Positions 1 to 42,822 of a stretch of 42,822 nt of DNA are shown here, piece by piece (within the stretch, counting starts at the first letter, position 1; every line of letters starts with the position of its first letter). The notes under the pieces were generated by a model that ran no database searches, was not told the origin of the DNA, and saw nothing but the letters and a program-made list of their open reading frames with translations. The stretch comes from a bacterium (GTDB taxonomy: Bacteria > Actinomycetota > Acidimicrobiia > Spongiisociales > Spongiisociaceae). The position numbers and the translations under genes were made by a program. The stretch covers positions 1 through 42,822 of the forward strand of contig JAPPHZ010000001.1 of NCBI GenBank assembly GCA_028820935.1. Reading direction: 5' to 3'.

Positions 1-95
1 GGCGTACCCGCAGCGGTACGTCGAGGAAGCGGAACGCAGCGACGGGACGCCGATGACCGCCAGAACACGCCAAGCTGTTGCGCAGACAGACCACT
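1..95 (+). repeat. Family 1 palindromic element, right part (cut by window edge)
   Basis: This is the right-hand 95 bp of the element that is complete at 12073-12238, in the same orientation. It has the central hairpin CGTACC-cgcagc-GGTACG at 3-20 and ends in the terminal repeat CAGACAGACCACT at 83-95, followed by A, which completes a TA. The distance from stem to end (75 bp) equals that of the 18.8-kb copy and is one base longer than in the complete copy. No coding potential was seen. Likely a non-autonomous mobile element. Confidence 0.8.
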
Positions 96-191
96 AGTCG
101 GGAGTGGATCCGACGCCGTAGGTGGTTGAAGTTGAAGTGGGCAAGCTTGTAGAAGCAGATGAGTCGTATGCGGTACCGGAGTAGTGACCTA

Positions 192-2450
192 TTACTGCTC
201 GGCGAGAGCTGCTTCGAGGATCTTGGCCTTGTCCAGAGTGCCTTGTTCGCCCACAGTGACAGTGACCTTGTCTATGTCGCCGGTGAAGGCGAAAGGCGCC
301 TCGTAGTCCGCGCAGACGGACAGCCCTCTGTCCAAGCCGCAGTTCAAGCTGCCGTGGGCCGGGAAGACCCAGGGAATCGTCATGCCGATGCGGCCCTCGA
401 CGGGCTCGGCATCCCCGACGATCAACCGTACGTCGCCGCGATGGTCCGCTTCTCTCGTGTAGATGACCGAGACCCTGACCCGGCGGTCACCCGCGGGTAG
501 TGGAGCGGTCACCCGGTACTCCCGGATGCCGCACAGGTTGTAGACGAACCGGATCTCCCCGTTCTTGGCGAAGAGGGTGTAGCCGCCGAAGCGGTTGCCG
601 TGGGCGAAGATGACACCCTCGGTCACGCCGGACGGGTTCTGCGTAATGCTTGTGGAGATGCGGAAGTCCCGGTTCAGTGTGTTGACCGCTCCCCGGGCGA
701 AGATGGGTTGGGAGTTGGGCAGGTACTCGTACGTATCCCGGTCGGGACCGATGGAGGGACGGGGGTCTGGCCAACGTTCGTGGCCACGGTCGTCGATGGG
801 GAGGACGTTGTAGCGGCCCGCCTCGACCCACCAGCGATCGACAAGGTCCTGGACGACTTCGGGATACTTGTCGGCCAGGTCGGAAGTCTCGTTGGGGTCG
901 TCCTCCATGTTATAGAGGAACCAGCGGTCCTGGTCGAAGTTGCCCCGGCTGCTCATGGGAGCATGGTCGGCGACCGCCTTCCAGCCGTCGTAGTAGATGG
1001 CGCGATGCCCGAGCATCTCGTAGTACTGCACCAGCTTGCGGGACTTGGCCTCGGGCTCCAGGACGCTGTACCACATACTCAGCCCTTCGATCTCCGACTG
1101 GCGGACGCCGTCGATACTTGAGGGAGGGTCGATGTTCAGTGCCTCCAGGATGGTGGGCATGACGTCGGTCACATGGTGGTACTGGCGCCGTATATCACCG
1201 GCGCCCTGGATCCCGTTCGGCCACCGGATGATGAATGGGTCAGCGATCCCGCCCTGCCACACCGAGCGCTTCCACTCCCTGAACGGTGTGTTGCCGGCCA
1301 TCGACCAACCGCGTGGATAGTGGTTCATGTAGCCGGGTCCGCCTATCCCGTCGATGTGCTCGAGCAACTCGGAGAACTGCGGGAACAGTGCGTTGTACAT
1401 GGCGTACTCGTTGACGATCCCATGCTCCTGGCCTTCCAGGCTGGCGCCGTTGTCGGAAAGGAACACGATCATTGTGTCGTCCAGGCGACCTATCCCGCGT
1501 AGGAACTCCACCACTCGCCCGATCTGCTGGTCGGTGTGGGTGATGAAGCCGGCGTACACTTCCTGCATACGGGTGTACAGGCGTCTGTGGTCGTCCGACA
1601 GCGTGTCCCAGGCCGCCACCCCCCAGTTTCGCTCCGGGAGTTCCACCGATTCCGCCATGAGCCCGAGCTCCTTCTGGCGGTCCAATACCCGCTGCCGTTC
1701 CACGTCCCAGCCCTCGTCGAAGGTACCCCGGTAGGCGTCGGCGTACTCTGGAGGCACGTGGTGGGGCGAGTGCCCGGCTCCGTAGGCTAGGTATAGGAAG
1801 AACGGCTTGGCGGGATTAGCCGAATGGGCGCCCGCCAAGTAGTCGATGGCCCGGTCGGTCAGGTCGACGCTCAGGTGGTAGCCATTTCCGCCGGGACGGT
1901 CGACGAAGTAGTTGTCCTGGGCGAGGGCGCCCGGGTGCCAGTGGTCGATCATTCCCATCAGGAAACCGTAGAACCGTTCGAAACCCCGCCCCAGCGGCCA
2001 GCGGTCGAACGGTCCCACCGGGGTCTGTTCGTAGTCCGGGGTCAAGTGCCACTTGCCCACCGCGAAAGTGTTGTATCCGCGATCCCGCAACACCTCCGAC
2101 AGCATGCCGTGCTCCGGGGGCATTACTGCGTTGTGGCCCGGATAGCCCATCGCCAGCTGCGGGATACTGGCCATGCCGCAACTGTGATGGTTCCGCCCGG
2201 TCAGCAGCGCCGCCCGCGTCGGTGAGCACAAGGCGGTGGTGTGGAAAGCCGAGTAGCGGATCCCGTCGGCCGCCAGCGCGTCAATGTTGGGCGTGCGGAT
2301 CGACGACCCGTAGCACCCGATCTGTCCGAAGCCGACGTCGTCCAGGAGGATCACCACCACGTTGGTCTGGCCGTCGGCAACGGGCGAGGATTGCGGCCAG
2401 CGAACCTCGGACTCTTCTCTCGTCTTTCCGACTCTCTGAGGACCGCCCAT
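192..2450 (-). CDS. Sulfatase, arylsulfatase A-like (S1 type), cytoplasmic
   Basis: Predicted to hydrolyse a sulfate ester with a formylglycine made from Cys75. Seen: N-terminal metal-binding DD at residues 37-38, the CSPTR signature at 75-79 followed by LLTGR, and a long C-terminal part that resembles a beta-sandwich lectin-like domain. At 752 residues it matches the long actinobacterial AtsA/AtsD-type sulfatases. The ATG at 2450 was chosen because GGAG lies 6 bases before it; a TTG at 2462 is the alternative. There is no signal peptide or lipobox, so it should work in the cytoplasm. It is the last gene of the importer operon, 39 bp after the ATPase gene, which suggests it acts on the imported compound. 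The formylglycine-generating enzyme is not in the window. The class is clear; the substrate is unknown. Confidence 0.93.
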   Translation of the reverse strand: MGGPQRVGKTREESEVRWPQSSPVADGQTNVVVILLDDVGFGQIGCYGSSIRTPNIDALAADGIRYSAFHTTALCSPTRAALLTGRNHHSCGMASIPQLAMGYPGHNAVMPPEHGMLSEVLRDRGYNTFAVGKWHLTPDYEQTPVGPFDRWPLGRGFERFYGFLMGMIDHWHPGALAQDNYFVDRPGGNGYHLSVDLTDRAIDYLAGAHSANPAKPFFLYLAYGAGHSPHHVPPEYADAYRGTFDEGWDVERQRVLDRQKELGLMAESVELPERNWGVAAWDTLSDDHRRLYTRMQEVYAGFITHTDQQIGRVVEFLRGIGRLDDTMIVFLSDNGASLEGQEHGIVNEYAMYNALFPQFSELLEHIDGIGGPGYMNHYPRGWSMAGNTPFREWKRSVWQGGIADPFIIRWPNGIQGAGDIRRQYHHVTDVMPTILEALNIDPPSSIDGVRQSEIEGLSMWYSVLEPEAKSRKLVQYYEMLGHRAIYYDGWKAVADHAPMSSRGNFDQDRWFLYNMEDDPNETSDLADKYPEVVQDLVDRWWVEAGRYNVLPIDDRGHERWPDPRPSIGPDRDTYEYLPNSQPIFARGAVNTLNRDFRISTSITQNPSGVTEGVIFAHGNRFGGYTLFAKNGEIRFVYNLCGIREYRVTAPLPAGDRRVRVSVIYTREADHRGDVRLIVGDAEPVEGRIGMTIPWVFPAHGSLNCGLDRGLSVCADYEAPFAFTGDIDKVTVTVGEQGTLDKAKILEAALAEQ

Positions 2451-2489
2451 CACCTGCTCCAATCAAGCCTCGCCGGGGTCGGGGGGTTC

Positions 2490-3554
2490 CTACCGGCCGT
2501 CCTGGGCTGCCGAGTCATCTTCGAGTATCCAGATGTGCTCCTTGGGCAACTCGACGAACACCTGGTCGCCCGGGGTGAGAGTGACGGACGGCGGGGCGTG
2601 GACCGTCCACGTGGTCTCCGCCAGCTGCACGAAGACCTGTGTATGGGTACCCATGTAGATCGCCGAGGTCACCGTCGCCGGGAGGCCGTTCTCGCCACCT
2701 GCCCGGTTGGACAGCGTCAGGGTCTCCGGCCGCGCCGTGACGACGACCGGCCCATCGCCGGTGTCGGCCACGTTGTGGCCCACTGCGAGGTCGCCCGCGC
2801 CCGTGCTGACCACGTCGCCGTGGCGAGTCCCAGGCAGGAAGTTCTGGCTGCGGAAGAAGCTGGCGATGCCGGCGGTGCGGGGATGGCGATAGAACTCGTC
2901 CGGCCTGCCGACCTGCTGCAGGGTCCCGTCGAACATCAGCGCGATCCGGTCGGCGAGCATGACCGCCTCCTCCTGGTCGTGAGTAACGAAGATGGCGGTG
3001 ATCCCGAGATCCCGTTGGATCGAGCGGATCAGGTGGCGCATGGTGATGCGCAGGTTCGCGTCGAGGTTGGCGAGCGGCTCGTCGAGCAACAGGACCTTGG
3101 GATGGGTGACCAGGCCTCTCGCCAGCGCCACCCGCTGCTGCTGGCCTCCGGAAAGTTGGTGCGCCTTGCGGGTGCCGAAGCCGGACAACTCGACCCGTTC
3201 CAGCATTTCCTCCACCCTCCGGTTGATCTCGTCCTTGCCCATGCCGGCCATCTTGAGGCCGAAGCCGACGTTCTGGGCCACGGTCATGGTGGGGAACAGG
3301 AGATGCTGCTGGAAGATGAGCACCGCACCTCGCCGTTCGGTTGGGACCTCCACCACCGATGACCCGTCGAACAGCACATCCCCCGTGGTGGGGCGCGCCA
3401 GCCCGGTGATCATTCGCAGGGTGGTGGTCTTGCCACACCCGGAAGGACCGAGCAGGGCAACCATCTCCCCCGAGGCGATTTCCAGGTTCAGGTCCTTGAC
3501 CGCCCATTTGTCACCGAAGGCCCGTCCGAGATGGACGAGAGACACATCCGTCAT
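2490..3554 (-). CDS. ABC importer ATPase (PotA/MalK-like, COG3842 type)
   Basis: Energises the importer encoded by the three genes upstream. Seen over 354 residues: Walker A GPSGCGKTT (36-44), Q-loop FQQ (81-83), signature LSGGQQQR (134-141), Walker B VLLLDEP (154-160) and switch His192 in VTHDQEEA. A C-terminal TOBE-like regulatory region covers about residues 235-350. The start overlaps the end of the preceding permease gene by 4 bases (ATGA), which indicates translational coupling. The subfamily usually serves spermidine, thiamine, iron or sugar importers, so the ligand cannot be taken from this subunit. It is peripheral on the cytoplasmic face of the membrane. Confidence 0.95.
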   Translation of the reverse strand: MTDVSLVHLGRAFGDKWAVKDLNLEIASGEMVALLGPSGCGKTTTLRMITGLARPTTGDVLFDGSSVVEVPTERRGAVLIFQQHLLFPTMTVAQNVGFGLKMAGMGKDEINRRVEEMLERVELSGFGTRKAHQLSGGQQQRVALARGLVTHPKVLLLDEPLANLDANLRITMRHLIRSIQRDLGITAIFVTHDQEEAVMLADRIALMFDGTLQQVGRPDEFYRHPRTAGIASFFRSQNFLPGTRHGDVVSTGAGDLAVGHNVADTGDGPVVVTARPETLTLSNRAGGENGLPATVTSAIYMGTHTQVFVQLAETTWTVHAPPSVTLTPGDQVFVELPKEHIWILEDDSAAQDGR

Positions 3555-4432
3555 ACCTTGCCGAAACCTCCCATCACGGTCGAGCCGCGCCCCAACGACC
3601 TAGAGGTCAGGATCAACACCATGACCGCGGGTGCGACGAAGATCAATGTAATCGAGGCCGCCACCGCGGCATTGCCCTGCCCGAGGAACGGGAAGAGCAC
3701 CATCGGCAGGGTGATCAGTATTCCGCTACCGATCAGAACCGTGGTCACGTACTGCGACCACGAGATCAGGAACGTGAAGAGGCAGGCCACGAGCAGTCCC
3801 GACGAGATGGCGGGCAGGGTGACGTACCGGAACACCCGTATCTTGTTGGCGCCGAGGGTTCGGGCCGTCTCCTCCAGGGCCGGGCTGTAGTTGGCGAACA
3901 CGCTAGACATCACCAGGACGAAATACGGTGTGGCCGGTATCAAGTGGACCAGCGACACGCCCAGGACGGTCGCGGTGAGGCCCAGCCTGATGAACACGAT
4001 GTGGATCCCCATGGCGGCTACCAGCGCAGGCACGATGATCGGCATCATCAGGATCCACTCGACTACCCGCTTGCCGCGGAACTGGTGCTGGCCCAGGGCT
4101 CGGGCTGCGGGCATACCGACCAGGAGCGCCAGAGTGGTGGTAAGCAGCGCGATGCGTAGGCTGTTTCCGAGCGATTCGAACACACGTGACGTGTCGTCGA
4201 TGGTGTAGGTCCAGGCGTCCAAACCCCACTCACCGGGAACAACGTCGGGATAGTGCCAGCGGAAGGCGAAGGACCTGAGCAGCAGCGACACCCCCGGCAG
4301 GACCACCGACACCACGATGACGGTTACGGTGGCCCAACGCAACCAGTTGATCTGCCGCCGCCCGGGCTTCCGTCGTTCGCTCACTGCCTGGTCCGGACCC
4401 GGGGCAGGCCCGGGAGCATCTGGCGAGGTCAT
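3551..4432 (-). CDS. ABC importer permease (second)
   Basis: Membrane-spanning subunit of 293 residues. Seen: a hydrophilic Pro-rich N-terminus, a first membrane helix near residues 33-52, about six helices in total, and the EAA loop that docks the ATPase (EETARTLGANKIRVFRYVTLP region, near residues 185-206). It belongs to the binding-protein-dependent inner-membrane component family. It lies 19 bp after the first permease gene and overlaps the ATPase gene by 4 bases. In E. coli the related YnjC is one large protein; here two ordinary-length permeases take that place. The ligand is unknown. Confidence 0.93.
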   Translation of the reverse strand: MTSPDAPGPAPGPDQAVSERRKPGRRQINWLRWATVTVIVVSVVLPGVSLLLRSFAFRWHYPDVVPGEWGLDAWTYTIDDTSRVFESLGNSLRIALLTTTLALLVGMPAARALGQHQFRGKRVVEWILMMPIIVPALVAAMGIHIVFIRLGLTATVLGVSLVHLIPATPYFVLVMSSVFANYSPALEETARTLGANKIRVFRYVTLPAISSGLLVACLFTFLISWSQYVTTVLIGSGILITLPMVLFPFLGQGNAAVAASITLIFVAPAVMVLILTSRSLGRGSTVMGGFGKV

Positions 4433-4451
4433 CGGATCCCCACCGCCCGTT

Positions 4452-5414
4452 TCACGTCGACCTCGAGTAGCGGGCCAGCCGCCTGTATGCGATCAGCAGG
4501 AGGACCGTGATGACGGCCAACACGATGGCAATGGCCATCCCCTTGGGCCGCGATGTCAGTTCGGGACGCTGAAACTCTCGGAAGGCTTGAACCGGAAGGG
4601 TGGTCGGGAAACTCTGTCCGAGCAGGAGCGGGATCTCGAAGTTCGCGAACGTGAAGGCGAACACGATGATCCACGTGGAGACCACCCCGGGCATGATGAG
4701 AGGCAGCAAGACGTGTACGAGCCGCTGCCGCTTGGTAGCTCCCAGGGTCTGGGCCAGCTCCTCGTACTGGGGACCGACGCTCTGGAGGATGGCGAGCACC
4801 ACCAGGCCTACGAACGGTATCTCCTTCCACATGAACGACAGCATCACTCCGATGCTGGCGTTGTCGTACAGGATCGCCGGGAAGTCGCCCGGAGCGTTGA
4901 TCAGTCCGAGTGCAGCTCCTATGCGAGACAGGAGACCGCTCTGGGCGAACAGCAGGATGACTGCGCTGGCGGCCACCAGATGGGGTACGGGGAGAGGAAT
5001 CTGGAATAGGAACGTCGCCAGACGGCTACCCGGGAAGCGCTGCCTCAGGACGAGAGCCGCGCCGACGGCGAAGACGGTCGACAGCAGCGTGACCGAGAAG
5101 GCGATGCGGAACGTGGTCCACAGCGAGACGAGGAAGTTCCGGTCGGTGACCGCGTCCACGTAGTGGCGGAAGGTGAACTCGGTGAGGCCGGCGGCCGGGA
5201 AGTAGCCGAGGCTCTGCATGAGACCCGCGACCAGCCCCCCGAGGAACAGCAGGAGGATCACCGCCAGCGCCGGCGTCAGCATCAGCGGGATCTTCAGCCG
5301 CTCCCTCAGGGGCGTCTGGCGTCGTTCAAGCGTCATGGGACCGAGCTCGGTCCCCGACGGAGGTGGCGTGGGGCCGGTTGCCTGAGCGGGCGCCGGCCCC
5401 ACCGTGCTGCTCAC
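4452..5414 (-). CDS. ABC importer permease (first)
   Basis: Partner permease of 320 residues. Seen: an N-terminal extension of about 40 residues rich in Pro/Thr, a first helix near residues 43-65, and an EAA loop with the sequence EELAQTLGATKRQRLVHVLL. The GTG start at 5414 lies only 7 bp after the stop of the binding-protein gene, with AAGAGG directly before it; an in-frame GTG at 5402 has better ribosome-site spacing and may be the true start. With the second permease it should form a heterodimeric channel. Confidence 0.92.
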   Translation of the reverse strand: MSSTVGPAPAQATGPTPPPSGTELGPMTLERRQTPLRERLKIPLMLTPALAVILLLFLGGLVAGLMQSLGYFPAAGLTEFTFRHYVDAVTDRNFLVSLWTTFRIAFSVTLLSTVFAVGAALVLRQRFPGSRLATFLFQIPLPVPHLVAASAVILLFAQSGLLSRIGAALGLINAPGDFPAILYDNASIGVMLSFMWKEIPFVGLVVLAILQSVGPQYEELAQTLGATKRQRLVHVLLPLIMPGVVSTWIIVFAFTFANFEIPLLLGQSFPTTLPVQAFREFQRPELTSRPKGMAIAIVLAVITVLLLIAYRRLARYSRST

Positions 5415-5421
5415 CTCTTGA

Positions 5422-6840
5422 CTAGGCCTCGAGGACGTTCTCGATCCAGCCCGCCTCCATCTGCGTTGGCCAGGAGGCGTGCGGCTCGGGCAATCCGGCC
5501 GCGGCTAGGACGTCGAAGGGAAGGGTTGCCACTCCCCGGTCGTACGAGTTGAGGATGTCACGCTCTTCCTGGGTCCAGGTCGTGGTGTCTGTCGGGAGCC
5601 CCCATCCCCACTGCTCCGGGTTGGCCTGGATCAGCTGGTTCTCGGTGCTGAGGATGTGGTTGGCGACGATCATCGCGCCCGCCGGGTTGGAGGCGTTCTT
5701 CGGGATCGTCACGTAGTTCTTGTTGGTGAGCGTCCCCGTGTCCATCACCCAGGTGCGGATGGTGTCCGGATACGTGCCGTTGTTGATCAGGGTTGACGGC
5801 CGCCGCGGGTTTAGCGACATGCCGAAGTAGACCTCGCTGTTGGCCAGCAGGTCCTGCAGGGCCCCGATACTGGTCGGATAGGTGTCGCCGCCGCGCCACA
5901 AGTCGGGCTCGATGTCGTTCAGGTACTCCCACACCTTCGGCGCGATGCTGTCGAACACCGCCTGGTCGAAGGGTTGCTGGAACACCGAGTAGTCGTCGGC
6001 CGCCCAGTAGAACATGTGCTTCACAAAGCTCAGGCCGTGGAAGTCCGGCGGGGCCGTGTAGGTGAACAGGCCCGGGTTGGCGTGAACCCATTCCGCGAGT
6101 GCCTCGAAGGTCCTGGGCGGTTCCGGCACGTAGGCCGAGTTGTACACGAAGACCATCTGCGCCGATCCCCACGGCGATTCGAGGCCGTCGACCGAGACGC
6201 CGAAGTCGTAGGCGATCGAAGGGTCGTCCCAGTTGACATGCGCCGCGTTGGGGATCCCCTCCGACCACGGTCCGAACAGGAGGTCGGCTTCCTTCAGGGT
6301 CTTGAAGTTGTCACCGTTGATCCAGATCATGTCGACGCTGCCGCCTTCGGTCACCCCGGCCTGGTGCTCGTTGAGGACCAGGTTGACGGCTTCGACGGTG
6401 TCGCCGAGCGGGACCCGGTTGAGCGTGACGTTGTATCGCTCCTTCACGACATCGCCGATATACGTGTCGACCCAGGAGTTGAGGTTTTCGTTGCCGCCCC
6501 ACATGTGCCAGTTGACCGTGGTGCCGTCGGCAGCAGCGAGTACGTCTTCCCAAGTGTCGTACATGGGAACGTCGACCATGGTTCCCATCATCTCTTCCAT
6601 GGCCTCGGTGGTGGTCGGTGCCTCCTCGGCCATAGCCTCCGTCGTGGCGGGGGCTTCCTCCTCCATGGCTTCGGTGGTAGTGGGTGTCTCCTCGACCATG
6701 GCCGCGGTGGTGGTCGTCGCCTGGGTCTCGGGTGCCGCCGCCGGTTCGGCTTCGTCGTCGGTGCCGCAAGCTGCCGCCACCAGCGCTAGGGCCGTGAACA
6801 ACAGAAGGATCGAGAATCGTTTCCGGTGTCGAGCGAACAT
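5422..6840 (-). CDS. YnjB-like substrate-binding lipoprotein
   Basis: Captures the ligand outside the cell for the importer. Seen: a basic N-terminus, a hydrophobic stretch and lipobox LVAAAC with Cys25, so a membrane-anchored lipoprotein. A low-complexity Thr/Glu/Ala/Met linker of about 45 residues follows, then a solute-binding domain. That domain shows features I know from the E. coli YnjB family (COG4134): the WHMWGG start, SVDMIWINGDNF, SPWGSAQ and a Pro-Gly-xx-Thr-Tyr motif followed by PPDFHG. The second of two ATGs (6840) lies 6 bases after GGAGG; the first (6843) is the alternative. The YnjB ligand is not established. Linkage to two sulfatases suggests an organosulfate, which is inference. 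Confidence 0.9.
   Translation of the reverse strand: MFARHRKRFSILLLFTALALVAAACGTDDEAEPAAAPETQATTTTAAMVEETPTTTEAMEEEAPATTEAMAEEAPTTTEAMEEMMGTMVDVPMYDTWEDVLAAADGTTVNWHMWGGNENLNSWVDTYIGDVVKERYNVTLNRVPLGDTVEAVNLVLNEHQAGVTEGGSVDMIWINGDNFKTLKEADLLFGPWSEGIPNAAHVNWDDPSIAYDFGVSVDGLESPWGSAQMVFVYNSAYVPEPPRTFEALAEWVHANPGLFTYTAPPDFHGLSFVKHMFYWAADDYSVFQQPFDQAVFDSIAPKVWEYLNDIEPDLWRGGDTYPTSIGALQDLLANSEVYFGMSLNPRRPSTLINNGTYPDTIRTWVMDTGTLTNKNYVTIPKNASNPAGAMIVANHILSTENQLIQANPEQWGWGLPTDTTTWTQEERDILNSYDRGVATLPFDVLAAAGLPEPHASWPTQMEAGWIENVLEA
6586..6717 (-). repeat. In-frame repeat coding for the TTEAM-EEAP linker
   Basis: About four imperfect units of roughly 33 bases inside the binding-protein gene encode (T)TTEAMxEEAP. 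They form a flexible acidic spacer between the lipidated cysteine and the binding domain. Similar Thr/Glu-rich linkers are common in actinobacterial lipoproteins. Repeat number may vary between strains. Confidence 0.7.
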
Positions 6841-7301
6841 CATTTTCCTCCGATGGTTCTTAGGGTTCCTGCAAGCCGACAACTACATAGACAGTCGCGA
6901 GGCCCGTGGCAGAGCACCGTAAATGCATGAGGCCTGGGTGTCAATCGAGCCCTTCACCGCAACGAGCGCCCTCCGGTCGCTGACGCGACCGGTCGCTCAC
7001 CTCCCACTTTCTCTTCTCGCCGACCGTAGGTCGCCTCCGGTCCGGAAAGGATCACCGTCACGTCCCGTCGGGCGGTGGCGGTAAATACCTCACACGCGGT
7101 GATCACGCCGAACCCCTCCGAGGTTGCCGGACGGTTGAAGGGCCGCGCCACCGCCGGATCTTGAATCTCGACAGAGAATCTCCATCTGGGAATAGGAGAA
7201 TGTGTGCTCTGCTCGGGTTCTCAAGGTCCTGCGCGTCACATCCAGGCGTGGGGTAGGCTCGCCGAGGAATGATGAGGGATGAGGTTGGCTCGGAGCGGCA
7301 C
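6841..7301. promoter_or_regulatory. Divergent promoter region of the importer operon and second sulfatase gene, with an 8-bp-arm inverted repeat
   Basis: About 460 bp separate the two divergent starts. No convincing gene lies here. At 6973-6992 there is a perfect inverted repeat CCGGTCGC-tgac-GCGACCGG. It has no T tract, and because it lies between divergent genes it fits an operator better than a terminator. No regulator gene is next to it. Promoter hexamers could not be assigned with confidence. Confidence 0.45.
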
Positions 7302-9467
7302 ATGGGCCAGGAGTCCGGACCAGATGCACGACGCCCGGATGTGCTGCTCGTCATGTTCGACGACATCGGTTTCTCCGACCTGGGCTGCTACGGATCCGAG
7401 ATAGACACCCCGAATCTGGACCGGTTGGCCGCTGAGGGGCACCGCTACAACAACTTCCACGCCACCACGCTGTGCTCACCGTCGCGGGCCTGCCTCCTGA
7501 GCGGCCGCAATCACCACGCGGTGGGGATGCGGATGCTGACCGGGACCCGCCACGAGTACCCGAGCGGGCGGGAGAGGATCACGAGGCGGGCTGCTCTCAT
7601 CTCCGAGGTGCTGCTCGAGGCCGGGTGGAACACCTTCGCGGCGGGCAAGTGGCATGTGCTCCCGCAAGACAACCAGGGACCGGCCGGGCCGTACGACGAC
7701 TGGCCGCTGCGCCGGGGCTTCAACCGGTTCTACGGCTTCCTCGGAGGGGCTGCCGACCATTACTACCCGGAACTGGTCCGGGATAACCACCACATCGAGC
7801 CGCCGGCCCGACCGGAGGACGGGTACCACCTGACCGATGACCTGATCGACCATTCCTCCCGGTTCGTTTCCGACCACATCGCCCACCGACCGTGGGAACC
7901 GTTCTTCCTGTACCTCCCGCTGGGGGCCGCCCATGCCCCGCATCACGCCCCGCCCGAATTCATGGAGAGGGTCAGGGGACGCTTCGACGCCGGTTGGGAC
8001 CAAGTCCGCCGGGACCGCTACCGGCGCCAGATCGAGACCGGAGTGATCCCGCCGGGTACCGAGCTACCTCCCGGCAATCCTGACGTGCGACCGTGGGCGA
8101 GCCTCAATGCCGAGGAGCGTATGGTGGCGGCCCGGCTGCAGGAGGCGTACGCCGCTTTCATCGAGCACACGGACGCGGCGCTCGGTCGCCTGTTCGACCA
8201 CTTGAAACGGGTCGGCCGCTGGGACAACACGATCATCTTCGTGTGCTCCGACAACGGGGCGGCGATGGATGGCCGCGACATCGGGGCGTTCGGGAGGATC
8301 CACTTCTTCAACGACATCGAACCCGGCGCGGCTGACATCATCGACCGGATCGACGAGATCGGAGGGCCCACCGCCGACTCCCAGTATGCCCGTGGCTGGG
8401 CGCAGGCTTCGAACACCCCCCTCAAGTGGTACAAGCGCTACACCCACGGCGGGGGCATCAGGGTTCCGCTGATCGTCAGGTGGGGAGACCGCATGGCCTC
8501 CCCCGGCACCGTGCTGAACCAGTTCCACCACATGATCGACATCGCACCCACCATCTACGAGGTGGCCGGCGTGAAGCCAAAGGCCGTCCACCAGGGCCGC
8601 CCGCAGATGCCGATCCACGGTCGCAGCATGGCCTACACGTTCGGCGATCCAATGGCAAGAACCCGGAAAGGACCCCAGTACTTCGAGATGACCGGTCACC
8701 GGGGCATCTGGGCGGACGGGTGGAAGGCGGTGACCCGCCACGCGCCCGGCGACGCCTATGTCACGGAGGAGTGGGAGCTCTACCACTTGGACGAGGACTT
8801 CTCCGAAGCGAAGGACCTGGCCGCTGCAGAGCCGGAGAAGCTGGCCGAACTCGACCGCCTGTTCTGGCAGGAGGCCGCGGCGAACGATGTCCTACCGCTT
8901 GACGACCGCTACATGGAACTGTTCTGGTCGTACGGCATGGACGAGCGGTCGCCCCTCTACCGGCGCCGAGTCGACTACTACCCGCCCCTGAGCCACATCG
9001 AGCGGCAGGCCACACCACCGATCGAGTACTGCTCCTACACGATCGAGGCGGTCGCCTCCGGTCCGATGGAAGGCGTGGTCGTCGCCTACGGGCACCCGAC
9101 CTCCGGATTCGTCCTCTACATGCAGGACGGCCGCCTCCACTACGAGTACAACGCGGCCGGACCCGTGATGACCCAAAGCATCCACCTGCCGGACAGCGAT
9201 CCGCTAACGGTTCGGTTCGACTTCGACCTACTCGGTGAACGGGCCGGTAGAGGTCGCCTCAGCGCCGGTCATCACCAAGGCCAATGGTTCGACTTCGATC
9301 AGGTGCTCGTGTGGATCTCCCTCGCCGGGATGGACCTGGGCCGAGACGCCTACGGTCCGGTCAGCACCCGCTACGACCCACCCTTCCCCTTCCAGGGGGT
9401 TCTCCAGCGCGTCACTTTCCACCTCGGCTCTGAGATCAAGGGCAACCGCCGCCGCGCCGACTACTGA
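7302..9467 (+). CDS. Second sulfatase, arylsulfatase A-like, cytoplasmic
   Basis: Paralogue of the sulfatase at the other end of the importer operon, 721 residues. Seen: DD at residues 20-21 in the MFDDIGFSDLGCYG block, and the formylglycine motif CSPSR with Cys58, followed by LLSGR and NHH. A C-terminal beta-rich region resembles that of the first sulfatase. ATG 7302 was chosen because GGAG lies 6 bases upstream; ATGs at 7269 and 7272 would add 10-11 residues. No signal peptide is visible. It diverges from the importer operon and is probably co-regulated through the shared 460-bp region. The Ser in CSPSR, in place of Thr in the first enzyme, is a normal variant. Substrate unknown. Confidence 0.92.
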   Translation: MGQESGPDARRPDVLLVMFDDIGFSDLGCYGSEIDTPNLDRLAAEGHRYNNFHATTLCSPSRACLLSGRNHHAVGMRMLTGTRHEYPSGRERITRRAALISEVLLEAGWNTFAAGKWHVLPQDNQGPAGPYDDWPLRRGFNRFYGFLGGAADHYYPELVRDNHHIEPPARPEDGYHLTDDLIDHSSRFVSDHIAHRPWEPFFLYLPLGAAHAPHHAPPEFMERVRGRFDAGWDQVRRDRYRRQIETGVIPPGTELPPGNPDVRPWASLNAEERMVAARLQEAYAAFIEHTDAALGRLFDHLKRVGRWDNTIIFVCSDNGAAMDGRDIGAFGRIHFFNDIEPGAADIIDRIDEIGGPTADSQYARGWAQASNTPLKWYKRYTHGGGIRVPLIVRWGDRMASPGTVLNQFHHMIDIAPTIYEVAGVKPKAVHQGRPQMPIHGRSMAYTFGDPMARTRKGPQYFEMTGHRGIWADGWKAVTRHAPGDAYVTEEWELYHLDEDFSEAKDLAAAEPEKLAELDRLFWQEAAANDVLPLDDRYMELFWSYGMDERSPLYRRRVDYYPPLSHIERQATPPIEYCSYTIEAVASGPMEGVVVAYGHPTSGFVLYMQDGRLHYEYNAAGPVMTQSIHLPDSDPLTVRFDFDLLGERAGRGRLSAGHHQGQWFDFDQVLVWISLAGMDLGRDAYGPVSTRYDPPFPFQGVLQRVTFHLGSEIKGNRRRADY

Positions 9468-9491
9468 GGGGCGAGGCACACAGCCTTGTCC

Positions 9492-9511
9492 CAGGACTTG
9501 TATTGGTCCTG
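9492..9511 (+). promoter_or_regulatory. Short hairpin CAGGAC-N8-GTCCTG
   Basis: A perfect 6-bp inverted repeat with an 8-base loop lies between the sulfatase stop and the antitoxin remnant, 13 bp before its TTG start. It could be a weak terminator of the sulfatase gene (no T tract) or the old operator of the antitoxin gene, since such antitoxins bind palindromes near their own start. Confidence 0.3.
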
Positions 9512-9524
9512 AGAGCAGGAGAGG

Positions 9525-9789
9525 TTGAGCTTGTTCCACCGGATCAGGCCGATCAGCTACCTCGAGGCTCACGCCGAGATCGTGCGAACTCGCGCTGACC
9601 AGGGACCGTTGATCATCACCCGGAACGGTGGGGCCCAGGTGGTCACCAGGACATCGACAGCTACGAACAGGGCAGGAGACGATTGTCCTGCTCAAAATGC
9701 TTGCGCTTGGCAATCGCGTGGTCGAGGCTGGGGAAGTTCGTTGGCGAGCGACACAGTCGCAGAGCTTCGGGAGAGAGTCCACCGGCTAG
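9525..9789 (+). pseudogene. YefM/Phd-type antitoxin, broken by two frameshifts
   Basis: From TTG 9525 the first frame gives a Phd/YefM N-terminus (RIRPISYLEAHAEIV, then LIITRNGGAQVV). Near 9645 the frame shifts (two extra bases or one lost), giving QDIDSYEQ. Near 9670 one base is lost, and the third frame gives QETIVLLKMLALGNRVVEAG, ending at TAG 9787-9789. Read across the three frames this matches the family pattern (N-terminal DNA-binding fold, then the YEQ-x-QET-LLK-LALGN helix region). The usual RelE/ParE-type toxin gene does not follow; ruvB begins on the opposite strand. It is therefore a decayed orphan antitoxin, unless the shifts are sequencing errors. Confidence 0.75.
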
Positions 9790-9825
9790 CTGATGGTCCC
9801 CCGGCGCGACTCAACCGGCCGCCTG

Positions 9826-10881
9826 TCAGCGGTCGGTGGGCAGGGGGTTCGCTTCCGTTCCGAGGAGCGAGAACTGCGCGGATCCGGGCGCCTGAAGGCC
9901 CATGTGCTGGTAGGTGAGCGCCGTGGCCATCCGCCCGCGCGGGGTGCGCGCCACCAGTCCCCGCTGGACGAGGAACGGCTCGTAGGCCGACTCCACGGTC
10001 TCCGGCTCCTCCCCCACCGCGATCGCCAGGGTGGTGAGCCCCACGGGACCGCCGCCGAACTTGGACACGATGGCGTCGAGGATGAGGCGGTCCACCTTGT
10101 CCAGACCCAGATCGTCCACCTCCCAGAGCTCCATACCGGCCGCGGCGACAGCCTCGTCGATGCGCCCGTCCGCCCGCGCCACCGCGTACTCGCTCATCCT
10201 GGTCAGCAGGCGGTTGGCGATACGCGGCGTTCCCCGGCTCCGGACCGCCACGTAGCCGGCTGCATGGCCGGTCACCGGAACGCCGATGATGGTCGCCGAC
10301 CTCATCACTATCTGCTTCAACTCATCGTCCTCGTAGTAGTCGAGCCGGTCCACCATGCCGAAACGGTCCCGCAGGGGGGCGGTCACCGTGCCGATCCTGG
10401 TCGTGGCCCCCACCAGGGTGAACCGTGGCAGGCTCAGGCGGAGGGACTGGGCGGTCGGGCCCTTGCCGACCACGATGTCGAGGGCGAAGTCCTCCATCGC
10501 CGAGTACAAGACCTCCTCTATCACCCGCGGCAAGCGGTGTATCTCGTCGATGAACAGCACGTCCCCGTACTCCAGCCCGGACAGGATGGCGGCCAGATCC
10601 CCGGGGCGTTCCACCGCCGGGCCGGAGGTCGAGCGGAGCTGCGCCCCCATCTCGGCCGCGATGATGCGGGCCAGGGTGGTCTTGCCCAGACCGGGCGGAC
10701 CCGAGAGCAGCAGGTGATCGAGCGGACGACCCAGCTTGACCGAGGCCTCCATGGACACGGAGAGGCGCTGCTTGATCTTCCGCTGGCCGACGAACTCGTC
10801 CAGCGTCCTGGGGCGGAGCAAGACCTCGCTGGCATGGTCCTCCTCGGTGGGGTGGGTGGCCAGCAGGCCGTCCTCACGCAC
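9826..10881 (-). CDS. ruvB: Holliday junction branch-migration ATPase RuvB
   Basis: AAA+ motor that drives branch migration with RuvA. Seen over 351 residues, a normal length: the N-terminal LLRPRTLDEFVGQ block, Walker A GPPGLGKTT (61-69), Walker B with FIDEIHRL, the sensor GATTRIG, the arginine-finger region PLRDRFG, and a C-terminal winged-helix domain ending near TALTYQHMGL. The start lies inside the end of ruvA (8-base overlap). It is the third gene of ruvC-ruvA-ruvB and should be induced with them from the LexA site before ruvC. Confidence 0.98.
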   Translation of the reverse strand: MREDGLLATHPTEEDHASEVLLRPRTLDEFVGQRKIKQRLSVSMEASVKLGRPLDHLLLSGPPGLGKTTLARIIAAEMGAQLRSTSGPAVERPGDLAAILSGLEYGDVLFIDEIHRLPRVIEEVLYSAMEDFALDIVVGKGPTAQSLRLSLPRFTLVGATTRIGTVTAPLRDRFGMVDRLDYYEDDELKQIVMRSATIIGVPVTGHAAGYVAVRSRGTPRIANRLLTRMSEYAVARADGRIDEAVAAAGMELWEVDDLGLDKVDRLILDAIVSKFGGGPVGLTTLAIAVGEEPETVESAYEPFLVQRGLVARTPRGRMATALTYQHMGLQAPGSAQFSLLGTEANPLPTDR

Positions 10882-11461
10882 CGGAGAGGCCCCTGTTCCG
10901 GCCCATCACTTTGAGCGCGCTCCTGACCATCTCCTCGACCGGCCCGTCCAGCGAAATCTCCTCCAGGGCCGCTCGAACCTCGACCGGCAGGTAGCCCAGG
11001 GATTCGAGGGCCTCCCTGACCCTCGCCACCTCCGAGGTGGATGCCATGCCCACCACCATCGAACCCAGCTTGGGCCGGAGGTCGAGGATCAGCTTCTCGG
11101 CCTTGCGCTTACCGATCCCGGGGGCCGCCACCAGCGCCGCCACATCATCCGTGGCCACGGCTTGGCGCAGGTCGGCCGGGCGCATTGTCGCCAGTATGGC
11201 CATGGCCAGGGCCGGTCCCACGCCGCTGGCGCCCAGGAGGATCCTGAACATGTCACGGCTGGCCTGGCCGTCGAAGCCGTAGAGGGACATATTGTCCTCC
11301 CGCACCGCCAGGTGGGTATGCAGCACCACCTCCTCGCCCAGGCCAGGCAGAGAGGTCAGATCACGAGGCGTCACGTTCACCTCGTAACCGACGCCACCGA
11401 CCTCGATCACGACACCCGACTCGCCCTTGGCGACCAGCATGCCCCGGAGCCGGCTGATCAT
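10874..11461 (-). CDS. ruvA: Holliday junction DNA-binding protein RuvA
   Basis: Tetrameric four-way-junction binder and RuvB partner. Seen over 195 residues: the N-terminal OB fold (MISRLRGMLVAKGE), helix-hairpin-helix motifs at GASGVGPALAMAIL and APGIGKRKAEKLILDL, and a C-terminal three-helix domain (EALESLGY region) that contacts RuvB. It overlaps ruvC by 4 bases and ruvB by 8 bases. Confidence 0.98.
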   Translation of the reverse strand: MISRLRGMLVAKGESGVVIEVGGVGYEVNVTPRDLTSLPGLGEEVVLHTHLAVREDNMSLYGFDGQASRDMFRILLGASGVGPALAMAILATMRPADLRQAVATDDVAALVAAPGIGKRKAEKLILDLRPKLGSMVVGMASTSEVARVREALESLGYLPVEVRAALEEISLDGPVEEMVRSALKVMGRNRGLSGA

Positions 11462-11973
11462 CCGGCAGCCCTCCGAGCCGCCGCCTCGACGCGGCCCAGC
11501 CGGTTGCCCGTGCTCTGCATGTGGCAGAGGGCGATGGCCAGGGCATCGGCGGCGTCGGCCGGTCGGGGCGCCTCCCGCAGGCCGAGACGCCGCGCCACCA
11601 TCTGCTGGACCTGCGCCTTAGAAGCCCGGCCGTCGCCGGTGACGACCGCCTTGACGGCCGAAGGGGAGTACTCGAAGACCTCGAGCCCTGCCCGTGCCGC
11701 CGCCAGCAGGATCACCCCCGAAGCCTGGCCCACCTGGGTGGCGGTGAGGCGGTTCCGGTTGACGAAGACCCGCTCGATGGCCATCACCTCCGGCCGGACC
11801 TCGTCGATCAACTCGCTGATGTCCTGGTAGAGGACGTCCAACCGGGTGGCTGTCGGCAAGCCGGCCTCAGTCCTGATCACGCCCGCGGACTTGACGTCCG
11901 GAGAGCCGACGCCCCTACGGACCACGCCGAACCCGGTGGTCGTCAGCCCGGGATCGATACCGATCACGAGCAC
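11458..11973 (-). CDS. ruvC: Crossover junction endodeoxyribonuclease RuvC
   Basis: Resolves Holliday junctions. Seen over 171 residues: the RNase H fold with catalytic Asp7 in GIDPG, Glu in the MAIERVFVN block, and the C-terminal acidic pair in ADAADALAIALCH. GTG start with GGAA about 9 bases upstream. It is the first gene of the ruv operon; a LexA-type palindrome lies about 30 bp upstream. The usual yebC-like gene is not upstream; a family 1 element and the end of the Tad operon are there instead. Confidence 0.98.
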   Translation of the reverse strand: MLVIGIDPGLTTTGFGVVRRGVGSPDVKSAGVIRTEAGLPTATRLDVLYQDISELIDEVRPEVMAIERVFVNRNRLTATQVGQASGVILLAAARAGLEVFEYSPSAVKAVVTGDGRASKAQVQQMVARRLGLREAPRPADAADALAIALCHMQSTGNRLGRVEAAARRAAG

Positions 11974-12000
11974 GGCGGTTCCGGGGCCGGTACCTGTGGT

Positions 12001-12016
12001 GCGAACATATGTTCTA
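12001..12016 (-). promoter_or_regulatory. LexA (SOS) box of the ruvCAB operon
   Basis: The sequence GCGAACATATGTTCTA contains CGAAC-ATAT-GTTC, close to the Gram-positive/actinobacterial LexA operator CGAAC-N4-GTTCG (last G replaced by T). It ends about 28 bp before the ruvC start, where an operator overlapping the promoter is expected. Known: ruv genes are SOS-controlled in many bacteria. Inferred: DNA damage releases this operon. Confidence 0.85.
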
Positions 12017-12072
12017 GTCTAGCCCGCCGCGGCCACAGTTCCGGCTCTTTCCGGGCTGCCAAACGTCTTGCC

Positions 12073-12238
12073 AGTGGTCTGTCTGTGGAATGGCGGCGTG
12101 GTATGGCGTCGGCAGCGGTGTTCCTCGCAAGGCCCGCTGACGAAGGCGTGCCCGCAGCGGCACGGTGAGGAAGCGGAACGCAGCGAGGGGCGCCGATGAC
12201 CGCCAGAGCACGCCTAGCTGTTCCACAGACAGACCACT
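12073..12238 (+). repeat. Family 1 palindromic element, complete copy (166 bp)
   Basis: The terminal inverted repeats are 16 bp and perfect (AGTGGTCTGTCTGTGG and its complement). The centre is a 6-bp stem CGTGCC-cgcagc-GGCACG at 12147-12164, exactly 74 bp from each end. Between them are further pairings, such as CCGCT/AGCGG and CCTCGC/GCGAGG, so the whole unit can fold into one long bulged hairpin. The base after the right end is A, giving the TA seen at other copies; the left flank has CA. It lies between the HTH gene and ruvC, and its end forms part of the HTH stop codon. No gene is inside it. Confidence 0.88.
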
Positions 12239-12458
12239 ACCAATCGTCGGGGTCCACGCGCTGGTTTCGAAGCCACTCGATGACCCGGTCACGATGGAAC
12301 AGGAGCCGTCCCTTGACACTGGCGCAGTCGATCCAGCCCTCTCCGATGAGGCGACGGGTCTCCTCGATGGAGAGACCGAGCAGGTCGGCCACCCCGGGCA
12401 CATCGAGGACCGGGGGGAAGAGCCGGGGATCGCTGCCGGCATCCGATGGGTAGATCAT
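12237..12458 (-). CDS. Small helix-turn-helix protein (excisionase/MerR-like HTH_17 type)
   Basis: 73 residues. Seen: DVPGVADLLGLSIEETRRLI followed by a Gly/Trp turn and GRLLFHRDRVIEWLRNQ. This is the layout of the winged HTH_17 domain found in excisionase-like and small regulatory proteins. It lies 48 bp downstream of the Flp-like gene on the same strand, so it is probably the last gene of the Tad operon and a candidate regulator, though it could be independent. The TAG stop is completed by the end of the family 1 element, so the original C-terminus may have been altered by insertion. The ribosome site is weak. Confidence 0.72.
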   Translation of the reverse strand: MIYPSDAGSDPRLFPPVLDVPGVADLLGLSIEETRRLIGEGWIDCASVKGRLLFHRDRVIEWLRNQRVDPDDW

Positions 12459-12506
12459 GCCGTCGCCCCGTCGCCGTAGGGAGGGAACAGGAAGTACCGT
12501 TCCATG

Positions 12507-12740
12507 TCAGGAGGAGGGGACGGGAGTGACGCTCACGTCCGTGATGATCTGGGCCCTCACCCAGTTGACAACGTCGTTTCCTACGTTCGTAAGCCCGGCC
12601 CGGAGGGCGAACACCACCAGCACCCCGACCACGATCCAGGCGAGGATTGTCGAGGTCTCGGCTGCTCCCTTTTCGTCCCGAAGCCACAGGGTGCGGGCAT
12701 GAACCCGCGCCATCGTCCTGGCGCCGATCTTGATCTTCAC
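12507..12740 (-). CDS. Flp-like pilin (small prepilin-like membrane protein)
   Basis: 77 residues with one hydrophobic helix (residues about 29-48). Seen: a basic N-terminal part, then DEKGAAETSTILAWIVVGVL. A Gly, then Glu a few residues later, then a helix is the prepilin-like arrangement of Flp/Fap pilins. GTG 12740 was chosen because AGGAAAGGAG lies 5 bases before it. It follows tadC in the operon. Known: Flp pilins are the main subunit of Tad pili and are cut by a TadV-type peptidase, which is not in this window. It is less alike than textbook Flp, so a TadE-like minor subunit is possible. Confidence 0.7.
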   Translation of the reverse strand: MKIKIGARTMARVHARTLWLRDEKGAAETSTILAWIVVGVLVVFALRAGLTNVGNDVVNWVRAQIITDVSVTPVPSS

Positions 12741-12835
12741 CTTTGCTCCTTTCCTATCTCGGAGTTGCTCGATACGACCCGACCAACGAACCACCCCACT
12801 TGCCTGACCCGCCGAACCCGCGCTCCCTCATCGGT

Positions 12836-13792
12836 CTATCCCCCGAACACGATCGACGGGATCGGGGCGGCCATGAACAGCATCGTGATGGGCGCGAGGA
12901 CCACCACCACCGGAATGACCATCAGGATCCGCCGGCGCGCCGCCGTCCTCCTAAGCGCATCCCGACGCATCGCCCTCAGGTCCTTCGACAGCCCGAGCAG
13001 CGCATCGGAGAGATCGGATCCCTGCTCCTGGGATCTCGCCATGACGCGGTAGGTCCGGGCCGCCTCCGGCTCCGGCGTCAGCCTTTCCGCCCGGGCCATG
13101 GCCTCGGCGAAGACCCAACCCCGCTCGTGCAGGTGGAGCACCTCGGCGATCTCGTCCACCGCGATCCCGCGGGCGCGGCTCACTACGTACCGAAGACCCT
13201 GGATGGGTCCACCACCCACCCGGGTATACATGGCCACCAGCTGGTTGATGGTGTAGAGCTCCGAACGGATGGCCTCCCGGCGCCGGCGGACCGCCTCGGA
13301 CAACCGGGCCCGAACCTGGAGACCACCCAAGGCCGCGCCGGCCGTCATGAACAGGATCACCCTCATACCGGACCCGCCACTCACCAACGCGATTCCTGCC
13401 AGACCGGTGGCGTACAGGACCATCAGGCCGAGGGATCGCATTCGGTAGACCCGCGGTCGTGCGGCTTCCTCCAGGTCCGGGAACAGACCTCCCTGGCGCA
13501 GCCGGACCGCCAGCTCCCGATCGTCCATCGGCATCAGCAACCGCGCCACCGGATACACCGTCCCGGCCAGCATCGGTCCCAGCAAGCGGCGAATGGCGTT
13601 TTGGCCGAGCGTCCGTCCCGGGTCCATCCGGACCGCCGCCTCGGGACTCGGACGGAACTCCAGCCTGGTGGCGTTGGAGTACGGTCGCACCCGCGACCCC
13701 AGCCGGCGAGGCGGCCTTATCCAGAGCGCGACGCCGGAGACGGCGAATACCACAGACGAGGCGACCGCCAGGACTGTCAAGCCGACGTTCAT
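12836..13792 (-). CDS. tadC: Tad pilus inner-membrane platform protein TadC
   Basis: Type II secretion F-domain protein of 318 residues. Seen: an N-terminal helix (residues 5-25), paired helices in the middle near the GLMVLYATGLAGIALV region, a cytoplasmic four-helix part (LYTINQLVAMYTRVGGGPIQGL and the ERGWVFAEAMARAE segment, with SQEQGSDLSDAL), and a last helix near the C-terminus (MVIPVVVVLAPITMLFM). The start overlaps tadB by 4 bases (ATGA). It forms the membrane platform with TadB on which TadA works. Confidence 0.88.
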   Translation of the reverse strand: MNVGLTVLAVASSVVFAVSGVALWIRPPRRLGSRVRPYSNATRLEFRPSPEAAVRMDPGRTLGQNAIRRLLGPMLAGTVYPVARLLMPMDDRELAVRLRQGGLFPDLEEAARPRVYRMRSLGLMVLYATGLAGIALVSGGSGMRVILFMTAGAALGGLQVRARLSEAVRRRREAIRSELYTINQLVAMYTRVGGGPIQGLRYVVSRARGIAVDEIAEVLHLHERGWVFAEAMARAERLTPEPEAARTYRVMARSQEQGSDLSDALLGLSKDLRAMRRDALRRTAARRRILMVIPVVVVLAPITMLFMAAPIPSIVFGG

Positions 13793-14685
13793 CGCCACCG
13801 TCCCTTGCCGACGTCCCCGGCGCCCGCCAGAACCCGTGGCTCGCCGGTCGACCGACCGATGTACCTCAGGAGCCCCACCCCGATCACCGACCACACCACC
13901 GCCGCCAGGACCACCACCAGACCGGAACCTGAGCGATAGAAGGCCCGGTACTGGTCCGAGGTCTGGGTCAGGAACAGCAACAGGAGCCACGGAATCAGCA
14001 CCACCACCCAACTCTCGATACGCTGCTCGGTGCCGTCGGCCCGGATCTCGGCCTCCAAGCGGAGATCCTCCGTTATCTCTCCGATCAGATCGCGGAGCAC
14101 CTCGGCCACGAGGCCACCGCCGTGCTCGTGCGCCAGCACCAGCACCTCCAGGATCCGATCGGAGTTGGGATCGCCCAGCTCTTCCTTCATCAGCTCCAAG
14201 CCGGGAACCACTCCCATCATGCGGGCCATGAGACGGAACCGGCCGAAGGCGGGCCGGAGCGGCGCCGGACCACGTTCGGCCAGGTCGCCCAACGCCAGCG
14301 TCAACGTGGACCCGGCCGAGATCGCCGCGAGCGCATCCCGGAGGGCATCCGGCCAGGCCTGACGGATCCGGCGGAGCCGTTCGCGGCGGCGGCGCGTGTA
14401 GAAGGCATACGGCGAGAGCGCCAATGCGGCGGCCGGCATGATCGCCAACCACCAAGCCTCTGTGAGGATGGTCGTGACGACCAGCGTCGCCAGACCTAGG
14501 ACGCCGGAACCGGCGAGGAACTGGAGCGGGCTCAGATCACTTCCGGCCTGTACCAACCAGAGGTGATAGCGGGACAGGTCGCGCCGGGCGGCCTGCCTGC
14601 GGCGCATCGCCGCCGTGTAGCCGGTGAACAGGCCGGCCGCCATGTAGACGGCGACCGCCGTGGCCAGGGACGCCAGCAGCCTCAT
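13789..14685 (-). CDS. tadB: Tad pilus inner-membrane platform protein TadB
   Basis: 298 residues, type II secretion F domain. Seen: an N-terminal helix right after the start MRLLASLATAVAVYMAA, two helices near residues 60-100 (VLGLATLVVTTIL), a cytoplasmic domain with WPDALRDALAAISAGSTL and LAHEHGGGLVAEVL, and C-terminal helices. ATG 14685 was chosen because it overlaps the stop of tadA (ATGA). An upstream in-frame extension to 14793 is possible but would lie inside tadA. Confidence 0.88.
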   Translation of the reverse strand: MRLLASLATAVAVYMAAGLFTGYTAAMRRRQAARRDLSRYHLWLVQAGSDLSPLQFLAGSGVLGLATLVVTTILTEAWWLAIMPAAALALSPYAFYTRRRRERLRRIRQAWPDALRDALAAISAGSTLTLALGDLAERGPAPLRPAFGRFRLMARMMGVVPGLELMKEELGDPNSDRILEVLVLAHEHGGGLVAEVLRDLIGEITEDLRLEAEIRADGTEQRIESWVVVLIPWLLLLFLTQTSDQYRAFYRSGSGLVVVLAAVVWSVIGVGLLRYIGRSTGEPRVLAGAGDVGKGRWR

Positions 14686-15968
14686 AGCGGGAGCTCCCAG
14701 GACCCCGAGAGGACGGCTTCGATGCCGGCGCCCTCGGGGAGAGACCGTTCCAGGCGCTGCCGGATCCCGGTCGGCGGAAGTACGCCGGTCCATTCGAGGG
14801 TCCCGGCTACGTCGTTCCGGCGGAACAGGGTGTCGGTCTCGAATCCACCGCTCCGACGGGGGGATTCAACCACCAGCATCTCCATGACCCGGCGCCGGAT
14901 GCCCGCCTGGTCGCCGGCCAACTGGTCCCGCTGCAGGTGTACCACGAAGTCGATCGCCGTGCCGAACACCCTGGTCAGGATGGCTTCGGTCACATTCTCA
15001 CCTGCCATGAGAGCCGCATTGACCAGCGCCACCAGAGCCGCCGAAGCAGAATCGGCGTGAATGGTGCAGGCGAAGCCGCAACCAGCGTTTACCGCCCTGG
15101 TGAGCTCGAATGCTTCCGATCCCCGCACCTCGCCGACACAGATGAGGTCAGGACGCTGGGCCAGCACCACCTTCACCAGGTCCCGCAGCGTGTAGCGCCG
15201 GCTGCCGTCAAGGTTGGGCGGGCTCGCCTCGTAGAAACTCCCCTGCAGCAAGGGCATGTCGAGTTCCCTGACCTCCTCGCATACCCGGACACACCGATCG
15301 GCGGGAACCGACCTCAGGTAAGCGCTCAGCAGGGTGGTCTTACCCGCCCCCGGTGGCCCGCTGAACAGGATGGTGGTGTTGGCTCGCGCCGCCACCCATA
15401 GGAACGCCGCCGCGGACCTGGACAGCACGCCGCCCTCCACGAGAAAGCTCAGGTCATAGTTCTTGACTGTGTACTTCCGGAGGGTCACCGACAGGCGGTC
15501 CGCCACCGGTGGGATGACGGCGGTGAGGCGGGCCCGCCCGCCGAGCACGCGCGCCTGCTCGATCGGGTTGGAGACATCCAGGCGCCGGTTTGTCCCTGCC
15601 AGAATCCGGGTGACGATCTGGCGGTTCTCCTCCTCGGAGGTAGGGGTGTCCAGAGCCTGCAGGCGCCCGGACGAGTCGAGGAACGTCACCCGCTCACCCT
15701 CTATGAACACCTCTTCTATGTCGTTCCGGTCGATCACCGGGGTCAGCGGTCCGTAGCCGACCAGGGAATCGATCAGCCTCTCGCCTATCTCGGCAGGATC
15801 GCGGAAGGGGCGGACACCTCGTCCGGCGAAGGCTCTCCTCTGGTAGGCCGAGACCAGTTGATCGACCTCGGCCCGGATGGTCTCACCGTCCTCGAGGGGA
15901 TCCAGATCCAGCTCACCGATGCGTTCCGCGGCTCGCCTTCGCAGGGTCTCGTACGGACCGGTGCTCAC
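14682..15968 (-). CDS. cpaF: Tad pilus assembly ATPase TadA/CpaF
   Basis: Secretion ATPase of the VirB11/CpaF group, 428 residues. Seen: an N-terminal domain with GYGPLTPVIDRNDIEEVFI, Walker A GPPGAGKTT (204-212), an Asp box (VCEEVRELDMP), a Walker B region DLICVGEVRGSEAFE, and a His box FACTIHADSA. GTG 15968 was chosen because it overlaps the stop of the cpaE-like gene (GTGA). The ATPase powers pilin assembly through TadB/TadC. Confidence 0.95.
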   Translation of the reverse strand: MSTGPYETLRRRAAERIGELDLDPLEDGETIRAEVDQLVSAYQRRAFAGRGVRPFRDPAEIGERLIDSLVGYGPLTPVIDRNDIEEVFIEGERVTFLDSSGRLQALDTPTSEEENRQIVTRILAGTNRRLDVSNPIEQARVLGGRARLTAVIPPVADRLSVTLRKYTVKNYDLSFLVEGGVLSRSAAAFLWVAARANTTILFSGPPGAGKTTLLSAYLRSVPADRCVRVCEEVRELDMPLLQGSFYEASPPNLDGSRRYTLRDLVKVVLAQRPDLICVGEVRGSEAFELTRAVNAGCGFACTIHADSASAALVALVNAALMAGENVTEAILTRVFGTAIDFVVHLQRDQLAGDQAGIRRRVMEMLVVESPRRSGGFETDTLFRRNDVAGTLEWTGVLPPTGIRQRLERSLPEGAGIEAVLSGSWELPL

Positions 15969-17128
15969 AGCGCCTCCCGGTCGGCACTGCTCGCCATGGC
16001 GCTGCCGAGCTTTTCGACGGTCCTGATGAAGGATCCTTTCGGCGTAGGCGTTCCGTTCCACACGGCCCGTTCCAGGCCGGCGTCGACCGGCAGCCAGGTA
16101 ATGGAGTCGGGGACGAGGTTCCTCAGCAGCTCGTCGCTCAGTTCGCCCCGCTGGAACTTGGTGAGGGTGCGGGACTCGAACACGATGTGGAGGGGCGCGG
16201 CGGTGATGGTGCGTACCCTGGCGGACCAGGCGAGGGCTCTCGACAGGCCGACCGGGGTGGGCTCGGCCAGGCCAACCACCTCTCCCGCCAGTCCGAGCAA
16301 AGCCCGGCTCACATCGAAGCGCCCTTCACGAGCCTTGGCGGGACCCGGTTCCTCGAGATACGGAGATGCCTTGAGGATCACCTCGTCCTGGACCGAGGAG
16401 ATGGTCTCGACCAGGTCGACCACTTCCTCGGCCTGCACCGTGTGCCAGTCGGCGGGATCGGGTAGGCCGGTCAGAAGCGTTACACCGTACGGCCCGGCCA
16501 TGAACGAGTCCCTCACGTCACCACGAAGCAACAGATGGGCGTCCAGGGCCGTCAGCAGATTCGGAACGACCGGAAGGGAGAACCTCTGCGCAAGCATCGG
16601 CGTGATGGTGTCTACCTCGATCACCATCGCCGCACGCTGGCGGGTTTGGAAGGCGCCGGCAAGCATGACGGCCACGTCAGCGGCCACGTCACCTCCGGCC
16701 ACCATGGTGATGCGGCCCAGCCGAGTCCGCTCGCGGACCGTGGCGGCCGCCACCCGGGATCGAGGCAGGCCGTCGAAGGCCACCGTCGCGACGATCTCCA
16801 GGATCGTCTCCGGCCCGCCGCCGGCCGGCGCAAGGCCGTCCACACCCAACGCCAGGAGGCGTTCCCTGCCCAGATCACCCGAGTCGGGATCGAAGATTCC
16901 CACCACCTTGCGGCCTTCCCTCTGGATCCGATCCACCAGACGCGGGCTCAGGAAGCTGGTGATGTCGTCGATCAAGAGAACCTCGTATTCCGTCTGCAGC
17001 GCCTCCGTCGCGGTGAGCACCGTTCCCTTGAGGCGGCCACCTCCGAAGTCGCTGAGGAACCGCACCAACTCGGAGGCCCAACCCCGTTGCGACCCGGCGA
17101 TGGCGATGACGGGCTCGAATCCGATCAC
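15965..17128 (-). CDS. CpaE/TadZ-like protein with degenerate P-loop
   Basis: 387 residues between cpaB and cpaF, the usual place of the CpaE/TadZ localisation factor. Seen: an N-terminal receiver-like part (EYEVLLIDDITSFLSPRLV, then VVGIFDP), then a MinD/ParA-like part starting GRITMVAGGDVAADVAVML near residue 138. The normal deviant Walker A (KGGxGKT) has become AGGDVAADV: both lysines and the Thr are missing, so ATP binding may be lost. Known: some TadZ proteins are atypical ATPases. It overlaps both neighbours by 4 bases. The family call rests on position and fold pattern. Confidence 0.7.
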   Translation of the reverse strand: MIGFEPVIAIAGSQRGWASELVRFLSDFGGGRLKGTVLTATEALQTEYEVLLIDDITSFLSPRLVDRIQREGRKVVGIFDPDSGDLGRERLLALGVDGLAPAGGGPETILEIVATVAFDGLPRSRVAAATVRERTRLGRITMVAGGDVAADVAVMLAGAFQTRQRAAMVIEVDTITPMLAQRFSLPVVPNLLTALDAHLLLRGDVRDSFMAGPYGVTLLTGLPDPADWHTVQAEEVVDLVETISSVQDEVILKASPYLEEPGPAKAREGRFDVSRALLGLAGEVVGLAEPTPVGLSRALAWSARVRTITAAPLHIVFESRTLTKFQRGELSDELLRNLVPDSITWLPVDAGLERAVWNGTPTPKGSFIRTVEKLGSAMASSADREAL

Positions 17129-17844
17129 GAGGCTGACCCGAGCGCAGGCAGCCGAGTCTCGCGGATAGCCGGATAGCCACGGTAGGCAGGAAGGCCGGTC
17201 GACCTGAGCAGGTGAATCGAACCGGAGTCGAGGGCCGCGGAGATCAGTAGCGCCTGCGCCGGGCTCACGGACACCGTCAGGCCGAAGCCGGACCCGGACA
17301 GGCCCCGACTGCCCGCTGTCACGGCCAGCACCTCGATCCCGGAGGCGACGAAGCGGCTCCTGCCCCCCTGGACCAGCATCACATCGATGCGGTCACCGAC
17401 ATTGAGGGCCGCCCCGACGGCACGATCAGGCGAGATCGGAATGCTCATCGCGCGCTGGCCGTCCGGAGTAGCGACCGGCCTCAGGTCGTCCGCCAACAAG
17501 GGGGCGCCCGCTTCGACATCGCGTATCACCACCTGCCCGAAGAGGTTTGCGAGGTACTCCCGGGAGAGCGCCCGATCCACGAATGGGCCGTCGGCATCCA
17601 CATACCGGTAGGAGACGTCAGTGGTGGCCAACCGGCTGCCGGCCGGTATGGCATGGGCGGCCACCGGAACTTCGACCCCTTCGCCCTCGTCCCGGAGGAT
17701 CAGCACGTTGAGCAGGAAGGCCAGCAGGCCGGCAGTGATCATCACCGCGTGGCCGAAGGAGAGGCGGGTGAAGGGATTCCGCCTGCGGTTCCTCGGACCC
17801 CGTGGGGTCGCCGCCGTCCAAGCTGGTGCGCTGGGCTCGACCAT
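17125..17844 (-). CDS. cpaB: CpaB/RcpC-like pilus assembly protein (SAF domain)
   Basis: 239 residues, first gene of the Tad operon. Seen: one N-terminal membrane helix (residues about 34-52, HAVMITAGLLAFLLNVLIL), then a SAF domain (VPVAAHAIPAGSRLATTDV, with GAPLLADDL), then a CpaB-type C-terminal region (ALNVGDRIDVML). In Gram-negatives CpaB works with the secretin; here no secretin is present, so it probably acts in the cell envelope. ATG 17844 was chosen (AGAGGAG 10 bases upstream); TTG 17850 is closer to the ribosome site and also possible. Confidence 0.85.
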   Translation of the reverse strand: MVEPSAPAWTAATPRGPRNRRRNPFTRLSFGHAVMITAGLLAFLLNVLILRDEGEGVEVPVAAHAIPAGSRLATTDVSYRYVDADGPFVDRALSREYLANLFGQVVIRDVEAGAPLLADDLRPVATPDGQRAMSIPISPDRAVGAALNVGDRIDVMLVQGGRSRFVASGIEVLAVTAGSRGLSGSGFGLTVSVSPAQALLISAALDSGSIHLLRSTGLPAYRGYPAIRETRLPALGSAS

Positions 17845-17882
17845 GTTCAAGCTTCTCCTCTGCCGCCATCCGTGGCGGGATG

Positions 17883-17975
17883 ACTATATCCCATAGTTTC
17901 AGAGGATGCCATGGTGTTGAAATAATTTTTTAGCACTTTAAATAAGTATGAATGATTACCAATTAACGGACAGAA
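17883..17975 (-). promoter_or_regulatory. AT-rich upstream region and possible promoter of the Tad operon
   Basis: A very AT-rich tract (about 17920-17975, for example AATAATTTTTTAGC) in a GC-rich genome lies just upstream of cpaB. On the minus strand a TATAGT -10-like hexamer lies at 17883-17888, about 40 bp before the cpaB start. No clear -35 is seen. The AT-rich stretch could be an UP element, a nucleoid-protein binding site or a remnant of transferred DNA. Confidence 0.35.
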
Positions 17976-18070
17976 GCACCGGATTCCAAGAACAATGTAG
18001 AGTTCTGGGTATTCCTATCTGGCCGGTCCGGCCGTTACCGAAGGCTTGAGAGGCGGTGCCGCGACCCCTC

Positions 18071-18601
18071 TTATCTCGGCTTGGTGCGACGCATCACGTA
18101 GGCAACCCGGTCAAGGGCAACGTAGATCCGCCCGATCGCAGTGCTCACTGCAAGATGATCTCTTGCCACCCACTCGATCTCCCCCGTGAAGCCGGATTCC
18201 CCGCCCCGGCAGACCACTTCGAAGTCTGCTTCGACGAGCTGAAGCATGCCTATCCGGGAGACAAATGTCTCAACCGTGTGGCTCTCGGGCCGCCCTTCGC
18301 CGAAGTCCGGCAGCACCGTGAGCGCATCCACACCTGGTATGCAGACCTCGGCCCGCCCGTTCGGCGTCTCCAAGGTCATGAGATCATTACGGACGTACAC
18401 CGGCAGTCCGTCCAGGCGGCGCCTACCTATGAGGATGCGCACCATGCGACCCGCTTGGGAAGCCTCCCACGCAACGTCGGACATTCTCTTCTGGCGGGCC
18501 GCCAGGATCATCGCCTCGGACTCGGCTACTTCGAACTCCTGCCGGATGCGCGTTTCCATACGCCGGTGCAGTCCCGGATCGAAAGGATCGTCTCCATACA
18601 C
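18071..18601 (-). CDS. Unrecognised protein, possibly Tad-linked
   Basis: 176 residues, family not recognised. Seen: a charged helical N-terminal half (RIRQEFEVAESEAMILAA) and a C-terminal half rich in short beta strands, with two similar-looking strand pairs (GRRRLDGLPVYVRNDLMTLE and GESGFTGEIEWVARDHLAVS), each followed by a short loop, suggesting a small beta-barrel domain. No membrane helix or signal peptide. GTG 18601 was chosen because GGAG lies 7 bases upstream. It has the same direction as the Tad operon and sits 226 bp upstream of cpaB, so it is probably a separate transcription unit. Confidence 0.65.
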   Translation of the reverse strand: MYGDDPFDPGLHRRMETRIRQEFEVAESEAMILAARQKRMSDVAWEASQAGRMVRILIGRRRLDGLPVYVRNDLMTLETPNGRAEVCIPGVDALTVLPDFGEGRPESHTVETFVSRIGMLQLVEADFEVVCRGGESGFTGEIEWVARDHLAVSTAIGRIYVALDRVAYVMRRTKPR

Positions 18602-18795
18602 AGATGCTCTCCTACACTGGCTTCGTACCGGCAAATGATGCTCACGTCCAAGAGTATCGCTACCGGTGGGAAGATGCTCCGGCTTCACTGACGAATTTTC
18701 CGCGTTCTGGGTCTTCCGCGTTGTTTTTGGACCGGTATTCAACTCTCAGATGGAACGGATGACAGGATCTAACTGTATGCGTTCTTATGACTACT

Positions 18796-18950
18796 AGTGA
18801 ATTGACGGTGTGATGTGCGCCGGCCGGCGGCGTCTTCGCAAGGCCCGCTGACGAAGGCGTACCCGCAGCGGTACGTCAAGGAGCGAAACGCAGCGACGGG
18901 ACCGCCTACGGCAAGCAGAACACGCCAAGCAACTTCACAGGCCCGACACT
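18796..18950 (+). repeat. Family 1 palindromic element, decayed copy
   Basis: The core (about 18835-18890) is nearly identical to the complete copy. The central stem here is CGTACC-cgcagc-GGTACG at 18858-18875, against CGTGCC/GGCACG in the copy at 12 kb: both arms changed together, keeping the pairing. The left half is about 12 bp shorter and the terminal repeats are eroded (AGTG...CACT remain). It sits in the 379-bp gap between the unrecognised gene and the DtxR-type gene. I see no gene in the rest of that gap. Confidence 0.72.
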
Positions 18951-18980
18951 GTGTTCAATAGCCAATCGTAATCTAATCCT

Positions 18981-19050
18981 AACCAGCAATCAGCAACCAG
19001 CAACCAGCAACCAGCAACCAGCAACCAGCAACCAGCAACCAGCAACCAGC
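18981..19050 (+). repeat. Tandem repeat, ten copies of a 7-mer (AACCAGC)
   Basis: Exactly 70 bp; the second unit is AATCAGC and the other nine are identical. It ends 2 bp before the stop codon of the DtxR-type gene, on its 3' side. Read on the minus strand it is a run of CTGGTT/GCTGGTT. No stable hairpin forms. It is likely a slippage-prone microsatellite and a variable-number marker. Confidence 0.95.
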
Positions 19051-19052
19051 AA

Positions 19053-19712
19053 CTAATCGATAGCTACGAACAGCCGTTCCGAGGCGAAGACGCTGATGCC
19101 GACCGGCCGATCCCGCACCTCCACGGTTATACCCCCGTAGGGGTCCTTCTGCACCAGGCTGATCCGGGCGTCCGGCCGGATGTGGTTCTCGTCCAGAAAG
19201 CGCATCATGTCCGCGTCCAACTCCAGTTCCTCCGAGATCCGCTCGAGAGCCAGCGTCTCCCCCCTCTCCATTTCGGCAATGGCCTTCATCCGCGGAGGCT
19301 GGTAGCCGGCGCCCGGAATGGGGTTGCCGTGGGGGCAGGTCTTCGGATCGTCCATGACCTGCCACATGGCCTTCTCTACGTCATCCGAGATCATGGTCTC
19401 CCATACCTCGGCCTCCTCGTGCACCTTCGCCCATGGAAGCCTCAAGACCTCGGAGAGGAACCGCTCGGCGAGGCGGTGCCTGCGCACCACCACCGCTGCC
19501 AGGTGACGGCCCTCCTCGGTGAGACGAACCTCGTCAGACACGTTGACCAGGCCCTCCGCCGTCATCCGGCGAACCATCTCGGACACGCTGGCCGGGCTCA
19601 CTCCCAGCCAGCGCGCTATGCGGGCCTGGAGCACCGGGATACCGGCCTCCTCCAGTTCCCAGATGGCTTCGGCGTATTCGCGGCATCGGACGGAGTAGCC
19701 GGGATCAGTCAT
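19053..19712 (-). CDS. Metal-dependent regulator, DtxR/IdeR/MntR family
   Basis: 219 residues. Seen: an N-terminal winged HTH (YAEAIWELEEAG, then LGVSPASVSEMVRRM), a metal-binding and dimer domain with RHRLAERFL and the family motif CPHGNPIPG, and a C-terminal SH3-like domain. It senses iron or manganese and represses uptake genes when metal is bound; which metal cannot be told. It overlaps the 5-formyl-THF cyclo-ligase gene by 8 bases, so the two share a transcript. The 70-bp tandem repeat follows its stop. Confidence 0.92.
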   Translation of the reverse strand: MTDPGYSVRCREYAEAIWELEEAGIPVLQARIARWLGVSPASVSEMVRRMTAEGLVNVSDEVRLTEEGRHLAAVVVRRHRLAERFLSEVLRLPWAKVHEEAEVWETMISDDVEKAMWQVMDDPKTCPHGNPIPGAGYQPPRMKAIAEMERGETLALERISEELELDADMMRFLDENHIRPDARISLVQKDPYGGITVEVRDRPVGISVFASERLFVAID

Positions 19713-20334
19713 GTGCTAATCGTAGACACGGTGCGGTCGTACCACCCGGGGTACTGACCGGCCGCACCCCTGTCTCGGTCGCCAGGTGGGTCATCGGCAC
19801 ATCATGGGAATCGGTGGGGAGTCTGTCGACCACCAGAGCCGAGACTGTCACTCCGACCCTCGCCGCGCCGTCGGGCACCGTCAGCAGGAACCGGTCGTAG
19901 TAGCCGCCGCCGCGGCCCAGACGCTCGCCATCCGGCCCGAACGCCAGGCCCGGCGTGAGTACGACCGCCACGCTCGACAGGTCGACGAGGGGAGCTGTGG
20001 CCACCGGCTGCTCGAACCCGAACCGGTGCCGCTCGCGGGGCGCGTCCAGCGGGTGGAGGGTAAGGGGCCCGCTGGGCGGGGTGCGGGTGACCGCGAACGT
20101 GCGGCCTACCCGGTCCGGAACCCGTGTCACGTCGATCTCGTCGGGGAGCGGGAGGTATATGACCACGCTCCCGGCCGGGAGGCCGGCCCCGGCCAACCAC
20201 TCGACTATGCCGTCGACGGTCGCAGCGGCCTGATCCTCGGGGATACCCGGCCGGCGCATCCGCCGAGCCCAGCGCCGGAACTCCTCCTTACCCGTACCCG
20301 GCGGCGGTATGTCAACAGGCTCGCCGTGGGTCAT
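19705..20334 (-). CDS. 5-formyltetrahydrofolate cyclo-ligase
   Basis: Converts 5-formyl-THF to 5,10-methenyl-THF with ATP, in one-carbon metabolism in the cytoplasm. Seen over 209 residues: an N-terminal helix with FRRWARRMRR, VVIYLPLPDEIDV, the substrate loop, the nucleotide-binding motif GRGGGYYDRFL, and a C-terminal strand with VDRLPTDSHDVPM, all typical of this family. It is the first gene of a two-gene unit with the DtxR-type regulator. Confidence 0.93.
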   Translation of the reverse strand: MTHGEPVDIPPPGTGKEEFRRWARRMRRPGIPEDQAAATVDGIVEWLAGAGLPAGSVVIYLPLPDEIDVTRVPDRVGRTFAVTRTPPSGPLTLHPLDAPRERHRFGFEQPVATAPLVDLSSVAVVLTPGLAFGPDGERLGRGGGYYDRFLLTVPDGAARVGVTVSALVVDRLPTDSHDVPMTHLATETGVRPVSTPGGTTAPCLRLAHD

Positions 20335-20464
20335 CGTGGCCCCGGCCGGATGGCTCGAGAGCTCTGAGGTTCCATCCAGTCAAGTTAGCGACCATCTCGC
20401 AGCCGGATCAGTCATGCTCCGCTAGGCGGGGATCGGGCCGCCGCGCCAGGTAACCTGACCGGCA

Positions 20465-21220
20465 ATGGGAACACTGGCGCACGGCCTCCGATCGAGCTTG
20501 ATCTTTGCCATCGCGATTCCGCTCACCGCGGCGTGCGCGGTGGTGGTCATCCTGCATTCCCTGCTGAGGCCGCCTGGGGGACTGCTGGACCGGATCCCCG
20601 GCTTCTGGGGCCGGACATGGTGCCGGCTCGCCGGCGTGGAACTCACCGTCGAGGGCCTCGAACACATCGACCCGAAACAGGCGTACGTAGTGATCTCCAA
20701 CCACCAGTCCGCCTTCGACATTTTTTCCCACTTCGCAGCGTTGCCGGTTCCGATCCGCTTCCTGGCCAAACAGGAGCTGTTCAGGATCCCCGTCTTCGGA
20801 GCGGCCATGCGAAGGATCGGGATCGTGGAGGTTGACCGGGGCGCCGGGCGAGCCACCCACCAGGCCGTCAACCGGGGCGCCGCCGAAAACATGAAGCTGG
20901 GACGCTCCCTCATGATCTATCCGGAAGGGACCCGATCACGGGACGGTGCGATGCTGCCGTTCAAGAAGGGGGCCTTCGCCATCGCCCGCAATCTGGGCGT
21001 GCCCATCGTGCCCACGGCGATCACGGGCAGCCGCCAGGTCTGGAGCCCGGGATCCAAGATCATCCGCCCCGGACACATCACCGTAACAATCATGGATCCG
21101 ATCCCGACCGACAACATGACGCTGCGAGACCTCGGCGACCTGACGAAGCACGCCTACTCACTGATCGCGAACGTGGCCGATGCGGGGGCCGTCCGGGAGC
21201 CCAGCGACAGCCGTACCTGA
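20465..21220 (+). CDS. plsC: 1-acyl-sn-glycerol-3-phosphate acyltransferase (PlsC family)
   Basis: Makes phosphatidic acid from lysophosphatidic acid at the membrane. Seen over 251 residues: an N-terminal hydrophobic segment (residues about 12-34), the catalytic H-x4-D motif NHQSAFD near residue 78, the block FRIPVFGAAMRRIG, and the phosphate-binding motif YPEGTRSRDG near residue 155. It diverges from the cyclo-ligase gene with about 130 bp between starts. Specificity could also be for another lysophospholipid. Confidence 0.93.
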   Translation: MGTLAHGLRSSLIFAIAIPLTAACAVVVILHSLLRPPGGLLDRIPGFWGRTWCRLAGVELTVEGLEHIDPKQAYVVISNHQSAFDIFSHFAALPVPIRFLAKQELFRIPVFGAAMRRIGIVEVDRGAGRATHQAVNRGAAENMKLGRSLMIYPEGTRSRDGAMLPFKKGAFAIARNLGVPIVPTAITGSRQVWSPGSKIIRPGHITVTIMDPIPTDNMTLRDLGDLTKHAYSLIANVADAGAVREPSDSRT

Positions 21221-21234
21221 CCGGCGGGAGCCGC

Positions 21235-21338
21235 TAGGAGGGTGCTGAAGAAGACGGGGATGTGTTGGCCCGCGATCCCTTGAACTGGGGTTTCATTGCC
21301 GACTGTCTGACCTACAGGACACTTTCAGTACCCTCCTA
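21235..21338 (+). repeat. Family 2 palindromic element, copy A (104 bp)
   Basis: Starts TAGGAGGGTGCTGAA and ends TTCAGTACCCTCCTA, terminal inverted repeats of 15 bp with one mismatch, each with TA at the tip. The reverse complement of copy B (24466-24570) aligns along nearly its whole length. Its last three bases, CTA, are the complement of the TAG stop codon of the membrane protein gene. No coding capacity. Confidence 0.85.
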
Positions 21339-21860
21339 CATACCGAGCGTCCCTGACCTCCACAGCAGGGCGCGACGCCTGGGGTCGGCGAGCCGAGCCC
21401 TCCGAGCCAGCCACGCCAGGTAGGCGATCGCGACGATCTCCTGGCCGATCGGTAGCAGGTCGGCGCCGGACAAGCTCGCCAGTCCCGACCAATCGGATTC
21501 GATGCCGGTGGGAAGCTCGTAGCCCAGCATGGGCCACAGGAGGAGTTGGGGGTCGATCCACCCGAGGTCCAGCACCAGGTGCAGGATCGCTCCGGCCGCC
21601 ACCACCACGGCCCGCTTCCGGCCCGGGCTACGGCGGCGGGTGAGGACCAGGGCCGCCACCAGCAATCCCAGACAGAAGGCGACAGAGTGACCGATGAGCC
21701 GGCCTGCGCCCATCCCCCCGGCCGGAACCCACCAGCCGGCCACCCATTCGATTGCGTCTGGCAGGAGCGCTCCGATCGCCAGGAAGCGGAGGTCCGCGTC
21801 AGAGTCCTTGAAAGCCAGCCGGAAAAGGAATACAGCTCCGCCCAGATGCCAGAAGATCAT
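21336..21860 (-). CDS. Integral membrane protein, YdjM/DUF457-like putative metal-dependent hydrolase
   Basis: 174 residues with about four membrane helices. Seen: His at residue 5 (WHLGG), LLPDAIEW near residue 35, GHSVAF near residue 57 and HLVLDLGW near residue 94. This His/Asp spacing in membrane helices is what I know from the YdjM/DUF457 family; its chemical role is not established. The C-terminal tail is short and basic. The TAG stop coincides with the tip of family 2 copy A, so the present C-terminus may be set by the insertion. The 225 bp upstream to the zinc-ribbon gene hold no gene I can support. Confidence 0.72.
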   Translation of the reverse strand: MIFWHLGGAVFLFRLAFKDSDADLRFLAIGALLPDAIEWVAGWWVPAGGMGAGRLIGHSVAFCLGLLVAALVLTRRRSPGRKRAVVVAAGAILHLVLDLGWIDPQLLLWPMLGYELPTGIESDWSGLASLSGADLLPIGQEIVAIAYLAWLARRARLADPRRRALLWRSGTLGM

Positions 21861-22085
21861 CGCCCCATTAGCCCCAACTATTCATGGGTGGGGGTTTGTA
21901 CGGGTGACGGGAGGGGGTAGTTCGCACTCCTGAACTGGGGTTACAGGCACGTGACAACCTCATCTTCCAGCCGGGTGCGAAACCAACCATCGGGTGAGGA
22001 GTGGCAACTGCAGCAAGTGATGCCTTGAGATGGCCTGGTCCGAGTCGGTGTGCTGGGAACAGGAATAATCAGGCCTAGCAGAGCT

Positions 22086-22796
22086 TCAGAGGCACAGGAT
22101 GGCGGCGCAGTGGATGCATTGGGGGATCCGATCCGAGGCCACCTCCTCGTACTCTGCAACCGACATCTGCAAATGGCAGGCGCCGCAGACCCGACCGTCC
22201 ACCTCCCCGACGACCACCCCTCCCCTACGGTTCCTCAACTGGACGTACTTTCGGAGCAGTCCGGGGTCGATGTCAGCCGCTATTTCGACCCGCCGTTGCC
22301 GGTAACGCGCCAGCGATGTGTCGATGGCCTCCTCGAGTTCGGCGACCCGGGCCGCCAACCGGCGCTCGGCCCCCGATGCCTCCGCGGCCGTCTCTCTCGC
22401 CGCCTCCTCCTCCGCGTCCAGGCCCTCGCGCTGCTCGAGCAATTCGAGCAGTTCGTCCTCCATGACGGAGACCCGGTTGTGGAGGTTGCCGACCTCCTGG
22501 CGCAAATGGTCGGCTTCGCGGGCGCTCATGGCCCCTGCGAAAAGGCGTCGCTCCTGCTCCCGAACCCGTTGCTCGGTCATGGTGAGCTCGTCCTCGACAC
22601 GCGCCGTGGATCGCTCGACGGCCCGCAGCCGGTCGTTCACGTCCGCATGGGCGGCGGCGGTGGCTGCGGCCTCCCCCGCCGCCTGTCGGAGTTGGGCCAG
22701 TTCGGGCAACGTGCGGCGGTCCTCTCGCAGCTTGTCGATGAGCGAATCCACCTGTTGCAGTTCGAGGAGGTCCGAGAAGCTGGTCAGCGGTTCCAT
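22086..22796 (-). CDS. Coiled-coil protein with C-terminal C4 zinc ribbon
   Basis: 236 residues. Seen: two long antiparallel coiled-coil helices (roughly residues 8-160, Glu/Arg/Ala-rich) and a C-terminal zinc ribbon with CGAC and CIHC pairs. This is the conserved bacterial partner of NIF3, annotated as C4-type zinc ribbon domain protein (CdsZ type); its molecular role is not firmly known, with links to nucleic acids and translation proposed. ATG 22796 was chosen because it shares one base with the NIF3 stop (TGATG). Confidence 0.9.
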   Translation of the reverse strand: MEPLTSFSDLLELQQVDSLIDKLREDRRTLPELAQLRQAAGEAAATAAAHADVNDRLRAVERSTARVEDELTMTEQRVREQERRLFAGAMSAREADHLRQEVGNLHNRVSVMEDELLELLEQREGLDAEEEAARETAAEASGAERRLAARVAELEEAIDTSLARYRQRRVEIAADIDPGLLRKYVQLRNRRGGVVVGEVDGRVCGACHLQMSVAEYEEVASDRIPQCIHCAAILCL

Positions 22797-23578
22797 CAGA
22801 GCTCCCACGGATTGTCGTCGCCCCCGACCATTTCGACGGGCCTGTCCACGAGTCCGGCCACCAGATCGTAGAGGGCTCGTACCCCCGGACGCTCGGTCGG
22901 GGTATGCCCTGCATCCACCATCGCCATTCCGGAGTCTGCCGCCCGTCGGGCCTCATGATGCGAGACGTCGCCCGTGACGTAGGCATCGGCGCCGGCGGAA
23001 ACGGCGTCCTCGACCCGGGATCCACCCGAGCCGGGCAGCACCGCCACACGGCGGACGACCCGGTCGAGCGGGCCGGAGAGGCGCGGCCGGACGCCGAGCC
23101 GCAACTGCACGAGGTCGGCCAGATCTCCCAGCGGGCCACCGAAGGATCCGCACCGCCCGTACGAAATCTCGTCCCCGCCACCGGTCATCGAGGGGGCGAA
23201 TCCCTCGGGGTCTCGAATCTCCAAGGCAGCGGCCAGTGAATCCGATGACCCGCCCGGAGCCGCGTCCCAGTTGGTGTGTGCCGAGATGACGGCCACGCGC
23301 CTTTCTATCAGGAAGAAGATCCGTCCCTCGGCGCCAGGCACCGCGGTTACGGAGCTGAGAGGGCGGAACAGCAAGGGGTGATAGGTGACGACCAGTTCCG
23401 CCCCGACGGAAATGATCCCATCGAGGAGCCTGGTGGTGAGCTCGTGGACCACTGCCACGGCCGAGACCTCCCGCTCCGGATCGCCGATCTGGAGCCCTAC
23501 CGCGTCCCACTCGGCGGCGGAGGCGAACGGCGCTCGCCCGTCGATTGCGGCGAGGATCTCACCGACACGAAGGCTCAT
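22796..23578 (-). CDS. NIF3-like dinuclear metal-centre protein
   Basis: 260 residues, the usual length of short bacterial NIF3 proteins. Seen: EWDAVGLQIGDP, the metal-ligand segments TYHPLLFRPL and ISAHTNWD, and a C-terminal DAGHTPTERPG with further His/Glu ligands. NIF3 proteins form toroidal hexamers; a GTP cyclohydrolase-like or other hydrolase role has been suggested but not settled. It sits between the methyltransferase gene (63 bp gap) and the zinc-ribbon gene (1-base overlap), an arrangement kept in many actinobacteria. Confidence 0.93.
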   Translation of the reverse strand: MSLRVGEILAAIDGRAPFASAAEWDAVGLQIGDPEREVSAVAVVHELTTRLLDGIISVGAELVVTYHPLLFRPLSSVTAVPGAEGRIFFLIERRVAVISAHTNWDAAPGGSSDSLAAALEIRDPEGFAPSMTGGGDEISYGRCGSFGGPLGDLADLVQLRLGVRPRLSGPLDRVVRRVAVLPGSGGSRVEDAVSAGADAYVTGDVSHHEARRAADSGMAMVDAGHTPTERPGVRALYDLVAGLVDRPVEMVGGDDNPWEL

Positions 23579-23641
23579 GATGCCGGCCGGGCAACCGTGG
23601 CTGGGAGACCGGTACCGGCGGCCGGCGGGGAGCCCACGACC

Positions 23642-24352
23642 TCAGGCGACGCCCGAGACCTCCCACACCCGGGCCTCCCAGATGGACCGTGAGCCGCGGG
23701 TGCTGACCCGGACCACTCCGCGCTCCACCAGATCGGACAGCACCTGGCTGGTGGCGAGCTTGCTCGGGAGGGGTATGGCCCGCTCGGTGAGCTTCCTCAC
23801 CTTGGTGTAGAGGCGCCGGGCGGCCTCGATGATGGAGGACTCGTCCTGGAGGGATCCGGTCGGCAGGAAGAGACGCCCGCCGGCGCTCAGGCGGCGCCTG
23901 GCCTCCTCAAGCATGCGAATGGGAAGCTCGCTCCCCCGCGTGCCGCCCCCGCCCCTGGTCGGGAACCATCCGCTCTCGTCCGCCAGGGTGTCGGGGATAC
24001 CGGACACATCGCCGATGATCACGTCTGCTCGAATATCGTCGGCAAGGGGCTCGAACAGGTCGCCCTGGTAGAACGTGATCCGATCGGCCACGTCGTTGGC
24101 TTCGGCGTTGGCGCGGCCCACCTCGATCACGTCCGGGCTCTTGTCGATGGCGTGTACGTGGCGGGCGCCGAGCTTGGCGGCGATGATCGCCAACACCCCC
24201 GATCCGCATCCGACATCGATGGCCACCTCGCCCTCCTGGATACGGAGCTCGCGAGCGATCAAGGCCGAGATGGTGGAAGGACGGAACGTGGTGTCCGAAA
24301 TCTGGAGGTTCATCGGGCCGAGCCGGCCCTTCCACAAGAAATCCTCGGACAC
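23642..24352 (-). CDS. SAM-dependent methyltransferase, class I (HemK/PrmA-like)
   Basis: 236 residues. Seen: the SAM-binding motif DVGCGSGVLAI (residues about 45-55), an acidic residue after the next strand (HAIDKSPD), and GDLF after the third. At the catalytic place, where HemK/RsmC-type enzymes have NPPY, it reads IIGDVSGIPD; the expected Asn-Pro-Pro is absent. The substrate is therefore not the usual amide or base-amino type, or is unclear. A C-terminal region (about residues 160-236) looks winged-helix-like (LVERGVVRVSTRGS). It is the first gene of the operon with NIF3 and the zinc-ribbon protein. Confidence 0.83.
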   Translation of the reverse strand: MSEDFLWKGRLGPMNLQISDTTFRPSTISALIARELRIQEGEVAIDVGCGSGVLAIIAAKLGARHVHAIDKSPDVIEVGRANAEANDVADRITFYQGDLFEPLADDIRADVIIGDVSGIPDTLADESGWFPTRGGGGTRGSELPIRMLEEARRRLSAGGRLFLPTGSLQDESSIIEAARRLYTKVRKLTERAIPLPSKLATSQVLSDLVERGVVRVSTRGSRSIWEARVWEVSGVA

Positions 24353-24465
24353 CCTCTCCCGCCTCCGTGACGACTACGGGGGAACGATAGCGACTCGCGA
24401 GCAGTCCGGAAACGGAATTGCCGGGTACGGAGAGCCGCAGCAACCTGTTCGGGGACGGTAGCCTC

Positions 24466-24570
24466 TAGGAGGGTACTGAAAAATGTCCAGTTAGCCCGAA
24501 ATCCGGTCAGGAAACCCCTGGTCACGGTATCGCGGGCTAACCAATCCCCGTCTTTTTCAGCACCCTCCTA
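24466..24570 (-). repeat. Family 2 palindromic element, copy B (105 bp, opposite orientation to copy A)
   Basis: Ends TAGGAGGGTACTGAAAAA and TTTTTCAGCACCCTCCTA. The reverse complement matches copy A across the terminal repeats and the interior (GACGGGGAT, then GCCCGCGAT, then GGGGTTTC). Internal arms GTTAGCCCG/CGGGCTAAC add a second perfect 9-bp pairing. It lies between the divergent methyltransferase and PPOX genes, ending 20 bp before the PPOX start, so it probably carries or displaced promoter signals. Confidence 0.85.
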
Positions 24571-24589
24571 CACGAACGGCCGGTGGACA

Positions 24590-25006
24590 ATGCGCCTCTC
24601 ACCCGAAGGGATAGACCAGCGTCTCGCCTGTGCCCGGTCGGCCACTCTCGGAACCACCGACGGCGCGGGCCGGGCCCACCTGGTTCCCATCGTGTTCGCC
24701 TACCGAGAGGGCGTCATCTACACGGCGATAGACACCAAGCCGAAGACCACCCTGCGCCTGCGGCGGATCCGCAACATCGAGATCAACCCACAAGTGTCCG
24801 TGCTGGTGGATCACTACGAGGACGACTGGGACCGGCTCTGGTGGATACGGTTGGACGGCGTGGCTCGAATCGTGAGCGACGGCCCTCTCCGCTTAGTCGC
24901 CCTCGAGATCCTGGCGGAGAAGTATCCCGTGTATGCCGACCAACCGCCGCCCGGCCCCGCCATAGCGATCACGGTGGAACGTATCCGCTCCTGGTCGGCC
25001 CGCTGA
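24590..25006 (+). CDS. PPOX-class F420-dependent oxidoreductase (Rv0121-like)
   Basis: 138-residue split-barrel flavin/F420 enzyme. Seen: ARSATLGTTDGAGRAHLVPI near the N-terminus, the block AIDTKPKTTLRLRRIRNIEI and then LVDHYEDDWDRLWWIRLDG. This combination is the one I know from the probable F420-binding Rv0121-type subfamily. The substrate is unknown. Function in F420 redox chemistry in the cytoplasm is inferred from the family. The leader is short, since family 2 copy B ends 20 bp upstream. Confidence 0.88.
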   Translation: MRLSPEGIDQRLACARSATLGTTDGAGRAHLVPIVFAYREGVIYTAIDTKPKTTLRLRRIRNIEINPQVSVLVDHYEDDWDRLWWIRLDGVARIVSDGPLRLVALEILAEKYPVYADQPPPGPAIAITVERIRSWSAR

Positions 25007-25064
25007 TTTCCTTGAGATTCGTCCGCCGCCTGGCTGTTATATCACATGCGCTATATTGGAGTCC

Positions 25065-25403
25065 ATGTACCAACAGTTGCGGGAGATTCGGCTGGCAAAG
25101 GGAATCACACATTCCCAGCTGTCGGCGATGACGGGCATCGCGCAACCGAACCTGTCCCGCATCGAAGCGGGAAAGGTGGATGCAAGGTATTCCACGCTCG
25201 CTCGGATAGCACGCGCTCTGGGAGTGGAGTTGGTGGTTTCGGCTCCGGCCGTTCTCACGCTGGCCTACGTGCAGGCGAGGATGGCCGATGGCGCCAGACG
25301 GTTGGCCGACCGCGGCATTCCGCCCCGCGACAACGAGCAGAGGCTGGAGTGGAAACAGGCCCGCGGCGTCGACACTACGGTCGAACGACGACTGCTGGAG
25401 TGA
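25065..25403 (+). CDS. XRE-family helix-turn-helix regulator, likely orphan antitoxin
   Basis: 112 residues. Seen: a HTH_3 domain (LREIRLAKGITHSQLSAMTG, IAQPNLSRIEAGK) at residues 4-55, then a charged tail. Small XRE proteins with such tails are often antitoxins in toxin-antitoxin pairs. ATG 25065 has GGAG 3 bases upstream; TTG 25056 is possible. An AT-rich promoter-like stretch (TTATATCACATGCGCTATAT) lies at 25037-25056 and could hold its own operator. Only a 26-codon reading frame overlaps its end (GTGA), with no full partner gene. Confidence 0.82.
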   Translation: MYQQLREIRLAKGITHSQLSAMTGIAQPNLSRIEAGKVDARYSTLARIARALGVELVVSAPAVLTLAYVQARMADGARRLADRGIPPRDNEQRLEWKQARGVDTTVERRLLE

Positions 25404-25480
25404 AACCCTCCGAACTCATCGGCCTGGCATTGCAAGCGTCGCCGAGCAGCGCTAAGAACAGTTCCTTTCTCCGGCGATGA
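25400..25480 (+). pseudogene. Short overlapping frame after the XRE gene, possible partner remnant
   Basis: GTG at 25400 overlaps the XRE stop (GTGA), and the frame reads VKPSELIGLALQASPSSAKN then a basic end, 26 codons. The overlap is typical of coupled toxin-antitoxin genes, and the first residues look like a real helix. Nothing homologous continues in any frame before the DUF2461 gene. It may be the stub of a deleted partner, or chance. Confidence 0.3.
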
Positions 25481-25523
25481 ACCGGCTCATCGGATCGCTC
25501 CGCCGCCGCTAGCGTGAGACATC

Positions 25524-26204
25524 ATGTCGCACTTCACTCCCGCCCTGTTCGAGTTTCTCGACGAGTTGGCTGTCAACAACCGGCGCGACTGGTTCCAGGC
25601 CAACAAGCAGCGGTACCGGGCCGACGTCCAGGATCCCCTTCTCCGGTTCGTGACCGACTTCGAGGATCCGCTCGAGAGCATCAGCCCCCACATGGTGGCC
25701 GACGCCAGGCGGTCCGGCGGGTCGGTTTTCCGCATCTATCGCGACGTCCGCTTCTCGAAGGACAAGACCCCTTACAAGACCAACGCGGGTGTCCATTTCC
25801 GCCACGAGGCGGGCCGGGACGTGCACGGGCCGGGGCTCTACCTACACCTCGAACCCGGCATGGTGTTCGCCGGCGCGGGGATCTGGAGGCCGAACGCGGC
25901 CACCGCCGGAAAGATCCGGGAGGCCATCGTCGAGGACCCGGATGCATGGTGCCGGATCGTGGAGGAGCCGGACTTCGCCTCCACCTTCACGCTCGAAGGC
26001 GAGTCGCTGAAGCGCGCCCCGAGGGGCTTCGACCCCGGCCACCCCCTGATCGACCACCTGAAGCTGAAGTCGTTCGTGGCCACCACCAGCTTCTCGGAGG
26101 AGGAAACCTGCGCCCCGGACTTCATCGACCTCTACACCGACACCTGCCGCGTGGCCGCTCCCTTCACCGGATTCCTCACCGCCGCGCTAGGCCTGGCCTG
26201 GTAG
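25524..26204 (+). CDS. DUF2461 (TIGR02453) family protein
   Basis: 226 residues matching the family along its length. Seen: FTPALFEFLDELAVNNRRDW near the start, FRIYRDVRFSKDKTPYKTN in the middle, GPGLYLHLEPGMVFAGAG, and a C-terminal FVATTSFSEEE region. No membrane helix or signal. The family is widespread in bacteria and fungi; its biochemical role is not established. Single gene with a short leader. Confidence 0.92.
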   Translation: MSHFTPALFEFLDELAVNNRRDWFQANKQRYRADVQDPLLRFVTDFEDPLESISPHMVADARRSGGSVFRIYRDVRFSKDKTPYKTNAGVHFRHEAGRDVHGPGLYLHLEPGMVFAGAGIWRPNAATAGKIREAIVEDPDAWCRIVEEPDFASTFTLEGESLKRAPRGFDPGHPLIDHLKLKSFVATTSFSEEETCAPDFIDLYTDTCRVAAPFTGFLTAALGLAW

Positions 26205-26247
26205 CGGGTTGGTGGCCTCCCGCACGGTGTAGAACCGAGCCGTAGGG

Positions 26248-26820
26248 ATGCCCGACGGCGTGCCGCGAGGCTGGCTGGGTCGAGGCATGGTGTCATCGAT
26301 CAGCGTGGCAGTGGAGCGATGCGCGACCTGGCGAATTGCGGTCGCCGCTTCGGTCGGCGTCGTCGGGTGCGTGGGTGGTCTCGCTTGGCGCCAGGCACGG
26401 CTGGCGGGACTGGACCTGCTCGACAGTCGGGGCTGGTACACGCCGGACGAGGCGGCGGCCCTGCTCGACGCGCTCGACCGGCTCGATGCGAACGCAAGGG
26501 CCGTCTATGCGACGACCGCACTCACCATCGACATGGTTTTCCCGGCCTCCTACGGCCTGCTGCTCGCGGTCCTGCTGTTACGGCTGTTCCGAGGCGGAGC
26601 GCTGCTGTGTCTGCTGCCGCTGACGGTAGCCCTGGCCGACGGGCTGGAGAACATCACCGTCGCGGTGCTGGCCCTTGTCCATGACGGCGCTCCGTCTCTG
26701 CTGGCATGGCCGGCCGCGGTGTTCACCGCGGTCAAGACCGCGCTGTTCGTGGCGACGGTGGCTGTGATCTGCGCCGGCGCGATGCGTTGGATGTGGGAAC
26801 GCACACGGCACTCACGCTGA
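26248..26820 (+). CDS. Integral membrane protein of unknown function
   Basis: 190 residues. Seen: a helix near residues 29-46, a soluble-looking segment (LDSRGWYTPDEAAALLDALD), then three helices near residues 90-170 containing TIDMVFPASYGLL and ADGLENITV. The order (extracytoplasmic loop with a Gly-Tyr and Asp-rich helix, then D-x-x-FPxxY and D-x-x-EN inside helices) looks like a conserved small membrane family that I cannot name. The start is uncertain between 26248 and the internal ATG at 26287. Confidence 0.68.
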   Translation: MPDGVPRGWLGRGMVSSISVAVERCATWRIAVAASVGVVGCVGGLAWRQARLAGLDLLDSRGWYTPDEAAALLDALDRLDANARAVYATTALTIDMVFPASYGLLLAVLLLRLFRGGALLCLLPLTVALADGLENITVAVLALVHDGAPSLLAWPAAVFTAVKTALFVATVAVICAGAMRWMWERTRHSR

Positions 26821-26999
26821 CCAGGAACGCCCCCGACCCAGCAGGCGCGGACGCCGTTGCGCGCCTTGGCGTGCTAGCGGTCAGCGACTCCAGCCATAGC
26901 TAGGAATACGACCATGCCGACCAAGCACATTGGTGGAGGCGGGTAGTTCGAGCTGTCGGCGTGCCGGGTCGATCATCCTCGACGGCGGTCGGCCCGGCG

Positions 27000-29900
27000 C
27001 TACATGTTCCGGCGGTACTGGCCGCCCACGGCGTATAACGCGTGCGTCATCTGGCCGAGGCTGCACACCTTTGCCGCCGCCATGAGGGCGTCGAACGTGT
27101 TGCCGCCCGATAGTGCGACTCGCTGTAGCTCGTCGAGGAGTTCCGCTGCCTGTTTCTCGTTGCGATGGTGGAGCTGGTCCATCTCGGCCACGAGTTGGTC
27201 TCGTTCCTCGGCTGCGGATCGGATGATCTCCTTCGGCCGTACGAAGGGCGATCCATCGTCCGAGAGAAACGTGTTGACGCCGACGATGGGGAGATCGCCC
27301 GATGACTTGAGCCGCTCGTAGTGGAGCGACTCCTCCTGGATCTTGCTCCGTTGGTACTGAGTCTCCATCGCTCCGAGGACGCCGCCTCGCTCGCTGATGC
27401 GGTCGAACTCCATCAACACCGCTTCCTCGACGAGGTCGGTGAGCTCCTCGACCACGAAGGACCCTTGAAGCGGGTTCTCGTTCCGGTTGAGGCCCAGTTC
27501 CTCGTTGATGATGAGCTGTATGGCCAGCGCCCGCCGGACCGACTCTTCGGTCGGGGTCGTTATCGCCTCGTCGTAGGCGTTGGTATGGAGCGAGTTCGCA
27601 CTGTCGTAGATCGCGTACAACGCCTGGAGCGTCGTCCGGATGTCGTTGAACCCGATCTCCTGGGCGTGGAGGGAGCGCCCGGAGGTCTGGATGTGGTATT
27701 TGAGCATCTGCGAGCGATCCGAAGCCCCGTAGCGGTCGCGCAGAGCCTTCGACCAGATCCGCCGCGCCACCCGGCCGATGACGGCGTACTCGGCGTCTAC
27801 ACCGTTGGAGAAGAAGAAGGAGAGGTTGTGGGCGAAGGCATCGACGGCCATGCCTCTCGCCAGGAAGTACTCGATGAACGTGAACCCGTTCGCGAGCGTG
27901 AACGCCAGCTGGCTGATGGGGTTGGCCCCCGCCTCCGCCATGTGATACCCGCTGATCGAAATGGAGTAGAAGTTCCGTACGGCGTTGTCGATGAAGAACT
28001 GCTGGATGTCGCCCTGCATGCGGAGGGCGAACTCGGTCGAGAAGATGCAGGTGTTCTGAGCCTGATCCTCCTTGAGGATGTCGGCCTGCAGGGTGCCCCG
28101 AACCCTCCCGAGCACGTCGCGCCGGATCTCGGCGTAGACGTCCTCCGGCACGACCTCGTCCCCCGAGATGCCGAGGAGCCGGGTGCCGAAGCCGGTGTTG
28201 CCCTCCGGCAAGTCGGCCCGATAGACCGGGCGAGCCACTCCACGGTTCTCGTACCGATCGTTGAGTTTGGCTTCGACGACCTCCCAGAGCCGGTGCTCGT
28301 CGATGTACCGCTCGCATTGCTGGTCGATCGCGGCGTTCAGGAAGAAGGCGAGGATCATGGGGGCCGGGCCGTTGATGGTCATCGACACCGAAGTGCTGTT
28401 GTCCAGCAGGTCGAAACCCGAGTAGAGCCGTTTCGCGTCGTCCAGCGATGCGAGCGAAACGCCGCTGTTGCCGACCTTGCCGTAGATGTCCGGCCGCTCA
28501 TCCGGGTTCTCGCCGTACAGCGTCACCGAGTCGAAGGCCGTGGACAGGCGGACTGCCGGCATCCCTCGTGACAGGTAGTGGAACCGTCGGTTGGTCTGCT
28601 CGGGACCGCCCTCGCCGGCGAACATGCGGGTCGGCCGTTCGGTCGTGCTGCGGAACGGGAAGACACCACCGGTGTAGGGAAACGATCCGGGCACGTTCTC
28701 CTGGAGCACCCATCGGACGCGGTCGCCCCAGCCGCGCATCCTGGGGAACGCGACCTTGGGCACCCGCGTCCCCGACAGGGTCGTGGTGGCTGCCTCCACC
28801 GTGACGACGCGGTTCCGCACGGAATACGACACCTCTTCGGTCTGGTATCGCTCCCTCGTCGCGTCCCACTCGTCCAAGGCCCGCATCGTCTCGGCGCCGA
28901 GGCCGGCCCGGAGCGAGTCGATCTCTTCCGAGAGGTCCAGGCCGGTGCGATCGGCGGCGGCGATGAGCCCCTGGAGCTCCTGGGCCAGGTCCGCCTGCCG
29001 TTCCACGTCGGCGTTGTACTCACGGATCGTCTCGGCGATCTCGGAGAGGTAACGGACCCGGTTCGCCGGGATGATGCGCCCCCCGTCGGTCCCGTCGACC
29101 CGAAGCTCGCGATGGGGGCGGAACTCGAGGGACGACCGCCCGTCGATCTCGGCCATCAGGGCGTGGAAGAAGCGGTTCGTACCCGGATCGTTGAAAAGCG
29201 AAGCCGACGTGAGGTACACGGGCACGTCATCGTCCGGGCGGTCGAAGTCGACCCGGTTGCGACGCCACTGCTTCTTGACATCGCGCAGCGCGTCGAGGGC
29301 CCCGCGCCGATCGGACTTGTTGATCGCCACGAGGTCGGCGAAGTCGAGCATGTCGATCTTCTCGAGTTGCGAAGGCGCCCCGTACTCGGGCGTCATCACG
29401 TAGACGCTCAGGTCCGAGTGGTCGACGATCTGGGTGTCCGACTGCCCGATGCCCGACGTCTCGAGGATCACCAGGTCGAAGCCCGCCGCTTTGACGATGT
29501 TCACGGCGGCCGAGACGTGGGGGGACAGCGCCAGATGCGCCTGACGGGTTGCGAGGGATCGCATGAAGACGCGCGGCTGGTGCACCGAGTTCATGCGGAT
29601 CCGATCGCCCAACAGAGCACCGCCCGACCGTCGGCGAGATGGGTCGGTCGAGATGATCGCGATCGATCTGTCCTCACGATCGGAAACGAATCGCAGGACG
29701 ATCTCGTCGATGAGCGACGACTTCCCGGATCCGCCCGTACCGGTGATCCCGACGACGAGGGACGAGGATTCGGCCGCGGCCGACGCGACGGATTCGAGGA
29801 GCGCAGCGTGCGTCTCGGGCGCGTTCTCCGCCGCCGAGATGAGCCGGGCCACAGCGCGCCTGTTCGTCACCGACAGGTCGGCGAGACCGACATTTACCTC

Positions 29901-30332
29901 GACCCCGCGGGGGGCATCCGCCCGCACGATCAGATCGTCGATCATCCCCTGCAGGCCCAACTCCCTGCCTTCGTCAGGACCGTAGATCCGCTCGACTCCC
30001 AGAGCCCGGAGGCTCTCCGCCTCCTCGGGGAGGATGGTGCCCCCTCCCCCGCCGAATATCTTCACGTCGGTGGCCCCGACCTCGTCGAGCAGCGAGCGCA
30101 GATAGCGGAAGAACTCGAGGTGGCCTCCCTGGTAGGAGGTGACGGCGACGGCTTGCGCGTCTTCTTGAACGGCTGCCTCGACGAGCTCCCGGACCGGCCG
30201 GTTGTGACCGAGGTGTATCACCTCCACGCCGGCCGCCTGGAGGATGCGTCGCATGATGTTGATCGCCGCGTCGTGACCGTCGAAAAGGGAGGTCGCCGTC
30301 ACGACACGCAGGTGATGACTTGGTCCCGGCAT
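27000..30332 (-). CDS. icmF: Fused B12-dependent isobutyryl-CoA mutase (IcmF)
   Basis: Interconverts isobutyryl-CoA and butyryl-CoA (or a related branched acyl-CoA) with adenosylcobalamin. Seen over 1110 residues, the fused IcmF layout: a B12-binding domain with [14 protein letters not shown] (cobalt-ligand His20); a MeaI-type G domain with Walker [10 protein letters not shown] near residue 200 and the NKSD base-recognition motif; and, after a linker, the mutase barrel from about residue 545 ([20 protein letters not shown], with [17 protein letters not shown]). GTG 30344 is the alternative start. It diverges from the marR/acyl-CoA dehydrogenase pair across a 32-bp gap, so it is probably under the same control. 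Isovaleryl/pivalyl-CoA specificity cannot be excluded. Confidence 0.95.
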
Positions 30333-30359
30333 TGGCTTCCGCACTATTATGTGAGATTA

Positions 30360-30373
30360 CTTTGATGTCAAAG
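30360..30373. promoter_or_regulatory. Inverted repeat CTTTGA-tg-TCAAAG, probable MarR operator
   Basis: Perfect 6-bp arms around a 2-base centre, overlapping the proposed marR start (ATG 30365) and about 28 bp from the icmF start. An AT-rich stretch (ACTATTATGTGAGATTAC) next to it fits overlapping divergent promoters. MarR regulators usually bind such palindromes in their own promoter. If the site is a real operator, translation of marR may start at the later ATG 30407. Confidence 0.6.
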
Positions 30374-30919
30374 GATATCGCAAGGCAGGCGGTAAGCAAA
30401 CCTCCCATGGACCCGATCGCCGAGGCGCGGCGGCAATGGGAGCACCATGGCTGGGCCGACGCGGCCGGCGGCATGTCTGTGGTCACGACTCTGGTGAGAG
30501 CGAACCAGATCGTCACGGCAATGGTCGAAGCGGCTCTCGCCCCGTCCGGCCTCAGTTTCGCCCGGTTCGAGATCCTTCGCCTGCTCGGGTTCAGCCGCGC
30601 CGGCGAGCTGCCCATGGGGAAGATCGGCGCCAGGCTTCAGGTCCATCCTGCCAGCGTCACGAGCGCCGTGAAGCGCCTGGAACGCGACGGGCTCGTCGGT
30701 CGACGGGTCGACGTGACCGACAGCCGGGTGGTGCTCGCATCGATCACGGCCCAGGGCCGCGACATCGTTGGCCGGGCGACGGATGCGGTCAACGCCGTGT
30801 TCCGGCGCCTCGATGAAGAGGGCGTCGCTATTGAAGACCTGACGAGACTGCTGAACCGGATCAGATGGCTGGCGGGCGACACCGTTGCCGGTGAGCACGG
30901 CGCTCAAACTCGGCCATAG
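30365..30919 (+). CDS. MarR-family transcription regulator
   Basis: 184 residues. Seen: an N-terminal dimer helix (NQIVTAMVEAALAP), a winged HTH with LSFARFEILRLLGFS, MGKIGARLQVHPASVTSAVKRLE and the wing RDGLVGRRVDVTDSRVVLASIT, then a C-terminal dimer helix. It is divergent from icmF and 33 bp upstream of the acyl-CoA dehydrogenase gene on the same strand. Likely a repressor of both units, relieved by an acyl-CoA or pathway intermediate; the ligand is inference. ATG 30365 lies in the operator; ATG 30407 (MDPIAEARRQW) is the alternative. Confidence 0.88.
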   Translation: MSKDIARQAVSKPPMDPIAEARRQWEHHGWADAAGGMSVVTTLVRANQIVTAMVEAALAPSGLSFARFEILRLLGFSRAGELPMGKIGARLQVHPASVTSAVKRLERDGLVGRRVDVTDSRVVLASITAQGRDIVGRATDAVNAVFRRLDEEGVAIEDLTRLLNRIRWLAGDTVAGEHGAQTRP

Positions 30920-30952
30920 AATCCCGGGAGTTCCGTCCCAGCGAGGTGTTTC

Positions 30953-32116
30953 TTGATCGAGTTCGCGCTTACCCCTGAGCAGGAGATCCTGAGGGCGTCA
31001 ACGGCGAGGCTCGCCGACGAGGTCTACGCCGCCAAGGCGGAAGCCTGGGATCGGGACCGCACGTTCATGCCTGACGAGGAACGAAAGCGGCTCGGAGACC
31101 TGGGACTGCTCGGAATCGGCCTCCCCGGCGCCTACGGCGGGGGCGACGGAACCCTGCTCGACTCGCTCATCGTGATCGAGGAGCTGGCAAAGCGCAACCA
31201 GATCGCGGCCTTTCAAGCGTTCGAGTCGAACACCGGTCCGGCCCGGGCCATCGCCATGCTCGGCTCTGATGCCCAGAAGGAGAGGTTCCTGCCGCCGGTG
31301 ATCCGGGGCTCCGCCACCATGGCCATCTCGATCTCGGAGCCGGACGCCGGGTCGGCGGCAACGGACCTCACGACATCGGCTGTCCGCGACGGAGCCGATG
31401 TCGTCATCAACGGCATGAAGCGATGGTGTTCGGGCGGCGGGCACGCCGAGCTGTATCTCGTGTACGTCAGGATGAACGAGCAGCTCGGCTCGAAGGGCAT
31501 CGGCGCCGTGGTCGTCGAGGCCGGTACCAGCGGCCTCACCTTCGGCCCGCAAGAGGACCTGATGGGCTTTCGGGGTATCCCGTCGGCCGACATGTTCTTC
31601 GAGGACGTGAGGGTCCCGGCGGAGAACGTGATAGTGCCTGCCGGGAGATTCCGTGACCTGTTCACCGCCTTTTCCATCGAGCGTCTCGGCAACGCGACGA
31701 TGTCGCTGGCCATCGGCCAGGCGTGCCTCGACCTCACGGCCAAGTATGTGGAGGAGCGTCAACAGTTCGGGAAGGACATCGTCGAGTTCCAGGCGGTTCA
31801 GCTGGCTCTGGCGGACATGGTCCTGAAGACCCAGGCGGCACGGCGTCTCATATGGACCGCGGCTGCCGGCGCGGGGACCGGAGCGCCCGATCCGCTGGAT
31901 GCTTCGATCGCGAAGTGCTACTCCAACGAGATGGCCAAGGAGGTCTCGGATCTAGCCATCCAGCTCCACGGTGGGTACGGCTACTCGGTGGAGTACGGCC
32001 TGGAGCGCTATCACCGTGATGCGCACGGGTGGGCGCTGGGAGGCGGCACGCCGACGATCCAGCGGATACGCATCGTGTCACAGTATCTCGGCCGCAGGTT
32101 CAAGCAGCGAGGCTGA
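30953..32116 (+). CDS. Acyl-CoA dehydrogenase
   Basis: FAD enzyme that makes the 2-enoyl-CoA, 387 residues. Seen: LTPEQEILRASTARLADEVY at the start, the FAD/substrate signature ISISEPDAGSAATDL, the FEDVRVPAENVI block, the QFGKDIVEFQAVQLALADM block and the C-terminal QLHGGYGYSVEYGLERYHRDA. Where short- and medium-chain enzymes have the catalytic Glu in xEGT, this protein has G364-G365-T366. Glu243 is present in the ERLG segment, the place used by isovaleryl- and long-chain enzymes. A branched- or long-chain substrate is therefore more likely. TTG start after AGGTG. Probably cotranscribed with marR. Confidence 0.93.
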   Translation: MIEFALTPEQEILRASTARLADEVYAAKAEAWDRDRTFMPDEERKRLGDLGLLGIGLPGAYGGGDGTLLDSLIVIEELAKRNQIAAFQAFESNTGPARAIAMLGSDAQKERFLPPVIRGSATMAISISEPDAGSAATDLTTSAVRDGADVVINGMKRWCSGGGHAELYLVYVRMNEQLGSKGIGAVVVEAGTSGLTFGPQEDLMGFRGIPSADMFFEDVRVPAENVIVPAGRFRDLFTAFSIERLGNATMSLAIGQACLDLTAKYVEERQQFGKDIVEFQAVQLALADMVLKTQAARRLIWTAAAGAGTGAPDPLDASIAKCYSNEMAKEVSDLAIQLHGGYGYSVEYGLERYHRDAHGWALGGGTPTIQRIRIVSQYLGRRFKQRG

Positions 32117-32123
32117 GGCCCGA

Positions 32124-32136
32124 GTAGCCGGGCTAC
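32124..32136. terminator. Short palindrome between convergent genes (GTAGC-CGG-GCTAC)
   Basis: A 5-bp GC-rich stem with a 3-base loop lies in the 23 bp between the convergent acyl-CoA dehydrogenase and thiolase genes. It has no T tract; it may end transcription in both directions, but this is weak evidence. Confidence 0.3.
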
Positions 32137-32139
32137 CGA

Positions 32140-33324
32140 TCAGGGTGCCCCGATCACCATCACGCAGGCGATGACGCCCGGACCGCCGAGGGTGTGCGCC
32201 AGTCCCTTCGTGGCGCCGTCGACCTGGCGAGCTCCGGCTCGACCGGTCACCTGGTCGGCGATCTCGACAACCATGCGCACACCGGTCGCGCCGACCGGGT
32301 GGCCGCACGCCTGGAGGCCTCCGGACACGTTGACGGGGATCTCGCCGTCATGGGCCGTCGCTCCCGACCGGAGCAGCTCGACCCCCTTGCCTCGCTCGGC
32401 CAGCCCGAGGTCTTCGGTGTTGACGATCTCGGTGATCGTGAAGCAGTCGTGGCACTCGACCAGGTCGAGCTCGGACCTCGGATCGATGATGCCTGCCTGA
32501 CGGTACGCCCGCGCGGCCGCTTCGCGGGTCGATGCGAAGCCGAGGTAGTCGCCCGACTCCTCGAAGAAGCTCGACACGTAGCCACCGGTCACGGATAGGC
32601 CGACCCCGTCGATCAACGCATAGTCCGATGCGTTCGCGTCCGCCCATTCACGCGACGCCAGGACGACCGCAGCCCCGCCGTCGGTCGTCGGGGTGCAGTC
32701 GTAGAGGCCGAGGGGTTCGGCGACGACGGGCGCTTCGAGTACCTGTTCCATCGTGAGCTCCGAGCCGAACTGTGCGCTCGGGTTTGACATCGCGTTGCGG
32801 TGATTCTTCATCGCCACCCGGGCGAGGTCGTCTCTCGTATATCCGTAGGTGTCGAGGTAGCGGTTGGCGAGCAATGCGAACTGACCGGGCGCGGTCCTGC
32901 CCTTGGCCAGTGTCGGGTGGCTGCCCTCGGCGGTCTTGGCGACGAGAGACCCCTTCGGAGTGACGTCGCGCATCTTCTCCGCTCCGATCGCCAGAACGAT
33001 GTCGTGCTCCCCGGCGGCGACGGCGAGGGCTGCGCCGCGCACGGCCTCCATCCCACTCGTGCAGAAGTTCGAGACCCGTGTCACGGGGCGGGGAGAGAAT
33101 CGCAGGGCCTCGGCCACCGCAGCCCCGGAGTCGCCGATGAGCCCCGAAGTCTGAGGCTCGGCCGTCGCCAACCAGGCGGCGTCGATGGCGTCCATGGTGA
33201 GGCCTGCGTCGGTGACGGCGCCATGGGCGGATTCAGCCACGAGGTCGAGGTAACCCATGTCGTGAAGGACACCGAATCTCGTCATGGCCGTGCCGACAAT
33301 GGCCACCTCTCCGGCGATGCCCAT
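32140..33324 (-). CDS. Thiolase-superfamily protein (SCP2/lipid-transfer thiolase type)
   Basis: 394 residues. Seen: the start VAIVGTAMTRFG, an active-site-like Cys in NFCTSGMEAVRGAALAV (near residue 87), HDCFTITE and the C-terminal GHPVGATGVRM block (His of the thiolase site). The NxCTSG form and the SCP2-like ECHDCFTITE place it with the lipid-transfer/SCP2 thiolases, which include the Ltp2-type retro-aldolases of steroid side-chain breakdown as well as thiolases. It shares one base with the stop of the DUF35-fusion gene (TGATG). Acyl-CoA cleavage in the cytoplasm is inferred. Confidence 0.85.
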   Translation of the reverse strand: MGIAGEVAIVGTAMTRFGVLHDMGYLDLVAESAHGAVTDAGLTMDAIDAAWLATAEPQTSGLIGDSGAAVAEALRFSPRPVTRVSNFCTSGMEAVRGAALAVAAGEHDIVLAIGAEKMRDVTPKGSLVAKTAEGSHPTLAKGRTAPGQFALLANRYLDTYGYTRDDLARVAMKNHRNAMSNPSAQFGSELTMEQVLEAPVVAEPLGLYDCTPTTDGGAAVVLASREWADANASDYALIDGVGLSVTGGYVSSFFEESGDYLGFASTREAAARAYRQAGIIDPRSELDLVECHDCFTITEIVNTEDLGLAERGKGVELLRSGATAHDGEIPVNVSGGLQACGHPVGATGVRMVVEIADQVTGRAGARQVDGATKGLAHTLGGPGVIACVMVIGAP

Positions 33325-34577
33325 CAGGCCGCCCCTGCCGGTGCAGCCTGGATCTTCCAGAAGTAGTTGGGCACATTCCCCCCGCCGTGCAGCCTGCGCA
33401 GAACCAGTTCCACCCGGTCTCCGATCTCGACTTCGAGCCGGTCGGCAACCTGGCCGTAGAAGCGGCCGCCGCCGTCGAGGTCGACGACCGCCATGGAGAG
33501 CGGGCCGCCGAACGGGAACACGTGGTCCCGAGCGAAGGTCACCACGGTGCCGGTGCGGGCAAGGTGGTACGGCTCGAACCCGGCGCTCGACGCAGCGGGC
33601 GGCGGTGGGTAGACGACCTCCCCGGTCTCGGTGTTCCTCGCTGCGAGCAGGCGAAACGTCTGGCTTCGCTCCCGGTAGGCCATCGCCTGGGATGAGTACG
33701 GGGTGAACGTGGACTCGTCGGGATCGGCCGGACGCTCTCCGCGCAGCCCGCCCGCGATCTCATCGGCAGCCTGCTCTCTGATGCCGGAGAACCGGGATCC
33801 GACCGTTATCCGGACGGCGTGTCTGATACCTCCGGACGACGAGGCGACCACCAGATCCCGGCCCTCGGTGGCGTCACTCGTGAAGAGGCCGATCAACGGT
33901 GCGGCGCATCCCGGAAATCCTGCGCCTTCGATCTGCGGACCGGAGGCGGTCGAGAGAAGGACGCGGTCGGCGTCGAGCCGGTCGGCGAAGCCCTTGGCGG
34001 GTGAATAACGATCGAGAGACCTGTCACCGGCCTGAACTCCCGGTGTGTCGCGACGCTGCCAGCGATCCAGGAACAACTCGGCACCGCTCTCTGCCGGGGT
34101 GACACCGCCCACATCTCCGACCGAGTCGATCAAAAGGGCGACTGCTGCCGCCCCTAGAGGCCTGCCTCTGGTATCCCGGCGGTCGTCGGAGACCACGACG
34201 AGCACCGGCCCGCGGCCGTCGGCTACGCGCCGCGCCGCTTCGGCGATCGCGGCGACACCGGCAGAGACCGACCCGGTCAGCTCCAACACGTCGGGCCCGG
34301 GACGATCCGCAGCGGACCGGATGTCCAGCACCTCGGCAAGAAAGGGGGCGATACCGGGCTCCGGGAGCGGGGCCGACACGGTTGCTGCCAGCAAACCGTT
34401 CGGAGTGACGTCCGGGTTCCTGTCCAGCATCGCCAGGCCGCACCTGGCAGCCATCGTGACGGCGTCCTCGTCGTGTGCGGCCCGGGAGACCGTCCCCCGG
34501 CCAGTCCTGCTACGCCACCGGCCCAGCGAGACCTGCGCATCGACGATGAAGGCGCTCGCCGTCGCTTTCTGATCCAT
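33324..34577 (-). CDS. HMG-CoA-synthase-like domain fused to a DUF35 OB-fold, both degenerate
   Basis: 417 residues. N-terminal part (1-270): thiolase-fold, HMG-CoA-synthase-like (DVTPNGLLAATVSAP, VLVVVSDDRR, DRVLLSTASGPQIEG). The segment that should carry the nucleophilic Cys (LELTGSVSAGVAAI) has none. C-terminal part (about 285-417): DUF35-type OB fold (ARTGTVVTFARDH, GPLSMAVVDLDGGGRFYGQV), but the Cys4 rubredoxin-like zinc finger before it is gone (RLLAARNTETGEVVYPPPP). Known: DUF35 proteins pair with thiolases or Ltp2-type aldolases. Inferred: a non-catalytic partner that holds or channels acyl-CoA for the thiolase encoded next to it. Confidence 0.75.
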   Translation of the reverse strand: MDQKATASAFIVDAQVSLGRWRSRTGRGTVSRAAHDEDAVTMAARCGLAMLDRNPDVTPNGLLAATVSAPLPEPGIAPFLAEVLDIRSAADRPGPDVLELTGSVSAGVAAIAEAARRVADGRGPVLVVVSDDRRDTRGRPLGAAAVALLIDSVGDVGGVTPAESGAELFLDRWQRRDTPGVQAGDRSLDRYSPAKGFADRLDADRVLLSTASGPQIEGAGFPGCAAPLIGLFTSDATEGRDLVVASSSGGIRHAVRITVGSRFSGIREQAADEIAGGLRGERPADPDESTFTPYSSQAMAYRERSQTFRLLAARNTETGEVVYPPPPAASSAGFEPYHLARTGTVVTFARDHVFPFGGPLSMAVVDLDGGGRFYGQVADRLEVEIGDRVELVLRRLHGGGNVPNYFWKIQAAPAGAA

Positions 34578-34651
34578 CGATTGTCTTCACTTCCGGCATC
34601 GGCTACGGCCCGGATGGCTGAGCCTACAACGCGCCGCCGTGGCGACCCGGG

Positions 34652-35080
34652 CTACGGTCCGGTGCGCTCCGGTCGGCCCTTGACCTGACGGGCTACGTCC
34701 AGCGAGTCGTACCAGACGCTCAACGACTTGATCTTTCCGTCGGAGATGTCGAACACGTCCACCGCGGAGAAGGCCACGGGGCGTCCGCCCACCGTCCGGC
34801 CGTCAAAGTCGATCTCAACCACCACGCTGCTCCCCGATGCCAGGAACCGAGTGGGTCGGTCGGTTCCTTCGACAAAACCGGCCAGCAGGGTCTCGAAGTA
34901 GTCCACCGCGGCATCCACGCCCTCGAGGCGTCCCCTGCCGACGACCTGCAGCGATAGATGTGGATGGAGGATCTCTCGGAGCGCCGGCCAATCTCGAGAG
35001 TTGATCGACGCGAAGTACTGCTGGACGATGGTTTGCGGTGAAGTTGGAACGTCCACGGCCTTCTCGGGAGAGCCCCTCAA
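34652..35080 (-). CDS. SnoaL-like/NTF2-fold protein
   Basis: 142 residues. Seen: IVQQYFASINSRDWPALREI, HLSLQVVGRGRLEGVDAAVDYFETLL and the C-terminal strand block FSAVDVFDISDGKIKSLSVW, the typical cone-shaped alpha+beta fold. The family includes ketosteroid isomerase-, epoxide hydrolase- and cyclase-like enzymes and also binders without activity. The catalytic residues cannot be assigned. It lies between the thiolase/DUF35 pair and the flavoenzyme gene on the same strand (71- and 80-bp gaps). The true start may be GTG 35056. Confidence 0.8.
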   Translation of the reverse strand: MRGSPEKAVDVPTSPQTIVQQYFASINSRDWPALREILHPHLSLQVVGRGRLEGVDAAVDYFETLLAGFVEGTDRPTRFLASGSSVVVEIDFDGRTVGGRPVAFSAVDVFDISDGKIKSLSVWYDSLDVARQVKGRPERTGP

Positions 35081-35160
35081 CGAATCTAGCGCGCGGGATC
35101 GTAGTTGAAACGGTGGCCGCGAGGGCGCCCTGCCGAGCCGCAGCGACCGCGTTCTCGCTC

Positions 35161-37110
35161 TCAGGTCAAGGCTCTGAGGGAGTCGTTTCCCTCGGCGATC
35201 GCCGGCCCGATCCCTCTCGGAGCCCGAGCGTCGCCGATGACGACGAAGGGCACCTCTAGCTGATCGAGCCAGCTCGGCCGGACTGAGCGCGCCGGATCGG
35301 CGATCACAACCCCGCCGCAGGGAATGAAGATCTCGCCGTCCTCGGCCGAAGCCACCAATCCGGACTCGTCAAGGCGCCGTGGGATCGCCAGAACGACCGA
35401 TCCGCCGGCCGATTCGATGCGGCTGAGATACGCCCGCCTGGCCAACCCGCTGGTGTCGTTGCCGGCACGCGTACCGGTTACGACGACGACAGGATTTCCC
35501 TTGTGGATCAGCCACAACGATGTTGCCAGAGCTCGGCGACCCCCACCGAGGACCACGACCTCTCCTAAGGGTTCCGGCGTTCCCAGAGTCGACTCCCCGG
35601 CAGCCAGCAAGCCCTCGGCGGACCAGACGGGCATGCGGTCGTATCCGTCGAGTACCGGCACCTCGGTGACACTTCCCGTGGCGGCGACCACGAAGTCCGG
35701 GTCGAGATCACCCACCGAAGCCGCCGTGGCCTCGAATTGGAGTCTCACATCGACATCGAGGTGCTCCATCTCGAGGAAGAACCAATCCGCAAGACGCTGC
35801 ACATGGCGCAGTGGCGGCGTCCGGGCGGCCAACCTGAGGCTGCCCCCGATCGTATCGGCCCGGTCGACGATGACGACTTCATGGCCCTCGAAGGCGCCCT
35901 TCCGAGCCGCTTCGAGGCCGGCCGGGCCGGCGCCGATCACCACGAGTCGGCGTGGCGCGGCGCGGGCAGGCAGGAGGGTCGGCCGGAGCTCTCTCCCGGC
36001 ATCGGGGTTCACCGAGCACGAGATGGGGTCACCGTGCTGGAGCATTCCGGCACATCCCTCCACCGTTCCGATACAGGGCCTGATCCGGGCAGGCTCCCCA
36101 CTTCTCGCCTTGGTCGCCCAGGCGGGATCGGCCAGAAGCGCCCGGCCGACGGCGACCGCATCACAACGGCCCGAGGCCAGCGCCATCTCGGCGGTTGAGG
36201 GATCGGTGATGCGCCCGACGGCCACGACGGGAATGCTCACGCCGGCGCGCACCTGCGACGCGAGGTCTACGAACGTGCCCTCGGGATCGTCGAGCAACGG
36301 AATGGTGTAGGGAACGGAACCGTAGACGCCCGCGGACACGACCAACCCGTCGGCTCCGGCGGCCGCAAAGGACCTGGCCGCCACGACGGCGTCGGCGATC
36401 TCGAGACCGCCGGGCACGAAGTCGGCCCCGTTGAGGCGAACCATCACGGCGAGTTCGGGCACGGCTTCCTTGATCGCACGGACGATGTCGACGCCGAAGC
36501 GAGTTCTCGCGGCGACGGTTTCACCGCCGTACACGTCGCTGCGGTGGTTCGATCCGGCGGACATGAACTGATGGATGAGGTAACCGTGCGCGGCGTGCAC
36601 CTCGACGGCCACAAACCCGGCAGTCCACGCCTTCCGGGCCGCGGTGGCGAACGCGGTGACCAGGTCCTCGACCTCGCTGATCTCCAAGGACCGCGGTTGC
36701 CGGCTGACGTGGACGAGCGGCGCTATGGCGGACGGGGCCACGGGGTCGCCGCCTATCACCTTCGGGCTCACCTGACGGCCGCCATGGCCGAGCTGGAGGC
36801 AGGGCGCAGCGCCGTTGGCCGCTATGGCATCGGCCAGCGGGGCCAGAGCTCGAGCCGCGCCGTCGAGCCACATCCACGGAATCTGTTGCTCGACCCGACC
36901 CTCCGGCGCAACCGCCCCGAAGGCCACCACCGCCATCCCCACATCGTGGGTGCGAGCTGCGAAATACTCGATCAGGTGCTCGGTGGGAAGCCCGGCCCGG
37001 AACCCGAATCCGGTCGTCATCGGCGACAGCAATATCCGGTTCGAGAGCTCGAGCGGTCCGAGGCGCCAGGACGAGAAGAGGGTTGGATACGAGTTCCGAG
37101 CTGCCTTCAC
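35161..37110 (-). CDS. OYE-type flavoenzyme, 2,4-dienoyl-CoA reductase/TMADH-like, with an altered Fe-S motif
   Basis: 649 residues in three parts. (1) FMN TIM barrel with the family block HGYLIHQFMSAGSNHRSDVY near residues 175-194. (2) An iron-sulfur segment that should be C-x2-C-x3-C-x11-C but reads PCIGTVEGCAG...ISCSVNP: the second Cys is Thr349 (codon 36064-36066), so only three ligands remain. (3) FAD/NAD(P) domain with VIGAGPAGLEAAR near residue 393. It resembles E. coli FadH and trimethylamine dehydrogenase. GTG 37110 was chosen because it precedes the usual YPTLF start; the frame is open to TTG 37158. It may reduce an enoyl compound with NAD(P)H. Confidence 0.85.
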   Translation of the reverse strand: MKAARNSYPTLFSSWRLGPLELSNRILLSPMTTGFGFRAGLPTEHLIEYFAARTHDVGMAVVAFGAVAPEGRVEQQIPWMWLDGAARALAPLADAIAANGAAPCLQLGHGGRQVSPKVIGGDPVAPSAIAPLVHVSRQPRSLEISEVEDLVTAFATAARKAWTAGFVAVEVHAAHGYLIHQFMSAGSNHRSDVYGGETVAARTRFGVDIVRAIKEAVPELAVMVRLNGADFVPGGLEIADAVVAARSFAAAGADGLVVSAGVYGSVPYTIPLLDDPEGTFVDLASQVRAGVSIPVVAVGRITDPSTAEMALASGRCDAVAVGRALLADPAWATKARSGEPARIRPCIGTVEGCAGMLQHGDPISCSVNPDAGRELRPTLLPARAAPRRLVVIGAGPAGLEAARKGAFEGHEVVIVDRADTIGGSLRLAARTPPLRHVQRLADWFFLEMEHLDVDVRLQFEATAASVGDLDPDFVVAATGSVTEVPVLDGYDRMPVWSAEGLLAAGESTLGTPEPLGEVVVLGGGRRALATSLWLIHKGNPVVVVTGTRAGNDTSGLARRAYLSRIESAGGSVVLAIPRRLDESGLVASAEDGEIFIPCGGVVIADPARSVRPSWLDQLEVPFVVIGDARAPRGIGPAIAEGNDSLRALT

Positions 37111-37156
37111 CGGCGCGAGTGTACGGACCAGGGCTGGAAGGCGGGAGGTACGGTCC

Positions 37157-37267
37157 AAGAGGTGCCCAAAGGACGCGGATGGACCTCTACTGGTTGGCCG
37201 CGACGCTTCTACCTGGGGGTTCGATTCCGGCTACCGGGCCAACCGGACGTGTTTCAGTACCCTGCTA
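37157..37267 (+). repeat. Family 2 palindromic element, decayed copy C, forming the leader of the phosphotransferase gene
   Basis: The right part (about 37190-37267) aligns with copy A and the complement of copy B: TTGGCCGCGA, then GGGGGTTCGATTCCGGCTACC, then CGGGCCAACCGGAC, ending TTTCAGTACCCTGCTA (one base off the consensus end). The left terminus is eroded (AAGAGGTGCCC) and there are about 11 extra bases near 37180. It ends 3 bp before the ATG of the phosphotransferase gene, so it is the whole leader. Confidence 0.65.
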
Positions 37268-37270
37268 GCC

Positions 37271-38581
37271 ATGGCCGTCGAGGTCTGGATCGTGCGAGCT
37301 GCCGAAAGGGCACTCGGGCGTTCGCTCCGAGCGGCCCGCGTCGAGCCGATGGCGGGCGGACACTCATGGGATACCTATCTCGTGTCGACCGCCTCAGGTC
37401 CCGAGGCAGTGGTGAGAGTTGCTCCGCGAGGCGGAACGCTCGCTCCCTACGACGTCGAGGTGGAACGGCGAGCGCTCCGGGCTGCCCGTGGGGCGGTGCC
37501 TGCTCCGGACGTGCTGCTCGTCGCCGCTCATCCGTCCCGGTTCGGGGCGCCGCTGCAGGTCCAGACCGTTGCCCCCGGGGAGAGACTGCGCAGCTCGCAG
37601 GAGTTCCCACACCATGAAAGAAAGCGCTATCGAGCAGCGATGGCTGTCGCGCTCGGGGATCTCCATCGTTTGGGTGATCCCTCCCGGCTCTCCGCGGTCA
37701 AGACGACGGGAGAAGCGATTCGATCGATCATCAACGTAGAGGTGGAGCATTACCGCCGGGCCGCGGCCGCGCGACACCCGGGGTTCGAGATCGGCCTTCG
37801 GTGGCTTCTGAGCAACCTCCCGGGAGGCAGCGACGAACCTGTTGTCTGCCACGGTGACTACCGCATCGGCAACATCCTGTGGGATGACGGCGGAGAGATC
37901 AGCGGAGTGCTCGACTGGGAGCGAGCCTGGGCGGGCGACCCGATGTGCGACATCGCATTCACGCGCCAATTCTCCGCCTGGGGAGGAATCGATGGGGAGG
38001 CGGTCGCTCTCTACGAGCGGGCATCGGGGCGAAAGGTCGACGAGTCCCGGATGGCCTTCTACCTCAGGCTCGAGCGCTGGAGGTCCTACACGGCCTCGAT
38101 GCGGGGGATCTCAGCCCTGGCTTCCGGGAAGTCTGATCGCCCCGCGCTGGCGGCTATCGGAGAGGCCGGAAACTCGGGCATGTGGGATCTGGCGAGCTGG
38201 CTCGAGGACGGTCTGGTGCCCCTTCCCCCCGCGCTCGCGAAGCGGCGGAGCCACTACGCGCCGATGCTGAGCACTGCCAGACGTGTCGAGATTGCCCGCC
38301 ACCCCGGTACCGGCGGACCGCTGCGCTCGCACTTGCTCGACGACGGGGAGGAAAGCCGCGCGCTGCGCCGGTCGGTGGATCGATTGCGAGCTATCGGCGG
38401 TATGCCGGCTCTGGCGAAAGCGCTCGACGTGTCAGACGTGGAGGAGGCATGGGAGGCGGCGTTCGAGGTTCTTACCGCGGCGGCTGCTGACGGCGGGCGT
38501 AACCTACAGGCAGCATTGCAAGCGCTGGGGCACCGTTTCACGGGGCGCCCGACCTTTCTCCAGGAGATGGCATGGCGCTGA
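37271..38581 (+). CDS. Aminoglycoside-phosphotransferase-like kinase (APH/ACAD10-like), extra C-terminal domain
   Basis: 436 residues. Seen: a kinase-like fold with VEPMAGGHSWDTYLV (ATP-binding start), the catalytic loop HGDYRIGN (194-201, Asp196 and Asn201) and the metal Asp in GVLDWERAWAGDP (Asp215). A further 150 residues at the C-terminus (from about 285) are helical and unrecognised. APH-like kinases in acyl-CoA catabolic clusters often phosphorylate hydroxyl groups of the substrate (as ACAD10/11 do with hydroxyacyl-CoA), which fits this island. It overlaps the next gene by 10 bases. ATG 37271 was chosen; the frame is open much further upstream, into the opposite gene. Confidence 0.85.
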   Translation: MAVEVWIVRAAERALGRSLRAARVEPMAGGHSWDTYLVSTASGPEAVVRVAPRGGTLAPYDVEVERRALRAARGAVPAPDVLLVAAHPSRFGAPLQVQTVAPGERLRSSQEFPHHERKRYRAAMAVALGDLHRLGDPSRLSAVKTTGEAIRSIINVEVEHYRRAAAARHPGFEIGLRWLLSNLPGGSDEPVVCHGDYRIGNILWDDGGEISGVLDWERAWAGDPMCDIAFTRQFSAWGGIDGEAVALYERASGRKVDESRMAFYLRLERWRSYTASMRGISALASGKSDRPALAAIGEAGNSGMWDLASWLEDGLVPLPPALAKRRSHYAPMLSTARRVEIARHPGTGGPLRSHLLDDGEESRALRRSVDRLRAIGGMPALAKALDVSDVEEAWEAAFEVLTAAAADGGRNLQAALQALGHRFTGRPTFLQEMAWR

Positions 38582-39579
38582 AGGAACGAGATGAATACCT
38601 CCACGCCCCTCCTGCCGACGCCCCGGACACGCACCTCTGGAGCGACAACTTCTGGTTTTCTGTCGTCGATCGCGAGGCAGACGTCTTCGGCATCAACCAC
38701 ATCCATGCCTCGCTGAGTCACGGCTACTTGCGAGCGAGCGCCTTCTACGTCATCGACGGCGTCCACCAGCAATGGGCCTCACGTCAACCGCTCGGGGTCG
38801 ATCCGGTGTTCGAGACGATCGGCGATCAGCGGCTTACGTTTCGAGTCGACAAGCCTTTCGAGCAGTACCGCTGGGTTTTCGACGGCCCAAAGTTCGGATT
38901 CGATCTCACCTATCGCAGCCGTTTCGCGGTCTTCGACTACGACGACTGTCTGGGCGGCAATCCGCTGGCCGCCTACGAGGACTACGGAGGCCACTACGAG
39001 CAGGCGCTCTCCTGCCAGGGCTCCTTCGAAGCCTTCGGTGGTCCCCGCAAGGGCGAACGACGGGCCATCGATTCGTGGGCCCACCGCGATCACTCCTGGA
39101 CCCATCGATTCGTGCGCTCCAGCTCCTGGGAGCCGCGCAAGCATCGAACGCTACAACGATCTCTCGGTCACTTCTGGCCGTCGATCCAGCTCGAGAACCG
39201 TCACCTCAATGCGTTCGGCTGGATGAATCCGGACCGGCAGCTGCCCGAGGGCGCCAACCCGGTGGGAGGATGGATAGGCGACGCCGACGGGTCTCGACCG
39301 ATCGTCGGCGCCTCATGCGTGCCGCGTCTCGAAGACGATCGCCGCACGGCTATGTCGTTCGACATCCGGTTCGATCTCGGCGACGAGCAACTCACCGTTG
39401 TGACGGGCCGAAAGCACGCCCAGACCCGCAACGGTCTGATGCGCGATGAGAACGACGCAGAGGCGCGCCTGGACTGTTACGAGCCCTTCTTCGACTTCGA
39501 GGTCCTCGAAACCGGAGAGCGCGGCTACGGCGTCGTCGAGTACTCCATCAACCCGCCCACGCCCCGATTCCGCTACTAG
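38572..39579 (+). CDS. Lipocalin/CrtC-like two-domain protein (DUF7064/DUF7065 type)
   Basis: 335 residues with no signal peptide or membrane helix. Seen: THLWSDNFWFSVVDREADVF near the start, many beta strands, RAIDSWAHRDHSWTHRF in the middle (His/Asp/Trp-rich, likely in the cavity), AFGWMNPDRQLPEG, and a C-terminal YGVVEYSIN. The layout of two beta-barrel lipocalin-like domains recalls carotenoid hydratase (CrtC) and AttH proteins, and I connect it with the DUF7064/7065 families with moderate certainty. Translation is coupled to the kinase gene (10-base overlap), so the two probably act on the same hydrophobic compound. The reaction is unknown. Confidence 0.65.
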   Translation: MALKERDEYLHAPPADAPDTHLWSDNFWFSVVDREADVFGINHIHASLSHGYLRASAFYVIDGVHQQWASRQPLGVDPVFETIGDQRLTFRVDKPFEQYRWVFDGPKFGFDLTYRSRFAVFDYDDCLGGNPLAAYEDYGGHYEQALSCQGSFEAFGGPRKGERRAIDSWAHRDHSWTHRFVRSSSWEPRKHRTLQRSLGHFWPSIQLENRHLNAFGWMNPDRQLPEGANPVGGWIGDADGSRPIVGASCVPRLEDDRRTAMSFDIRFDLGDEQLTVVTGRKHAQTRNGLMRDENDAEARLDCYEPFFDFEVLETGERGYGVVEYSINPPTPRFRY

Positions 39580-39781
39580 GCCTGATCCTTCGTGTTTCCC
39601 GACACACCGGCCGCATCCAGCCACGTCAACGGCGTATTTGCGGCTTCGCCGTCCTTCACCCGGTGGGTGCCAAGCACCACCTGTCAGGGATGGGACCGTC
39701 GGAGACCATCATTCGTGTTCAGGTCGCCCTTCTCCGACTCAATCCATCCTGACAAACCGCGCGCATGAAGGATTGGGGCTA

Positions 39782-40822
39782 ATGCGCGCCGCCTTCCTCG
39801 ACGGAGCGGAGGACATCGCAGTTCGCGAGGTACCGCCCATCCCAGCCGAAGGCCACCTCGTCGAGATCGACGTGATCGCTTGCGGGATCTGCGGTTCTGA
39901 CCTTCACCGATGGCGCCGTCCGGACTTGATGGCCGGGCAGATCGAACCATCGATCCCCGGCATGGCGGGACACGAAGTCGTCGCCCGGGTGCCGCGAACC
40001 GATGGCGGGCGCGGCCGGCGAGTCGTCGTCGAGCCGAACCTCGCTGGGAATTGCGGGAAGTGTGGGGCGTGTCTGGAAGGCAAGGCGGTGTTCTGCACCA
40101 ACCGCACGGCTCTCCGGTCATGGGGGTTCTCAGAGCGGATGGCAGTCAACGCCTCGAGCTTGTTCGACGTTCCGGACGGCATGGCCGACGATCTGGCGAG
40201 CCTCACGGAGCCGCTTGCGTGCGCAGTTCACGCCTACCGGGCAAGCCATACATTCGCCGCACAGGACGGGACACTGGCCGGTCGCAGGATCGCGGTGATC
40301 GGAGGGGGCGCGATCGGACTGCTGGCGATCGCCGCTGCTACTCGCCTCGGCGCCGACGCCCTGCTCTGTGTGGCCCGTTACCCCCGGCAGGCTGCGGCGG
40401 CCGAGACCCTCGGGGCGATCGAGGTGTTGGATCCCGTTGTCGACGATGTGGCCTCCCGAATACGCAAGTTCGCGCCCGATGTCGTGGTCGAGGCAGTCGG
40501 GGGCGGGCCGGAGACCTTTGATCTCGCGGTTCGAACTGTGAATCCGGGCGGTGAGGTGCTGGTGCTGGGACTGTTCGACGATCCGACATACCTTGACACG
40601 CGCCGGGCCTTGTTTCGCGAACTGCGCCTGCTCTTCTCGATGACCTACGGGGTCATCGACGGCCGCCACGACTTCGAGGTCGCCCTCGAGTTCCTCGAGT
40701 CGGATCCGGCTGCTTTCGGCGGTCTCGTGTCACACCGATTTCCTCTCGAGGAGACGGCTGACGCGTTCGCCGCGGCAGCGGACAAGTCGACGGGGGCTCT
40801 GCGGATCGTGGTAGCGCCTTGA
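39782..40822 (+). CDS. Zinc-dependent medium-chain alcohol dehydrogenase
   Basis: 346 residues. Seen: catalytic-zinc residues CGICGSDLH (Cys37) and GHE (63-65), structural-zinc Cys91, 94, 97 and 105 in CGKCGACLEGKAVFC, and the NAD-binding motif VIGGGAIGLLAIAAA near residue 175. It resembles sorbitol/threonine dehydrogenases. Substrate unknown; an alcohol of the catabolised compound is likely. It is the first gene of the four-gene operon with the LLM oxidoreductase and two VOC proteins (TTGA overlap with the next). The 202 bp upstream hold no gene that I can support. Confidence 0.92.
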   Translation: MRAAFLDGAEDIAVREVPPIPAEGHLVEIDVIACGICGSDLHRWRRPDLMAGQIEPSIPGMAGHEVVARVPRTDGGRGRRVVVEPNLAGNCGKCGACLEGKAVFCTNRTALRSWGFSERMAVNASSLFDVPDGMADDLASLTEPLACAVHAYRASHTFAAQDGTLAGRRIAVIGGGAIGLLAIAAATRLGADALLCVARYPRQAAAAETLGAIEVLDPVVDDVASRIRKFAPDVVVEAVGGGPETFDLAVRTVNPGGEVLVLGLFDDPTYLDTRRALFRELRLLFSMTYGVIDGRHDFEVALEFLESDPAAFGGLVSHRFPLEETADAFAAAADKSTGALRIVVAP

Positions 40823-41730
40823 GGTTCGGACTGCACCTCCCCCAGCTCGGCAGAGCGGCTTCGCCCGAGAGGGTGGGGGCCGCAGCCGTTGTCGCCGAGG
40901 ACCTCGGCTTTGCTGACGTGTGGGCGTCGGATCACGTAGCGGTCCCGACATCGATCGAGGGCATGCCCTCGTTCTTTCCGGAGCCGATCCCGCTGTTGGC
41001 GCTCGCCGCGGCTCACACGCGGCGGGTCGGCCTTGGAACCAGCGTCATCGTCCCCGCCTACCGGAACCCGATGCACTTCGCCAAGCAGTGGGCGACGTTG
41101 GATTGGCTGGCGCCCGGACGCACGATTCTGGGGGTCGGAGCCGGATGGCTGACCGAGGAGTTTGCCGCCGTCGGTGTTCCGATGCAGGGCCGCGGCGCGC
41201 GACTCGACGATTACATCCGTGGGTGGAGGGCCCTCTGGGCGGGAGCCACGGAATTCGAGAGCAGATACTTCTCGTTCGAGGCAGTCAGAGTGAATCCACG
41301 GCCGTCCGAGGCGATCCCCGTCTGGATAGGTGGTTCATCAGCGGGTGCGTTGCGTCGAGCTGCTTGGTGTGACGGCTGGCACGGCACCTGGGCGCCGCTC
41401 GACGAGTTTAAGCGAAGGGTCGTGATGCTCCTCGCCGAGATGGAGAGGATCGAGCGCGATCGTGAGGAGGTCACCGTGTCGATCCACATGGAGGTCACCA
41501 TCGGTGACGGTCTCGACTACTCGGGTTGGTCGTCCGTCGGCGACGGCTACGGTGATCGGCGACCGGTGACCGGGCGTCCGGAGGATGTCGCAGAACTTCT
41601 GGCCGACTACGCGGAAGCCGGGCTCGACCATGTCCTTGTCACACCGGTGGTTCGCGGCGCAAGAGCCTGGGACGAGATGGTCCTCGGCATCGCCGCCCTC
41701 AAGGATCTCGTCGAGAAGGGCGCGCATTGA
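40819..41730 (+). CDS. LLM-class F420-dependent oxidoreductase
   Basis: 303 residues, a luciferase-like (beta/alpha)8 barrel. Seen: RFGLHLPQLGRAASPERVGA, AEDLGFADVWASDHVAVP, TRRVGLGTSVIVPAYRNP, ILGVGAGWLTEEFAAVGVP, IPVWIGGSS and a C-terminal GLDHVLVTP. This pattern is that of the F420-dependent TIGR03619-type subfamily. It may oxidise or monooxygenate an alcohol, ketone or heterocycle. TTG start overlapping the dehydrogenase stop (TTGA) shows coupling. The cofactor (F420 rather than FMN) is inferred from family. Confidence 0.9.
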   Translation: MRFGLHLPQLGRAASPERVGAAAVVAEDLGFADVWASDHVAVPTSIEGMPSFFPEPIPLLALAAAHTRRVGLGTSVIVPAYRNPMHFAKQWATLDWLAPGRTILGVGAGWLTEEFAAVGVPMQGRGARLDDYIRGWRALWAGATEFESRYFSFEAVRVNPRPSEAIPVWIGGSSAGALRRAAWCDGWHGTWAPLDEFKRRVVMLLAEMERIERDREEVTVSIHMEVTIGDGLDYSGWSSVGDGYGDRRPVTGRPEDVAELLADYAEAGLDHVLVTPVVRGARAWDEMVLGIAALKDLVEKGAH

Positions 41731-42188
41731 GCATCGAGTTCTCGCAGATGCACCACTTCGGGATCGTCGTACCTGATCTCGATGGTGCGATGAACGAACT
41801 CACCAGCCAGCTGGCTCTCACGTGGGCGCCGATCCGGCACGGCGAACGCACCGTGCGCCACCTCGGCCGGCTGGTGACGACCGACCTCCGACTCACCTAC
41901 TCGATTGAAGGGCCTCCCCATCTGGAGTTGATCGGAGAGGCCCGGGGCACGCCGTGGGAACCGACCGGAGGAGGTATACACCACGCCGGGTTCTGGGTTC
42001 AGGACCTGCGCGGCACCGGCCTCGAACTGGCCCGGGCAGGGATGACGCTCGAAGCCACCTATGACGCCGAGGATGGCGGGTTGCTCGGCTTTGCATACTT
42101 CACCGACGCGAACGGCTTCCGGGTCGAGATCCTCGATGACTCTCGCCGGCAGTCGTTCGATGACTGGCTCGCTGGCGGGCCGCGTTAG
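41727..42188 (+). CDS. VOC-superfamily (glyoxalase/dioxygenase-like) protein, first copy
   Basis: 153 residues with two betaalphabeta units. Seen: HHFGIVVPDLDGAM (His10), GPPHLELIGEA (Glu in HLE), GGIHHAGFWVQDL (His near residue 85) and GFRVEILDDS (Glu near the end): the His, Glu, His, Glu pattern for one metal. The reaction (ring cleavage, isomerase or epimerase) cannot be told. It is coupled to the LLM gene (TTG overlap). Clearly similar to the next gene, with shared GPPHLELI and C-terminal W-x-AGG. Confidence 0.88.
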   Translation: MSIEFSQMHHFGIVVPDLDGAMNELTSQLALTWAPIRHGERTVRHLGRLVTTDLRLTYSIEGPPHLELIGEARGTPWEPTGGGIHHAGFWVQDLRGTGLELARAGMTLEATYDAEDGGLLGFAYFTDANGFRVEILDDSRRQSFDDWLAGGPR

Positions 42189-42252
42189 ACCGGATACGGC
42201 AACTGCGCGGCGGCGACCATCTGTACGATCTACTTGCACGAGGAGGCCGATC

Positions 42253-42717
42253 ATGTCGATCGACATCGCGGGTATCAGCCATACCGCGCTCGCGGTCGCC
42301 GACCTCGACACGGCGATGAGCGTGTACGGGAGCGCACTCGGCCTGACATGGGCACGCCCCCAGCAACGAGCGATCAGCATCCGGGTCGCGGACGGTGACC
42401 TGACGACGGAGATCCGGTTCACGTACTCCCGGCAAGGTCCTCCCCACCTCGAGCTCATCGAGGGCGCCGCCGACACGATCTGGGCGCCGGTGAGCGGCCT
42501 CCATCACATCGGACTGTGGAGCCACCAGCTCGATATCGACGCCGCGCGGCTGGAGCATCGAGGGATGGCTCTCGAGGCGGCGGGCCTCAGCAGATCAGGC
42601 AAGCAACCCTCCGGATTCACCTACCACCGTTCGGCACAAGGGCTGAGGGTCGAACTGGTGGATGCGGCGGCGCGGGCCGCCTTCGAACGCTGGTTCGCGG
42701 GAGGGGACCTTCGCTGA
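42253..42717 (+). CDS. VOC-superfamily protein, second copy
   Basis: 154 residues, paralogue of the previous protein. Seen: ISHTALAVADLDTAMSV (His10), GPPHLELIEGA, GLHHIGLWSHQLD and LRVELVDAA, keeping the His-Glu-His-Glu set. It has a strong ribosome site, AGGAGG at 42241-42246, 6 bases before ATG, unlike the coupled starts of its neighbours, so it can be translated independently. Arose by tandem duplication; the two may form a heterodimer or act on successive intermediates (inference). Confidence 0.9.
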   Translation: MSIDIAGISHTALAVADLDTAMSVYGSALGLTWARPQQRAISIRVADGDLTTEIRFTYSRQGPPHLELIEGAADTIWAPVSGLHHIGLWSHQLDIDAARLEHRGMALEAAGLSRSGKQPSGFTYHRSAQGLRVELVDAAARAAFERWFAGGDLR

Positions 42718-42769
42718 CGGCGGCGACATCCGGCGGGTTCGGTTCGAGTCTTCGCCGCCGGAGTGGACT

Positions 42770-42822
42770 AGTGGTCTGTCTGTGTAATGGCGGTGTGGTA
42801 TGGCGAGGCAGCGGTGTTCCTC
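42770..42822 (+). repeat. Family 1 palindromic element, left part (cut by window edge)
   Basis: Starts AGTGGTCTGTCTGTG directly after a T (giving the TA tip) and continues with GCGTGG-type and GGCAGCGGTGTTCCTC segments, matching the left half of the copy at 12073 (up to about 12125) in the same orientation. It follows the VOC operon by 52 bp and lies downstream of it. Confidence 0.82.

Follow-up and report, generated by a model that had tools for sequence, protein, structure and literature searches.

A repeat family of Acidimicrobiia that is probably an IS630-type miniature element with a covarying hairpin

The window, meaning the whole stretch of DNA that was analysed, is the complete contig G000:C1 of 42,822 bases, belonging to a 3.3-Mb genome of 51 contigs. 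Near 12 kb it carries a 164-bp element, GTGG...CCAC (12074 to 12237, forward strand), forming one imperfect hairpin. The element is followed downstream by ruvC (PF02075; 11458 to 11973, minus strand) and adjoins a minus-strand gene for a 73-aa HTH_17 protein (PF12728; 12237 to 12458; 27.4 bits, cut-off 27). Read along the minus strand, the order is HTH_17 gene, element, a GAACATATGTTC palindrome (12003-12014, between the element and ruvC), ruvC, ruvA and ruvB; the palindrome, a putative LexA site, resembles those of actinobacteria. The left terminal repeat, GTGGTCTGTCTGTG, occupies 12074 to 12087 on the forward strand, and the right one 12224 to 12237 on the minus strand, where the family consensus is GTGGTCTGTCTGCG and this copy matches it at 13 of 14 bases, reading ...TG at the thirteenth and fourteenth. 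The end sequence GTGGTCTGTCTG is the putative transposase-recognised end. The left flanking dinucleotide is CA (12072 to 12073); the right one is TA (12238 to 12239), which with the last base of the element makes the TAG stop of the HTH_17 gene (12237-12239). The apical stem, CGTGCC-CGCAGC-GGCACG (12147 to 12164, forward strand), contains a covarying A-T/G-C pair. The copy was also found with matching flanks in G001 and G004 (L031 and L032), and it is therefore probably older than the split of those two species and that of its own genome.

The sequence-only reading had described four loci with one repeat unit, and all four were present, with matches far beyond chance. Besides the 12 kb copy they are, all on the forward strand, the right-hand portion of a copy that the contig start truncates (1 to 95; over 1-96 it is 89.6% identical to the corresponding portion of the 12 kb copy, E 1.7e-31), an old copy with degenerate ends (18796 to 18950; 77% identity over 18797-18930, E 3.6e-21) and the left part of a copy that is cut by the contig end and stops before the centre (42770 to 42822; 92.6% identity, E 7.9e-17). 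The two outer copies are truncated since the window spans an entire contig, which starts and finishes inside copies. The central stem was as claimed, CGTGCC/GGCACG at 12147-12164 and CGTACC/GGTACG at 3-20 and 18858-18875. A unit of about 166 bp was a fair description of the complete copy, with the extent slightly too wide, as 12073-12238 includes one flanking base at each end of the element proper (12074-12237); the terminal repeats are perfect, as had been stated, and measure 18 bp, not 16 bp, counted from 12073. The single orientation described for the copies holds inside the window; the rest of the genome has copies facing either way. Just past the old copy lies a tandem array of AACCAGC (10.4 copies, 18981-19053).

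A search of the full genome, which had been proposed as a check for further copies, gave at least 52 matches at at least 48 distinct places, four matches being reverse-strand echoes; these counts are lower bounds because 40 of 96 candidate stretches were scored. Matches were found in 12 of 59 genomes, the own genome included: nine of ten in the genus itself, where G009 is the one without the element, two from another genus within the same family, and, with a weak match, one from a different family. In a class-wide sample 23 of 395 genomes matched, again with the own genome included, several of the matches being short and near threshold. Phage and plasmid collections gave no match to the element, and viral contigs gave no match to a 26-base core pattern. 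The 220 profile hits were reduced to 185 once overlaps and reverse-strand echoes were dropped, and among the full-length copies 120 were distinct with their flanks and 118 distinct by sequence. At several places copies stand in tandem and are joined by an altered junction (CGCGTC after TTT, TAT or TCT), and 7 of the 120 full copies start with this junction form. Deletion derivatives of 94 and about 69 bp have lost the central part but not the ends, and insertion differences were seen between species. The repeat, which has no transposase gene, is shorter than about 300 bp and is present in many copies, has the attributes of a miniature inverted-repeat transposable element (MITE).

Insertion was seen directly at L060:13127, where the own genome reads CTA-GTGG...CCAC-TAG and G003, G005, G002 and G008 have a single CTAG; this was the sole clean empty site, the relatives carrying remnants or unalignable stretches at two others. 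At one of these, L060:8412, short end remnants stand in place of the element in G007, G004, G002 and G005, which are possibly excision footprints or deletions. TA was the commonest flanking dinucleotide of the family. Of the 120 full copies, 86 have TA next to one end or both, 28 have it next to both and 34 next to neither (left 42/120, right 72/120); CTAG adjoins one end or both in 63 copies and both ends in 14. Among the 60 copies with at least 93% identity to the consensus, TA was found on at least one side in 54 and on both sides in 25; among the 60 copies below 93% the numbers were 32 and 3. A TA duplication with a preference for CTAG is supported by the one clean CTAG site and by these flanks, many older copies lacking TA. 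We take the flanks as a TA duplication that would erode with the age of the copy, and insertion at other dinucleotides may also occur. A four-base duplication of CTAG was considered as well. The empty site alone does not discriminate between the two, and a TA duplication was preferred on two grounds: 111 of 120 copies begin with G (the 9 exceptions include 7 dimer junctions; the last base is C in 112 of 120) while the preceding C, T and A vary, and the terminal sequences are of the IS630 kind. TA within CTAG is reportedly the preferred target of the IS630 of Shigella, as Tenzen and Ohtsubo are said to have described in 1991. ISY100, a member of the IS630 family, duplicates TA (PMC2170065).

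The first G of the element completes a TAG stop codon in 12 of 43 scored copies of the own genome (28%), the 12 kb copy not counting among these 12 since its 73-aa HTH gene is below the scoring threshold. Ordinary CTAG sites of the same genome were such stops in 32 of 164 cases (20%), so no special targeting of stop codons is claimed.

The source of the ends was sought among transposases. A related signal came from G017, a genome of another family of the order, in which the exact 14-base end occurs at 26 places. Those fetched are the ends of a 105-bp MITE whose interior is unlike that of the window family, present in 17 complete and 2 cut copies that are alike by eye (L201-L217); their near identity suggests a recent burst. 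Another ten, lying at contig edges or close to them, come from an insertion sequence (IS), whose end encodes a partial IS630 transposase (PF13358 at E 2.6e-13, above the cut-off; NF033545 at E 6.4e-21 and 75 bits, below the cut-off of 100, the piece being partial). A search of named genomes with this transposase piece gave 28 IS630 loci, of which 22 were examined for their ends, six further Mycolicibacterium loci being left out. Five of the 22 (L235, L247, L251, L252 and L253) had no right end within 4 mismatches. The best counterpart was L237, a 1,144-bp IS630 in a Pseudonocardiales metagenome-assembled genome (MAG), which matches the family consensus at 14 of 14 bases at each end (GTGGTCTGTCTGTG on the left, identical to the left terminal repeat of the 12 kb copy, and GTGGTCTGTCTGCG on the right) and shares the left/right asymmetry of the consensus (...CTGTG / ...CTGCG); its transposase frame is split into two ORFs. 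Three copies in Mycolicibacterium frederiksbergense (L238-L240) match at 14/14 on the left and 13/14 on the right, their transposase is recognised as DDE_3 at E 6e-19, and in L238 the frame is open over 374 aa. In both L237 and L238 the TAG stop of the transposase frame consists of the flanking TA and the next target base, so that insertion at CTAG also supplies the stop of the IS630 transposase.

A full-length element with the same ends and a transposase, which the sequence-only reading had proposed to look for, therefore exists in other bacteria, and none was found in the genus. A DDE_3 transposase (PF13358) was found in 0 of 10 genus genomes and in 3 of 15 genomes of the family, all three outside the genus; a full-length IS630 protein likewise matched in 0 of 10 genus genomes and in 26 of 138 genomes of the order. 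The result for the genus, which is to be read with the tendency of MAGs to lose repeated elements, weakens the claim of a present source and leaves the type assignment unaffected. Other transposases were rejected as sources. DDE_Tnp_1 was present in 7 of 15 family genomes, and in the 30 loci fetched the 15-base end was nowhere matched with 2 or fewer mismatches (scattered matches were seen at 3 or 4); DDE_5 was found in 0 of 15. A REPIN or REP element moved by a RAYT (Y1) transposase would fit the hairpin, the mostly intergenic location and GTGG at both ends, an end that resembles the REP tag. This explanation is highly improbable, given Y1_Tnp (PF01797) in 0 of 15 family genomes, the empty CTAG site and the match to the ends of IS630. 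The suggestion of a MITE, one of two made from the sequence, was thus borne out by the many copies, the empty CTAG site, the TA flanks, the IS630-like ends, the deletion derivatives and the insertion differences between species.

The other suggestion was a mobile structured RNA. As an RNA, such an element would be transcribed with its neighbours or from its own promoter, and its hairpin would control mRNA ends, an effect that has been reported for ERIC of Yersinia and for Correia of Neisseria. The fold is very stable: the segment 12071-12240 folded end to end at -113.4 kcal/mol as RNA (z -10.7; z -9.3 as DNA). In the alignment of 118 copies 94.6% of the cells paired. Compared with shuffled and slid controls, in counts that include shared ancestry, there were 139 cells with two-sided changes (27.8 in shuffles, 41-74 in slid controls), a covariation score of 0.169 (0.125 and 0.039-0.065) and 29 pairs with two-sided changes (13.0 and 20-27), the last measure saying little on its own, as the slid controls come close to it. 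The apical pair was A-T in 82 of the 118 copies, G-C in 27, G-T in 4 and unpaired in 5.

Distant elements of 161-163 bp were found in G351, G316, G056, G134 and G133. When folded singly, seven of eight closed end to end, and the eighth, L292, keeps the outer stem and has a branched interior. Two G351 copies and one G316 copy start with GTGGTGTGTC instead of GTGGTCTGTC. Sixteen class-wide elements were aligned, hand-picked and without L295 and L296, two incomplete members of the ten distant loci fetched. In this alignment 20 of 45 consensus pairs stay paired through two-sided changes (13.3 in shuffles, 5-8 in slid controls), with 71 two-sided cells (23.4 and 6-15), the structure being favoured over the slid controls in these comparisons because it was derived from the same alignment. 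Unpaired core bases near AAGG and GAGGA were invariant or nearly so. The paired compensatory change noticed in the apical stem is accordingly part of a wider pattern, with covariation beyond that one stem in both alignments.

A conserved and covarying structure is what a structured RNA would show, and a maintained DNA palindrome predicts it too. The near-invariant unpaired bases around AAGG and GAGGA and the covariation in the two alignments would likewise suit an RNA. A further point in its favour was an excess of G-T over A-C among departures from Watson-Crick pairing on a parsimony tree (166 against 79, p 1.8e-8; tips only, 123 against 63). The excess was 112 against 71 at pairs with a Watson-Crick majority (p 0.004) and 77 against 51 at strictly conserved pairs (p 0.027; sign test by pair, p 0.24). 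It was absent among rare variants, where G-T to A-C stood at 7:12, 14:24, 23:28 and 32:32 for variants in up to 1, 2, 3 and 5 rows; common variants gave 8 to 3 (p 0.23). Selection on an RNA was therefore not argued from this asymmetry.

Gene context was examined by rough gene calling on the 52 of 120 copies with 500 bases of flank on both sides, a set that includes some orthologous copies and dimer halves, counted separately. All copies had been described as intergenic; this is so for 50 of the 52, which overlap no predicted gene, one copy overlaps a called ORF, and the left neighbour of L137 was not callable. Where copies stand in tandem gene contexts, 17 are sense and 17 antisense to their neighbours. 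Rare two-sided changes, in at most 3 rows, restored pairs in 10 of 18 types at the first 16 arm pairs (p 0.043) and in 7 of 20 types in the interior (p 0.52). An RNA at work at each site would be expected to bias the orientation to genes and, among rare changes in single copies, to favour retained pairs and G-T over A-C. The even gene orientation and the unbiased rare changes of the interior speak against an RNA function at individual sites, and the window has no Rfam match above the gathering threshold. The suggestion of a mobile structured RNA thus had no support from the site-level tests; an RNA function of the element is possible, and we regard the structured-RNA explanation of the repeat as unlikely.

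Covariation could also arise in DNA and in the absence of selection, by hairpin-templated correction (template switching in imperfect palindromes) or by exchange between copies. Among two-sided changes of the interior, 7 of 20 rare types and 10 of 12 commoner types led back to Watson-Crick pairing (Fisher p 0.012), a contrast among 32 change types whose threshold was picked after the table had been seen and which recombination among copies could mimic; over all arms the numbers were 17 of 38 and 11 of 14 (p 0.058). This concentration of paired changes in common variants would be expected of DNA copying, and tandem dimers and many near-identical units make exchange easy. Against it, variants present in one row were one-sided in 84 types and two-sided in 31, indicating that a new change in one arm is not as a rule transferred to its partner, and the arms still differ, with 57 of 78 aligned consensus positions being Watson-Crick. 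Copying as the cause of the covariation thus appears doubtful.

The repeat is very probably a non-autonomous IS630-type (Tc1/mariner) MITE, and its hairpin may be kept up in the source elements. An IS630 transposase acting in trans would insert the unit into TA, preferably within CTAG, and duplicate the TA. Such a transposase would have moved the copies in the lineage of the genus, arriving occasionally, for example by horizontal transfer, and then being lost; we infer this arrival and loss because the ten genus genomes yielded none. The hairpin would be kept in source elements that are still transposing, where it may pair the two ends or keep the element intact, and copies at fixed sites would decay freely. 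A point against this is that MITEs often originate as palindromes. Upkeep in the source elements fits the variants better than an RNA job at each site and is our best reading, and it is also the weakest part of the account.

ERIC/IRU repeats are palindromic. They resemble the element as repeats (127 bp) with terminal TA, and ERIC occurs in several enterobacteria (PMC2229807). The likeness is one of description, and the effect of ERIC on mRNA depends crucially on orientation (PMC2229807), whereas the copies here are evenly oriented. RUP of Streptococcus pneumoniae has been proposed to be mobilised by IS630-Spn1 and is similarly short and intergenic, with about a hundred copies, IS630-like ends, terminal TA and a tightly folded transcript form (PMC2229807 and PMC3049150). 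It differs in its length of 107 bp, its 9-bp terminal repeats and an IS630 that is common in the same species; our element has about 164 bp, its genus yielded no IS630, and relatives sharing a covarying core are spread across the class. Correia/NEMIS of Neisseria are TA-flanked MITEs with long terminal repeats, 24 bp in Correia (PMC2229807), and their transcripts are cut by RNase III (PMC2229807 and PMC10969869). The IS630 of Shigella shares the CTAG target and is an autonomous IS, whereas the unit here has no gene. MITEPsy1 of Pseudomonas syringae, a 100-bp MITE, inserts after CTAG or YTAA; it has been attributed to an IS5-type element with a 4-nt duplication, and its ends differ from ours (PMC3189936). 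In the literature searched, no account of such MITEs in Acidimicrobiia was found.

The family is of an ordinary type, an IS630 MITE, in an unusual state, with no source found in the genus and with an interior that covaries at the level of the class. It stands at dozens of copies per genome with no source transposase found in the sampled genus genomes, and the pairing of its interior hairpin is held over class-level distances. It therefore offers a concrete system for asking if the interior of a MITE, usually treated as ends plus filler, matters for its spread. More tentatively, the element and its distant relatives may form a superfamily of mobile hairpins that extends through the class, with units of about 161-166 bp. 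Their interior, made up of the apical stem and purine-rich internal loops with the near-invariant AAGG and GAGGA, would be conserved and covarying, and their ends would vary between some lineages, each being similar to the ends of a different IS630. If so, the interior would have a function of its own in the mobile unit, in the form of folded DNA or RNA, and would not be filler; it might, for example, be a putative binding site through which the passenger makes use of foreign IS630 transposases.

Copies of the MITE account for some contig breaks, since several contigs, the window included, end inside copies. On contig G000:C17 (L047, about 3169-3760), a gene lies between MITE-type end sequences and adjoins a full copy; judged by eye from its sequence, it presumably encodes a 3-methyladenine DNA glycosylase, and the stretch is possibly a captured segment.

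Follow-up and report, generated by a model that had tools for sequence, protein, structure and literature searches.

The locus studied here raises the question of whether a small-molecule kinase and a CrtC-like β-barrel protein, encoded by overlapping genes at the head of a six-gene block, act together in a conserved catabolic pathway, and by what chemistry. The window analyzed is a stretch of 42,822 nucleotides from an Acidimicrobiia genome (Spongiisociaceae; contig JAPPHZ010000001.1). Judging from comparisons of sequence, predicted structure and gene neighborhood, the core of the module is probably a two-protein ATP-dependent dehydratase, consisting of the kinase and a CrtC/AttH-fold phospho-lyase, each with a predicted activity, set within a conserved group of catabolic genes.

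Gene organization

All six genes of the block (37271–42717) are present, on the plus strand. These genes and the features around them are:

27000–30344, minus strand: IcmF, fused isobutyryl-CoA mutase/GTPase (NF045497, 1645 bits; cut-off 1500)
30953–32116, plus strand: ordinary acyl-CoA dehydrogenase (best PDB match 5ol2, E 1e-67)
32140–33324, minus strand: thiolase of the PRK06157 type (NF004810, 406 bits; cut-off 403)
33324–34577, minus strand: protein with a C-terminal OB fold (ChsH2_C/DUF35 type, PF01796) and an N-terminal half weakly resembling HMG-CoA synthase (TIGR01835, E 1e-5, below cut-off)
34652–35080, minus strand: SnoaL-like/ketosteroid-isomerase-like protein (PF12680), its position kept only within the genus
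35161–37158, minus strand: OYE/2,4-dienoyl-CoA-reductase-type ene-reductase (PF00724; PDB 1ps9, E 3e-63), divergent from the kinase gene
37271–38581, plus strand: APH-fold small-molecule kinase (ACAD10/11-N / Rv3168 / 25-hydroxysteroid kinase group; PF01636, E 4e-34), proposed to phosphorylate a substrate hydroxyl
38572–39579, plus strand: CrtC/AttH-fold protein, divergent DUF7065+DUF7064 (Rv3169) type, proposed phospho-lyase; the start lies inside the kinase gene
39580–39781, no strand: insertion of 202 bp unique to this genome, which interrupts the operon and has imperfect inverted repeats at its ends
39782–40822, plus strand: Zn-dependent medium-chain alcohol dehydrogenase (PF00107/PF08240)
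40819–41730, plus strand: LLM-class F420-type oxidoreductase (TIGR03619, 203 bits; cut-off 166.9)
41727–42188, plus strand: VOC1, VOC-superfamily protein (PF13669, Glyoxalase_4)
42253–42717, plus strand: VOC2, VOC-superfamily protein (PF13669; PDB 6xbr, E 0.004)

The original prediction described the six genes as tightly packed. The 10-base overlap of the kinase and CrtC/AttH-fold genes and the TTGA overlaps of the Zn-dehydrogenase with the LLM gene and of the LLM gene with VOC1 are all correct on re-reading, but the packing is interrupted by the 202-bp gap before the Zn-dehydrogenase gene and by a 64-bp gap before VOC2. The insertion is absent from four related loci (L030, L032, L033 and L034), where the stop of the CrtC/AttH-fold gene and the start of the Zn-dehydrogenase gene overlap, and no second full copy of it was found in the genome. 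VOC2 is ∼38–40% identical to VOC1 and is weakly methylmalonyl-CoA-epimerase-like. The contig ends shortly past VOC2, and C6, a second contig of this genome, carries the continuation of the island. The operon runs on beyond the contig end: in relatives it continues with a third VOC gene, and within this genome it continues on C6.

Conservation of the gene neighborhood

Relatives of the CrtC/AttH-fold gene were found at 36 loci. In most of those from Acidimicrobiia the gene adjoins an LLM gene, its most constant neighbor there; the upstream kinase is also present in 14 Acidimicrobiia loci, nearly all of which carry the OYE gene. The adjacent OYE genes of other Acidimicrobiia (53–58% identity) make this enzyme part of the conserved module. 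The same families, in a different gene order, occur at six Binatota/“Deltaproteobacteria” loci. A kinase gene lies on the same strand as the lyase-like gene, adjacent to it or within two genes, at 20 of the 35 loci examined (records from Acidimicrobiia and Binatota/Deltaproteobacteria), while 14 full-length marine-type loci have the lyase-like and LLM genes with no kinase nearby. Across the wider DUF7064 set, a kinase is encoded within 12 kb at 6 of 40 loci, and is the next gene in all six. Zn-dehydrogenase homologues are present in two further loci (L041 and L062) and in the Binatota clusters. In six loci from Acidimicrobiia, the VOC gene is followed by genes for an IpdAB-like CoA-transferase pair, and uptake genes lie near the module in relatives. 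Outside this genus, IcmF is not a neighbor of the module.

The six genes are chromosomal Acidimicrobiia genes, and a chance grouping is ruled out because the set, as directly observed, is kept in many genomes. The prediction that they form a conserved catabolic module, which a genome-neighborhood search was to check, is borne out: the OYE, acyl-CoA dehydrogenase, kinase, CrtC/AttH-fold, Zn-dehydrogenase and VOC families form a recurrent set in two phyla, joined in Acidimicrobiia by the LLM family.

The kinase

The catalytic motifs of the kinase are intact (HGDYRIGN for HxDxxxxN and DWERAW for DxE), and the key residues are invariant in its relatives. The “unknown C-terminal domain” originally attached to the kinase is a poorly conserved and poorly predicted region, absent from the Binatota kinases. 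Against helical tails found in other kinases, including one that looks like the small protein of Lva-type operons, this tail scored an hhalign probability of 0.1%, indicating that it is unrelated to them. In the fold comparison, 25-hydroxysteroid kinase (25-HSK) and Rv3168 share first place (Z 22.9 each), together with 3dxp; 25-HSK has the highest identity to the kinase among the fold matches listed (24%).

Sequence profiles rank 3dxp, 9o56, ACAD11 and Rv3168 above 25-HSK, with an E-value of 1.7e-26 for the ACAD11 kinase domain versus 3e-18 for 25-HSK. This ranking favors a route of the LvaA/ACAD11 type, in which the kinase would phosphorylate a 4-hydroxyacyl-CoA, a protein with the acyl-CoA dehydrogenase fold would eliminate the phosphate, and the CrtC/AttH-fold protein would be an unrelated hydratase or binding protein. 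LvaA/LvaC and ACAD10/11 are established examples of such chemistry (PMC11342911, PMC12440821), and the cluster in the window includes one acyl-CoA dehydrogenase gene. However, the encoded dehydrogenase resembles the ordinary butyryl-CoA type, and ACAD11 is absent from its best 60 PDB matches; it reaches no NCBIfam equivalog cut-off and lies outside the curated families. Moreover, the kinase gene overlaps the CrtC/AttH-fold gene, not the dehydrogenase gene, and this pairing is kept across lineages. We consider the LvaA/ACAD11 route unlikely.

The CrtC/AttH-fold protein

The AlphaFold model of the second protein (pLDDT 79, pTM 0.83) predicts a two-domain CrtC/AttH β-barrel, so that its earlier description as CrtC-like was right as to fold. 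Hydratases and Diels-Alderases also use this fold. The window protein scores below the cut-offs of both DUF7064 (16.5 of 24.7 bits) and the Rv3169 family (31 of 150 bits). Among 29 relatives, 26 hit DUF7064 with E-values no higher than 0.1, the best being 1.3e-5. By these sequence scores it is a divergent relative of the DUF7065/DUF7064 (Rv3169) family, not a formal member. An Rv3169-family search of 14 control genomes gave a match in one, Caulobacter vibrioides. A literature search for DUF7064/DUF7065 found no functional paper.

The best match of the model, both in the fold search and with Foldseek, is 25-phosphosteroid lyase (25-PSL) of Sterolibacterium (Z 23.6, rmsd 3.2 over 280 residues), at a structural-alignment identity of about 15%; AttH (Z 20.4) and kievitone hydratase (Z 19.8) come next. 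25-PSL is also the only PDB match at E up to 10 (E 4.5e-8) of a wider-family profile, built from nine sequences of which only some are module members, with distant DUF7064-type sequences added. No PDB match came from sequence searches that used just the protein itself or just the module family. The relationship extends to the active site, where RDHSW, a motif invariant in the family, lines up with the RDRSW sequence of 25-PSL, placing the invariant Asp173 opposite the 25-PSL Asp. The crystal of 25-PSL with product and phosphate (9g4c) has Asn at this aligned position, and Asp173 therefore falls on the residue changed in the product complex. His141 and Glu143, also invariant in the family, are replaced by Arg and Ala at the aligned positions of 25-PSL; since these other pocket positions are not matched, we claim neither orthology to 25-PSL nor the same substrate.

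The closeness of kievitone hydratase and AttH in fold, together with the 14 loci that pair the lyase-like and LLM genes in the absence of a nearby kinase, would agree with a hydratase of the CrtC or kievitone-hydratase type, adding water to an alkene, with some other intermediate of the pathway as the substrate of the kinase. We regard this as quite unlikely, as 25-PSL stands at least 3 Z units above these proteins and is the only PDB protein matched by the sequence profile, and the pairing with a kinase is seen in several lineages. The APH Pfam domain notwithstanding, it is extremely improbable that the kinase is an antibiotic-resistance phosphotransferase with unrelated neighbors, given that no NCBIfam equivalog cut-off for aminoglycoside or macrolide phosphotransferases is reached (best model 58.6 of 205 bits) and that the catabolic neighborhood is conserved.

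Proposed mechanism

In the favored dehydratase mechanism, for which we infer both reactions and their order, the kinase would use ATP to phosphorylate a hydroxyl group on a substrate that is hydrophobic and probably cyclic. Elimination of the phosphate by the CrtC/AttH-fold protein would then yield an alkene, in the manner of the 25-HSK/25-PSL system of Sterolibacterium denitrificans. The roles of the other enzymes are conjectural. The OYE and the F420-type LLM enzyme may reduce the resulting double bond, or an enone formed by oxidation by the Zn-dehydrogenase, and the VOC proteins could isomerise or epimerise an intermediate. Opening and shortening of the skeleton would fall to the thiolases and the IpdAB-like CoA-transferase-type pair, the latter probably acting in ring opening.

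Comparison with known systems

The original statement that no described pathway holds this set does not stand for the kinase/lipocalin pair, because the pair resembles 25-HSK and 25-PSL of oxygen-independent cholesterol side-chain degradation. The same two folds are combined, with the active-site Asp conserved, and the precedent for hydroxyl removal by a kinase and a phospho-lyase comes from that system (PMC8449060, PMC7411048); the chemistry predicted here would likewise consume ATP to strip an unactivated hydroxyl. 25-HSK was described in 2021, with its lyase then unknown, and the 25-PSL structures were released in the PDB only in January 2026. The two genes overlap here, whereas the 2021 paper found no candidate for the lyase in the vicinity of the 25-HSK gene. 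The present pair also differs in its low identity to 25-HSK/25-PSL, at His141/Glu143, in its context of OYE, F420-type LLM, VOC and IpdAB-like genes, and in the phyla that carry it.

In the Rv3168-Rv3169 operon of M. tuberculosis, described in the accessible text of PMC5340868 as a single operon repressed by Rv3167c, a similar kinase fold also stands beside an Rv3169-family protein. The window protein, however, is under the cut-off of that family, and the accessible text describes no catabolic neighbors of the operon. LvaA/LvaC and ACAD10/ACAD11 likewise rely on an APH-type kinase to convert a hydroxyl into a leaving group by phosphorylation, but their lyase has the acyl-CoA-dehydrogenase fold, whereas the coupled partner here has the CrtC/AttH fold.

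Candidate substrates

The proposed funnel to isobutyryl-CoA is not supported: with IcmF next to the module in this genus alone, such a route does not belong to the module as such. The alpha subunit of the CoA-transferase pair on the island, the only subunit compared, has as its best PDB match the IpdA entry 6co6 (E 4e-36), so that the pair resembles the IpdAB steroid ring-opening hydrolase. Together with the uptake genes, the IpdAB-like pair in relatives is, at the sequence level, consistent with a cyclic, CoA-activated substrate, although the setting differs from that of IpdAB: searches of this genome with two steroid ring-degradation models, PRK12835 and TIGR03213, aimed at the 3-ketosteroid delta-1-dehydrogenase and ring-cleaving dioxygenase of the classical 9,10-seco pathway and each run without a known steroid degrader as positive control, gave only sub-cut-off homologues. 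The first model, which represents the delta-1-dehydrogenase, also had matches in all 14 control genomes, none above cut-off. A steroid-degradation identity is thus not supported by these two models. A literature search for steroid degradation by sponge Acidimicrobiia found nothing useful.

Implications

These comparisons suggest that the kinase/phospho-lyase dehydration route is more widespread than known. More tentatively, a kinase with a CrtC/AttH-fold phospho-lyase might constitute a general two-gene ATP-dependent dehydratase, found in Acidimicrobiia, Binatota and mycobacteria (Rv3168-Rv3169), that removes hydroxyls of cyclic terpenoids or steroids beyond anaerobic cholesterol degradation; its coupling here to F420-type and OYE reductases would amount to net reductive dehydroxylation. 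At this locus the folds of 25-HSK and 25-PSL are encoded by two overlapping genes, in a different phylum and amid other enzymes. A function open to testing can now be proposed for DUF7064/DUF7065-type proteins as well as for the Rv3168-Rv3169 operon, and the locus is a starting point for asking how hydroxylated cyclic lipids might be broken down by marine-type Acidimicrobiia.

Gene organization of the module

The six genes of the original prediction lie where it had placed them:

37271–38581, kinase
38572–39579, CrtC-like (lyase-like) protein
39782–40822, Zn-dehydrogenase
40819–41730, F420-type oxidoreductase (LLM)
41727–42188, VOC1
42253–42717, VOC2

Their supposed close packing is only partial: the kinase gene shares its last 10 bases with the CrtC-like gene, and the Zn-dehydrogenase/LLM and LLM/VOC1 genes overlap by TTGA, but 64 bp separate VOC1 from VOC2 and 202 bp separate the CrtC-like gene from the Zn-dehydrogenase. 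The 202-bp stretch (39577–39784) is an insertion private to this genome, since in four same-genus loci without it the CrtC-like stop and the Zn-dehydrogenase start overlap as CTGATG. It parts the kinase/lyase pair from the remaining operon, has imperfect inverted ends (TAGGCCTGATCCTTCGTG and CATGAAGGATTGGGGCTA), and apparently carries a CTA duplication. A second full copy was not found in the genome, where contig C30 gave one weak partial match.

A repeat with the end CTAGTGGTCTGTCTG, which looks like a MITE-type element, is present in 41 copies in this genome, against none of the reversed control sequence. The copies often form inverted pairs spaced ~150 bp. Sites of the repeat include 83–97 and 42768–42782 of the window, 40–54 and 774–788 of locus L146, and about 8495–8665 of locus L021; in the relative genome G004, a copy lies between the CrtC-like and Zn-dehydrogenase genes. 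As the repeat is close to both ends of the window's contig and at the start of contig C6, the assembly probably breaks there.

The window ends with its contig. Contig C6 of the same genome begins with a third VOC gene (VOC3); genes for an ABC transporter, an IpdAB-like CoA-transferase pair and a thiolase-like protein, among others, come next, as they do on a long contig of the relative genome G008. G008 also has a ~15 kb segment (contig C34, 36–51 kb; L019, L020) encoding acyl-CoA ligases, a phytoene-desaturase-like oxidase, a second LLM, an acyl-CoA dehydrogenase (ACAD), an SDR, another CoA-transferase pair and an HMGL-like enzyme. It has no counterpart at the equivalent site of the window genome, where transporter genes directly follow VOC3.

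The CrtC-like protein

Among 29 relatives of the CrtC-like protein, 26 weakly match DUF7064 and 14 match DUF7065 (E up to 0.1); its own match to the Rv3169 family is below cut-off. Its AlphaFold model (pLDDT 79, pTM 0.83) has its best fold match in the 25-phosphosteroid lyase (25-PSL) of Sterolibacterium denitrificans, with Z 23.6 across 280 residues; AttH scores 20.4, kievitone hydratase 19.8 and the lipocalin-like Diels-Alderases about 18–19. Since this fold includes hydratases, a pure hydratase role is a possible rival reading. When the profile was widened with distant relatives, 25-PSL was the sole PDB match at E up to 10 (4.5e-8). The RDHSW motif is invariant in the widened alignment, with RDRSW as its counterpart in 25-PSL; the 25-PSL structure with phosphate and product (9g4c) has RNRSW at this site, which we infer to be a deliberate Asp-to-Asn change of a catalytic residue. 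At two other positions invariant in the family, His141 and Glu143, 25-PSL has Arg and Ala, which makes a different substrate or proton route likely.

The kinase

The closest folds to the kinase model (pLDDT 75) are Rv3168 and the 25-hydroxysteroid kinase (25-HSK) of S. denitrificans (both Z 22.9), tied with 3dxp (22.4). Among the fold matches listed, 25-HSK has the highest identity (24%). Sequence comparison places the kinase closer to 3dxp, 9o56, Rv3168 and the kinase domain of ACAD11; it is therefore not claimed as a 25-HSK orthologue. Its tail, originally taken for an unknown C-terminal domain, is not a conserved domain. At L114 4652–6079, in a genome of the same class, a kinase beside a DUF7064 protein has an extended C-terminus that, on visual inspection, looks like the small DUF6285-type protein of Lva-type operons.

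As the kinase belongs to the same broad group, a route of the LvaA/LvaC or ACAD11 type is another possible rival. However, PDB matches mark the sole ACAD of the window's cluster as an ordinary acyl-CoA dehydrogenase, and the gene that tracks the kinase is the CrtC-like one. The catalytic motifs of the kinase are intact, and a role in antibiotic resistance is unlikely.

Distribution and genomic context

The LLM gene is found at 94–99% identity in six other genomes of the genus, five of which also have the CrtC-like gene; three further members searched have neither. Scanning 84,980 genomes for the CrtC-like family gave 36 loci, all from MAGs. Most records bear the title Acidimicrobiia, Acidimicrobiales or simply 'bacterium'; six form a separate group under the names Deltaproteobacteria, Candidatus Binatia or 'bacterium'. 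The loci show four arrangements:

(a) genus: IcmF, MarR, ACAD, thiolase, OB-fold protein, SnoaL, OYE (ene-reductase), kinase, CrtC-like, Zn-dehydrogenase, LLM, three VOC
(b) other Acidimicrobiia: OYE (divergent), kinase, CrtC-like, LLM, VOC; six loci add a CoA-transferase pair (57–72% identity to the G008 pair) and an SDR after VOC; L041 and L062 have OYE, kinase, CrtC-like, Zn-dehydrogenase and LLM, L062 also ACAD
(c) 14 full-length loci: CrtC-like and LLM only
(d) six Binatia/Deltaproteobacteria-type loci: OYE, ACAD, SDR, CrtC-like, kinase, Zn-dehydrogenase, VOC (recognised in three of the six), second CrtC-like, amidohydrolase

The same enzyme families thus occur together in two phyla in differing gene orders. 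IcmF, the thiolase, the OB-fold protein and the SnoaL position are confined to the genus in the sampled loci. In the 14 loci of arrangement (c), which are marine-type Acidimicrobiia loci (L039, L043–L054, L063), the CrtC-like/LLM pair stands alone, with no kinase within the flank examined; genes upstream of the pair in L039 look like purine biosynthesis genes.

In 20 of 35 loci, the lyase-like gene has a same-strand kinase nearby, and a kinase of such type lies within 12 kb in 6 of 40 more distant DUF7064 loci (one adjacent in all six), although these counts are not independent events, as many loci share descent.

Putative function

In Sterolibacterium, 25-HSK phosphorylates the tertiary 25-hydroxyl of sterols and a lyase eliminates phosphate to give an alkene (PMC7411048, PMC8449060, PMC11061730). 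No lyase candidate was noted near the 25-HSK gene in 2021 (PMC8449060), whereas the kinase gene in the window overlaps the lyase-like gene. In the enrichment of 25-HSK from Sterolibacterium, the accompanying bands corresponded to acyl-CoA synthetase, phytoene dehydrogenase and a member of the luciferase family (PMC8449060), families also found in the module gene clusters.

Based on this chemistry, the gene overlap and the pairing across loci, we propose that the kinase and the CrtC-like protein form an ATP-dependent dehydratase. The gene-level findings are direct observations. For the module, we infer the following reactions and order: ATP-dependent dehydration by this pair would be followed by reduction by OYE and the F420-type LLM enzyme (TIGR03619 match above cut-off), while the Zn-dehydrogenase would serve in oxidation, the VOC-type proteins in isomerisation and the CoA-transferase-type pair in ring opening. 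The best PDB match of the alpha subunit of this pair is 6co6 (E 4e-36), an IpdA entry. The original claim that no pathway with this set is described is not supported for the kinase/CrtC-like pair, as the components resemble a known enzyme pair; the coupled cassette with its catabolic setting appears undescribed in the literature searched.

Three features are steroid-like: the resemblance to 25-HSK/25-PSL, the SnoaL-like protein and the IpdAB-like pair. Classical steroid degradation is disfavoured by two steroid marker models (one unspecific, and both used without a steroid-degrading positive control), whose scores in this genome, 97% complete, fell far short of the cut-off. The identity of IcmF was confirmed; the suggested funnel to isobutyryl-CoA, which rests on it, is not supported, the place of IcmF beside the module being genus-specific.

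Rv3168 and Rv3169 of Mycobacterium tuberculosis form one operon under Rv3167c (PMC5340868) and are a pair of the same kind as the window's kinase and CrtC-like protein by fold and family. By analogy, it is a reasonable prediction that Rv3168–Rv3169 may carry out the same chemistry.
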